Notes under the pieces: model-generated
The model's database searches: none
What the model was told of the DNA's origin: nothing
The model's input: the letters and a program-made list of their open reading frames with translations, nothing else
In this document: piece by piece, positions 1 through 64,000 of the stretch
Numbering within the stretch: the stretch's first letter is position 1
How the letters are laid out: every line of letters starts with the position of its first letter
From: Rhizophagus irregularis
Lineage: Eukaryota; Glomeromycota; Glomeromycetes; Glomerales; Glomeraceae
DNA: 64,000 bases
NCBI RefSeq assembly: GCF_026210795.1
Contig: NC_089430.1
Span: 1,550,001-1,614,000 of the forward strand
Direction: 5' to 3'
Translations under genes and position numbers: made by a program

Positions 1-86
1 TTCTCCTGCTTCAATTCTTCTTCATTTCTTGATTCTCTTCTTCATTTTCTTAATTTTCTTTATGAATTCACACTCATTCTATAATA

Positions 87-341
87 ATGTTTCTTATATC
101 TTTTCTTCATTTTTTCAAATATAAAATTAATTTAATATTCAAAAAAAAAAATACCTTTAAAAACTCGATATCCAAGGTCTCTGAGCATGCAAAAAATCAC
201 AAGGAAATCAAAAGTTCCACAGTGGGTAAAAAACATATTTATGTTTTAATGGAACTTCCACATAGAGCTGGCAAAAGATCAAAGTTGTTTCGGTTCAATG
301 AATATGGTGACCACCTAGTGAAAATGGCTATTAAAAAATAA
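87..341 (+). CDS. Short unrecognised ORF (84 aa)
   Basis: An open frame of 84 codons. The second half (from about residue 47) is basic and reads like coding sequence, with motifs such as KKHIYVLMELPHRAGKRSK; the first half is a low-complexity F/K/I-rich run typical of AT-rich noncoding DNA. I recognise no family. It may be an exon fragment of a decayed gene or a chance ORF. The 60 bases before it are CT-rich and would encode a Glu/Lys-rich run on the other strand. Confidence 0.15.
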   Translation: MFLISFLHFFKYKINLIFKKKNTFKNSISKVSEHAKNHKEIKSSTVGKKHIYVLMELPHRAGKRSKLFRFNEYGDHLVKMAIKK

Positions 342-733
342 TTTTTCTAGAATTAGGTCGAGTTTGCATCAAAGAAAAAAAAATCAGGAAAATCTTTCCT
401 TTAATAGATAGTGTCTGGTGATCCTGACCGAAATTATCATAATTCCATAATTCCGGAACCGAAAAAAAAATGCGTAACAGCTATTAAATAGTAAAAAAAA
501 AATATTAAGTAAAATTTATTTTATAGTCTAAATATTTCAAATCAATGACTGAACTTGAATTTAATGGCTTTTTATTTTTTAAAATTGGTTTAAGAAAAAT
601 AACTTTATTATGATTAGTAGAATAACGATAATAATATAATAAAATTTACGTTACAAAATATTGTATCTACTTTCGTGAATCAATTAGATCAATATTATAT
701 TATTTTATATAAATTAAATTATAATAAATTCAA
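342..733. other. Intergenic, no gene seen
   Basis: AT-rich spacer with A and T homopolymers. I see no open frame or repeat here that I can support. Confidence 0.5.
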
Positions 734-2167
734 CTATAAATCCCATTCAAACTCATCAATATGACTATAATAATTTTTAACTATACCTTTTTTTTTATAA
801 TCTTTAATTAAATTTTCTAATTGATGCTTAAATTTCACTTTAAAATAATAATTTCCAATATATAATTTTAATAATAAAGAATTTCTATCTTTCCAATTAT
901 CAAGAAATAATTTTATATCTTCTAATTTAATTGTATTATAATAAAAACAAAATTTAAATTTAAATAAATTATTTGATGATGATTTTATTAATATTTTAAA
1001 AAATTCATCCCAATTAAATTCATTATTTTTATCCTCAATCTATTTCAATAATTAATCCATTTAAGAGTTTACAATTAATAAATAAATTCTCAATTTCTGA
1101 ATTAAGAGTATTAAAATTGGAAAATATTGTTAATTTAAGATATTTTAAATTTGGACAATTTTGATAAATTGTTTTAATAAGAATCTTATCATCATAAAAT
1201 GTGCTGATTTCTGAAAGAGTTTCTTTCGTATTTTCAATTAATTTCGCTAATACTTTAGATGGAACTTTTGCAACTTTTAAAAATTTTTAAACGGGTAATG
1301 ATAAATTTTCGAAATAATTCGAATCATTCCATTTAATATAACCATCAATAAAGTAAAATTCTAAACTTAATAAATTTGTAAGATGAGAAAGAAATCTTGT
1401 AATAGGCTTCCATCCAATTTTTCAAATGTTGAATAGTATCTGCATGTTTAATCAATGATTCTTCAAGAGTTTTGTAAATTGATTCATCTTCTATCATACT
1501 GGCAAACTTAACGTCATTTAGATTTTTTGTACTTCAATTAATTTAATAATATCATTCACATCAGTTAAAAACTCTAACACTTAATTTTTTAATCGATTTT
1601 GCATATTTTAGCCAATCCTTCTAAATGATGTTGATTAACTTTGGTAAAACAACGAAGGGATTGAAGTTCTGAAGGGCAATTTTCGGCTCTCGAAATATGA
1701 TGTAATCGATTATCAAAATCATATGGAATAGAAAGGTGAATTAATTTTGTATTTCTATTAATAAATATTTTTAATATTTCATTTTTTATAACTGATAATG
1801 GATAATTTTGATTCTTCAACTTTTTTTGAAGAAATTATTACACTTTCTAAGTATGATAATTCTAAATATTTCCAAAAAAAAAAATATAATTAAATAAAGG
1901 TTTTTGATATGTTTTTTTTGTAATAAGATTATTAATTCCTTGATCTTTCAAAATATCTCTTGATTCTTTTGATAAATGTGAAATTATTACATTAAATAAT
2001 GCAATAATCTTTGGAATATCATCTCTAATAAAAGGATTTTTCCATAAAATTGGTATTGCTGTTTCACATCATGTTCTGTTAACTAAAAGGCACGAATAGA
2101 GTGATTTTTTATCATTTTTTAATTCTTCAAAAATTAGGAAAAGTATGTCTTTGTTGAGATATACCAT
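734..2167 (-). pseudogene. F-box/LRR-type protein, decayed
   Basis: Read on the minus strand, the block starts MVYLNKDILFLIFEEL (F-box-like start), runs through leucine-rich text such as LKIFINRNTKLIHLSIPYDF and CFTKVNQHHLEGLAKICK, and ends YSHIDEFEWDL followed by TAG at 734-736. This is the layout of the large F-box family I know from Rhizophagus (start, CLLVNR-CETAIPILWKNPF, then repeats). The frame is broken: TGA at 2069-2071 falls where the family has Trp (before CETAIPILW), another stop follows the KYLELSYLE-like stretch near 1870, and further frame changes occur near 1560-1590, 1285 and 1040. Only one 76-codon piece (1589-1819) stays open. Such proteins would be substrate receptors of SCF ubiquitin ligases; this copy cannot make a full product. 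Confidence 0.8.
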
Positions 2168-2345
2168 TTTTTTTTAAAAAAAAAACCCCGACAAAAAGAC
2201 CCCCTTGATTTATTTAAATTTGCGAACGGATTATTTGTAACAAATATTGCGCTCATTATTACATGGCATTACATAGCAATTAAAAAGCCGATGGACATGC
2301 ATAGTATTGCAGAATGTGCTTATGTAAACTATTCCTATTACGGTT

Positions 2346-2424
2346 GGTCAGGCCATATTTTTTTTTGTTATATAAAAAAAATATGCTGTGGTCAGGCCAT
2401 TTTTTTTTTCGTTATATAAAAAAG
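2346..2424. repeat. Direct repeat, about 35 bp twice
   Basis: The sequence GGTCAGGCCAT, a T run, then GTTATATAAAAAA occurs at 2346-2380 and again at 2390-2424, separated by 9 bases. It is a local tandem duplication in noncoding DNA. Confidence 0.7.
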
Positions 2425-2720
2425 AGTTTGTCCGTAATTAACGATTATCCTCAGGATTTATATCCGGTTAATCTGGATATGGACAGATTTTTAGAAGTTT
2501 AGTTGTAATTCTGGCCAAGACTATAACGCCTGCCGGAATTACAAACTTTATTGTAACTTAAATTTAAATTTTGTGTAACATCACTTACGCCAATGGGCTA
2601 AACTATTTATCAGAATTATCAGAGGTCGCGTTATTTACAATTTTCGTAATTTGGGCCGGCACTACAAGGAAAAAAATTTTTTTTTTTTTGCGGATTTAAA
2701 AGGATAAATTTTGATGTCCG

Positions 2721-2813
2721 CACCCCACTCGGGTGATCATTAAAGGATATAACCTTATTATTTACGTCACAAGTGCATAGGTTATATTCTTTGATGATCA
2801 CCCGAGTGGGGTG
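2721..2813. mobile_element. Small hairpin element (MITE-like)
   Basis: Two inverted arms, 2721-2757 and 2778-2813, match at nearly every position (CACCCCACTCGGGTGATCAT against its reverse complement, with two or three mismatches further in), around a loop of about 20 bases. Similarity extends weakly a few bases outward (GATGTCCG / CGGATATCC). A foldback of this kind is usually a non-autonomous DNA transposon. I could not define a target-site duplication, so the family is open. Confidence 0.65.
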
Positions 2814-3482
2814 GATATCCGGATGGACGGATCCAGACTCTAGATTTGATTTAAATAGAATTCTTTTTATTATAAATATTTACAAAGATTACATAATTTT
2901 TTCGGTCATACGGTTGATCTTCAATAATAATGTGCAACTTCTTTCATTGGGAATAATAAAATATTTAACTTGGTGCCTACTACAAATTAATGGAATAACA
3001 TAAAAACATGATATATTTTGATGAAAGATAAACTGAAAATTATTTGCGTAATTTATTAATTTAACTACTAAAAATAAAAATTTATATTCATGAGGAACCT
3101 TTAATACAAAACATTCTAATTCTAGTTATTTCTCCACTACTCTAAAATGATACTAAAAAAAAACTGCATTTAGCTCGATATTGCGTCAAATTATAGATAT
3201 TTTACGCGAATAAGAAAATTTTTAAATTAATTAGTTAAATTTAAAAAGATTGATCTTAATTATAACATAACATGCAGAATTTTGTAAAATATACTTATTA
3301 ATAAAAACAAAATTAATTTCTTAAAATTAAAATACTTGATACAATTAACTTCCATAAAATCATATTCAATTAACTAATCAACACGCTACTAAAAATTCAT
3401 TATTATGAAACAAATAAAGTAGTAAGCAAAAAAAAAAATTTCAATCAAAAAATAATTGCATTTGGAATGGAATATTTGATAC

Positions 3483-5112
3483 CTTGTTATTATTTTCACT
3501 TCCATCCCCAAAACAAGAAACTTCTTGAGATCCATCACCTAATAAGACAGCATGACTGTATAGTGCTGGTTTGTTAGTTATGTTATGGAAGAGACCAATA
3601 ATATCACCATTCATTAAATGATCAGTGTCATAAGAAGTGGTTAGATTATAACGTCGTATAAGCCATTCATCATCAACACCAATTTCGCCTGGACGTAAAG
3701 TTACTAATTATTAAAATTATAAATTGTTAGTACAGTAGATGTACAATAGTATACCTATCTTTATTCAACTAAACAATACCTTGTTGTTACTTTGATATTG
3801 GTGTGACTTTCCCATTATTAGTATTATGAGAATGTAAACAATATCCTGTTGATTTATGTTTAAATCCAATAATGGGGGTCTTCACAAAAAACGTGATTGA
3901 GATTGAGATTGAAATTTAGTATAGAATTTCAATCTTACTAACATATTAAGATTGAAAATTCTATATGAAATCTCAATCTCAATCTCAATCACGTTTTTTG
4001 TGAAGACCCCCAATATTATTAAGAGGCACTGGATCGACTTCATTTTTACCTTTACCATTAGTTTCAACTAAAATCCAAACATCATTTTCTGAATCTATTT
4101 CCAGATCACTACAAATAACCTTTATAATTTTGAAAAAGTATTAATTTTTTTTTAATATGGAATAATTGCAAAAAAAAAAATATTGTCAAATACCATATAT
4201 TGTTGGTTATTTGAGCCAAAGTCATATTTGACTCCTTTAATAGATAAATATTTTCCAGTTGATAAATGTATAAGAGTAATTTTTGATCCATATACAATCA
4301 GCTTTCTGAGATTCATTCTTTTTTGTTAAAAAAAAAAAATTTACTAAATAGTTCAATTGTAAAGTTTAAGATGTGAAATTACAAAATATCTAATATCTTA
4401 TGATAAAATCTTCCATTACTTCTTCAGGAGATAAGCGCCAATTGAAATAACGAACATTGCTTATATAAAAGGTTATTTAATATTTTATATTTAATTAAAT
4501 TAAATTACTACAATTACAAATCGTACCTAATTTAACCATTAAACCCATTATGACGGATAGCACGCCCAATATGCAATGGTCCATCATTAAAGACAGCTTT
4601 ATGCGTTTTAACTTTCTCAATGCAATAAAATCCAGCCCATTCACCATCTAAATAAATATCTAATCTTTTTTAGGGATCAGAAAGTGTATAAGCTATATGG
4701 TACCATTTGTTTAATGCAAGTCCATCATCAAGCTCCCAAATTCCAGCATTACTATCCCAGTTGCCTGTAAAATCGAGCATGCAATGAGGATCCATTTGGC
4801 ATCAACAGGAGCGCGGGAGTACGGATTAAATGTTCGGTACCTAAAATATTTTATTTTTTACGATTAAAGAAAGCATAAATTAAAAATATTCAAAATCCAA
4901 TCATAATGTTATTGACATGAGTCTTCAGTTAATTAACGAAAAACTGTAGACCAATCAGAAAAATGTTTATGAATTTTCAGAAGTAATGTTATTGAAAGCT
5001 TATCTTTTACTGTAGGCAAGTCAGCATGTTTAAAGATTCGTTGATCCTGTTCTTTCATGGAAATAGGACCTGAAATTAGTTCTGCCCACTCTTTAATGGT
5101 AAATTTCATCAT
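3483..5112 (-). pseudogene. LamG (concanavalin-like) plus MIR domain protein, decayed
   Basis: On the minus strand, MMKFTIKEWAELISGPISMK at 5112 opens a LamG-type jellyroll, seen again as ARFTGNWDSNAGIWELDDGL, KRLDIYLDGEWAGFYCIEKV, FNDGPLHIGRAI and NVRYFNWRLSPEEVM. MIR repeats follow: ITLIHLSTGKYLSIKG, then FKHKSTGYCLHSHNTNNGK, then HAVLLGDGSQEVSCFGDGSE, ending at a donor-like AACAAG|GTATC at 3483. Damage includes TAA where the family has Gln (TLSDP*KRLD, near 4669), stops after SDWSTVFR (near 4930), and a MITE inserted inside a MIR exon (3874-4011). LamG and MIR are both carbohydrate- or ligand-binding folds. The cellular role of this fungal family is unknown to me. Confidence 0.75.
3874..4011. 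mobile_element. Palindromic MITE with 3-bp target duplication
   Basis: A 138-bp near-perfect foldback. The arms start GGGGGTCTTCACAAAAAACG and extend about 64 bases each with few mismatches, leaving a loop of about 10 bases. It is flanked by AAT at 3871-3873 and 4012-4014. A 3-bp duplication with G-rich termini fits PIF/Harbinger-type MITEs, but family assignment is inference. It sits inside the MIR-coding part of the pseudogene: the host text resumes in order on both sides (VDPVPLNN... and IIGFKHKSTGY). Confidence 0.85.
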
Positions 5113-8100
5113 CTTTTTTCTAAAGATTGATCAATATAATATTTTGTTTATAATAGAAATAAATAAATTTAATTTTTAAAAAATGTAAACTTTAAATTCC
5201 TTGTAATAGAGTACCAAAATTTGCAAGTATTTTTACCGATAAAAAAAAAAAATAATTTTGTAAAATGCGTAACAAGATATGAACTAACCTTATATATTGT
5301 AGTCTAATGTCGCCGATCTCACAATATCGGTAAGTTTCACAAGGGCTAAAATTCTACATGCAGTTACCGTGTACAAAAATTGTAGTATAAATTGTTTAAC
5401 AAATAGAATAACTTTTTCAATTTTCACATATTTAAATATGAAGTAGATAATTTTATTATTCTGCTTATTCTGCTTTAATCTTGTCATGTTATAGCATTCA
5501 TTAAATTAAATTTTCTACATATTTTTAGAAACTTTTTCTCAAATTTTCAAGTTTGATTTCCATTTTTGAAATAATAAAAAAAGTCCATATAAAAAGAACA
5601 GTATTATCGTTTAGTGAAGAAACTTGGGCAGAATAATGAGTCTGTACCTAAGAGTTAAAATTAATCTTTGTATAATTGAAACAAGGTATAAGAAGGTTAC
5701 TGAAGTTGTAGTACTGCGCCATATTACTTGAGCTTCTCGCAAAATCAATAAAATTTAATGGTTAAAATTATAAACTTGAACGTAGTGAAAGATAAAAATA
5801 GTACAGTTGTATTTGAAACATGTAAAATCATTTGAATAACAATCATTTGAATAACCTCTTTAAACGAATGAAATTTATAAAAGAAATAAATCATGGGTTA
5901 TAATTTGATTAGTTGATCAAAGAATTAAAAGGCTTTAATAAATATTATTAGGTTCATTTAGTTTTTTGATGATTTTTAACCAACGAATACACCTTACATG
6001 TAAAAGTTCACATTGTAATCACCTTTTCTAATTATCTAATAATGTATCTAACGATACGTTTCGATTTTACTTTTAATTAGCAAAACTCAAAATATTAGTA
6101 GTAACCGAATCAACAAATAAATAAACTGAATTTTTCTAATAAAATAATTATCATAAAATTGCTCTTATTAATTGGTTCATATTTTATTTACGTCATGATC
6201 CTTTAGTAAGATTGTTTAATGTGATGTTATAATATTCTGGTCATTTATTTTGTTGAATAAGTATCGTTCAACGGGTTTCAGTCGGAGATATAAAACAAAT
6301 TGGTAAAAGTGGGGTTTTCCAAAGTGTGTTCTGAAATATAATTTGAGTAATAAGCGAAATATTATAAACAAGAAGAACTTGAACCTATAAAAATATTAAA
6401 TTATAGATCACAGAATATATCGTCCGAGTATTAAAGTGTATCCTTTCAAGTAATTATATCAATTGACGTTGAAATTATTACCTTGTAAGTAATTGATAAT
6501 CAAGACTTCGAGTTTATTTCGTAATTTTTAATCAATGAAAATAATGAGTTTATCTAGAATGTAGCGAAGGGCACCATATTTCTACGCAGTTTAGTCACGT
6601 GATTGTTTTACAGTCCCGTTATAAATTATTGTTGATTTTCTCTCACCATCTAATTTTTTTGCTTTCCTAGTTTAACAACATTACCAAAAACGATTGGACG
6701 GATTAATTAACAAACATAATTACGTAGAGTGATACAAGTTATGTTACTACTGAATTAATTATCAGAATAATGTAGTAATGTAAAATATTTGATTTGTTCA
6801 CAACTTGGTGTTTCAAGTATTACAAATATTTGTTGGAATATTAACTTAATCATTAAATTTAATGCATCATGGAAATACTTATTATGGAAATACTTATTAC
6901 TAGTATGTAATTTGATAATATCCTCCATTAATCATTATGCATAGAAATTATTAGAGATTTATTAGAAATAAATGCTCGTTCTTATATATAGAGCTGTTCT
7001 GCATCAACAAATAGTAATATAACAAAAAAGAGTTATATCTGTCTGTAGTTATATAAGAAAGTTATGTGAAAGTGCATTTCATACCTTTTTAAATACATTT
7101 TAATTATTTAATTTTAACTCTGCTTTTCATATAAAAAGTCCTTTTACCCTTTATCTCTAAAAAATTCGGAAATTTTAATCCGATATTTTTTTTGCTAATT
7201 AACGAAAAAAAGTTTAATTTATTTTTTTTAGTAATACGCACTTCTTTATTATAGTTAATGTAAAATATATACAAAAAATAAGGTTAGAAATACATACATA
7301 GTACAGTAGTACATACAATAAAATATATCTACTAATTCCACTAATTCCATAAGTCATCAGTATGATGTGATCGGCCGCAGCATATCGATTGATTTTAAAA
7401 GTTTCTTAATAATAATTTTTTTTTTGAACTTTTTTAGACGGGATCTTTTTTTTTTAATAATAATTTTTTTTTTGCTTTTTTTAGACTGAATCTCTTTTTA
7501 AATTTATTGTCCAATTTTTTTTTTAAACTTAATTTTTAATATTTTTATCCCGATTTTATCTGTCTTTTAGGCTTAGATTCAGTTCATTTGGATTGATGCT
7601 GCGGTACTACAGTAAGCGCGAATTTTATTTTTAATAATTTTTCTTCTATTTTTTTCTTTTTTTCATTTTTCACCTCTTATGTTTTGATCGGCGATACAGT
7701 ATAATTAAAATTTTATTATTGAATAAACATGCTTTGTATGATTTTCGTTAGAACAAGTATATTTTTTCACTTAAAAATAAAAAAAAACATGTTAATATTT
7801 TATAAGTTCTAATTTATCTAACTATAAAAAAAGAATTTTTATTGTTACATTGATTTTAACTATTTAATCCTCAACAGGCTACAGCAAGTAAATATTAATT
7901 TATATTTATAATTATCTTCGTTTTTGTTAAATAATGTGACAACTGTAACATGTGTACAAATTCCTTTACTTTTGACTAAACCAAATTATTTTTTTTTGTA
8001 ACATTTTATCGCTTTGGTAAGATAATATATAATATTGACTAAGTTTTTATTTTTTAAAAAATGATGCGTATAAGATTTTAATAGTTAATTTATTAAATAA

Positions 8101-8444
8101 ATAATGAAAATATTACATACTGTAAATAAATAATGTATATAATTAAATATATAACCATTTAAAATTTAAAATTCCGTCTAACATTGTTCAGTTACATACA
8201 AAAAAAAAAAAAAAAATTATTTGGGTCACAGTGAGAATAAGAAAAGCTAATGTTAAACTGAATTCAAATTATAATGGTAAAAAAAGGAAATTTATCAATT
8301 ACTTATTTTGGCTTTAATCTAAACATTTTCTTTGCCCCTAAATTAATTACTTTTTATTAAAGTTAGAAGATACGTTAAATATAAATAACAAATATAAAGT
8401 CAGTCAATAAATTAAAATTTACCATCTTCATTTAAAAATATCTT
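5113..8444. other. Long intergenic stretch
   Basis: About 3.3 kb of AT-rich DNA with no gene I can support. It contains a duplicated T-rich unit at 7408-7445 and 7455-7492 (TTAATAATAATTTTT...TTTTTAGAC) and a short direct repeat (TTATGGAAATACTTATTA) near 6870-6900. A 65-codon minus ORF at 5290-5487 has no recognisable content. Confidence 0.5.
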
Positions 8445-11400
8445 TTAAATATGGTCTAATGAATCTATTTGATTAATTAAATTAATAATAGATTTTTTTT
8501 TATAGCAATAATTTATTAATAAATACCTGAAGAATTTTTAGTTATTATATCATCATTTTGTTCATAATAATCGTCAGAATTTTTTGGCTCTGGAAGGTTA
8601 TTAAGACTAAGTAAACTACTACCAGTGTAGTTAGCTTTTGAATGCACTTTATATGATGAGCTAGTTAAAGGTGTATTGTTATCATTGATTTCTTCAATTT
8701 TTGTTCTTCCAATTCTAGAGAATTGTCATACTTAAATTCCCATAATTTATCCCTAACTTCAATTGCTGTTGGTCGATTTAATGAATTTGCATCTAAACAT
8801 CTTTTAATTAAATGCACAATGAATTGAGGTACTTTAATAGTGTTAAACCTTGGTCTAAGTCCTAAACAAATTTTCGTTGCTAAAAAGTCATTAAAAATTA
8901 AATTGTGATATGGAGATAATCCAGAAATAACTTCATACATAACTATTCCAAAACTGTAAATATCAGCAGCTTTAGTATAACTTTGTCCTCGTAAAATCTC
9001 AGGGGCAATATAAGGCAAAACACCATATATATTATTTTTTGCATTTTCTGATGGTTTGTAATCTGCAGGTTTACATAATCCCATATCAGTTATAAGAATA
9101 GTTTCGTAATTTTTTAGTACATTACCAGTATGTAGATCTCGATGAATTATTTCATTTCCATGAATATTTTCAAGTCCAGATGCAATATTGTATAAATAAT
9201 TGATTTTAATTTTTAAATCTAATTCATTATTTTCATTTAAAAAATCCCGTAAGCTTCCATTTACTGCATATTCCAAAACCATCATATAATTTTTTGTCTT
9301 TGGATCTTGAGTTATTCCATATAATTTAATAATAAATGAATTATTATCAACTTTATTATGTAATGCAATCTGTATAAAAATATAAATAATATATCAATAA
9401 AATCAAATTCTTAAATTTCATTAATTATAAAAATAAATTATACCTCATTCATAAATTCTAATGAGATATTTTCTGAATTATTTAAACTTTTTAGAGCTAC
9501 AGGCATATTTTGGCTTATTCTTTTCCAATTTTGATATCCATCATCCCAAAAGCTTATATTTCCATCAATCCAATTTGCTTTATATACTATACCAAACCCA
9601 CCTTTTGCAATATACTCAACATTATAAAGTTTATTGTAAGGTATCCATTCTAATGCTTTTTTAACATCGTTTTTATGAGTTGATAGTTGAGTACCTTGAA
9701 TAAATTCATCAATATCATCATTACCACTAGTCCAATTATTGAAATTTAGTAGAAAATGTATTGAACCACATGCACAATCACATTTTTTACACTTATTATT
9801 GTAATAATTTTTCAAAACTATCATATAATCTTTGGTTTCTGGATTCTGTGTTATTCCATAAGTGATAACAACCTAAAAATATTATATATTAGCAAAAAAT
9901 TAAAGTTCATCAAAAATATTAATAAAAAACAAATACATTATACCTCATTTATTAACTTAGAAAATTTTGGACTATTTAATTTTTTCAATACTACAATCAT
10001 ATATTTATCGCTTCTCTCCCACTTTTGATTAATATTATCCCAACACTGTATTTTTCCATCACTCCAATTTGCTTCATAGTACTCATTTTCTGCAATATAC
10101 TTAATATTATAAAATTTATCATAAGATATCCATTCTAATGCATTTTTCAAATTATCATGAGTTGATAGCTGAATATCTTGAATAAATTTATCAACACCTT
10201 CATTACCACTAGTCCAATTATTGAAATTCTTTTGAAAATGTATTGAATAGCATATTTTATTACATTTTTCACATTTTTCACTCAAAACCATCATATAACC
10301 TTTTATTTCTGGAATTTGTGTTATTCCATAAGCAATAGCAATCTATAAATATTACATATTAGCAAAAATTAAAATTTATCAAAAATTTCAATAAGAGCAA
10401 ATTTATCATACCTCATTCGCAAATTCTAAAGTAATATCTTTTGTATTATTTAATTTTTTCAGTATTACAATCATATTTTGACTATTTCTTGCCCAATTCT
10501 GATTATTTATATCCCAATCATATAAATTTCCATCAATCCAATTTGCTTTATACTCATTTGCTGCAATATACTTAATATTATAGAATTTATCATAAGTTAT
10601 CCATTCTAATGCTTTTTTCACATCATAATGAGCTGATAGCTGAGTATCTTGAATAAATTTATCAACATCTTCATTACTACTAGTCCAATTAATAAAATTC
10701 TTTTGTAAATGTATTGCATAGCATATGTTAATACATTTTTTACAATTTTCATTCAAAACCATCAAATAATCATTTGTTTCTGGATTTTGGGTTATTCCAT
10801 AAGCAATAGTAATCTATAAATATTACATATTAGCAAATTTATCAAAAATTTTAATAAGAACAAATTTATCATACCTCATTCGCAAATTCTAAAGTAATAT
10901 TTTTTGTATTAGTATTTAATTTTTTCAGTATTACAATCATATTTTGGCTATTTCTTGTCCAATTCTGATTATTTATATCCCAATCATATAAATTTCCATC
11001 AATCCAATTTGCTTTATACTCATTTTCCACAATATAATTAATATTATAGAATTTATCATAAGTTATCCATTCTAATACTTTTTTCACATCATTATGAGCT
11101 GATAACTGAGTATCTTGAATAAATTTATCAACATCTTCATTACCACTAGTCCAATTATTGAAATTATGTGTAAAATGTATTGAATAGCATTTGTCATTAC
11201 ATTTTTTACATTTTTCATTCAAAATCATCATATAATCTTTTGTTTCTGGATTTTGTGTTATTCCATAAGCAGTAGCAATCTATAAATATTACATATTAGC
11301 AAAAAATTAAAATTTATCAAAAATTTTAATAAGAGTAAATTTATCATACCTCATTCACAAATTCTAAAGTAATATCTTTTGTACTATTTAATTTTTTCAG

Positions 11401-14400
11401 TATTACAATCATATTTTGATTTTTTCTTGTCCAATTCTGATTATTTATATCCCAATCATATAAATTTCCATCAATCCAATTTGCTTTATACTCATTTGCT
11501 GCAATATACTTAATATTATAGAATTTATCATAAGTTATCCATTCAAATGCTTTTTCCACATCATTATGAGCTAATAGCTGAATAGTTTGAATAAATTTAT
11601 CAACAACTTCATTACCACTAGTCCAATTAATAAAATTCTTTTGTAAATGTATTGAATAGCATATGTTATTACATTTTTTACATTTTTCATTCAAAACCAT
11701 CATATAATCTTTTGTTTCTGGATTTTGTGTTATTCCATAAGCAATATAAGCAATAGCAATCTATAAATATTACATATTAGCAAATTTTATATCAAAAATT
11801 TTAATAAGAGCAAATTTATCATACCTCATTCACAAATTCTAAAGTAATATATTTTGTATTATTTAATTTTTTCAGTATTACAATCATATTTTGATTTTTT
11901 CTTGTCCAATTCTGATTATTTATATCCCAATCATATAAATTTCCATCAATCCAATTTGCCTGATATCTATCATTCACAAAATATGTGATATCATAAAATT
12001 TATCATAAGATATCCATTCTAATACTTTTTTCACATCATTATGAGCTGATAACTGAGTATCTTGAATAAATTTATCAACATCTTCATTACCACTAGTCCA
12101 ATTATTGAAATTATGTGTAAAATGTATTGAATAGCATTTGTCATTACATTTTTTACATTTTTCATTCAAAATCATCATATAATCTTTTGTTTCTGGATTT
12201 TGTGTTATTCCATAAGCAGTAGCAATCTATAAATATTACATATTAGCAAAAAATTAAAATTTATCAAAAATTTTAATAAGAGTAAATTTATCATACCTCA
12301 TTCACAAATTCTAAAGTAATATCTTTTGTACTATTTAATTTTTTCAGTATTACAATCATATTTTGATTTTTTCTTGTCCAATTCTGATTATTTATATCCC
12401 AATCATATAAATTTCCATCAATCCAATTTGCTTTATACTCATTTGCTGCAATATACTTAATATTATAGAATTTATCATAAGTTATCCATTCAAATGCTTT
12501 TTCCACATCATTATGAGCTAATAGCTGAATAGTTTGAATAAATTTATCAAAAACTTCATTACCACTAGTCCAATTATTGAAATTCTTTTGTAAATGTATT
12601 GAATAGCATATGTTATTACATTTTTTACATTTTTCATTCAAAACCATCATATAATCTTTTGTTTCTGGATTTTGTGTTATTCCATAAGCAATAGCAATCT
12701 ATAAATATTACATATTAGCAAATTTTATATCAAAAATTTTAATAAGAGCAAATTTATCATACCTTATTCACAAATTCTAAAGTAATATATTTTGTATTAT
12801 TTAATTTTTTCAGTATTACAATTATATTTTGACTATTTCTTGTCCCATCAATCCAATTTGCTTTATACTCATTTGCTGCAATATAATTAATATTATAGAA
12901 TTTATCATAAGTTATCCATTCTAATGCTTTTTTCACATCATTATGAGCTGATAGCTGAGTATCTTGAATAAATTTATCAACATCTTCATTACCACTAGTC
13001 CAATTATTGAAATTCTTTCGAAAATGTATTGAATAGCATATGTTATTACATTTTTTACAATTTTCATTCAAAACCATCATATAATCTTTTGTTTCTAAAT
13101 TTTGTGTTATTCCATAAGCAATAGCAATCTATAAATATTACATATTAGCGAATTTATCAAAAATTTCAATAAGAGCAAATTTATCATACCTCATTCACAA
13201 ATTCTAAAGTAATATCTTTTGTATTATTTAATCTTTTCAGTATTACAATTATATTTTGACTATTTCTTGTCCAATTCTGAATACTTCTATTCCAATAACT
13301 TATATTTCCATCAATCCAATTTGCTTTATACTCATTTGCTGCAATATAATTAATATTATAGAATTTATCATAAGTTATCCATTCTAATGCTTTTTTCACA
13401 TCATTATGAGCTAATAACTGAGTATATTGAATAAATTTATCAACATTTATATTACCACTAGTCCAATTATTGAAATTCTTTTGAAAATGTATTGAATAGC
13501 ATATGTTATTACATTTTTTACATTCTTTATTCAAAACTATCATATAATCTTTTGTTTCTGGATTTTGTGTTATTCCATAAGCAATAGCAATCTATAAATA
13601 TTAAATATTAGAAAAAATTAAATTTATCAAAAATTTTAATAAGGCAAATTTATCATACCTTATTCATAAATTCTAAAGTAATATCTTTTGTATTATTTAA
13701 TTTTTTCAGTATTACAATTGTATTTTGATCTCTTGTCCAATTCTGAATACTTTCATTCCAATTAATTATATTTCCTTCAATCCAATTTGCCTGATATCTA
13801 TCATTCACAAAATATGTGATATCATAAAATTTATCATAAGATATCCATTCCAATGCATTTTTCAAATTATCATGAGTTGATAGCTGAATATCTTGAATAA
13901 ATTTATCAACACCTTCATTACCACTAGTCCAATTATTGAAATTTTGTTGAAAATATATTGAAGAACAAATATAATCACATTTTTTACATTTTTTACTCAA
14001 AACCTTCATATAATCTTTTGTTTCTGGAATTTGTGTTATTCCATAAGCAATAGCAGTCTATAAATATTACATAATAGCAAAAATTAAAATTTATCAAAAT
14101 TTCAATAAAAATATATTTATCATACCTCATTCGCAAATCCTAAAGTAATATCTTTTGTATTATTTAATTTTTTCAATATTACAATCATATTTTTACCTTC
14201 CCTTTTCCAATTTTTATTTTTACTATCCCAATCAATTATGTTTCCATCATTCCAACTTGCCTGATACCTGTCTTTTTCAATGTATTCAATACTATAAAAT
14301 TGATCATAAGGTATCCATTCTAATGCTTTTTTCACATCATTATGAGCAGATAGTTGGGTATATTGAATAAAATTGTCAATATCATTGTTACCGCTGGTCC

Positions 14401-15434
14401 AATTATTGAAATTCTGTTGAAAATGTATTGAATAGCATATGTTATTACATTTTTTACATTTTTCATTCAAAACCATCATATAATCTTTTGTTTCTGGAAT
14501 TTGTGTTATTCCATAAGCAATAACAATCTATAAATATTACATATTAGCAAATTTTATATCAAAAATTTCAATAAGAGCAAATTTATCATACCTCATCCAC
14601 AAATTCTAAAGTAATATCGTTTGTATTATTTAATTTTTTCAGCATCACAATCATATTTTGATTTTTTCTTATCCAATTCTGAATATTTTCATTCCAATAA
14701 TACAAATTTCCATCAATCCAATTTGCTTCATAGTACTCATTTTCTGCAATATACTTAATATTATAGAATTTATCATAAGGTATCCATTCCAATGCCTCTT
14801 TCAAATTATCATGAGTTGATAGCTGAATATTTTGAATAAATTTATCAACACCTTCATTACAACTAGTCCAATTATTGAAATTTTGTTGAAAATATATTGA
14901 AAAACAAATGTATTCACATTTTTTACATTTTTTACTCAAAACCCTCATATAATCTTTTGTTTCTGGATTTTGTGTTATTCCATAAGCAATAGCAATCTAT
15001 AAATATTACATATTAGCAAAAATTAAAATTTATCAAAAATTTCAATAAAAATATATTTATTATACCTCATTCATAAATTCTAAAGTAATATCTTCTGTAT
15101 TTAATTTTTTCAGTATTACAATTATATTTTGACCTTCCCTTTTCCAATTTTTATTTTTACTATCCCAATCAATTATGTTTCCATCATTCCAATTTGCCTG
15201 ATACCTGTCTTTTTCAACATACTTGATATTATGAAATCGATCATAAGGTATCCATTCTAATGCTTTTTTCACATCATTATGAGCTGATAGTTGGGTATAT
15301 TGAATAAAATTGTCAATATCATTGTTACCGCTGGTCCAATTTTTGAAATCTTGTTGAAAATGTCTTGTGTAACATATGCGATTACATATTTTACATACGT
15401 TATATGACAACTTAATCTTTCTCTTTTTATCCAT
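8445..15434 (-). CDS. TKL-type kinase gene with 13 tandem N-lobe exons and one C-lobe exon
   Basis: Minus-strand exons by splice sites: 15066-15434 (start ATG, MDKKRKIKL), 14592-14996, 14126-14527, 13659-14057, 13190-13591, 12763-13128, 12297-12698, 11825-12226, 11350-11760, 10875-11279, 10412-10813, 9944-10342, 9444-9872, then C-lobe 8527-9369 and tail 8445-8464. Each of exons 2-13 begins with YGITQNPETKDYMMVL (strands beta4-5), then a short Cys motif (CKKCNNICYSIHF), WTSGN..VDKFIQ, and a kinase N-lobe ending LEF.NE. All 13 lengths are multiples of three, with phase-0 introns of about 65-75 nt. Only exon 13 has an intact loop (AKGGFGIVYKANW) and VALK; the others read like AANEYKANW with VILK. 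The C-lobe has HRDLHTGN, TDMG, PYIAPE and DIYSFG. One A is missing in the run at 8698-8702, so the frame stops at 8665 (about 1,965 aa) instead of continuing into the family tail KANYTGSSLL...LPEPKN. It is probably a cytosolic signalling kinase; the role of the repeats is unknown. Confidence 0.8.
9444..15434 (-). repeat. Tandem exon-intron array, 13 units of about 470 bp
   Basis: The unit is one exon of about 400 nt plus one intron of about 70 nt (TATGATAAATTTG... to ...TATTTATAG). Exons 7 and 9 (12297-12698, 11350-11760) differ at only two residues, and exons 8 and 10 share their first halves, so a two-unit block has been copied with a period of 947 bp. Exons 1 and 3 (DWDSKNKNWKREG) and exons 2 and 4 (SKKCKKC, EGVDKFIQ) pair in the same alternating way. 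Exon 8 is a mosaic: its second half (ISYDKFYDITYFVNDRYQAN) matches exon 4. Exon 6 lacks 36 nt and exon 9 has gained 9 nt near its 5' end. Confidence 0.9.
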
Positions 15435-16849
15435 TATGCTTTAATAAATAAAAAAGAAGACAACAGAAAAAATTTTTTTGTTTCAGCCAGCCTATTTATG
15501 TATTTTGCGTAGATTATCTTATGTATGGTTACGTATTGTCAATATGCATTTTTTTTAATCATGTGTTTATTTCTATTAATGATCTTTTGCATACATTGCA
15601 TTACTTATTTAATTAGTTACACAAATATTACAATAAATGTTAGAGTTTTGGTTAAATAAATATGTTTTCTAATAACCATTTTGAAATTGTAATTAAATTG
15701 GTATTTAAATTTCGCATTTTATTCATGCATGACACGTAATTTTATGCTACTAATACGTACGAGTACAAGCTATATTAAATTTTAAATTTTTTGACACTCA
15801 TTTTAATAGAAAATTTACAAAACTTCGTTTTAAAATCATAGTTCTTGACATAAATAAACATAAGCAATATTCCTAAAAAAATTCTTAACGTTAAAGAATC
15901 GCTAGGAAAATAATTAGAACTGTAAAAGAATTTTTTTAGTCAACAATTGTTGTACGAAACATGATTACATTTCGTGTGATTAATAATTTGTGACGTCATA
16001 ATGTGTACTTTTTTGCTATATCTTTAAATAAACATAGTTGAAATAATTACAAAAAAAAAATACAAATAATATAATAATATCTAATATATCTAATAACATG
16101 TTTTTGCCAAACTTTATCTATATATACTTTCTATCACTTATCCACTGTCACTTCAGGAAGTTTAGTAGTATTTATCCGTTTATTTTAATGGTACCAACTT
16201 ACTATTTTTAACATAGGCTAGGCTGTTTTGCATATGCAGTTACTGCACTCCTATGCACATCATTAGTACTGTAAGATCACATTTGAAAGTCACACTAAAA
16301 TGAATGAATCTCCGCTAAGCCACCGGGATCAACATTCCAGTTCCCCAAAAATACTAGGAAAAAACAAATCATAATAACAAAACTTCTAACCATTATAAAT
16401 ATGTATCTTATCGCGAAGATTATTTTTTTTATTAAAGTATTTCTAATCATAAATAAGTAATTTCTTTTCCTTAATACAACGATTTAACAAAGAAGAAAAA
16501 ATTCGTATTTACTTTAACAATGCAAGATTTTAATATTTATAAAAATTTGTTTATTATAGATACTCTTTAAATTTTCTCATCAAAAAACATACAAAATTTC
16601 GAAGAACAAAATAAATCAATTAAAAAAATTTCTGTATTTTCTCAAATAAAAGTAATAAAAGTACATTTATAAAGTAACAAAATCATGAAATTTTTTTCAG
16701 ACATATGTATGTAATTCATGACCAAAAAATAATATTTTCTTTAGTAATATACATTTTTTTTTTAAAAAAAAAAAATACCAACCACTTTTTTGTTTTTTTT
16801 TATTTCATTTAATGATTCACATCATAATAAAAAAATAAAAATAGCTTAA
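15435..16849. other. Upstream region of the 13-unit kinase gene
   Basis: AT-rich, with no gene seen. The promoter of the minus-strand kinase must lie at its left edge, but I cannot point to a specific element. Confidence 0.4.
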
Positions 16850-17800
16850 TTGAAGGGGAACTCTTCCTGCCGATCATTTGGTCCATAAATTTTAGGATGA
16901 AAAAAAGGCGGAAGAGTTCAAAAGTGTATATGGAAAGTTAGTTTTTTTGCGCATTTCAACATGACCAGCTTTTTATTCACTCATTTACGAACATTTTGGT
17001 ATAAGTTAAGTTTGGGTCAAATAGTGTTTTTCGAATTTCTTTCCCAAAAGTTGTTTCTTTCAGTCAGACCACGGTGGTGATCAAAAAAAGGGCCAAGTAG
17101 GGCGAGGTGTTGCTCCAATAAAGCTTTTTCAGAAGGAGATGACAAGGTATAGAGAAATAAAAAGAAAACTTACGTTGGATTAGTGAAGACTAGTGTGGAC
17201 GCTGGACGCTTTGGAAGTTTTGGTTTGATTGGGATTTTTCGTTGAAATTTTTTTCGGTTGGCGCAGCAAAAAATTTTAGCACGCAGCTGGAATAAGGTGA
17301 TTAACTGTGGGACAAATTGCGGCAAAAAGTTTATCCAGGTAAGGATCAGCCATATCCGCAGTTATCACGTGTTATGGAATTGGTGAAACTGTAGAAAGGA
17401 TGATCTACTGCGGGGCCTATCAAACTCTGCGGTGAGTTTTGAAAGTGAGGATTTAGAACAGCTAGTTTCGGGATAGGGAGTGTAATAGTCATGGCTCGTA
17501 AACAGGCATGCACGCTTCGAGAGGAACTAGTTGGGTTTAGGGTAAAGTGTTGGGAAGATGGTTTAGTTTGGTTTAGAAATAATGTTAGTTAGTTTTGTTA
17601 CAGACGTATGACGTATATAGTTTGGTTAAGTAGGGACATGATTGATTGATTGAAGGGTATGTTTTTGTTTTTTTTTTGTTTTTTTTGTTAAGTGTGAAAT
17701 GTGTAAGGTATTAATAAAGTATCTATGTGTGGGAGTTTGATGGAGTTTGGCATTGGCGCTAATGCTTGGTTAAAATTGTTAAACTGGACGTAAAAATGGC
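16850..17800. other. G/T-rich block of unknown nature
   Basis: Base composition changes sharply. The plus strand is rich in G and T, with few long A runs and sequences such as GGGTTTAGGGTAAAGTGTTG. No long open frame exists on either strand. A polyadenylation-like AATAAAG lies near 17713. It could be a 5' untranslated part of a retroelement or a transcribed noncoding locus. I do not recognise it. Confidence 0.35.
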
Positions 17801-18199
17801 TAGTGTGAAATTTTTTTGGTTTGGGTTTATGTATTTGTATGATAAAAAATTTTTATTGTAAATTATTTGGTGCATCAAAATTCTTTTTCTATAACATAAA
17901 AGTAGGAATTAAACAGCTTCAATTTAAGCTTAAGGTTAAACTGTTTCAAGAAAAAGAACTTCAACGTACTAGTATAAATCTCTTTATTACTCTTTATAAT
18001 AAATAAATTCTACGCACGCTTATTCAATTAAAAACAGTTTAAGCATGAGAAAATTAACATTCCCAGCAACAAATTGCGATTGTTCACATCAGAATCTTAC
18101 TTTACAAACACATCATAAATTGATTATAGTTACCATTTTAAATCGTGCAATTAAATAAGGTGTTGAGCAAACTTTAAAAGTCAAAGTTAGCCTCATGAA

Positions 18200-18364
18200 T
18201 TACATAGCATATGATTTTTCATCCTTTGGAAGAGATTTGTCAGCAATAACTGTTTGTATTTTAAATACATGTTGTTTTTCCAAATTATTTTGAATATTAG
18301 GGTCTACTAATGCATATGCTCTATTGATTACAGCTTTAACTACTTCTTGTCGAATAGTAGCCAT
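18200..18364 (-). pseudogene. N-terminal remnant of another Rhizophagus-type kinase
   Basis: From ATG at 18364 the frame encodes 54 residues (MATIRQEVVKAVINRAYALV, then DPNIQNNLEKQHVFK and ADKSLPKDEKSYAM) and then stops. This is the N-terminal leader I know from a second class of Rhizophagus TKL kinases, which normally continues into a Cys-rich region and kinase domain. Neither follows here, so I call it a truncated fragment. The longer ORF start at 18391 adds nine residues not seen in the family. Confidence 0.55.
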
Positions 18365-18429
18365 AATACTGTGATAAAATTTAAAATACAATTTTAAACA
18401 TTAAAGGATGAACGGAAATAAAAGACTAT

Positions 18430-19105
18430 TAAATTCAGGCAGTCTGAATTCTTAATCACGTGAATTAAAATTGAGTAAAAGGAAAATAATATGAATAAAC
18501 AAAAAAAAACATTAATAAGTGTATATAATAAATTGAAACGTAATATTTTCTATCTAAAGAATTGTATATAATGAAAAAACTTTTTACATCCAAAAGAGGA
18601 ATTTTATTTTGTGGTCTGCCGTCTACGTGTTGCATAAAATAATAAATATGTAAATAAAATAATGAAAATCATTTGGCTGAAATTTTTGAGTCGTACGGAA
18701 CTAACGGAAGATTAATTAGGAAATCCATTAGGAATACTCTTACTACACCACCTAGGAAAGGTGTGATGCCTAACCGTCGCCGTTCACGTGACTGCCGCGT
18801 TCGCGACAGAGAATTTTTTTGTGGTCTGATCTCTATTTGTCACCTGCATAATATGTCACCTGTGTTACCATAAACATATAGCCGAGGGTGGTAAGATGAT
18901 TAATTAGTTTCACAAAATTACGTAAACAGTCGATCCATATGAGTTCTTAATCACGTGAGTTAAAATTGAGCAACAGGGAAATAAAATTTACAATAAAGAA
19001 TTTTTTTTTGAAGAATAATTATTTTACGAAAAATTTTTTATGCGTAAACAAAAAAAAAATTAATAGATGTACTGTATATAATAAATTGAAACGTTACTTT
19101 CTACT
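18430..19105 (+). repeat. Diverged direct duplication
   Basis: The segment beginning TTCTTAATCACGTGA, continuing TTAAAATTGAG, an A-rich run, GTATATAATAAATTGAAACGT, occurs at about 18449-18545 and again at about 18940-19100, the second copy with extra A/T-rich bases. TTTTGTGGTCTG also occurs twice between them (18606, 18814). The 200 bases from 18660 are GC-richer and do not encode a protein I recognise. Confidence 0.6.
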
Positions 19106-20337
19106 AATTCGTTCTTGTTCGTTCTTTTATACTCGTATTTCTCGATTTTGGTACAAGTCACTAATTTTTGTTTATTAATATTTGTCTTAAAAAGAAAAAA
19201 TGTTGTTTATGGGTACTATTCGAAAATCAACTAAATTTTTATGTGCATTTTTTTCCGATAATTAATCACATATCAATTGGATATCCGTTAATGTAGATTT
19301 TTAAAAGATTCACATAAAAAATAGTAAAGTTAAAACGACGCAACCAACTCAAAAAAAAGTAATTTTCAAATTATTTTGATTAGCTCTTTTTTAAAAATAA
19401 AATACAATCGCAATTTCTGAACCTGTGTTCATTGATCAAGCAACGCCTCGCCTATATAAATTTTTCTTAAAATGTTATAATTTGAGTAAAAAGTACTCAC
19501 AATTAAAGCGAAAAATTTAACGCCGTTTTTAATTTATCTTGTTAAATATAGAAAACCAGGTAGACTTAACGCTTTATTTTAAACTGTCCTGTCATTATAT
19601 ATATTATATTTTATTTGACGAATATTAATTTATACATATAGTTTCTGGGGTTAGGCGTATTACATTAAATACCAATGGCCTAACTAAGACTATTAGAAGT
19701 AACCCAACGATATTAATAAGAAATTAGTGAAATGTAGACAAAGAATTATCAATGGACTTTTATTAAACAGTATACAATTTTAAAATTTAACACCGCGTTA
19801 TATAGAAACATAGACATAATTCAAATGTATAAAAAATTAAGCCTTATTAAAAAATCAAAAAAAAGAAAAAATATTATCTGTTCAAAAATTCTAATATTTA
19901 TAATACGAAGCTTATCAATTCTGGGGATTGAACCTGAACTCCTGATAAAAGTCACCGAAAATACAGTAATTTGGACTAAATGTGTAGACTAAAGATTAAT
20001 GATTTGCAAATTTATTAAATTATTAACACTTCGTTGCGTTGAACACACAAAAAAAAAATATCATTAGTGTAATCAATTTCCGCTATTTAATTATCACCTA
20101 TGGACTGATCTTTATTTTAAAGAAAATTTATATATACTTTACAATCAGTTTAGAACCAAAAAAAAAACTATGTATCTAACTAATCAAAAATATTGAAGAA
20201 AAAAAAAACATAAGATAATAAATAAAACGTTATTATTGTTCAATAATAAAAATATTTTTTTTTTAAATAGAGTAAAATAATGATTTCTCTCTCCCATATT
20301 TTAACACTATGAAACGATTATCTAAAAGCTTAAATAT
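19106..20337. other. Intergenic, no gene seen
   Basis: AT-rich DNA downstream of the minus-strand kinase. A tRNA-like T-arm/B-box string near 19920 is discussed under rejected items. Confidence 0.5.
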
Positions 20338-23300
20338 CTAACTATCTGTTTGCATCATATGTTGCAATAACATTTCTCCTACTGCAATATCATCACTAAA
20401 TTCGTTATTATTATTTTTTGGATGTTCTACATGTTTCAAGAATAAATCTCCCACTGCATTATTATCACTAAATTCATTATTATTATCTGGAACTAGAGGA
20501 TTAAGTAACTGAGATGTATAATCAGCTTTTACATTATTAATTGATTTTCTGCTTTCAAATGTTAAAAGATTTTTTTTTCTGTATTCTTCTGCTTCTTTGA
20601 ATTGACTTCTAATTTCATAATGTTGTTGTTCTTTTTTGATCGACCTGATTCGTTTAAATGTAAGTGCATCCATAGTATATGAATGTTGATATAACTCAAT
20701 CAGTTCACGTATTTCATTAGCACTTGGTCTATTGTCTGGATTTGAATCCCAGCATTTTTTCATTAGGTCTATGTAGCATTTTGATGCTTCTGACTCATAT
20801 ATTACAGGTCTAGTTCCATTACATATACTAAATGCCAAATTTTTATCATGATCACAGTCAGCAAAGGGTTGTCTTCCAGTTGCTACAAAATACATAACCA
20901 TGCCAAAGCTGTATATATCTGCTGCTCGAGTATAAGGTTTTTCATTTAACACTTCAGGAGCTACATAAGGTAACACTCCATAAATTTTTGTTTCATCTTC
21001 ATTGTCAACTTCCCCACATAATCCCATATCTGATATATATATATTAAAACCCATTATATTAGCTTCATATAAAATATTACACACATGAAAATCACGGTGA
21101 ACTAATTGGTTTTGATGAATTTCTTCAAGACCACCAGCAATAATGGCCAACATTTCCAATTTTTCTTCCCAGGGTAAAGTTTCAAAATTCATATTTATAC
21201 AATCCTTCAAAGTTCCACCTTCTACATATTGAAGAACCATAACATAATCCTTTGTATCTGGAACTTGAGACATTCCATACGTTGCAAGAATACTCCAATC
21301 TGTTCCTTCTAATGAATATGCTTTAATCTATTTAAAATAGAAAATCATTATTATTACATTAGATTAAAAGTTATTTAATTAAATTTAAAGATAAAAAATT
21401 TTATTATACCTCATTTAGAAATTTATTGCTAATATTCTGTGAATTATTTAAACATTTTAGAGCAATTTTTTTATTTGCGGTCCTTTTATGTCTATTCTCG
21501 TCTTTATCATATTCAAATGGACCATCCTTCCATATTGCTGAGTATACTGTAGAAAAACCACCTTTTCCTATTTCCTTAATATCACTAAACTGATCATACG
21601 GTATCCATTCAAATACTAACCCATAATAATCATCAATTTTTGATTGCATATATTTTATAAATTTATCAATTCTTTCACTTCCACTGGTCCAATTATTAAA
21701 ATTTTCATTTAAATGACATAATTTACACCACTTAAAATCAATATTTGCATATTTTACGCCACATTTCTCACAATATTTATCCCTAATTACCATAATATAA
21801 TCTTTTGTATTTGGATTTTGAGAAATTCCATATACAATATCATAAGACTCCTCAACCTATTAAAGCATAAAAAAATTTTTATTATCATATTAATAATAAA
21901 ATGTATTAAATTATTAATAGATATACAGTACCTTGTTCAAAAATTCATCAACAATATTTGATGAATTATTTAAAATTTTTAAAGCAACTTTTTGATCTGA
22001 ATTTCTTTTATATTCATAACTGTTTTTATTAAATTCAAATAAACCATCCTTCCATATTGCTGAACATATCGTAAAAGAATCATCTTTGCCTATTTCTCTA
22101 ATATCATTTAATTGACTATATGGTATCCATTCAAATACCATATCATCATAATTATCAATCTCTGATTGCTTATTTTGAATAAAATTATCAATTTTTTCAT
22201 TGCCACTAGTCCAGTTTTTAAAAGTATTTTTTAAGTAATTTAATTGACATGGTTCACACCATTTATATAATATACTCGTATATTCTTCACCACATTTTTC
22301 ACAATATCCATCACTAAATATTACGATATAATCATTCGTATCTGGATTTTGTGATATTCCGTATATTTTAGGGTCATTATCAGATAAACTATCAGAATCT
22401 GATTCACTCGTTAGATATGTTTTGATCTATTAAATGCGAGAAAAAATTATTAGAGAAGTTATAATATTATTAAGAAATATACATAATAAATTAATGGAAA
22501 AGTTCATACTTTATTTAAGAATTCACTAACAACAACTTGAGAGTTATGTAAACACTTTAAAGCAACTCTTTTATCTGATTTTCTAGTCAATTCTCTTTTA
22601 TCGTAATCATAATTTAGTGGTCCACTTTTCCATATTGCTGAATACATTGTGGTGGAATCACTCTTGACAATCTCTTTGACATCGGTAAAATGATCATTTG
22701 GTATCCATTCAAAAACTGGATCGTCCGGTACAAATTTCAATTGCATTTCTTGAATAAAATCATCAATAATTTTATTTCCACTAGTCCAGTTTGTGAAATT
22801 TTCTTTTAAATAATTTATTATACATTGTCCACACCATTCGAAAGTATCACGCCAATGAGGAATTTCAATTGTATTGTAAGTTACGTATTTCTCACCACAT
22901 TTTTCACAATATAAATCTTCCAAGACAATAATATAATCATTTGTATCTGGATTTTGAGACAATCCATACATATAAAGTATATTTTCACTCGCTTTAACCT
23001 TTAAGATAATTAAAAAAACACATTATTGGGCTAGAAAAGTATTATATTTAAGCCAAATTCATAAAATTCTCATACCTGGTTAAGAAGTTCATTAATGATA
23101 TCTTGTGATGAATTATATAAACATTTTAAGGCAACATTTTCACATGATTTCCTTTCATATTTGTTTGTATCATCATTATACTCTAACGGACCATCCACCC
23201 ACGTTGCCTTATATAATATACTAGAATCATTTTTTCCTATTTCTTTGATGTTATTAAACTGATTGTATGGTATCCATTCGAATATATCATCATAATAATT

Positions 23301-24204
23301 AATTTTTAGTTGTCTTTTTTGAATAAAATTATCAATTATTTTATTTCCACTGGTTTGAATTATAAAATTATTTTTAAGAAAATCCATTTTACATAATTTA
23401 CACCACTTACGCATTTGATGAACATATCTTTCAATACATTTACCACAATCTCCATTTTGAAGAACAATAATATAATCATTTGTGTTTGGATTTTGAGATA
23501 TTCCATATACATCAAGTATATTATTATTTTCATAATTTAAATATGTTTTAACCTATTAAAATAAGGAGACAAAAAATTATTATTATTTGTTATTATCAAA
23601 AAAAAAAATTGTATATTAAAATTTTCTTCAAAAAAAACTTTTACAAATTACAAACCTCATTTAGAAATTCGTTAATGAAATTTTTTGAATTATGTAAATA
23701 TTTTAAAGTAAATAATTTATTTGAATCTCTTTCATATTTTTTTGTAGTTCTTTTATACATTAATGGACCATCATTCCATATTGTTGAATAATTCGTAATA
23801 TTATTATTATCATTACCTATTTTTTTAATTTCATTAAACTGATCATATGATATCCATTCAAATATTATTTCATCATAATCATTAATTTTTAATTGTATTT
23901 CTTGAACAAATTTATCAATTATTTCATTTCCACTTGTCCAGTTTATAAAATTTTGTTTTAAATTATTTATTTGACATGATTTACACCATTGATACTTTGT
24001 ATTTGTATATTCTTCGTTACATATTTCACATCGACTTGAATTTTTTTTTTCTGAGGATGTGTGACTTGAAGTGACAGAGTGATCTTCAGATTCATCTAAG
24101 TCAAGGTCAAGGTCAAGGTCAAGATTATTAAAGTCATCATTATCAAAGTCAAAGTCTTCTTCCATCATTTCTACATCCTCTGTTTCATAATTATTGTCCG
24201 ACAT
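20338..24204 (-). CDS. TKL-type kinase gene with five N-lobe exons and one C-lobe exon
   Basis: Exons on the minus strand: 23656-24204 (start), 23076-23552, 22510-22998, 21932-22426, 21410-21856, 20338-21327. All are multiples of three with phase-0 introns; the product is 1,148 aa and fully open. Exon 1 has an acidic N-terminus with a DLDLDLDLD run, a zinc ribbon (C-x2-C-x11-C-x2-C), WTSGNEIIDKFVQ, then an N-lobe. Exons 2-5 each restart with YGISQNP.T.DYI and repeat ribbon, leader and N-lobe. Only exon 5 keeps the ATP loop (GKGGFSTVYSAIW) and IALK; earlier copies read GNDNNNITN or KNDSSILYKA. The C-lobe has VHRDFHVCN, SDMGLCG, PYVAPE, DIYSFGM and CWDSNPDNRPS, then a tail with a duplicated acidic motif (NNNEFSDNNAVG / NNNEFSDDIAVG). 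HRD and D-MG aspartates are present, so catalysis is plausible. It is divergent from, and paralogous to, the next gene. Confidence 0.85.
24101..24124 (-). repeat. Hexanucleotide run coding Asp-Leu repeats
   Basis: TCAAGG is repeated about four times within exon 1 of the minus-strand kinase, giving DLDLDLDLD in an acidic N-terminal tail. Length polymorphism is likely. Confidence 0.7.
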
Positions 24205-24518
24205 TATGAATATTTTAAGAATTTTTTTAAAAAATTTAGCGAAAATGTTTAAAATTTCTACTGCTAGGAGTAAGTATCACAATGAATGGGACGCCCAAAA
24301 TGAGAAGTGTCCGTGATCGACAGTCAAAGATTTTCCACAAAATGACAAAAATATAAGTATTTATTGTACTACAGTATGTAATGCTAAGCTAATCAAATTA
24401 GTCATACCTCGTGTGTCACGTCCCGTAGTGGTACCAATTACCAAACCGCCCTATAACTCTGATCGGCGTGCATTTTAGCGTCATGTTTTTCAACTAAAAA
24501 ACCTTAAAAGCAAATAAC
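24205..24518. promoter_or_regulatory. Shared bidirectional promoter region
   Basis: The two kinase start codons point away from each other across 314 bp. The middle is less AT-rich than its surroundings and holds GGGACGCCC near 24289 and CACGTCCCG near 24417, a loose inverted pair. No TATA box stands out on either side. Divergent paralogues with a common promoter suggest an inverted duplication and co-expression; both are inferences. Confidence 0.5.
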
Positions 24519-27500
24519 ATGTCATTTCAAAACGGGAACAAAATAAATGAAAGATGTGAAAAATGTGATGAACAAGCCACAAAAGAATGGTGTAAATCAT
24601 GTCGAATAAATTTTTTTAAAGAAAATTTTACAAATTGGACGAGTGAAAATAAAAGAATTGATGATTTCATTCAAGAAGTACAATTAAATATTAATTGTAA
24701 TGATATAGTATTTGAATGGATACCATATAATCAATTTGATAATATTAAAGAAATAAAGAAAGATAATGTTATTATATTAAAATTGTCAACATGGAATAAT
24801 GGTCCATTAAGTTATAATCGTGATGAGAGGAAATGGATAAGAGAACCAAATAAGAAGATTACTTTAAAATGTATATGTAATTCCCAAAACAATATTAATG
24901 GATTTTTAAATGAGGTAAGAAATTTTATAAATTGATTTAAATAATTTTTTTTAATTCAAATAGTAATTTTTCTTTTTTTTTCACTTATTCTTGATAGGTT
25001 AAATCGTATTCAACAAATATCTATGAGGTTGAAAGTAAAATATATGGAATATCTCAAAATCCGGATACAAAGGATTATTTAATGATTTTTGAAAATGAGT
25101 ATTGTTGGAATTGTGGTGAAAAATATACAGATGCAAATAATGAATGGTGTAAATCATGTCGAAGAAATTATTTGAAAAATAATTTTACAAATTGGACCAG
25201 TGGAAATGAAAAAATCGATACTTTCATTCAAAAAATGCAATTAAAAATCAATTATTCACCTGATATAGTAATTGAATGGATACCATGTGATCAATTTTAT
25301 AATATTAAGGAAATTAGCAATAAAAATTTCACCATAGTATATTCAGCAATATGGAAGGATGGTCCATTACGTTATGATTATGATAAAAAGGAATGGATAA
25401 GAGAATCAGAAAAAAATGTTGTTTTAAAATGTTTATATAATTCACAAAACATAATTGATGAATTTTTAAATGAAGTATGAAATTTCTTGATAAAGTATTA
25501 TGAATTTATATATGTATACTTAAGTGATAATAATTTTTTTTTTTCTATTATATAATAGGTCAAAACATATTCAACAAATGTTTATGGTGACGATGATAAT
25601 ATTTTAAATATATATGGAATATCTCATAATCCAGAAACAAAAGATTATATTATGGTCTTACAAGATGGATATTGTAAAGAATGTGGCGAACAATATATTG
25701 ATAAATGGTGCAAATCATGTCAAATAAATTATTTTAAAAGAGACTTCATAAATTGGACGAGTGGAAATGAAAATATTGATAATTTTATTCAAAATATACA
25801 ATTAAAAATTAGTAACCAGTCTGATATAATATGTGAATGGATACCATACGATCAATTTAACAATATTAGAGAAATATGCAGGAGTGATCTCATTACAATA
25901 CATAAAGCAATATGGAAGGATGGTCCATTACATTATAATAAAAATGAAAAGAAATGGATAAGAGAATCGGATAAAAACATTGCTTTAAAATGTTTGTATA
26001 ATTCGCAAAACAATGTTAATAAGTTATTAAGTGAGGTATGGATAGTATTTCTTTATGAATTTATTTTAAAATATATAATAATGATTTTTATTATTAATAG
26101 GTCAAAGCTTATTTTGATAATAATGACGTTGTTGATAACAATGATGTTGAAATGTTAACAAATATTGATAATATCAGCGATAGCGTTAATGTTGATGATG
26201 CTGATGTTGATATTAATATTGATGATGATGATGATATTTACGCCGATGATGATGATAATATCAATGCTGATGATGATGATATTGATGACATTGGTGTTGA
26301 TGATGATATTGATGTTGATGATGATATTAATATTGATGATGATATTGATGTTGATGATGATATCGATATTGATGATAACGATAATAATACTAATTCTATC
26401 AAAATATATGGAATATCTCAAAATCCAAATACGAAAGATTATATTATTGTTTTGCAAGATGTATATTGTAAAGAATGTGGTGAAGAATATGCAGATGTAG
26501 ATGACAAATGGTGTAAATCATGTGTTATACGTGATTTAAGAAACAATTTCGCAAACTGGACTAGTGGAAATAAACATATTGATGATTTAATTCAAGAAAT
26601 GCAATTAAAAGTTGATGATTCATATGATTTATTATTTGAATGGATTCCATATGATCAGTTTAATGATATTAAAGAAATTGGTAAAGGTGGTTTTGCTACA
26701 ATATATTCAGCAATATGGAGTGATGGTCCTCTATATTATGATATTATTAATAGAAGAAAGGAATGGATAAGAGATCCAGATAAAAATGTTGCTTTAAAAT
26801 GTTTACATAATTCATTAAATATTAGTAAACAATTTTTAAACGAGGTATCAAACTTTTTTTTTTTTAGAAATTTAAATTTAAATAAAATTTTTTATTAATA
26901 AATATTCTATATTTTGATAGATTAAAGCATATTCGATAGCTAATTCTAGTAAGATTCTTAAAGTATATGGAATATCTCAAAATCCAGTCACAAAAGATTA
27001 CATTATGGTTCTTGAATATGCAGGTGGAGGGAATTTTAATGATTGGATAAATAGAAATTATAAAAAATTTGATTGGAATGAAAAATTATCTATATTATTT
27101 GATATTTGTGAAGGTCTTAAAGAGATTCATGAAAATAAAATGGTTCATCATGATTTTCATACAGGAAATATATTATTTGCGTATCAAGATGAACGTGATA
27201 TATATATTTCAGATATGGGTTTATGTGGAGAAGTTTCAGAAGTTGATAATAATACAAATGAATCGAAAATTTATGGAGTTATGCCTTATGTAGCTCCTGA
27301 AGTATTATACGGAAAACCTTATACTCAGCCAGCTGATATATACAGCTTTGGTATGATTATGTATTTTATAGCAACTGGAAGAAGACCTTTTTTTGATTGT
27401 GCTCATGGAGATAATTTAGTATTAAACATATGTGGTGGAATTAGACCAGAAATAAATGAGCCAGAAGCGCCAAAATGTTATATTGATTTAATGAAAAAGT

Positions 27501-27946
27501 GTTGGGATTCAAATCCAAATAATAGACCAAATGCTGATGAAATTCAGGAATCGATTTATTTATTTGAAAATTCATATAATCAAGAATTTGATATGCGAAA
27601 ACAGCAATATTATGAAATTAATAAACAATTTAATGAAGCAGAAAAGTATAGAAAATTACACTTTTCATTTGAGGACAACAGACCTACACATCCTAAAGCT
27701 GTTTATACTGCTCGGTTACTTAATCCTTATACAAAAAAGCTTCCAAAATATGATGATAAAATCTATGAATTCAGTGATGATATGGTAGTTGAATTGTTAA
27801 AGGATGGTATTATAACAGAAAATGAATCTGATTTTGAATCTACTAAACCAAATACTGAACCTAAGGAAAACCCCATAGAATTTGAATTTAGTGACAATAT
27901 TGCAGTAGAAGAATTATTACTAAAGCATGTGACGGAATTAGAATAA
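24519..27946 (+). CDS. TKL-type kinase gene with four N-lobe exons and one C-lobe exon
   Basis: Exons 24519-24914, 24998-25474, 25559-26035, 26101-26844 and 26921-27946 are all multiples of three with phase-0 introns (GTAAGA, GTATGA, GTATGG, GTATCA donors). The product is 1,039 aa with no stop. Each of the first four exons has a zinc ribbon (C-x2-C-x8-C-x2-C in exon 1), NFTNWTSG-type leader and N-lobe; exons 2-5 begin with a short variable stretch then YGISQNP.TKDY. Only exon 4 has the full ATP loop (GKGGFATIYSAIW, VALK). Exon 4 also starts with a long Asp-rich insert. The C-lobe shows VHHDFHTGN (HRD to HHD), SDMGLCG, PYVAPE, DIYSFGM, CWDSNPNNRPN, then an acidic tail (ENPIEFEFSDNIAVEELL). The catalytic Asp is kept although Arg is lost. 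Mirror-image paralogue of the gene on its left. Confidence 0.85.
26152..26398 (+). repeat. Asp-rich low-complexity coding repeat
   Basis: GATGATGAT(A)ATTGATGTT-type triplets and 12-mers (D-I-D-V-D-D) repeat through the first third of exon 4 of the plus-strand kinase, giving about 80 acidic residues with Asp, Ile, Val and Asn. It is a coding microsatellite. Long antisense and shifted ORFs across it are shadows. Confidence 0.85.
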
Positions 27947-28430
27947 TTGGATATAATTGAATTGATTTCATAATTTTTAATTTTATTATTCACAATCAAG
28001 TTTTTTTATGAATTTGAACGTTAATTCGAATGTTAATTTTTGTCTTATTATCTTGGTAAATTATGAAGAAAGTTTATTTAATTATAGTATAACAGATAAT
28101 ACTCATGTCTTATTGTTTTTTGTTATTTTATTAAAAATAAAAATGCTGTTCTTAATCACTTGTAATGAAAAAATAAATAAATTTGGTATCATAAATTAAA
28201 AATTAACTAAGAATCTAAAAAACTTGGATAATATCTATATTTTGAAGCTATAAATTCCGTGAATATGATTCATACATTTACAGAAATTGCATGGAATAAA
28301 AAATCAAAAATATGGAAATAAATTTTTTAAGATAGAAATAAAAAGTATTATAATGATACAATAGTTTTTTAATATTAAACAAGTTAGCTAAAAAAATTTT
28401 ATGAAGTTGAGAAATAAAAGATGCTGGGAC
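27947..28430. repeat. Spacer with a dispersed repeat
   Basis: No gene. Positions about 28205-28300 (ACTAAGAATCTAAAAAACTT...TTCCGTGAATATGAT...GCATGGAAT) match about 49186-49275, a dispersed repeat of about 90 bp containing TTCCGTGAA...TTTACGGAAA-like inverted pieces. Confidence 0.6.
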
Positions 28431-29298
28431 TCGCATTGGTTGGCATAGTTACCCCTCCTTGTTTGATTTAGAAATTTTTTAGTAGGAAAAATCCAATGTA
28501 CACCACACCTAATTCGAGCCGAATGTCATAAATGCTCAGCCATTTCGGAACATTTTTTCGTGAGAAGCTTCAACATGAGACAGCGGAGAATCCAAAGGAC
28601 CAGGAGGCACCAACGATTTTCCAGAATGTTTCTTCTGTAAAAAAACATTTCAATTCTTTGATGATCAGCAAAAGATTACTCATCTGGAAGAGAACTGAAT
28701 CTGAACAACATGCTCGAGAATGTCTTATTAATTTTTAAGTTAAGTATATTTTATTATTAGTTATAACTTAAGAGTTAGAGTAGGCTCAAGAACTAGAATA
28801 TGTTCCAGTCCCGAGACAATTACGTGACATATTAATAAATCCCCGAATAGTCAGCTTAGTAACGCCTCGGCTGGTGAGAGTGAAGTGACATCTTCCTTCG
28901 GCGTTCTTGAATATACATAGTTATTGCTATAACGCAACTGGGTGGAAACGTTCTAACCGGTTGTCAGGACACATTCCATGTTATAGTCTACTTCATATAA
29001 ATTTTGGATAATAGTTCAAAAAATATGTTATCTAGCTTTATACTAATATGCGTTTTTTTTCATAAAAGAAAGAGAAATCTTTCGTAAGTGTAGACAATTT
29101 CTGAATGTCAGTTGATAAAAAATTCAACAATAAGATAATCGAATGTATTGAGGTTGGTAAACCATTTATATTTAACTCATATTCCGATTAAAATCGCTAA
29201 ATTTCTGGTTTATTATTATGAATAGAGCAGATTCGCTTATGACTCCCTTGTAGGATGCTATTGGGCAATAGACCAGGATATTTGGAAATTCGTGCATA
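28431..29298 (+). other. GC-richer block, possibly part of the decayed LINE
   Basis: Composition rises relative to the flanks. A 68-codon ORF (28532-28738) is present but unrecognised. The block leads directly into recognisable LINE text, so it may be rearranged LINE sequence; I cannot show this. Confidence 0.3.
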
Positions 29299-30376
29299 AT
29301 ATTACAGAAAGCCGCGTTTTTGACAAATTTTTAAACAATTCCTCGCTTGAATAACCTTTTTCCACAATTCAAATTATACATTGGCCTTTAACCAAAGATT
29401 GGATACACCACAATCACATTTCTGATATCTGCAGTGACCGCAAGATGGCTTACCAGTCTTTCAAAATCAAGGGTCTCAATCATATTTTGCCGTGTGGCAA
29501 AATTCTATTGAAATATTATAAGAATCTTTACCAATCAACTGGCGTTCCTTGCCCTATCTGTTCTGAACAACCGGATACCAACTATCATTTAGGTTTTTGT
29601 ACACCTTTGCGTCCTAATCTTCAAAGGACACTAACTTCACACAAATCTATTCTCTGAAACATAATGGCTGCACATATCCCTGATCCTGGTCTAATCGAAT
29701 TTTTACCAAACAGTATCAATCAACTGTCCTTGTTCGATTCAGTTACAGACTCATCACATGAAATTTATTTGATTATTCATCAATTGGTTCTCAAAGTCTT
29801 ATTGACATGGTGCATTTGTACACACACAATTATTCATTAACCAAAAAAATCACGTTCGAATTCCTTTCATCACTCCAAATTTACTTTTACGGGGAACTTG
29901 GACTACACATGATACCAGTGGGAAAAGACCATCAATATCTCCAAAAAGGATAAAAAGAAACGCTCACAAACACCCAAACGTGCCAAAACATCGTGCCCTT
30001 TAAAGACGCAAGGTACACCGGCTCAGTCCTCTGAGTCGCCTATTCCCTTGTGGTTGGTTCTGATCACATCGAATTATTTTACATTCTGGTGAATGGACCT
30101 CTTTTCTTAAATATAATGCTTATAGAGATTTTATAGATAATAACGTTTCTTTTTTTTTACTTTTTATTCTTCTTTTTTCTCTTTACATTTGACTTTAGGC
30201 AATGCTGGTCATGCCTAGTGTTGTTTTTCAAAATAACAGGCAGGACGATTTCTTCTTTGAGGGGTTGGGTACATACGCGTACGATGGTCATGGTAGTTTT
30301 CTTTTGTAAGGGCTCAGCCCACAAACTTGTGACTCTCATCATTGTCTATATTTTAAAAATAAAAATAAAAATAAAA
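29299..30376 (+). mobile_element. 3' end of a LINE (non-LTR retrotransposon), decayed
   Basis: The plus strand encodes the end of a LINE polyprotein: DWIHHNHISDICSDRK, then MAYQSFKIKGLNHILPCGKI, a Cys-His group (CPICSEQPDTNYHLGFC), and SLFDSVTDSSHEIYLIIHQL, which is the C-terminal region after RNase H that I know from Rhizophagus LINEs. Stops interrupt it (for example after SSLE near 29352, and after HKSIL near 29655). A noncoding 3' part follows from about 30080 and ends in an AAAAAT-type tail (30351-30376). Reverse transcriptase and endonuclease are absent, so it is 5'-truncated. Confidence 0.7.
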
Positions 30377-30557
30377 TAAAGTACCATCAAAGGGATGGAC
30401 ATTTTTTATAATAAAATCAATTAGAGATTATTCTACCCTTAAAAAACAATATATTTATCCTAAAAAATTACTAGTGAAAATTTCCTTTATAATAGTAGTT
30501 ATAATTATATATACACTGCGAATTTATGATTTGTATAAGTATGAAGTTAGTTCAAAT

Positions 30558-31398
30558 TAGAGATTGGAACCGGTTAAGGTTAACCAGTTAATTAACCGGT
30601 TAAGGCGGTTAACCGGTTAAGACCTCTCAAAAAACGGTTAACCGGTTAAATTAACCGGTTAAATTAACCGACTAATTAACCGGCTAACTTAACCGGTTAA
30701 AATACAGATCATCCTAAATTAGTAATTCCTAGCCAACTTCTAACTTTAACTTTACTAGCATTAACTTTAATTTTGCCCACCCTAATAGATTCGATGATAA
30801 ACCTGCAATCTTATATTTTAATATAATATATTGCATATGATATTTATAATTTAACATTATTTATGTTAAAATATTCTAAAGTTATAACCTTGATTTATGC
30901 AGAAATCAGCATATGATCGGGTATAGTATTTTAAATAAGAAAAAATGCAAAAATTTGAATACTACAGTGGCCATCAGAATTGGAATGGAATTTCGGATAG
31001 AACTAAAAATATAATTAAAAAACTTTTCAACTTAGTGCTGATACCGGTGACCACTGCATGACTGGGTAGTAAGTAATTACAATATACTGTATGTAATTTT
31101 TTACTAATGTATACATTTTAATACAAATATTTACCAGAAATTACTCTTAAATAATACTATTTAGTTAAAAACACAAAAATTTATCTTTAAATGCGCGTTA
31201 AAATACAAAAAATAGGCCTCTAATTCTAAACACACGTTAAAATATAAAATATATATATTAACCGGTTATTAACCGGTTAGCCTCATTACAAATTAACCGG
31301 TTAATTAACCGATTAATTAACCGACTATTAACCGGTTAGACGCTCTAATTAACCGGTTATTAACCGGTTAAGCTTTTTTTTGACGGTTCCAATCCCTA
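30558..31398. mobile_element. hAT-type MITE with AACCGGTTAA arrays
   Basis: The ends are inverted: TAGAGATTGGAACCG at 30558 and, on the other strand, TAGGGATTGGAACCG ending at 31398. An exact 8-bp duplication, GTTCAAAT, flanks it at 30550-30557 and 31399-31406; 8-bp duplications and TA(G)-type ends are the hAT hallmark. Both ends are packed with TTAACCGGTTAA motifs and variants: about a dozen in the first 145 bp and about ten in the last 140 bp. The AT-rich centre has no transposase frame, so the 841-bp element is non-autonomous. Confidence 0.9.
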
Positions 31399-31406
31399 GT
31401 TCAAAT

Positions 31407-31927
31407 CAGGTATTCTGTATTTACGCACTAATTGTCACGTGGTCCATTTCATAATACCAGTCGGGTTAGTACATTGCCGGTTATAACGATATTATAACAT
31501 AATACTTCATATATTAATTTATCATACCTTACTTATTACACCATAGTATACTATAACTGTTTATTATATATTCGTTCAAATCAGGAGATATGAAGTAAAA
31601 ATACTATATGATGTCAAAGGAAATCAGTTTTATTTTATATATAAAAAGAAGTTACAGAATTTTAAATGTATTTAAATATATATGTTAATAAAAGATCAAA
31701 GATTATTGTTCATAAAGCTAATCTGTATAAAATTTTATTTTATATTTCACTACTTGATCAGTACCATTATTACTGTTGCTACAACAATCCACACCTTGGT
31801 CCTACTTTAAACAGCTTCGGAACTTATTAACCAGTGAATAGTAATTATATAAAAATCCAAGATATATTATATTCCATCTTTTGACTTCTCAGTAATTAAT
31901 AAAGATTATATTTCACAATCCAAATAC
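31407..31927. other. Intergenic, downstream of the Sel1 pseudokinase
   Basis: AT-rich; no gene or clear repeat seen. Confidence 0.5.
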
Positions 31928-33623
31928 TCATCCGTTAGCTTTGTTTGCTTTTACATATTCCAACATATCATTTTTTAATTGTTGATCATCAATATTGGGT
32001 ATAATAATATTATTTTCATCATCGTTTATTCTATAGTATTCATTAACACAATCAATCCATTGAGATATAATATTTTCAAGCATTCTTACAGTTGGCCTAT
32101 TAGAAGGATCTTCATCCCAACATTTTTTCATTAAATCTGTATAACATTTTGGAGTATTTTCCATAATTTTAGGACGTTTCCCTTCACAAATACTTACAGC
32201 ATCACATTCTTCATAACTAAATGGTGGATTACCTGATGTAAATTCCCACATAATCATTGAAAAACTATAAATTTCACTTGCTGGTGTACATGGATTTTTT
32301 CTTAATATTTCAGGCGCCATATAAGGCAAAACTCCATAAGGTTCATTATCATTATCAGAATCTTGTATATCACTTATGGGTTTACATAATCCAAAATCAT
32401 TAATAAATAACTCATTATAATTATCTGAAATTAATATATTACCATCATGAAAATTACCATGAACTAAACTTGATTCATGAATTACTTTAAGTCCTAATAT
32501 AATTTTTTTCAATAATTGTAACTTTTCTTGCCACTTAAATTCAACTATATCAGATAAGCATTTTCTCAAATTTCCCTTTTTTGCATAACTCATTACCATT
32601 ATATAATTTTTATTTGGATATTGGCTAAATCCAAATAATTGAATAAATTTTGAAAATGTTTTTTTCTGACAATTATAATGATATTTCCACTAATAAATAA
32701 TAAAAAAATTATTAAATTTTTATAAAAGAAAATGAAACTTGCTTATTAAATATAAATTAAATATAAATATTATACCTCATCTAGAAATTTATCATTTGAA
32801 TTATCAAGTACTTTAAGAATGACCTCATTTCCCATTTGTCTATCCCATTGTTCCAACCATAAATAGGTCCATCTAACCAGATAGCTTTATGAATTTCACC
32901 AAATCCACCTTGATCATGATAATTAATACTTGAAAGTTTATTATATGGTATCCACTCTAAAATTTCATAATTATCTTTAGCAATTAGTTGTGTTTCTTGA
33001 ATAAATTTATCAATAAATTCATTATTACTAGTCCATTTTGAAAATTCTTGTTGAAATCGTTTAGCATTACATTGTTGGCACCATTGGTAATTACTATATG
33101 GTAGTCTACATTCATTACATAATTCACTTTTATTTTTAGAACTTGCTTTATTACTTTCTGCTGCTTTTCGATGCCAATAATAGGCTTTTTCTAAATTCTT
33201 TTCTGTTCCTTTCCCATCTTTGTAATATATAGATAAATTATTCATTGCTTCTTCATCACCATTTTCTGCTGATTTTTGACACCAATGAAAGGATTTTTCT
33301 AAATCTTTTTCCGTTCCTTCTCCATTTTTAAAACATATGGCTAAATTAGTCATTGCTTTAATATGATCTTTCTCCGCTGCTTTTTGATACCAATGAAAGG
33401 CTTTTTCTAAATTCTTTTCTATTCCTTCTCCATCTTTATAACATATGGCTAAATTAAACATTGCCATTTTATCATTATTTTTTGCTAATTTTTCTAAAGA
33501 ATTGATACAGTCTTCGCACCATAATTCTTTAATAAAAGGTTTGTTGCAATATGAACAACTTTTTGTTCCTACTGTATTGGTATCTTTATCTGAGATATTT
33601 GGTTCACTAAGTTCGGTCTCCAT
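31928..33623 (-). pseudogene. Zinc-ribbon/Sel1/TKL pseudokinase with a frameshift
   Basis: Two exons, 32776-33623 and 31928-32689, with an 86-nt intron. Exon 1: zinc ribbon (C-x2-C-x9-C-x2-C), three Sel1 repeats (FNLAICYKDGEGIEKNLEKA and kin), a second ribbon (CNECRLPYSNYQWCQQC), FSKWTSNNEFIDKFIQETQL, then an N-lobe with QGGFGEIHKAIW. After GPIYGW one base (a G, near 32853) is missing: the correct continuation EQWDRQMGNEVILKVLDNS is in another frame, and exon 1 is 848 nt, one short of 283 codons. Exon 2 has YPNKNYIMVMSYA, then VHGNFHDGN where HRD should be (the catalytic Asp is Asn), NDFGLCK, PYMAPE and CWDEDPSNRPT. So even if the frameshift is a sequencing error, this is a pseudokinase, probably a scaffold. 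Confidence 0.75.
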
Positions 33624-34790
33624 TGGTTATTTTAGAAATTTATTTTGTTGAAAATATATATATATATATTTTTATTGATTTTTTTTTTTTTAAGCGAACT
33701 TTTTAAATAATTTTTTTTTGAAACATGAATGAGTTATTAAAAAAGGAATATTCTAACCAATAAAGAATAAAGGTTAAATTTTTTTTCGGGCCACATTTTT
33801 CCGATGCACTGATCTGCATTAGGTAAAGTTTCTAATGATAGGAAATTCCCGTATCAATAAACAATAATTGTGTAAAAAACTTTGATACACTGGCCTCACA
33901 TGATTATACAAAATTGGAAAGACGAGAACGAATCAAAATAATTGAAGATGAGAAGAGAGGTGCAGATCAGGTGACGATATCAGAAATGACTTGGTCATTT
34001 CGAATTAGGGTCAAATGATTTTCGTTCCGCAAATGCCAAATGCCAAATGATTGGATAGTTATTAAAAAAAAGATTATTGGACATTTAATTACATCATCAC
34101 GGGATGTACAAAACTATATAATCACCACACCAAATTCTTTCTTTTTTTTACTGTAATTTAAAAATCGGCTTTAATAATAGAAATTATTAAAGTGATATAT
34201 ACTAATAATATGTTATTTATTATGTAAATTTTACTAAATATATTTTATGCATAAAAAGAATGTCCTTATTTACAATTATTATTTATTTTTTTTTATTGAT
34301 TATATTATCTATTGTATAATTAGACTTTGCACGGCATAATTTTCATTACTAATTCCACTAAAATTAATGGACGTTAGTGTGAATAAAATTAAATACTGTA
34401 CCTTGTAAAGTAAAAACGGATCATGTGATCATACGAGTGATACGATCGAGCGTAGATTTGTGTAACAGACATTAATTGAAGCTATGATAGTTTAGATCTT
34501 TGAATCAAAAGAAATAATTAAATGGAAAAACACTGTAATTGATAGAAAAATTATAACTAAAATTTACTATTTATTACGGAGAAAATGCGCAATTATTTAA
34601 TATTATAATCACCACATGGAAATCCACATCGAATATTGTGGAAATATGTGAAAATCTGAAAAGTTCCAATATTTTCCAACTATCCTGTGACAAAACACGT
34701 GGTTTTTTCAGCGTATATCCAATGGGAATGCATGGAATTCCACATATTTCTCCTAAAAATCTCGTGATGTTATAATAGTATAAATGTATG
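33624..34790. other. Intergenic, no gene seen
   Basis: Contains an AT dinucleotide run (33653-33671) just upstream of the pseudokinase start. No gene is supported. Confidence 0.5.
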
Positions 34791-35117
34791 ATATTAATAA
34801 CAATAAATTAATTTATTAAATAAAAACATAAAAATAATAGTTCATTTAAAGATGGATAATCTCTAATTTAAAAATATTTTACTTTCAAAAGCAACTATTT
34901 AAATTTTCATCAAATTTATTGAATTTTTAATATCATATATACAAAAAAAAAATAAACATGTTAAAAATATGGAAAAGATTTTATTCATTTAAACTTGGAG
35001 AAAAGAATCCCAAAAAGCTTGTACAATAATGTGTTTAATATGGTCTTTAATTAATTTGATAATTAATTTTTAATTTTCTCATTTATTATTAAATATTCAA
35101 AACTAACAAAAAAAAAT
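34791..35117 (+). repeat. Copy of the 3' flank of a membrane-protein gene
   Basis: This stretch is almost identical to 41560-41886 (for example TTTAAACTTGGAGAAAAGAA and AGCTTGTACAATAATGTG at matching places). In the other copy it lies downstream of the membrane-protein gene at 39955. Here it abuts the middle of a truncated paralogue at about 35118, so the junction marks a deletion or unequal exchange between two tandem copies. Confidence 0.85.
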
Positions 35118-35633
35118 CAATTTCTATAACATTTCTTACATTATTTGGAATATGCTTGATCTTTTCAATGTTAGATACTATTTTAATAATTATGTTTACG
35201 GGACTTTTAGAATGCCATTATTTAGATGAAATAGTAGATTATAAGATAGTGAATAAACTAACGTATGCATCAACTATTATAAGTTTTTATGTCCCGAATA
35301 TTCTTCAAACATTATTGATTACATTATTTTGGCCAATCAATTTTCACTTTGTCAAAGCATGCGTGTTTATACTGATTCTACCTTTAACAAGAAATGTGTC
35401 TTACTTTTCTGATATAAAGGTGCCTGGAGAACTTCCGGCTACTTCAACAACAATAACTCAATGCTTAATAATCAGGTTTATTATAAAAAATGATTTTTAA
35501 ATACATCCTTAAGGAGACACAAATATCAATAGAAGGAATGCAGGAAAAAATTACAAAAATTGATGAATTGCAGACGAAAATTGACAAAATACAGCAGGAG
35601 ACGATGAACGAAAATAAAAACATAAATGGATGA
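35118..35633 (+). pseudogene. Truncated multi-pass membrane protein (copy 1)
   Basis: Begins inside the family at FLTLFGICLIF and runs through SFYVPNILQTLLITLFWPIN, FVKACVFILIL and LTRNVSYFSDIK, giving the last membrane segments. The coiled-coil tail (ETQISIEGMQEKITKIDELQ, ending ENKNING and TGA at 35631) is in another frame, displaced by one base near 35480. The N-terminal half is missing. It cannot make a complete protein. Confidence 0.8.
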
Positions 35634-36356
35634 TAGCTTACTATTATTATTAAAATTTTTAATTTTTTAGTCAAATTAGTTTAAATATAAATAACATTTT
35701 CCGCACTTTATCTATTAATATGCGATTATAAACCTTAGAATATTATGGTGACTCAGATTTCATACGTTATTTAAATAAAAAATATTTTTTTTTCTTTCAT
35801 TAAAATTTTTATGCCTGCCGACTGCCGAGATTATTTAGTTTCATCAGAGGTAAATTTTTTAGATTTCAAATAATTATATGTTTCAAGTACTATAAAACAT
35901 TAATTTTCATTAAATTTGAGTAGATGTTTGATTAAAATACCTCGTAAAATAAAGCCAGGTCATGTGATCATACGACCGGATTTACACAAGACATTAATCG
36001 AAGCTATATCGGTATTCGGTAGATTAAATAATTGAACCAAATAAAATATATTAAATAAAAAAAAGATAATAATTAAAATTTATTTAATATGGAGAAAACG
36101 CGAAATCATTTTAGCATGGTTAAAAATCGTGATTATTGGTTGATTTAGAGTAGCACAAAATCAATTGAATTATGACTATGTAATGATCGGCATTTATATT
36201 GCTATTTTACTTTATAAAATAAGGTACGAAGAGTGTATTTACAAAATTTTGATACGTGTTACTAAGAAATGTCGCGTGTGTTTAATAGAGGATAAAAAAG
36301 GTTTTTTTAAAGATCCCAAAAGTACTTTTTAAGATCCCAAACTTTTATTAATACAA
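35634..36356. repeat. Duplicated 3' flank of the membrane-protein family
   Basis: The sequence after the stop resembles the 3' flanks of the other three copies (41083-41500, 48516-49120, 54678-55330), sharing AATATTATTG/ATTGA...TTTCATACGTTATTTAAATA and the GTAAAG-type CATGTGATCATACGA block. No gene seen. Confidence 0.55.
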
Positions 36357-39282
36357 ATGATAAACGGTAGACCTCGTAAAAATAAAGGACCGTGTGTAAT
36401 ATGTGGTAAAGAAAATGACAACGAAAAGTTCAGGCAGTTAACACCAAGTTTGTTTCAAAAAGCCTTAAAAAGTCCTGGATTTCAAGATTTAGACGTAAAC
36501 CTTAAGTTATATGATCAGCTTTGCGGAAGACATTACAATAAATTGGTTGTATTTGATAGGAATACTTCAAAATCAAGTAGAAAACCTATGCATGAAGTTG
36601 ATTTATCGTATAATGAAAGTGGGAATAAAGCAAAACGGGTTTGTTTATCACAAGAAACCTATGAAAATTTATTAAATAGTGCCTCAAGTGTACCACAACT
36701 TGAACAAGAAATATTAGAACTAAAGGAAAAAGTGAACGACTACATGTGTGATCTTGAGCAAATTAATATTTGATTATTATGCCTAACGTGTTTGATATAT
36801 TTATAATTAACTAATTATATTTACCAAAAGAATCCAGACAATTCTCTGAGTATTTTAATGATCAAATGGCACGAATGACAAAAGTTCTTTATCAAGAAGG
36901 AAATTTTCCAAAGCTAAATGCTGCAGATTTTGTTAAATTAATTGAAAATCATGATCCAAATCTTCAAGGATTTTTTGACACTTTATACAATGCAATGAAT
37001 CCTAAAGGAAAAAATAAGAGGACTCAGGAATGCTTAAAACAAAAAATTATGCTACTTTGCTATCAAATGGCAGGACTACGAAATAAACAAGTAAGCGGTG
37101 CAAAAACTGCAGTTGGATTGTTTTTTGTGAAGTCTGGAGCATCTGCCCATTGTGTAAATACGGCGGCTAATATGGGACTATGTGCAATATACCAAACAGC
37201 CTTTAACAAACTTGGCAAAATAGAAGAAATCATAATTTAAGTGTACGATCATATTCAAACTTTTGTAAGTTAAATTTTGATAAGTTTTATTTGTTTTGAT
37301 TTTAAAATACATACTAAATCAATCTTCAGTCCAACAACCTTTTAATTGCATGTATAGATGATTATCACAATCTCCATGGAACCTGTATTCCATCGGTAAA
37401 TTCTACTTCACAAATATCTCATATGGCGACTATTTTATTTAATACGACCCAAGCTCCACCTATTCCTTATTATACTGATTATCATTTAGCCATTCACAAT
37501 CCCTGCGGTGTTGATGCTTCAATTTTAAGGAACGTTTGTCAAGAATTTATGCTAACATTGGCTAAAAGTTACAATTCAGAAAAATCAAGTTGGAACTGGG
37601 CATCAGACCTTGTAGTAGTAGATGAGACAGAGATTATCGAAAGGTTGACAATTCACTCATACGATTCTGACATTTCTGAAAAGTATCAACGAAAATTTAA
37701 TCAAACAAAACTAGTGGATTGTATTGAATTGGATTTAAAAAATACAAAAAATTACATACAAGCCGCTAATACTTTTCTAAGGTTTGTAATTTAATATTGT
37801 TATTGGAAGGTTCATTTAATAATAAACTAATATATTGCTTCATAAGATTGCCGGAAACCAAGGAATATCTTAAAATGTTTGTCATTCCTTTTCCAGCAGA
37901 TTTTCCGGGTCAGCTGTTTATAAGAAGAGCCGTTACAAAAAGATTGAAAATGGAAGCAGGAACTGAACCTGAACCCGAATTGGAATCATCCATTCCAAAG
38001 GAAATTATGCATCTAGTTCCTTTTTTAGGTCCCCTCCACGTTTCACTTAACACACGAGAATCGGTTATGATTATATTTCACTCTTTTTTTGATTATATGT
38101 ACAAAATAGTCTTCAATAAAAAACAAAAACTTGCAGCAAAACCTAAGCCATGGCGCATTAATCTGCTATTATACTTGGCTCATGAAGGCCGGTTATTAAT
38201 TAAAAATTGTGTATTAAAAAGATTTGCCATGTCTAAAGATATTTCGTATGTTACATTTCTTGATCTTCTAGATAATTTAGTGCCCTCAACCCTAGACATA
38301 TATTCAAACTTATTTCGAAGCAATTATTTGGAAGAATATATTAGTACAATATTTCGGTTGTGGACTATTATGCGACGATTTCAGTGGCATAATTATGACA
38401 AAATTATGCTAGCTTTTTTGTCAGATATTCACTATTGGAAAAAAATAAATCACCCAATAATCCATACCTTAAAAACGCATTTAAATACTTTTGATGAATA
38501 TCCTGTAGAGAATTATCATAGCATATTACGTCGTCATACAAATGCAAAAGTATCTACAGGCAAATCTTTAAGGCGAGATGCATTATTTCTTGATCATTGT
38601 CGTCATGAAAACTTATTTGTAAAATCATTTGAGCCAACACGAGATTATCCTTATACCAAAAAGGATCTTGATAATTTAGTAAAGCTGACGGCTATTTTTC
38701 ACTTGGATTTTTTTGATAACTTATGGAAAAATCCTGGACGCACAGAATTAAAAAAGGAAGGAAAAAAAATAAAAAAAGATTTTTATTACTTTCCTGGTAT
38801 TAAATCACAATTTTCCTCAAAAGCTTTGCCATTAGGATATCATTCAAAAAAATGGCCATCAGCTAATAAATTATGTGATCGTTTGGAATGCACAGATCCA
38901 TCATGGATTGATGGTATGGTGTTAAATTGTGGACATGGGTATCATGAAACATGTTTTCGAACTTTAGGCTTAAAATGTCCACATTGTTTTAAATATCTTT
39001 CTGATTCAATTGATGAATTATCACAATCTTATAACCAAAGGTTGCAAATGGACGAAGATATTAAAAAATGGGCAGATTGTGAAAGTGAAAATCATGAATC
39101 ATGACGATAATAATGAGTTAGAAAATGATGAAAATCTAAATATAAGAAAGCAAGCTGAAATAGATGAAGCATTAAAGAGAAGGATACTTGGTATGTTTAA
39201 TTCATTTTTATTCAATTATAATTAAATATCTCAATTATTTACAAAATTAACAGAATTTATCGAAAATTGTGCATCGGGCTGA
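36357..39282 (+). pseudogene. THAP-like C2CH and RING-H2 protein, possibly transposon-derived, frame broken
   Basis: Exons by similarity of frame: about 36357-36770, about 36835-37240, 37330-37781, 37847-39190 and 39254-39282. The N-terminus has C-x2-C-x39-C-x2-H (CVICGKEN ... LCGRHY), which is THAP-type spacing, though other THAP signatures are not clear. Then come LNAADFVKLIENHDPNLQGF, LLIACIDDYHNLHG, FVIPFPADFPGQLFIRRAV and YPVENYHSILRRHTN, and a RING-H2 end (C-x4-C, NCGHGYHETC, KCPHC). I recall this as a multicopy Rhizophagus family; a D/E-rich catalytic core like a transposase is possible but unproven. Damage: exon 2 leaves frame near 37225 (probably one A lost), and AATCATG is duplicated in tandem at 39090-39103, shifting the end so that HDDNNELENDENLN...ALKRRILEFIE lies in the next frame. 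I found no terminal repeats. Confidence 0.55.
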
Positions 39283-39622
39283 GTGAATTGAATAAGTTGT
39301 TACCAAATATAATTTACAAAGGATATTATCTACTAGGATGTTATAAAATGTTTTGGATATTTGTATACTATACTTTAGGTTTTAAAAACATTATCAATAT
39401 ATTAATAGTTATATTAATACAGTTACTAATACAATACAGAATTTTTTTTTTCGTCGCAAGACTTTGTATTACAATAAATTTATTGGTCAATAACTCAAAG
39501 TTATCACGTGTATAAACCATTTCGATTTTAGCCAATAAATTTATGTTTAATTTAATTGGTTAATTAATGTTGATCATCACGTGAAATCAAACCAATAAAC
39601 AGATTTTTAACCAAGCTCGGTT

Positions 39623-39708
39623 ATGGTGGTACGCATATTTGTAATAGTTTTGGTGTACCACTCTTCTAGTAATAAAATAAATAAAATAAATAAATGGTGG
39701 TACGCATA
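39623..39708 (+). mobile_element. 56-bp LINE/SINE-type insertion with 15-bp target duplication
   Basis: ATGGTGGTACGCATA occurs exactly at 39623-39637 and 39694-39708. Between them lie 56 bases ending in a TAAA/TAAAA tail (AATAAAATAAATAAAATAAA). A long target duplication plus a 3' simple-repeat tail is the mark of target-primed reverse transcription; the copy is extremely 5'-truncated. Confidence 0.75.
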
Positions 39709-39868
39709 CCCCTTAAACCTAAAATTATTTAAGTATAAAGTCCTACGTTGTATTAACTTTACGTAATAATATTGATTGTATTTTTTCTTATTGAGACGCT
39801 TCGGAAATACATGTGCAATTCATTGAGACTTTATGCATAAATGTAACAATATTTAGGTATACATTGCC

Positions 39869-39876
39869 TATAAATA
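39869..39876 (+). promoter_or_regulatory. TATA box of membrane-protein copy 2
   Basis: TATAAATA at 39869-39876. A matching TATAAATA lies at 47229-47236 before copy 3, at a similar distance from the family start, so it is likely to be used. Confidence 0.5.
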
Positions 39877-39954
39877 CACAACAAAATAAGTTAAAATATT
39901 CATCTCACAAATTCGCCACACGAATTCGCTAGGAAAAATTATCAAAGAATTAAA

Positions 39955-41082
39955 ATGCAAAGAGTTCATGATTTTATCATGTTCAAGAATGGGATTAACC
40001 ACAATACTATTAAGAAGAAAGCTAGTGGGATATCAAACCTTTTGAATTTTATCATTTGGAATATTATGTTCTTTTCACTATTTCCACTTGCTTCAGCATC
40101 AATTGCATCATTTGTTGACACAAATTATGTGTCACATACAGATTTGTATGATGCAATTCTCAACACATTTTTTCCAATCTTTTTTGTGATTTTTCTAAAT
40201 GCTTCAGGTAAAGATGGGTCCATCAAAAATATAGTATTACCATTACTAGATGATGTATTGTATAATATGATCACTTGGGTGATTCCACTTGTAGTTTCTT
40301 TTGCCTATGATGACTTGATGAACATAAAAATATTTTCAATCATAAACATGTGTTTACATGTGTTTTGTGCAGTATTTGCAATAATTAAATGGAAAAGAAT
40401 TAATTATAATGATGATTATAATGATGATTTATTTCTCTCAATTATTTTATTCTTGATAATTTTTCCAGTTCTAGTTATTCCAATATTCTGGATAATTATC
40501 ATCACACATAAACATACTTTTGATTCAATTCCAATAATATTTCTTATATTATTCGGAATATGCTTAGTTTCTTTTGTGTTAATAATAATTACACTTATAA
40601 CTCAAGACTTGAAAGACATGACACGGAGAATAATATATACATTATTTATTATATGTTTTTATGTTCCAAATATTCTTCAGACATTATTGATTACATTATT
40701 TTGGCCAATCAATTTTTACTTTGTTAAAGCATGCGTATTTGTACTGATTCTATCATTAACAAGAAATGTGTCCTACTTTGCTGATAAGGTACCTGGTAAC
40801 TTTCTGGCTACTTCAACAACATTGACTCAATGTGGAATTAGGTCTACTCTAAAAGGAAATAAGAAAGCTATCTTAAAAGTGACACAAATATCAATAGAAG
40901 AAATGCACGAAAAGCAGGAAACAATGCAGACGAAAATTGACGAAATTGACAAGATGCAGACAACAATGCAGAAAACAACGCAGACAACAATTGATGATAT
41001 GCAAAAAACAATGCAGGCTAAAATAGATGAAATACAGAAGATAATGAATGAAATAAAAACATCAGTGGAAGAGACAAAATAA
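39955..41082 (+). CDS. Multi-pass membrane protein with C-terminal coiled coil (copy 2)
   Basis: A single exon of 375 aa. Seven or eight hydrophobic segments (for example FIIWNIMFFSLFPLASASI, FFPIFFVIFLNASG, MITWVIPLVVSFAY, FFLIILFGIC-like, SFYVPNILQTLL-type, FVKACVFVLILSL) are followed by a Met/Gln-rich coiled coil of about 80 residues built on an 11-residue repeat (EMHEKQETMQT, KIDEIDKMQTT). The family start codon, ATG before NNY in the other copies, aligns with AGG at 39931; the present ATG is eight codons later. The N-terminus is therefore slightly shorter but all membrane segments remain. I do not recognise the family. A membrane protein with a long cytosolic oligomerisation rod is as far as I can go. 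Confidence 0.75.
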   Translation: MQRVHDFIMFKNGINHNTIKKKASGISNLLNFIIWNIMFFSLFPLASASIASFVDTNYVSHTDLYDAILNTFFPIFFVIFLNASGKDGSIKNIVLPLLDDVLYNMITWVIPLVVSFAYDDLMNIKIFSIINMCLHVFCAVFAIIKWKRINYNDDYNDDLFLSIILFLIIFPVLVIPIFWIIIITHKHTFDSIPIIFLILFGICLVSFVLIIITLITQDLKDMTRRIIYTLFIICFYVPNILQTLLITLFWPINFYFVKACVFVLILSLTRNVSYFADKVPGNFLATSTTLTQCGIRSTLKGNKKAILKVTQISIEEMHEKQETMQTKIDEIDKMQTTMQKTTQTTIDDMQKTMQAKIDEIQKIMNEIKTSVEETK

Positions 41083-41889
41083 AATGTAACCAAAGGAATA
41101 ATGCGGAAAACTATCCTTATTAAAATTTTTAGTTTATTTATTTTTTTTTTTTAGTTAAATTAGTTTAAATTTAAAACAATATTTTTCACAATTAGTATCC
41201 ATTAATATGTTGATTAAATATACCTTATATTATTATATTGATTTCTGACTTTCATAAATTATTTAAATAAATAAATTATTTTTTTAAAAAATCAAATAAA
41301 AGAATAATGCATTATAATTTTTTTTTAAAAAAAATGATTATAATTAAAAATTTATTTATTCCAGGGAAACACGCAATCATTTTATGTTCTAATTACTCAA
41401 TCTATCAATTTTCATTTCTATTCTATACTATGATAACGTTAATAATAAATAAAAGAGCGAAAAATATATCTGCCAAAATTTCATGATTCTTTCCATATAT
41501 TTCACAAAGTATTTTTTATCGGATATAAATTTAAATTTATTGATTAATTATAATAATATGATATTAATAATAAATTAATTTATTAAATAAAAGCATAAAA
41601 ATAATAATAGTTCATTTAAAGATGGATAATCACTAATTTTAAAGAAATTTTAAACATTCAAAAGCAACTATTTAAATTTTTATCAAATTTATTAAAATTT
41701 TTAATATCATATATACAAAAAAAAAATAAACATGTTAAAAATATGGAAAATATTTTATTCATTTAAACTTGGAGAAAAGAATCCCAAAAAGCTTGTACAA
41801 TAATGTGTTTAATATGGTCTTTAATTAATTTGACAATTAATTTTTAATTTTCTCATTTATTATTAATATATTCAAAACTAACAAAAAAA
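41083..41889. repeat. 3' flank shared by the membrane-protein copies
   Basis: No gene. From about 41560 to 41886 it is nearly identical to 34791-35117, and it includes the 3' side of the minus-strand fragment that follows. Confidence 0.7.
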
Positions 41890-42081
41890 TTAAGTCATGG
41901 TAAAATTAACAGGTTTTCTAATGAAAGCCTTCAATAATTCTTTAGCAAAATTGTCCAAGTTAGAAACAATATCAGCATAACTAAACTGAACTCGTATCAA
42001 AGAATATCTTGAAGCCCATAATACCACATGATACAAACCATGAGACCAAATACTTCTTCAAGATAATGTAAAAAGCTGTAG
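41890..42081 (-). pseudogene. Terminal exon of an unrecognised gene, frameshifted
   Basis: After an acceptor (TTTTGTAG) the minus strand encodes YSFLHYLEEVFG; then, in another frame, SHGLYHVVLWASRYSLIR, QFSYADIVSNLDNFAKELLK, AFIRKPVNFTMT and TAA at 41890. A single shift near 42045 separates the halves. An upstream exon may end at 42155 (ATAGAAG|GTAATTT). Family unknown; its 3' flank is duplicated at 35 kb. Confidence 0.45.
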
Positions 42082-42204
42082 CTACAAAATTGAATTAAAA
42101 AAACATTAGTAACATTAGTAGTAAATATATAATTAAAAAAATTCAGTCACGTTTAAATTACCTTCTATATAAATAATTTGTAGTGTATCAATATAAAGGA
42201 GTGC

Positions 42205-43770
42205 ACATTCCGATAGGCTAATCCCAATTCCGGTTAATGTATTTTGATCGGAATATTTTTTTTTTATCATTCTTTTCAATATTTTTAACCTTTTCTTTTT
42301 TCGGGTTGGTTTATTTTCAAACCTGAATATATTTTTTTCCGTTTTCTTTTTTGGTTTAATTTTTTATTAAACTGAAAAATTTTTCATTCATCATTTAGGT
42401 TTGTGCAAAACCATGGTAGGCGGCTTTTTTCCATTTCTTTATTTCTTTATTTATAAATTTCTAAAAAAAAGATCAAAAGAATTGAATGACTGCATATTAA
42501 GCTTAATGCCTTAATACCTTTTAGGATTTCAAAAAGGACTTCTCTTTGACAATATTTCAACTGTTTATACAATATATTGATTTTGCAAATAACACTCAAA
42601 ATAAAAACAAAAATATAAATCGTCCAGGCATAATGTTTATAGAGTTATTATAAATTAATTAATATTTAGGTATTACTAACAGTCACCCATTGCTTCACAC
42701 CGGGACCAATGAGTTTGTTTAAATAGAACAATTTAGTATTATAATGTAATACTAAGTAAATTAAATATGGTTACAGTAGTTTTTTGTTTATAATTAGAAA
42801 TTTAATATGGTAATAATTAGTTAACAAAAAATAATAAAATAAATGTATTAAATTATATTAGAATGATACAAATTATATTTACAATAATGTAGCTAATTAT
42901 GTTAATGATTTGACATTTAAGTGTAGAATGAAAAATTCGGATTAATTGGGAATTGTGAAAAAATAATTATAAATAAAAATTGATTAATTTTTTAGAATAT
43001 TATGAAATATTACAAATATTTTTATTAATTAATTATAAATTTTATACATAATTATTTCTTAATTATTTTATATTACGTCAATTTTAAACTTATAATCAAC
43101 TTAGGAAAAATATTTGAACAATTAAATGTATTAGAATTTGTTCATTTCATTTATTATTATTCAGTTCTTTTGATACTCATTTTATTCGATAAATTATTAA
43201 TTTAACTAAACCATTTGAATTAAAAATTTTTATTTAAAAATCTGGTGATTATTTAGAGAATTTTGGATATGGATTTGGTTATAATAGTTTATTATTAAAT
43301 CAACAATTTCTTCAATTAATTAATTATAAAAATATCAATTTTTTGATTTATATGAATTTAAAAATCAGACTATTTATTCAGCGCTCAATTTAATTGAAAA
43401 TCTTAATCATCATCTTTCTATCAATGTCGGTCAATTTTCCTATATGTTATATTGATTTTTTTTTTAAAAAAAAAATAATTTTGTAAATATAATTATTTAA
43501 TATAATATTTTATTTCTTTATTTAATAATAACAGATAAGAAAAAATTGAAAGAATAAGAAAAAAAATTAAACCTAAACGGGAAAAGAATGAGAAAAAAAC
43601 AAATTTTTCGGTTTGAAAAAAACTAAACCAAAAGAAGAAAGGGAGAAATTTTTTTTCGGTTTGAAAAAAAAACGAAAAATTTAAAATTAATAATCAAAAA
43701 AAAATTCTGATTAAGGTAAAATTTCATTAACTGAAATTGTATTAGTTGATTAAAATGTACACGGATCGAA
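42205..43770. mobile_element. Foldback element with long inverted ends
   Basis: The left end (GTGCACATTCCGATAGGCTA, ...CCGGTTAATG, then about 170 bases of T/C-rich DNA) is the inverse of the right end (about 200 bases of A/G-rich DNA, CATTAACTGAAATTG, ...AAAATGTACAC). The identity is moderate, as expected for an old copy. I could not define a target duplication. The centre holds an F-box gene fragment. Confidence 0.5.
43090..43460 (+). pseudogene. F-box/LRR gene fragment inside the foldback element
   Basis: Plus-strand pieces IFEQLNVLEFVHFIYYYS, then KSGDYLENFGYGFGYNSLLL and NQQFLQLI belong to the C-terminal LRR part of the same F-box family as the pseudogene at 734-2167. Frames change at least twice and stops occur, and neither F-box nor end is present. 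Confidence 0.5.
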
Positions 43771-44720
43771 TAAATAGATTAGGTAGAGGGTTTTAATTAT
43801 ATGGTATGGGATTTCAAAGTTACAATTCAAATTATATATGCAGAGACTAATCCAAACGTCAGACAAATTTTTTTTAATTATATAGTTTTTTTAGTTATAT
43901 AGATTTATCAAAAAATTTATTATAGGTTTAATAATTAAAAACAATCTCGCTAAAAAAAATTCGTTAATATCGAAAAAAAAAATTTCACTCAAATTTATTA
44001 GTCAGAAATAATATTGAAAAAAAACAATCTCAATAAACAAAAAAAGTTCTCACTAAATCAAAAAATTCTCACTAAAAAAAAAATTTCACACGAATTTATT
44101 AGTCAGAAACAATATCAATGACTAAAAAATCTCTCTAAATATAGAAAAAGCCGTAGGACATAGTTCTAATCTGATTGATCTGATTATAGTCTTGACCCAA
44201 ACCAAAAAAAAAAAAGAATAAACAATATTTTTTTGGGTTAAAAAAAAATTCCAAAAATTTTGATAAATTCCGATTAAAAAAAAATCCCTAAAAAAAATCC
44301 AAAAAAAGAATAAGAAAAAATTTTGGTTAACCAAAAGAAACAATAATAATAAAAAGAGGGATAAAAAAATCAATAAAAAAAAAGACTAAAAAGGTAGTTT
44401 CGGTTTTTACTGAAAAACAAAAAAAATTATTATTATAGAAATGGTTAGTCGTGGTAACTAAGAGAGCGGAAATGACCACAAATAAAATGCAATTAATAAG
44501 AAAAATTATACTTTTTTTTTGTTAGTATTAATTCATCAGAATAAAGAAAAGTCCAGTTAAAATTTTTATTAACCGGAAATGTATTAGTTTAAAGATTGGT
44601 TATCGTAGTCAGTAATAAATACGAAATAGATCGAACGTAAGAATATCACACTTTCAATATTACACAATTCAAATTATTTATACAGGGTAATCTAAATATG
44701 ACGATATTTTAATTAGATAG
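43726..44720 (+). repeat. Second, direct copy of the element's right end
   Basis: The segment 43726-43870 (CATTAACTGAAATTGTATTAG ... ACAATTCAAATTAT ... AATCC) recurs, diverged, at 44573-44720 (ATTAACCGGAAATGTATTAG ... ACAATTCAAATTAT ... AATC), each preceded by long purine-rich DNA. Within 43940-44120 a unit of about 105 bp (TTTATTAGTCAGAAA.AATAT) is also repeated twice. Confidence 0.55.
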
Positions 44721-45186
44721 ATTTTTATTTTATCTGTATAATAATGTTCATATTATTTCTGAACTCATCAAAAAAAGATAATTTGCGTAGGGCTTTTATA
44801 TATTCATTTATACATATTTTATGTATAAATGATTTTGAGGCTAAAGTATGTACAGTATATTTTCAATATGGAAATTAAATTTTATTCTAAATAGCTGCAT
44901 TTTCAATAATGAATTTGGATCTTATCCATTGAGTATCGATAATTTTTATTATTGATGATATCACAATTATGATAAATCTAGAGAACCGACACCAAGGAAG
45001 AGAGAAAAAATGAGATGTAATCAACTAGTTAGTAAGCGAACAAATGTTATATAAAAGGAGTTCAAACATAAACTAATAGTCCGCATTTTTCTTTTATCTA
45101 ATGATACTACACGTAAATACTGTCAGATGCAGAACGATACATATTATTAAGGGTCCGTTATTGTTTTTGTAGTGTGGGAATTTGAA
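44721..45186. other. Intergenic, no gene seen
   Basis: AT-rich spacer without recognised features. Confidence 0.5.
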
Positions 45187-46761
45187 TTATTCACGCGCCA
45201 GAGTCGGCGGATAGATGACTGTGTCTACCGATTCAGCGGCAGAGATATCAGATATATCACTCATGGTGGTATTAGAATCGTTGTCCGGAGGAGGTGTGCG
45301 TCTTAAAAATACGTCCGGGCGTTGATGATCGCTTGATCTTTTTTGGAGATAACATATTTAGTGTGAGCGCTTGCTTTTGTAACGTCTTATATGATAAGTA
45401 GCGGTTGTTGTTGTAAATAGCGTCGTCGCATATTGATTGCTCGTCTATATCCGTAACTGTATCGTAGGATGAAACGTCGTCTAACCTTGTATTCAAAAAG
45501 ATTAATGTTATAAGTGTCACGATGGTAGATTCGTAGGTCGCCAGGTGTACCTCGTGGTACTGGAGGAAGAAGTTACTTTTTCTTGTTACGTTTTCTTTCT
45601 ATTACGTCTTATCCAATTCTTTTCACGCCGTCTTTCTTTGATGTCATTAGCAAAGGTGCTTTCTCCAATCTGAACGTAAAAGTTTCTGAGTTTTAAAAGC
45701 TTGCGTGGGACATGGTGCATTTGTTTGATGACTATAGGTTGGGCACTTCCGAAGTACGTGTATGTAAAATAAAAGGTTTGTTGGTGTTGGTATTAGATTC
45801 GTGTTTAATAATACTTTTTGTTAAACGGTTCCATCGGGTGGTCTATCGGGTAAAACGTATGGCGTTGAAACGCAGATGGGAATATTCTTTGTAGTAAACG
45901 CGTCTAGTTCGTACGTGTTCATTGTGGTTAAAAATGTTCATGTGACGGTTGTTGGTGTCTTTATGTTGTGTCTGCTCGTATTTTTTGATGTTCACAGTGT
46001 AACTAATTCCTAAGCGATTGGAGTAAATGTCTTTTTTCTTGTCTTTATAAAGTAAATGTCTAGTGGTCGATACATTCAGTTTTTCAGTTGATTCGGCATA
46101 TTGGAGTTGAGTTGTTTCGTTACTTGTCGTTACTTGATCTTTATAAAAGCGTGCATCACTGGCCATACTCGAACCAATGAGTTTTAATGTTTTGGAATTA
46201 TTTATATGTTCTCCACATCTTTAACGGCCGTTTGACATGACGAAGGTGACGGGTAGTTCACATTTTATGCCGCAGCGAAAATAAAATCTAAATAAATCAC
46301 GTGGGACCGGAACTGAACCGGATGAATATTTTTGTGCGTCTATTACTTATCGCATTTGATGAAAATCTTTGTTTGAGAGCAAAAAATTTTTCTTTGAGTA
46401 ACTCCCGTAATCGTTTAAAATATTTGGAAACGATTTGTGGTGAAAATTGTCGATTTAGGGAAAATACGTAAGTGAGATAATATGTCCCTATGAAGAAATT
46501 CATATTGGGTTTGTTACTTGTTGATCGGTATGTGTGGACATGCAGGTGACTATCGTGTATACTTTAAAATTATTGTAGATCGTCAAGGTAAATCATATTT
46601 TGACAAAGAGAGTAGGAAATATCTGTCTTTTTGGGTATGATACAGCGTGCCACTCCCGTTTTGTAAGGGCAGGTTTTCTGTGGCGGAGGAAAATTATACG
46701 TTTCGCAAGACGAAAAACAGCTTAGCAGGTCAGTATTAGGAGCGAGGGTGTCTTTAGTCAT
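45187..46761 (-). pseudogene. GC-richer broken gene of unknown family
   Basis: A run of minus-strand coding-like pieces with more GC-ending codons than anything nearby: MTKDTLAPNTDLLSCFSSCE at 46761; MNFFIGTYYLTYVFSLNRQF at 46503; MASDARFYKDQVTTSNETTQ at 46166; then VPRKLLKLRNFYVQIGESTF (near 45700) and NDIKERRREKNWIRRNRKK in another frame; MTLITLIFLNTRLDDV at 45520; and finally RRTPPPDNDSNTTMSDISDI ... YPPTLARE with TAA at 45187-45189. The last join needs one more T in the run at about 45299-45303. Introns may explain some frame changes. I recognise no domain. The composition and lack of similarity to its neighbours could mean a recent arrival or a mobile-element gene. Confidence 0.4.
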
Positions 46762-47306
46762 GATATATTTTTGAGGAGACTTCGTATATCTGTTGGGGAA
46801 GAAAAGGTGGTACTGTGGCGTCAGACCAGGTGGAGATACATTCTGCCGGAATTATTTTAATTTCACATTTGAACAATTTTCACTACTGCTAGAAAGCCAT
46901 GTGATCATGTAATATTTCTTGCAAAATATAAAAGTTTGGAAATGAAAAGCTATAATAAACTTTATTTTGTTATATTTAGTTATGATATTAAGCATTTAAA
47001 TGACTTATGTGTATATGCATGCAACGATACATAGAATGAAAACCCTAACACAAAAACATATTTTGTTTATTGTACATGATACATTAAGAAATATTTAGCC
47101 TACGAGGCGTAACATGTACTACATGCAAAATGATCGTCACAAGAGAAACTCTCTATGCTATTGCATTTAATTGTGAGACTGTATTTATATGCATGTGTGT
47201 AATGATAGTACAGACAGTACACTTTGTATATAAATACGCTATAAACAAATTTCATATTAATTCCACATATTTTGCTATACTAATTTGCAAAACGCACGAA
47301 TTCGTT
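46762..47306. other. Spacer with a dispersed repeat and the copy 3 promoter
   Basis: TTCTGCCGGAATTATTTTAATTTC at about 46840, running to about 46925 (TTGAACAATTTTCAC ... CATGTGAT ... ATTTCTTG), matches the left end of the MITE at 49403. TATAAATA at 47229-47236 is the likely promoter of the gene that follows. Confidence 0.5.
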
Positions 47307-48515
47307 ATGAACAATTATCGAGAAATTAAAAAGCAAAACTTTTATGACTCCATTTTTGAATTCATCATTTTCAGGAATAGGATTAAACACCATATTATTA
47401 AAAGGAAAACTAATGGGATATCAAACTTTTCGAATTTTATCATTTGGAATATTGTGTTCTTTTCGTTCATTCCACTTGCTTCAGCATCAATTGCACCATT
47501 TGTTGACATAGATTATAAATCACAAGAAGATTTGTATGATGCAATCCTTAACACATTATTTCCAATCCTTTTTGTGATTTTTCTCAATGTTTCAGGAAAT
47601 ACTGGGTCTATCAAAAATATAGTATTACCATTACTAGATGATATATTATATAATATGATTACTTGGATGATTCCATTGATAGTTTCTTTTGCCTATGATG
47701 ACTTGATGAAAATAAAGTTATTTTCAATCGCAAACATGTTTTTACATGTAATTTGTGCAGTACTTGCAATAATTAGAGCGAAAAGAGTTGAAATGGCTGT
47801 TAATAACGATCTTTTGAATTTCTTTCGTTCTATCGCTTTAGTCTTGATAATTAATCCAGTTCTAGTTATTCCAATATTTTGGATAAATATCATCACGCAT
47901 ACTAGTCATACTATCGATTCAACTTCTATAATATTTCTTACGTTATTCGGAATATGCTTAATTTCTTTTGTGTTATTACTTACTTTAATATTATTATTGT
48001 CATTTGGTAACAATATTATTGAAAAGGAAATAACAAAAATAATTTGCATATTATGTATTATATGTTTTTATGTTCCAAATATTCTTCAAACATTATTTAT
48101 TGCATTAAGCTGGCCAATCAATTTTTATTTCGTCAAAGCATGCGTGTTTATACTGATTCTATCTTTAACAAGAAATGTGTCCTACTTTACTGATAGGGTG
48201 CCAAAAGACTTTCTGGCTACTTCAACAACAATGACTCAATATATACTCAGTTTCAGTATTGCAAGAGAAATGCAAAACATCTTTAGGGGGATACAAATGT
48301 CAATGGAAGAAATGCACGAAAAGCAGGAAGAAATGCACAAAATACAGAAAACAATGCAAGCGGAAATTGACGAGATGCAGACAACAATGCAGATAAAAAT
48401 TAACGAGATGCAGACAACGATGCAGACGAAAATTGATGAGATGCAGACAACAATGCAGACGAAAATTGATGAAATACAGAAGTCAATAAACGAAAATAAA
48501 AACATAAATGGATGA
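47307..48515 (+). CDS. Multi-pass membrane protein with C-terminal coiled coil (copy 3, most complete)
   Basis: 402 aa from ATG at 47307 (MNNYREIKKQNFYDS). I prefer this start to the in-frame ATG at 47130 because copy 4 has the same MNNY start and because the conserved TATAAATA at 47229 would otherwise lie inside the coding region. About eight membrane segments follow in order (FSNFIIWNIVFFSFIPLAS, TLFPILFVIFLNVSG, NMITWMIPLIVSFAY, ANMFLHVICAVLAII, LIINPVLVIPIFWINI, IIFLTLFGICLISFV, IICFYVPNILQTLFIAL, FYFVKACVFILILSL). The last 90 or so residues are a coiled coil of 11-residue repeats (EMQTTMQTKID), four nearly identical, coded by near-identical DNA. Function unknown; the rod suggests self-association. 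Confidence 0.8.
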   Translation: MNNYREIKKQNFYDSIFEFIIFRNRIKHHIIKRKTNGISNFSNFIIWNIVFFSFIPLASASIAPFVDIDYKSQEDLYDAILNTLFPILFVIFLNVSGNTGSIKNIVLPLLDDILYNMITWMIPLIVSFAYDDLMKIKLFSIANMFLHVICAVLAIIRAKRVEMAVNNDLLNFFRSIALVLIINPVLVIPIFWINIITHTSHTIDSTSIIFLTLFGICLISFVLLLTLILLLSFGNNIIEKEITKIICILCIICFYVPNILQTLFIALSWPINFYFVKACVFILILSLTRNVSYFTDRVPKDFLATSTTMTQYILSFSIAREMQNIFRGIQMSMEEMHEKQEEMHKIQKTMQAEIDEMQTTMQIKINEMQTTMQTKIDEMQTTMQTKIDEIQKSINENKNING

Positions 48516-49402
48516 GACAAAAAAAGGCAAGGATGATAACTGAATACAGCAGAAGCTTACTTACTATTCCTATATATATATTTTTTTTCAGTCAAAATGG
48601 TTTTATTTTAAACAAAGTATTTTCTGCACTTATCCATTAATATGTGATTACAAACCTTGGAATATTATTGTATATTGATTTTCTGATTTTCATACGTTAT
48701 TTAAATAATAAAAAAAAAAATTTTTTCCTATCTTAAAATTTAACTCTGATGATCCCAGCTAACGTGAAAATTTAAAAACAGATTTCAGATAATTATATAC
48801 TTCAAATATAAATTAATTTCCATTAAATTTAAATGGGTGTTCGTATATATAAAATTACAGCAGTAAATACTGTACCATCATGCAACCGATTTGCGCAACA
48901 GAAGCTACTGTCGATAGGTTAAATACGAAATAAATTAAATGTAAAATGCACTATAATTTTAAAATAGATTATACTAATTAAAATTTATTATTATGAAAAA
49001 CGCGCAATCATTTTATATCCTACTAATTACTAGAAAACTCAATTATTAACTTTCATTTCCGTTCTATTCTAACGTTGATGATACATGAAAGAGAAATATT
49101 TTTGCTAGAATTTATACAATTCCATATCCTACATTTCCGCTTCCCTGTAAGTAAAAACTCCGTGAATATGATGTATTTACGGAAAAATAACTAAAAATCT
49201 AAGCAACTTGGATAATTTCTATGTTTTGAAGCTAAAAATTCCGTGAACATGATACATTTACGGAAATAACATGGAATAACAAACGAGGAATCAATTTTTT
49301 ATAAGAGTACCATTTGCATGTATACACTTTAATCATAATAAGAAAATTATATTATGTGCGTTATATAAGCTTAATATATATTTTTTCTTTCAATAAAATA
49401 AG
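48516..49402. repeat. 3' flank of copy 3 and dispersed repeat
   Basis: 48530-49120 is similar to 54690-55330 (3' flank of copy 4). 49186-49275 matches the dispersed repeat at 28205-28300. No gene seen. Confidence 0.6.
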
Positions 49403-49792
49403 TTCTGCCGGAATTATCTTTATTTCAAATTTTGAACAATTTTCACTGTTCTGGAAAGTCATGTGATATTTCTTGACTTTTTTACAAAAAAAGCAATTTT
49501 TTTTGTATCCACGGCAACAGGACCCCAAACAATACTAATATAGGTAGGAGCTGAAGATGCTTAATAGCTCTCAATATGTTAGAATTTGGGAATGCGTACA
49601 ATCATCAAAAAATTTTGATAAGGTTAGAATTTGATTTTGCGTAATTTTGATTGGATTTTAGGATAGTAAGATGTTGAATTTGCTTATTTTTGGTACATTT
49701 TTGGAAATAAGTAATAATAATTTAATATTTTTAATTTTACTAGTGTTCACCTGTTGTCTATGACAACAGTTAATATGTAATTCCGGCCAGAA
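49403..49792. mobile_element. MITE-like element with TTCTGCCGGAATTA ends
   Basis: Left end TTCTGCCGGAATTA at 49403-49416. Right end TAATTCCGGCCAGAA at 49778-49792 is its inverse with one extra base. The 390-bp interior has no frame and includes a perfect CTGTTGTC/GACAACAG hairpin near 49751. Related ends occur at 46840 and, in a rearranged form, at 2509-2546. Confidence 0.5.
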
Positions 49793-49804
49793 TTAAAAGA
49801 TCTG

Positions 49805-49990
49805 CAAAGAATTTCCTTTTTTTTGGAAATTTGAGCAACACAATTTTTTTAATTTCTCTGAAAAGTAACAGAAGACAAAATTTCCTTTTTTGGAAATTTG
49901 CGTAACCGACAATTTCCTTTTATGGAATCCTGTATAACCCAAAATTTCAGTTTTTCGCCAGAAATAAAATTTCCTTTTTTGGTCTTGTGT
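49805..49990. repeat. Degenerate tandem repeat with AATTTCCTTTTTTGGAAATT
   Basis: Four diverged copies of AATTTCCTTTT(TT)GG, each followed by a TTG(C/T)GTAAC-like string, lie within 190 bp. Each carries a small palindrome (TTTCC...GGAAA). Noncoding. Confidence 0.6.
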
Positions 49991-50096
49991 AACATTGGCG
50001 ACGAATAGGAGTAGGGTTACACAATTCAAATGACTTATTTATATGGTTAATCTAAACATAACGCCCACGTGATTGCAGTGTTTTTTAATATATATA

Positions 50097-52682
50097 TGGT
50101 GCGTCTCACCTATAAACCACAAAGTCCGAAATTTCAAAAACGTAGATTTCACGTGACTTAGCGTGATATCATGTGACTTCGTCATATGATTACGAATCGA
50201 GTTTCAAAACAAATTGCAATCGCGCAGTTTATTCAACTTTATTTAACTCAACTAAAACATAATCTGGAATACAACGGTGGGATTTATACTTTTTGGCTGC
50301 ATATTCAGCCAATTTACCTGTTATTCCATTTCTATATAAATCCATATAACGCCACGCCTTCCTTGCAAATTTTCTTATCATAATCGTATCGACAGACTCT
50401 AAAGCTACAGGAACAACACGTTGCAAGCTTGACCACGAATAGTCACAGTTTTCGCGAGCATATCTTTTCGCTGCCCCCCAATATCTTTCAATAAAGTTAA
50501 GTTCACAATGGAACTTTGGGTAGAAAATGCACAAGTGCCCAGCTTCTAGTATTGCTTCCTCTAACGCACTTTTTTGTGCCAAAAAATCAGGTTGCAATGA
50601 AATAATCTGGCGTGCACAACAATCAATCCGTGTTATATCATCCACCTTATCTTTACACAACTGACAGTCGGCATTAAGGCCATTTTTCCATAAGCCACGT
50701 TCAATTAAAACTTGTTTCATCCCTTTGGGTTCCCCATTTTCGTTTACCATTGATTGGTACTGATTGTTTAATCCAAAAACCGTGTTCCTCATTTTTGGCT
50801 GTTTTCCGCCCGGTTTTAAGTTCATTTTACTGGCTACAAGAGCATCATGCCTAAATGCTGCGTGGTTCGAACTATTATCAAATGCAAACAATCCAATACA
50901 ATTAGGAAAAAGAGTTTCGAAAATAGGGATTGCTTTTGTCTTTACTTGATCGATTAGGTGTTCACTTGTCCAATATCCTTCTCGATCTTTGCCTGGCTGA
51001 AGATAAGTGCGCGCTTCTTGAGGTATGGAAGAGTTTTCTTGATGCTGTTGTGCATTTAATTTAAGACGGCCACATTCTTCTGACAAAAATTCGCTAACCA
51101 TTATCGAACGTCCATTTCCCTTTTTACGCAATGGCAATTCTCCTGTTTTTGTCCATACACCTCGTTTCCCATCATTAGAGTAAAATATACACTCATCATG
51201 TGTTACAAGGATTATCTCTTTATTATTAGATTCTAACATTGGTGGTATTCGTTCCATAGTTTCACCTTCATACTTCGCCATGTACCTTTCATAACTATAA
51301 ATTTTATCCAGAAATAACTTTCGATATTCAACAACATCAGGACGTTCATGACCATCATAGTATGTACCTTAATATAAATAATGTGTGATTGTTTTTTTTG
51401 TATAATACTGTATTAACGAATTCTTACCTTGTTTTTGTGATTGAAAGCTATAGCCAAGTACATTTAACCATCGAGTTGCAGTTGCTTTGGCGATAGTTTT
51501 CTTTTTCGTTATTCCAGAATTAATGAGCAATTTTTGCTCAACAAATTCCTTAAACTTCAATGGGGTGGTTGTTCCGCCTTGAGATCGAATCCATGTGTGA
51601 CATTTCACTGCTATATCCTCATCATCTATTAATCGTATTGTTTTTTGATGTTTCCCTTGACGACTCATTGGAAGGTGATTATTCTGAAGCCAAAAATTCG
51701 CCCAATATTGAATTGATCTTGCTCTGTTTGGTGCACAATCTATAAAAATCAACTGCGCAGCTTCTTTGCTAGCTTTCATCTTCCCCTTTCCATTTTCATC
51801 TAATCTCTTTAAATACTCATATATTGCGCGTTTTTTATTATATTCAGTTACTGTTAAAATCTTTTGCTGTTCTCCAAGTTCAGTCTTTAGATTTTTGATT
51901 CTTTCATCTATATTGAGTTGATTCTGTTCCTCTTCATCCAAATCATCCAAAACTTCTACAAAATCATCCGGAATTGTCTGATTTCTATTCATGAAAGTTG
52001 AAATTTTCATGGTTCTTTTTGCAGCTTTTGTAAAGGAACCACTTGGTCCATACTTGTCAAAATATGTTGATTTTTTTATTTTTCCGGTAAGATATGGTCC
52101 ACGTTTTTTTTGTTCCAAGTGTGTGTTATCTGACCAAGTCAACTCAAGAGCTTTTTTTTCGTTTAATAAACTAACTTCATCATCATCCCACCCACTATCA
52201 TTTTCGTCTCCCCATTCATCCAATTCATCAGATATCCTTGATTTTTTTGTAAACGTTCCATAGTTGTTTCTTTCTTGCTCTTTAGCCTTGGATTTTCGCT
52301 TTGATGGACGAGTCATTGATTAATGTGTGAGAAATTAATTGAAATCGGTAATTTTCATATGAAATTCGCGTAACATTAGGTTGGATATATCCTGATCTTG
52401 TAACGATATATTCCGATCTATGAAATTCACATGATGATATATCCCCGATCTCAGTCCGAAATTTTCCTTTTTTCATATAGATCATATAAATTATTCTTGA
52501 ACTTTCGAACTTAATAAAATTAAATTTTTCTAATAAATCTTAAAAAGTAAACCGTTAGAAATGTTTAGCTTATGCTATTATATTATTTTATCGGTTTCAA
52601 TTTGTATTTTATTACTTAATACCTGACTTATAAAAATTTAAAGTCACATGATATTTTTGTGGTTTATAGGTGAGACGCACCA
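50097..52682 (-). mobile_element. Complete IS630/Tc1/mariner-type DNA transposon
   Basis: Perfect 27-bp inverted ends: 50097-50123 (starting TGGTGCGTCTCACCTATAAA) and 52656-52682. Both sides have TA just outside (50095-50096 and 52683-52684), the target duplication of this superfamily. A second, subterminal inverted pair, ATATCATGTGACTT, lies at 50166-50179 and, inverted, at 52641-52654, a likely transposase-binding repeat. One intact two-exon transposase gene fills the element (2,586 bp). Identical ends and an open frame point to recent movement. Confidence 0.92.
50229..52316 (-). CDS. DDE transposase (IS630/Tc1/mariner superfamily), intact
   Basis: Exon 1 51428-52316 and exon 2 50229-51367 are joined across a 60-nt intron (CAAG|GTAAG ... 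TTAAG|GTACA); the sum is exactly 676 codons including stop, 675 aa. The N-terminus is basic (MTRPSKRKSKAKEQ) and acidic by turns; a helix-turn-helix region with KTIAKATATRWLNVLGYSF sits before the intron; after it come DGHERPDVVEYRKLF and the catalytic blocks LVTHDECIF, LFAFDNSSNH and FHCELNFIERYWG. These give the D, D and E of the RNase H-like core. A Cys-rich insert (CQLCKD ... DCCARQ) between the second D and E is typical of the large fungal branch I recall. It cuts and pastes its own element in the nucleus. Confidence 0.88.
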
Positions 52683-52904
52683 TAGAAGATAGAAGATGAT
52701 TTAACGATCATATCAATGTATAGATCTCTGATCACTCCTCTTTATGAAAATAATAAATAAATAAATAAATATTTAACGATCATCTTAAAATAAATTTTTT
52801 TTTTTCGAAAAAAAATCATTTCTGTATTGCATACATAATGTTTCATTGGAAATATGGTAAAGAGTGATTGGCTAACATAAATACGTTACTCATATTATTA
52901 ATGC

Positions 52905-53050
52905 AAAAAAAGTAGTATGTATATGTGGGAAAGGAATCAAATTAAACTACAGGTATGAAGAAGATTATTTAAATAGACATGTAGCATGTTCAGGATGTAA
53001 AGCAGACGAAGACAGAGAACAATTTGATACAACTAATAAAAGAGCCAATT
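52905..53050 (+). pseudogene. Small zinc-finger fragment
   Basis: The frame KKVVCICGKGIKLNYRYEED, then YLNRHVACSGCK, ends at TAA after about 48 codons. C-x-C followed by H-x3-C looks like a zinc finger that I associate with multicopy, probably mobile, Rhizophagus sequences. No start codon is in frame nearby, so I treat it as a remnant. The surrounding 52685-53392 has no other gene. Confidence 0.35.
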
Positions 53051-53446
53051 AAAATTTTAAAAACTGTTAGAGGATTAAAATGCGTATTTTGTAAAAATTT
53101 CAGGGTTAGGAGCTATAAATGCGTACTGATCATAGTCAAAAGTGCTGCGTACAGCTAATAGTAAATTTTTTTTTCTGGACCTTACCTATATCAGTATTGT
53201 TCAGGGTCCTACGGCAACTGTGCATGTGGTAATTTTTAAAATGGAATGGGCGAAAATCTGGCCAAAATGAAATGATTGACTAAAATCATTTCCTTTTAAA
53301 GAAAAAAAATCGCCTATCTTTGTGTTATCCTGAATGATCATCCAAATCAACGGAATTAATTTAATTAAACTCTAAGCCTTACGAGGCGTAGCATGTACCA
53401 TAGGTACAATACATTTTACCAAACAAATTCTCTTTACAAAATCACT

Positions 53447-54677
53447 ATGAACAATTATCAAGAATTATTTTTTCTGATTAATCAAACAAGGCAAAGATTT
53501 CATGATTACATTTTTGGATCCATTATTTTCAGGAATGGGATTAAACAACATATTATTAAAAGGAAAACTTATGGGATATTAAACTTTTCGAATTTTATCA
53601 TTTGGAATATTGTGTTCTTTTCGTTTATTCCACTTGCTTCAGCATCAATTGCATCATTTGTTAACATAGATTATAATTCACAAGAAGATTTGTATGATGC
53701 CATTCTTAACACATTTTTTCCAATCCTTTTTGTGATTTTTCTCAGTGTTTCAGGAAAAACTGGGTCTATCAAAAATATAATATTACCATTACTAGATGAT
53801 GTATTATATAATTTGATTACTTGGATGATTCCATTGATAGTTTCTTTTGCCTATGATGACTTGATGAACATAAAGATATTTTCAATCATAAACATGTGTT
53901 TACATGTAATTTGCGCAGTACTTGCAATAGTTAGAGTGAAAAAAGTTGAAGAGGTTTTGATAACGATGGTTATTTTAGTTCGGATTTATTTCTTTTTATC
54001 ATTGCTTTCTTGATATTTTTCCAGTTCTAGTTATTCCAATATTTTGGATAATTATCATCGCGCATAGTCATAGTACTATCGATTCAACTTCTATAATATT
54101 TATTACATTATTCGGAATATGCTTAATTTCTTTTATGTCAATATTTATTTTAATATTTATTGAGCACAATTTTAAATATGAAAGAGGGGACAAAACATTT
54201 TACATATTGTATATTATAAGTTTTTATGTTCCAAATATTCTACAAACATTATTGATTGCATTAAGCTGGCCAATCAATTTTTATTTCATCAAAGCATGCG
54301 TGTTTATACTGATTCTATCTTTAACAAGAAATGTGTCCTACTTTACTGATAGGGTGCCAAAAGACTTTCTGGCTACTTCAACAACAATGACTCAATGTAT
54401 ACTAATCAGTATCCGTATTACAGGAGACATGCAAAACATCTTTAGGAGGGCACAAATGTCAATAGAAGAAATGCACGAAAAGCAGGAAGAAATACACAAA
54501 ATACAGAAAACAATGCAAGTGGAAATTGACGAAATGCAGACAACAATGCAGACGAAAATTGATGAGATGCAGATATCAATGCAGATGACAATGCAGACGA
54601 AAATTGACGAGATGCAGACAACAATGCAGACGAAAATTGATGAAATACAGAAGACAATAAACGAAAATAAAACATAA
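53447..54677 (+). pseudogene. Multi-pass membrane protein with coiled coil (copy 4), frameshifted
   Basis: Closest to copy 3. It starts MNNYQELFFLINQTRQRFHD at 53447 and follows the family through the fourth membrane segment, then loses one base at about 53954 (the text continues FDNDGYFSSDLFLFIIAFL in the next frame) and another near 54017 (then IFPVLVIPIFWIIII in the third frame). From 54135 to the stop at 54675-54677 the frame is open again, with SFYVPNILQTLLIALSWPIN and the coiled-coil repeats (EMQTTMQTKID, EMQISMQMTMQT). Two small deletions make it a pseudogene, unless they are sequencing errors. Confidence 0.75.
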
Positions 54678-55649
54678 ATGGATGAGTCAAAAAAAGGCAA
54701 GGATGATAACTGAATACAGCAGAAGCTTACTATTTCTATATATATATTTTTTTCAGTCAAAATGGTTTTATTTTAAACAATATTTTTTGCACTTATCCAT
54801 TAATATGTGATTACAAACCTTAGAATATTATTGTATATTGATTTTCTGATTATATACTGACGTTATTTAAATAAAAAAAAATAATTTTTTCCATCTTAAA
54901 ATTTAACTCTGATGATCTCAGCCAACGTGAAAATTTAATAACAAATTTCAGATAATTATATAGTACTTCAAATATAAATTAATTTAATTTCCATTAAATT
55001 TAAATGGATATTAGTGCATATAAATTTAAATACTGTACCTCGTAAAGTAAAACCAGTTCAAGTGGCCAAACGACCAAGCGTATTAGATTTGTACAACAGA
55101 CCGCATTGGTATTCTATAGATTAAATAATACTTGAATCAAACGAAATAAATTAAACTAATGTATAATGCGCTATAATTGATAAAAAGATTACAATTAAAT
55201 TTATTTATTAGTACATAGAATACACATAATCATTTTTACTAAATCTGTCAATTTTCATTTCTGTTCTAATATAACGCTAATGATACACGAAAGAGAAAAA
55301 TATTGCTAGACTTTATACAATTCCATATCCTACTGTACATTCTCGCATATTTTATAGAATATATATTTATTGATTTATAAATGTATGGTATTAACAACTG
55401 AACAAATTAATTTATTAAGCAAAAGCATAGAAATGGTAGGTTATTTAAAGGTGGGATAATCGCTAATATCTATGTTAAGGAATTCTGAAAATATAATTTA
55501 CAATTTTACATTCAAAATAAAACGTTTTAAATTTATCAAATTTATCAAATTTATTAAATGTTATATAATACAATAAAATAAGTATGATAGATTTTATTTA
55601 TTTAATAATATAATACAAAAAAAAAACATAATTTATTATTGTTTTTTTT
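54678..55649. repeat. 3' flank of membrane-protein copy 4
   Basis: Similar to 48516-49120 up to about 55330, then AT-rich spacer before the minus-strand kinase. 55380-55450 resembles 34790-34860 and 41560-41630. No gene. Confidence 0.55.
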
Positions 55650-58185
55650 TTAATTTTTTAATTTTTTAATTTCATCTGCACTCCTATAAAATAAATTTTT
55701 TATATTTTTAAAAATTCCTTCCCCAGTTTTATAATTTTCAGCAATTTCGTTAGGATTAAGCTTGATTAAAGGTTCACCAAATTCTGCTATAAACTCATGA
55801 AAGCTAAGCTTTTCAAATTCACTCATTCCATCAATAAAAGTATTGACTAAACTTGTAGATTTTCCTCCAGCCTTTTCTCTAATTTCACCTTTTTCATCAT
55901 TATCAAGATCAAAACAATCTAACACAGCCCCTAACATATTTGAATATCCTTCACTATATAATTCTTTATACAATTCAGTAGCTTTATCATAACTTTGTAT
56001 TGTACCTTCTCCTTTTTTATATAATGCAGCAAGATTACGTTTAGCTACCTTATGACCTAAATCTGATGCTTCTTTAAGTAATTCAAATGCTTTCTTCTTG
56101 TCAACATTAGTTCCAATTCCAATTTTATAACATATTCCCAACAGATTCATTCCATTTAAATTTTTTCCTTCAGCTGACTTTTTAGCCAATTCAAATACTT
56201 TATCATCATCTTTATCAACACTATCATCAACTCTATACATTTTACCAAGTCTATATTGAGCTTCATGATGTCCTAAATTTGCTGCTTCTTCAAATAATTT
56301 AAATGCTTTTTCCTTATCAATGCTAGTTCCGATTCCAACGTAATAACATTCCCCTAACATATTTATTCCATTTAAATAACCCCCTTTAGCTGATTTTTTA
56401 AGTAATTGAACAATTTCTTGATTATCTCGATAAATATCTTTTCCTTCTTTATACATACAAGCAAGATTATACTGAGCCACGCTATGATCAAGGTTTGCCG
56501 CTCTTTTATATAACTCAACAGCTTTTTTCTTATTGACGCTAGTTCCAATTCCTAAATAATTAAAGATTCCAAGTAAAGAAATATGATTTGAATCATTTTG
56601 ATTATCTAATAACCAATTATGAATTTCTTTTGGATCGATATCATTTTTTTTACAATGATCATAAATAATAGAATCTTTCAACTCTTTCTTTTCATCAAAA
56701 ATAATCTCATTTAATTTATCTACTACTTTATTTATTAATTCTTTCTTTTCATGTTCAAAATATTCCACTACTTCATTTGTAATTAATTTACTTAAACCAA
56801 TACTAGAAGCGTTAGAAGAAGTTTCATCAATATTTGAATGTGATTCATTTACAATATTATATAAACCATTTTCGTTAATTTCGTCAATCGAAGACATAAT
56901 TTCTTTTAATTGATCAACTACTTCATTCATGTTTGGACGCAAAGTTGGTTCTCCATCCCAACATCCTAAAAAAAAAAGGTATTAGATTGAATAATAATAA
57001 TACAAATTATAAAAATACAGTATATAAATTTCCCGTATATATTTACTTGTATAGAGCTTAACATAAGCATTAGGTGTACCAGGAATAGGATTTTCTCTAG
57101 AACCTTTCGCAATGCCACAAATCAAACCAATATCATATGCTACACTTTCACCATAAAAAGGTTGTTTACCACTGGATATCTCCCATAACAATACTCCAAT
57201 ACTGTAAACATCGCTCATTTCATTTAACTTATATTTTCGATCGGTTATTTTCTTTGGATCAATATAAGGAATAATACCAAATATTTTTGAATATTGTTTA
57301 TCATTTGATGTTTCTTCAATCCTCTTTGATAATCCAAAGTCAGCCAATTTGACGGTATCTTGATGAACCAAAATATTTTTGGAATGCTATTATAAATTTT
57401 TGTATAAAATGATAATCTTATTAATATTTTAAACGTAATAGAAGAAATGAAAAGATTAAAAATTTACCAAATCCCGATGTACAATCCCTTCATCATGTAA
57501 GCATAAGATGGCACAAGCCAATTGATGAGCGATATCTAATTTTTTTATCCAAGTAAGCTCACTAATATTATTCTTCAAATAATCTTGAAGCGTACCACTA
57601 TCAGCAAATTCCATTACCAATAAATAATTATTCAATATATCATTTGAATTATCTGATATATAAATATATAAAAAAAAAAAAAATTTTCGATAAATTTGTG
57701 AATTATGAAATAATAAATTACAAAATATACGATTATTATTATTTTTACAATACCTGGTTCATATTTTGTAATTCCAAAGAAACGAATAACATTATTATGA
57801 AAATCAACTTCACGTTGAAGCATTAACTAAACAATTTAAGAATAATGAAATTATAATAAATATAAATAAAGAATTAAGAAATATATATACTGTATATATA
57901 TATACGTTTTTGTCCTATAAAAAAAAAACATTTTATTTATTTTACCTCACGTTTAATCTCTTCAACCGTAACGTTATCAAGTTTAAAAAAAGATTTTAAA
58001 GCCATATATTGTTCTGTCTTTTTCCAATTTGCCCGAAAAACTTTTCCGAATCCACCGGAACCAATTTCTTGTATATTATTAAAATTTTTGAAATCATAAT
58101 ATTTAAAATAATTTTTTTTGATAGCTTCTTCAATCCATTCATTATTAGTACTAGTCGAATTATCAATATCAGAATTATCAGACAT
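55650..58185 (-). CDS. Protein kinase with C-terminal Sel1 repeats
   Basis: Five exons: 57946-58185, 57754-57826, 57468-57652, 57047-57386, 55650-56965; the sum is exactly 718 codons (717 aa), no breaks. N-lobe: GSGGFGKVFRANW and MALKSF; then VDFHNNVIRFFGIT, MEFADSGTL, catalytic loop VHRDLHSKN split by an intron after HRDL, ADFGLSKR, IPYIDPKK in place of APE, DVYSIGVLLWEISSGK and CWDGEPTLRPNMNEV. The C-terminal half has about six Sel1 repeats in two alternating types (LLGIFNYLGIGTSVNKKKA; YNLACMYKEG), which form an alpha-solenoid for protein contacts. All catalytic motifs are present, so it should be active. Unlike its paralogues here it lacks the zinc ribbon and WTSGN leader, and the Sel1 repeats are C-terminal rather than N-terminal. 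Confidence 0.9.
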
Positions 58186-60798
58186 GATGATTAAATAATA
58201 TGACGATTTTTATTTTGATAAAATGACTACGTATTTTTTCGAAAAAAACAAAATAAAAAAAAAATTATTTTTTTTTTTTAAATCGGGGTTTTTGAGTTTT
58301 CATTAAATAATTCCGGACCCATTTTTGCCTATTATTGCAACAAATCGATCATCTGACCTTACTCGCCATTTCTAAAAAAGTAAGAGCAACAAGTTTACCA
58401 ATCTTGATGAACCGGGAATTTACAGTAACTATATTTTACCTAAAAATTCCTGGTGCAACACGTGATGATCAGATGGTATGATCTGAATGATACAGTAGTT
58501 ATTTATATACCAAAAAGCTATTTAATGCAAGAAAACCTTAACGTTGAATTTTTCGTATTATAATAACTCTTAACGAAATTTGATACGATCAAATTTCTTA
58601 TTAGTTTATGATTTAAAATACATTATTAAATACTCAAATTTCAATACCGAGAATAATTTACTTCGCTCAAAATGTCAATTTTTTTTCCTGGCTATAAATA
58701 ATTTTGGCAATCATTTTTTGGAGGTCTAAAATTTAATGTTCACTTTTAATACATGATTACTAGCAATTGTAGAATGAAGTTTGTAAAGTAGAATCAACAA
58801 AAGCAAAGTGCTAGAATAAAATTTTTTATTATCATGAGAATTTTAAGAGATATTAAGTCTAAATTTAATTTGAAATTTTGAAATATAGATACAAATTATT
58901 ATTTTTAAATTACTTTTGTGAAAATTTTATTCCTCAAGTTCTATTATTTTGAACTTTAAACAATTTTTAACAATAACGACGTCTTTATTAAAATTACAAT
59001 CGCATAATTTAACTATTTCTTTGTAACTTTTTGATATAAAGAACTCCCACGGTTTGAAGCTTTGGATTGTTTTAAAAATAAATAGAACGTAAAGCTGCAG
59101 AAGCTGCATAACTGCCGATCATTTAACGCAGTTTTTAAATTTGGCCAGTCCACCACCTCCTTCGGATACTGATGGCGACATAGATAATAAAACTGTAAAT
59201 TAAAAACTATAATTGTATTCTATAAGATTCTTTCTATTAAATATACAATAAAATTATAAATTATTTTGTGAAAATGGATCGAATTAATAAATGGTAAGTA
59301 CAACTAGAAACGTGCACGTCAAAAGAGACTAGTGGGAATCGTCACCATAAAATAATTAGTTAACAAACAAACATACATAATTATTTAAATAATCATTCAT
59401 AACTTTACTTATTGTTAAATAAATTAAAGAAAATAATCAATAAATATAAATGAAAAAATGAGTAATTCGATCAAATCAATTAAAATAATATTTCAGATTT
59501 AATCCTCCATACAAAGAATTAAAATACTGTATATTAAACATATTCTCCGATACTTCTCCGATGAATTTGTAAATTGGTAACTAATACTTTCTATTCAAGC
59601 AAAGTTCTCATCGGGTTTTACTCAAGTATTTATAACTTTATTATTTTAAGAAAATGACCGATGAAAGTACTTGGGATGAAAAGAAATTATTAATTATAAG
59701 GATCGTCATATAATTAATGTTTCAAGTTGAAAGATATTCAGCGTTGCTGATAGAGTATTTTAAAAATGTGATTGTTTACTAAATTATTTAACATATCCGC
59801 ATTGAAACGATAAAAAATTTAAAACCTATTATGAAAAATGATTGGATATGCAATACTATCGCGTGAAAATATCTGTACAAGGCGTACTAAGCGCACGCGA
59901 AATTTTCAAAAAAAAAAATAGCATCATATTATTTAATCTAAACAAAATTATTTACAATTAAAAACTCCATTTGAGTAGAATCTAAGAATAGTATTTTAAA
60001 AATAAATTTAGTTATTAATTTTTTAATATATTATTTACTTTTTTAAAAAAAAAATCTTTTTTTTTGTAACTTATGATTCGAAACGATACCAAAATAAAAG
60101 CTTTAACTAAGGTAATTTTGATGATATTAAAATAAAAAATTATTATTGATAGTTAAAAAGGTAACATACTCTCAGTATCCTCTCAGATTTTTTGAATAAT
60201 AAAATTTCCCTAACTTTAAAATAAATAATGATAAAAATTTGTTATTACTTAAAATCTTTAAATTATGATTGATATAAAATAAATAAACATAGAATCATAC
60301 CAAATTTTGCTAAGCTTTTACAATTTTTTAAACTTTAATATATGCTAAAGCTTTTAAAAACAAATAAAAATAGTTAAATTTTATATTTAATATCTGATAT
60401 ACAAATAACGTGTTATATATTTGTATTTATGAAGTAAAAGTTCCAAAGTTCCGGATGATCATGTAACGGCGTTGTAACGCAATTGAAATTAGGGGGGTTG
60501 TGGAACAAATATGTTGTAACGTAATATTTGTTATACAATAATGTAACTGGACAAAATTATGGGGGATTATTCGATTTTCACGTTGAGATGAATGAGATGT
60601 GCCAAAATGGATATTTAACGGATATTAATTTCCGGATTATCCATTACTTGGCGTATTTATGTGTTTATTTAAATATAGTTTTTACGCTTCAATTATTCCA
60701 TTACATTCATAAGGAAATCTGAAATCTTGTAATTAATTAGTAACAAAGAAAATCATCAAATATTATTAAACGAGATTATTATAACAGATTATTAATTT
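58186..60798. other. Long intergenic stretch
   Basis: AT-rich DNA between divergent kinase genes. Short ORFs at 58927-59109 (minus) and 60528-60722 (plus) have no recognisable content. 58290-58500 and 60420-60660 are less AT-rich. I see nothing else I can support. Confidence 0.5.
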
Positions 60799-62742
60799 AT
60801 GATGTCACAAGAAACTGGAAAACTGTCTCAATCAATGCCACCACTAAAAGGTAGTTTATGGCTCTGGAGAGATATATATAAAAAAAATCCTGAAGACATT
60901 TGGAATGTAAATCGACCTCGCGATAAATGTTTCATATGTAATAATAGATACCCTGAAAAACTTAAGACCACTCCTACGACATACGATTGTGAAAAATGCT
61001 TTCAGATGATTATTGAAGAAGATTTTAAAAATTGGACAAGCGGCAATCAAGAACTTGACAGGGTTATTAGACAATCTCAACTTAATGCCAAAAAATCGAA
61101 TAATGTTTTCCTTCAAGTTTTTCCTTTTAAATTTGGACAACTAGAAAAGATTGGAAGGGGCGGTTTCTCAACCATTTATTTAGGAGATTTGCCAATATCT
61201 CGATATTCTAATATTTGGGAACAACCAGAGGTGATCGGAATGAGCACAACCAGGTATTTAGAACAAATTAAACATTTAGCAAAACATCGATATGATTGGG
61301 AAAGCGATAAGCGTGCAGTTCTCAAGTCTTTTTCGAAATCAAACTCGAATATTATAACAAATTTGGTCAAAGAGGTATTTTATTTTATGTTGTACACTAA
61401 AAGCTATGAATTTATTCTAATCAAAAGTTTTAATGTCTAGCTTGAGGTAAACTCTAAACTTCATGGCGATTTTATTACAAAATGTTATGGGGTTACGCAA
61501 AATCCAGATGATGGACAATACATGATTGTGATGGAATATGCGGCCCATGGTGATTTACGTCGATATTTACAAGATCCAGAGACGTTAATTAATTGGAAAT
61601 ATATAATTTGTCTTTCTCGATGGATCATAGGATCACTATGCAAAATGCATGAGTGTGGGTTTATTCATAAAGATTTTCATACTGGAAACGTACTTATTAA
61701 TCATGCAAGAAGACCACTAATTGCAGATATGGGGCTTACTACTTTGGAATCAGACGATGTAATCGGTGTCATGCCATATATTGCTCCAGAAGTTTTTTGT
61801 CTTAAGTCATATACTCAAGCAGCAGATATATATAGTTTTGCCATGATTATGTGGGAATTCTCATCACAACAACCACCGTTTGGCAAACTAGTACATGATC
61901 ACAATTTGGTAATAGAAGTTTGTATAAAGCACCGGCGACCTACTATTGCAAAGGCAACACCCCAGTGTTGGATTGATCTTATGCAACAATGCTGGGATTC
62001 TGTTCCAGAAAAACGCCCAACTGCAATGCAAGTGTTTCAAAAACTTGATAAATGGTATCAGGATACTCAAAACAATATATGGTCAGAAGATATAAAACAA
62101 TTTCTTTTATGTGATGAGGAACGATATAAATTTCGTAGCATGTCAAAAGAGAAAATTGAAGAACATTATTCTACGCATCCACAAGCAATTTATAAAAGTC
62201 GATCTATGTCTCATTATATTAGTCTTATGCAATCTTGTCAAATTGATTTGAATGAAAAAGCCAACGAAAAATCAATTAATACTCCCTTGAATTCTTCAAA
62301 AAAAAGATTATATTCAAATATCGGGTTGAAGGAAAACGAAACTGGCATAACGCAACAGATTATCGATATTTCACTCACTAATAATTCATCAAAGAAAGAA
62401 TTATACTCAATACAAGAAAGATCTGAGCTGGAAGCAAACGAAATTAGTATGACGCAACAGATTGATATTTCACTTATTCCTAATTTACCAAAAAAAAAAT
62501 TATGTTCGATACAAGAAAAATATGAGCAGGATTCAAACGAAACTGACATAACGCGACAAACCAATGACATTTCACCCAGTCTTCATTTATCGAAAAAAAG
62601 ATTATACATGGAGATACAAGAGGTGGAGGATGATCATAATGAAGAAAAATTTGAATCGGAAATGAGTGAAACTGGTATAACGCAACATATTGATTTAGTT
62701 TCGCTTAGTTCTTCTTCATATAAAAAGGTTCGCCGCACATAA
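60799..62742 (+). CDS. TKL-type kinase with zinc ribbon and repetitive C-terminal tail
   Basis: Two exons, 60799-61374 and 61441-62742, with a 66-nt intron at the phase-0 position used by the array genes; 625 aa, no break. Zinc ribbon C-x2-C-x16-C-x2-C, then EDFKNWTSGNQELDRVIRQS, ATP loop GRGGFSTIYLGD, an insert of about 40 residues between the loop and the Lys (RAVLKSF), YGVTQNPDDGQYMIVMEYA, IHKDFHTGN (HRD to HKD, Asp kept), ADMGLTT, PYIAPE, DIYSFAMIMWE and CWDSVPEKRPT. The last 150 residues hold four imperfect units built on SKKRLYS...NET.ITQQ..DIS. It is the single-N-lobe form of the architecture and probably active. The tail may be a binding or phosphorylation platform (inference). Confidence 0.9.
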
Positions 62743-63179
62743 TACTTAATGTATTTATTTATTTACTTTTCGATTTAATAGTTCGTATTTCAAAAAGTAT
62801 TGAAAATAGCAATGATTCATATTAAGGTTTAGATTCATAAGAGTGTATATTAATAATGACTGTACGTCTGTATAATTAATAATTTCACAGAATCTATTTA
62901 GGAAATTTGTATTCTATATAACCACACCTTTGATGCTTAGGACTAGGTTAGAATAGTAGTGTTGATTTACACTCTTCCAAATTTCATTTACCGCTTATTA
63001 GCATCTTTGTATTTGTGTTTAGAAAATAAAATCCATATATTTATTACATGAAACAAAAATTGATAATACAACAAAGACGTGAAAATGACCATTATAGAGT
63101 TTTTTCTAAAAATTTTTTAGAATTTAACGGGACACAGATTTTTCGTGTTAATTTCAAATCCTAAAAAAAGCTTTACAAC
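62743..63179. other. Intergenic, no gene seen
   Basis: 3' flank of the kinase; AT-rich, no feature supported. Confidence 0.5.
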
Positions 63180-64000
63180 TTTCAATTAGATTGAAGAAAT
63201 TAATGATAATATTTAAAAATATTGACTCAGATATGGCAGAACTTTTGCTGTTAAATAATCAATAAGTTAGAATTGAACCAATTGCTAGCTTTAAATATTT
63301 GATTGAACAAGATGATTTGCTTTTTCAACAAATATTCATCCTGCAACAATTAACTTCAACCGCATTTTTAAAAGAATTTATGGAATAATTATTTTCAAGA
63401 AATAATTCATTAGCTAAATCATTAATTAAAAAAATTAATTATATTAAAAAGAATAATAATTATTAATTTATCCAATCTATAAAATCTTGTTTATATCAAC
63501 AAAGTACAAAGTTTTTTCTTTTGATACAAAACGACTTGATAGATTAAATAAAGAATTTCCAATTCTCGAAAATTTTACCAGTAAGGAAACAAATTATCTT
63601 TTTAAATTTTGGAAATCAATTAAAAAGTAATTTTATGCTTTTTGCATCAATAACTTAGAACAATTTTAGATTTTTTAATTAAACTACAAAATAAATTTTT
63701 GAATAATATTATAATTTTTCCAATTGAAAATGTAACTACTACTCAAAAAATATATTATATTTTAATATATTGACAGTGACGCAAGCATGAGATAATAATT
63801 TATTGATTATGAATGGGATGATAAAATTTTAAAATATAGTCAAAGAGATCTGAATACGAATAAAAATGCAAACTTTACATTTGATTTACAAAAGATTGAA
63901 ATGACATTATCTAGGAAGTTAAATTGTAATTTTAGGTTGGGAGATAACCATAACCAATTCTATTTAAAATTTTTCATTTAAATATGAATTATTTTATAAC
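63180..64000 (+). pseudogene. Decayed gene, possibly RNF213-like, running off the window
   Basis: Plus-strand pieces in changing frames: INDNI*KILTQIWQNF-like text, STKYKVFSFDTKRLDRLN with KEFPILENFTSKETNYLFKF, then DFLIKLQNKFLNNIIIFPIE, YEWDDKILKYSQRDLNTNKN and FTFDLQKIEMTLSRKL at the right edge. The last blocks resemble the C-terminal region of RNF213-type E3 ligases (D/E-K-L followed by a YDL..IE motif). Many stops. Identification is from memory and tentative. Confidence 0.35.

What the first reader, a model, noticed from the sequence alone, without database searches (positions are those of the whole stretch)
8445..15434. A kinase gene with thirteen tandem N-lobe exons feeding one C-lobe
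Seen directly: 13 copies of a unit of about 470 bp, each with a complete exon (Cys motif, WTSGN leader, beta1-beta3 plus start of helix C) and its own intron, followed by a single exon with the catalytic half. A normal kinase has one N-lobe. If all exons are spliced in order, the product is about 1,965 aa with 13 half-domains. I know TKL kinase expansion in Rhizophagus, but not a described protein of this form. Possible roles are a ligand- or effector-binding array, a regulatory decoy, or a reservoir for exon shuffling.
Basis: partly seen in the sequence, partly recalled or inferred. Interest (0 to 1): 0.92.

Follow-up and report, generated by a model that had tools for sequence, protein, structure and literature searches.

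The report
Kinases trailing arrays of half-kinase repeats
In this mycorrhizal fungus, genes encode one apparently working kinase preceded by a row of disabled half-kinase repeats whose loops change unusually fast, as if the half-kinase fold had become a recognition repeat.

Summary
On the minus strand, 13 open exons (15434 to 9444) and one catalytic exon (9369 to 8665) join in phase 0 into 1,965 aa.

It is not unique. The window holds two more arrays, and 23 further genomic loci were examined. In 26 of 26 arrays only the N-lobe next to the single C-lobe keeps the glycine loop; 0 of 221 open upstream N-lobes do. In public proteins it is 216 of 230 attached against 4 of 933 free. Predicted proteins of Glomus, Acaulospora and Gigaspora show the plan.

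Free units model as N-lobes. Their cores are constrained, while loop columns exceed the neutral rate in 14 of 15 held-out arrays. A public gene model joins the first four exons as predicted.

Best reading: a diversifying recognition array regulating one TKL-like kinase, like fungal NLR repeats in mode of evolution. Ligand, activity and transcript are not shown. I found no description in the papers searched.

The parts
15066..15434 (-). exon 1: start Met, Cys motif, WTSGN helix, beta1-beta3, alphaC start; glycine loop lost
   Evidence: identical to start of public protein RirG_216980
14592..14996 (-). exon 2: beta4-beta5, Cys motif, WTSGN helix, beta1-beta3, alphaC start; glycine loop lost
14126..14527 (-). 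exon 3, same layout, glycine loop lost
13659..14057 (-). exon 4, same layout, glycine loop lost
13190..13591 (-). exon 5, same layout, glycine loop lost
12763..13128 (-). exon 6, same layout; lacks 12 residues between beta2 and beta3
12297..12698 (-). exon 7, same layout; nearly identical to exon 9
   Evidence: Ka 0.006, Ks 0.015 to exon 9
11825..12226 (-). exon 8, same layout; close to exon 10
   Evidence: Ka 0.045, Ks 0.086 to exon 10
11350..11760 (-). exon 9, same layout; three extra residues at its start
10875..11279 (-). exon 10, same layout, glycine loop lost
10412..10813 (-). exon 11, same layout, glycine loop lost
9944..10342 (-). exon 12, same layout; alphaC start diverged
9444..9872 (-). 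exon 13: the only N-lobe exon with an intact glycine loop (AKGGFG) and VALK
8665..9369 (-). catalytic exon: alphaC end, beta4-5, hinge, C-lobe with HRDLH, DMG, APE; PF07714 E=2.5e-37
8516..8725 (-). family-type C-terminal tail (NNLPEPKNSDDYYEQNDDII) in another frame; break lies after the kinase core
   Evidence: tail compared by eye with P0007
20338..24276 (-). second array: 5 N-lobe exons and one catalytic exon; only the last N-lobe has GKGGF
24498..27946 (+). third array, head to head with the second: 4 N-lobe exons and one catalytic exon; only the last N-lobe has GKGGF

Best explanation
The locus encodes one protein made of twelve catalytically empty kinase N-lobes, each preceded by a small Cys-containing two-helix linker, followed by one complete TKL-like kinase. 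The free N-lobes act as a tandem recognition or docking array. Their shared core keeps the fold, their loops diversify to bind varied partners, and binding to the array switches or recruits the single kinase at the C-terminal end. Shown by sequence: exon layout, splice phases, the glycine-loop rule, constraint on the core, fast-evolving loops, presence of the plan in predicted proteins of several AM-fungal lineages. Predicted by structure model: the N-lobe fold of free units. Inferred: that all exons are joined in the mature mRNA of this locus, that loops bind ligands, that binding regulates the kinase, and that the ligands are non-self, host-derived or other kinases.
Against: No transcript, ligand or activity data were available. 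Overall constraint is weak: pooled omega 0.82 over 206 pairs, and over 539 pairs codon positions 1, 2, 3 differ at 0.165, 0.115, 0.144 against 0.144 in introns. Pairs within an array are not independent; one held-out array (L023) gave 0.88 for fast columns. Fourfold sites change a little less than introns (0.081 against 0.095), so omega may be overstated by about a fifth. A few units are broken: 4 of 250 have a stop inside their best match, in L011, L014, L020 and L023, and flag a second in L014 and one in L031; none in the window array. Packing of the repeats is not predicted with confidence (pTM 0.52 and 0.45). The beta3 Lys is among the most constrained residues of free units (omega 0.0), which a pure binding-surface role does not explain. 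The family tail of this kinase is out of frame.
Confidence: 0.6

Rival explanations
1. Scaffold for kinases: the free N-lobes are a multivalent docking array for other kinases (N-lobe to N-lobe pairing, or lending an N-lobe to another C-lobe), so the protein assembles kinase clusters rather than sensing outside ligands.
For: N-lobe fold retained. The beta3 Lys is kept in 85% of free units and shows omega 0.0, as if a kinase-type surface still mattered. RIP-type TKL kinases, among the nearest folds, are recalled to pair through N-lobes.
Against: Fast-evolving loops are not expected of a conserved self-assembly surface. The alphaC Glu is kept in 62% of free against 91% of attached units, and the hinge and second half of alphaC are often missing in free units, which weakens a lent N-lobe.
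Confidence: 0.2
2. Frame-keeping drift: the repeats are spliced in only because they do no harm. Selection removes stops and frameshifts to protect the kinase, and the sequence otherwise drifts.
For: Pooled omega 0.82; array A unit pairs median Ka/Ks 0.75, 51 of 78 pairs below 1; unit number varies widely (4 to 19 N-lobe exons); a few units are broken.
Against: Conserved columns have omega near 0.16 and stay below 0.5 in 15 of 15 held-out arrays; three Cys are kept in 98-99% of 158 free exons; the plan recurs in lineages outside Rhizophagus.
Confidence: 0.12
3. Alternative-exon reservoir: cells splice one N-lobe exon at a time to the C-lobe, as in Dscam-like arrays.
For: All exons are phase 0, so any subset stays in frame.
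Against: No open upstream exon has a glycine loop in 26 arrays (0 of 221), so such kinases would be dead. Public models join several N-lobe exons in order.
Confidence: 0.05
4. Assembly or annotation artefact.
For: Near-identical blocks exist (exons 7-8 and 9-10), and the public model breaks off after exon 4 with a mixed fifth exon.
Against: Most units are well diverged. The same plan appears in 26 arrays and in proteins of other species from other assemblies.
Confidence: 0.03

Closest known systems
AM-fungal TKL / PF07714 kinase expansion (Maeda 2018 PMC6123716; Dallaire 2021 PMC8647823, passages read)
   Same: Same kinase family by Pfam: the catalytic exon matches PF07714, the most frequent motif of the expanded genes in the Maeda passage
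   Different: The passages I read speak of gene number and tandem genes, not of tandem N-lobes inside one gene. The three N-lobe exons I scanned score no kinase family in Pfam, so domain counts could miss them
Fungal NLR repeat domains with high internal conservation (Dyrka 2014 PMC4986451, passages read)
   Same: Tandem units of high mutual identity, variable unit number, diversifying sites in a conserved frame, one effector domain
   Different: Repeat is a kinase N-lobe rather than WD40, ANK or TPR; effector is a kinase; no NACHT or NB-ARC domain
Plant tandem kinase proteins (search listing only; a partial kinase duplication in RWT4 is recalled, not read)
   Same: Dead kinase parts fused to a kinase, in a recognition context
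   Different: Those have whole kinase or pseudokinase domains, few in number (recalled); here many N-lobes share one C-lobe
JAK-type kinase with a pseudokinase (recalled; JAK-family folds appear)
   Same: Inactive kinase-fold module in front of an active kinase
   Different: One complete pseudokinase, against rows of N-lobes with no C-lobe

Membership tests
Protein kinase (PF07714, TKL-like) | C-lobe with HRD, DxG and APE, and an N-lobe with glycine loop, beta3 Lys and alphaC Glu | tested here: met
   Catalytic exon PF07714 E=2.5e-37; AKGGFG, VALK, NE, HRDLH, DMG, APE read by eye in exon 13 and the catalytic exon. Activity not testable
Tandem kinase protein | Two or more kinase or pseudokinase domains, each with both lobes | tested here: not met
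   One C-lobe exon for 13 N-lobe exons
Fungal NLR | Central NACHT or NB-ARC nucleotide-binding domain | tested here: not met
   The 1,965 aa consist of 13 N-lobe units and one C-lobe; Pfam scan of exons 1, 10, 13 and the C-lobe gives no such domain; the other exons were not scanned one by one
Fungal NLR | Repeats of high internal identity with diversifying sites | tested here: met
   Units 7 and 9 differ at Ka 0.006; loop columns omega above 1 in 14 of 15 held-out arrays. A likeness in mode of evolution only; the paper's own identity cut-off was not applied
Receptor kinase | Transmembrane segment | tested here: not met
   No 19-residue window reaches 1.8 Kyte-Doolittle in the product. Gigaspora P0247 and P0248 have five such segments each; P0249 and P0252 have none
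Mutually exclusive exon array | Each alternative exon supplies a working version of the same part | tested here: not met
   0 of 12 upstream exons here and 0 of 221 over 26 arrays have the glycine loop
Zinc-binding linker | Cys set that binds zinc | not testable with these tools
   Three Cys kept in 98-99% of 158 free exons with omega 0.03-0.09

The most novel reading that the evidence does not exclude
The kinase N-lobe has been turned into a recognition repeat, a counterpart of LRR or WD40 arrays: AM fungi carry many such arrays, each ending in one kinase, with loops under diversifying selection for non-self, host or symbiont recognition. In Gigaspora two predicted proteins place the array behind an N-terminal region and five membrane segments, suggesting receptor forms.
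Probability: 0.4. Interest if true: 0.93.

Novelty: new variant of a known kind. Interest (0 to 1): 0.8.

Why it matters
Why AM fungi carry so many kinases is an open question; passages of two genome papers that I saw (PMC6123716, PMC8647823) name kinases among their most expanded families. If part of that expansion is a system of diversifying sensor arrays coupled to single kinases, it gives testable candidates for how these fungi recognise partners or non-self. It would also show that half of the kinase fold can serve as a repeat module.

Tried and rejected
Rejected: exon reservoir (no glycine loop upstream); artefact (other arrays, other species, a public model); plain pseudogene decay (core constraint). 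The exon-length test (407 of 407 length differences are multiples of three) is not used as evidence, because my exon finder accepted only in-frame splice sites. The same holds for the intron rule (195 of 204 junctions found, 8 without an acceptor and 1 without a donor): it considered phase 0 only. The expected number of stops counts overlapping pairs, and the exons were selected as open frames, so I do not use it as a test. Fairer figures on stops: 8 of 300 scored genome matches have one inside (4 of 150, 4 of 150; best-scoring candidates of 4,221 and 4,804), and 4 of 250 units in the arrays examined. Arrays L011, L014, L020, L023 and L031 each hold at least one flagged unit, and L014's C-lobe matches in two pieces, so some of the 26 arrays may be damaged or misread. 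Units without an open frame were left out of the 221.

Of the 230 attached N-lobes in public proteins 14 lack GGF, and 4 of 933 free ones have it; only N-lobes matching from HMM column 18 or before to 75 or beyond were counted, others were dropped. One search lists 120 of 179 hits, 120 of 2,018. Thirteen of the 120 proteins plus the window product show more than one C-lobe match; some look like tandem whole kinases, others like one C-lobe matched in two pieces. Twenty-one of the 240 proteins have no C-lobe match, perhaps cut gene models.

Genomic arrays were not a random sample: 20 loci were chosen for clustered matches to one unit, 3 arrays lie in the window, 3 more loci were chosen for clustered matches to a second type of unit. 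L023 and L024 begin at the edge of the fetched stretch, so may be longer. In L019 one C-lobe match inside the array was ignored. In L029 the first two units lie 2.6 kb from the rest and were counted with it. The selection tests used 158 of the 204 upstream exons (those with clear splice sites and a following intron of 46-119 nt) and 15 arrays with at least three close pairs. Fourteen of 23 arrays had no exon match at 93% or more among the 258 public proteins at hand. Paper searches that gave no description of such arrays.

Full report
What is there. Tandem Repeats Finder reports periods of 472 and 466 over 9606-15396. On the minus strand thirteen stop-free frames can be joined with introns of 61-74 nt, all GT..AG and all phase 0, to a catalytic exon that starts at 9369. 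The product has 1,965 residues. The catalytic exon matches PF07714 at 2.5e-37, while exons 10 and 13 alone match no Pfam family and exon 1 only a sub-threshold DUF72. Domain counts could therefore miss the array.

The unit. Exons 2 to 13 begin with a segment of the type YGITQNPETKDYMMVL, which in the catalytic exon follows a longer alphaC end. Each exon is thus the start of a C-lobe exon (alphaC end, beta4, beta5) fused to a standard N-lobe exon (Cys motif, WTSGN helix, beta1-3, alphaC start). Splicing in order rebuilds an N-lobe at each junction, and only the last one continues into a C-lobe. A single-N-lobe kinase gene with, by eye, the same N-lobe/C-lobe exon split lies in the window (60796-62742), which suggests that the array unit arose by fusion of neighbouring exons and then multiplied (inference).

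The glycine-loop rule. In the window array only exon 13 has the loop. The rule holds in the arrays examined: 23 arrays (20 fetched loci and 3 in the window) with the loop in 23 of 23 last N-lobes and 0 of 204 others, and three arrays of a second type with 3 of 3 and 0 of 17. Units without an open frame are not in these counts. In 240 public proteins it is 216 of 230 attached against 4 of 933 free. Free units also differ at the VALK Ala (25% against 90%) and the alphaC Glu (62% against 91%), less at the Lys (85% against 99%). The loss takes different forms: deletions of three or four residues, or substitutions such as EDEFG, KSRFG, KNGLI, so it may have happened more than once.

Constraint and diversification. 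In 158 free exons (of 204; the rest lacked clear splice sites or a following intron) the three Cys are kept in 98-99%, and W of WTSGN, E of EWIPY and the beta3 Lys in 99, 99 and 92%. A mutation model from fourfold sites was used to compare observed and expected changes per column. When the fast columns were chosen on all other arrays and then tested on the one left out, omega exceeded 1 in 14 of 15 arrays (median 1.67; L023 was 0.88), and conserved columns stayed below 0.5 in 15 of 15 (median 0.16). By eye on the consensus, fast columns lie at the alphaC-beta4 junction, beside and between the Cys residues, between the second helix and beta1, at the glycine-loop scar and in the beta2-beta3 stretch. 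Against introns of the same 281 pairs (0.095; fourfold sites 0.081), first and second positions of fast columns differ at 0.251 and 0.180, of conserved columns at 0.026 and 0.020 (columns chosen on the same data). Overall constraint is weak: omega 0.82 over 206 pairs, and over 539 pairs the three codon positions differ at 0.165, 0.115 and 0.144 against 0.144 in introns. This is the pattern expected of a fold kept for variable binding. Pairs within an array share history, so I attach no formal probability.

Broken units. Four of 250 units have a stop inside their best match (L011, L014, L020, L023; one of these, in L023, is a long match that may run past the exon). flag a second in L014 and one in L031. 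The window arrays have none. Most arrays thus look intact, but not every one.

Dynamics. Exons 7-8 and 9-10 look like a recent two-unit duplication. Over 23 arrays the nearest relative of a last exon is a last exon of another array in 23 of 23, and of a middle exon a middle exon of the same array in 140 of 181.

Expression and models. I had no transcripts. Public models support in-order joining: RirG_216980 carries exons 1-4 of this very array in order at 100/100/100/98.5% and then a mixed fifth exon. Array L028 matches P0021 in 7 of 7 exons (mean 99.9%), L016 matches P0007 in 8 of 8 (96.8%), L015 matches P0008 in 9 of 10; 14 of 23 arrays had no match at 93% or more among the 258 proteins at hand. 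The genome held (146,748,485 bp, 32 contigs) is close in size to the 146,773,001 bp given in a passage on the DAOM197198 assembly (Manley 2023), and the identity to RirG_216980 points to that isolate.

Spread. Best 150 matches of a first unit lie on 12 contigs and of a second on 21, together 24 of 32 (counted by eye); both lists are capped and may include single-N-lobe genes. Array proteins with counted N-lobes occur in R. irregularis and R. clarus (P0038 with 25 and P0001 with 19 matches), Glomus cerebriforme (P0069, 8 matches, one partial) and Acaulospora morrowiae (P0103), with six further Acaulospora proteins and five Gigaspora rosea proteins of two to five N-lobe matches. R. diaphanus proteins are in the list; I did not count their N-lobes one by one. 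In 7 of 7 Acaulospora and 5 of 5 of these Gigaspora proteins the last N-lobe has GGF, though three of the Acaulospora models (P0242, P0243, P0245) end without a C-lobe match. Gigaspora P0247 and P0248 have five hydrophobic segments before the array; these are gene predictions and a wrong gene fusion is possible.

Mechanism. I favour a recognition array feeding one kinase. Shown: anatomy, loop rule, constraint pattern. Predicted: fold. Inferred: joined mRNA for this locus, binding and switching. The main rival is a scaffold for kinases, helped by the unexplained constraint on the beta3 Lys in units that lack a glycine loop.

Known and new. Kinase expansion in AM fungi is known (PMC6123716, PMC8647823, passages read). 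Fungal NLR repeats with high internal conservation and positively selected sites are known (PMC4986451, passages read). I found no description of N-lobe arrays in searches; most subscription papers are not held, so one may exist.

Noticed in passing
8516-8725: The family C-terminal tail is present but out of frame with the kinase core, which stops at 8665. It may be an allele with a lost tail or a base-call error.
   Followed up: partly
20338-24276 and 24498-27946: Two further arrays stand head to head with about 220 bp between their first open frames.
   Followed up: partly
26193-26376: An Asp-rich minisatellite (periods 6 to 24) lies inside the last N-lobe exon of the third array, before its beta4-beta5 segment.
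   Followed up: no
free units of the genomic arrays: The beta3 Lys (VALK position) is among the most constrained residues although the glycine loop is gone. No explanation fits yet.
   Followed up: partly
L011, L014, L020, L023, L031: Single units with an in-frame stop, and in L014 a C-lobe matched in two pieces: some arrays may be decaying or misread.
   Followed up: partly
P0247, P0248 (Gigaspora rosea): Predicted proteins with an N-terminal region rich in N-glycosylation-like sites (by eye), five hydrophobic segments, free N-lobes and one kinase: possible receptor forms of the array.
   Followed up: partly
39895-41082, 47088-48515, 53369-54677: Three membrane-protein-like frames alike by eye; their ends carry tandem repeats (33 bp and related periods) coding for a MQTTMQTKIDE-like stretch.
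   Followed up: no
50229-52319: Two adjacent minus-strand frames resemble a transposase (judged by eye, no search made).
   Followed up: no
31928-33626: A kinase gene with about three 108-bp repeats that look like Sel1 repeats (by eye) and a single N-lobe exon (DQGGFGEIH).
   Followed up: no
P0061, P0064, P0094, P0096 and others: Public proteins with three or four C-lobe matches, apparently tandem whole kinases, the opposite plan to the N-lobe arrays.
   Followed up: no
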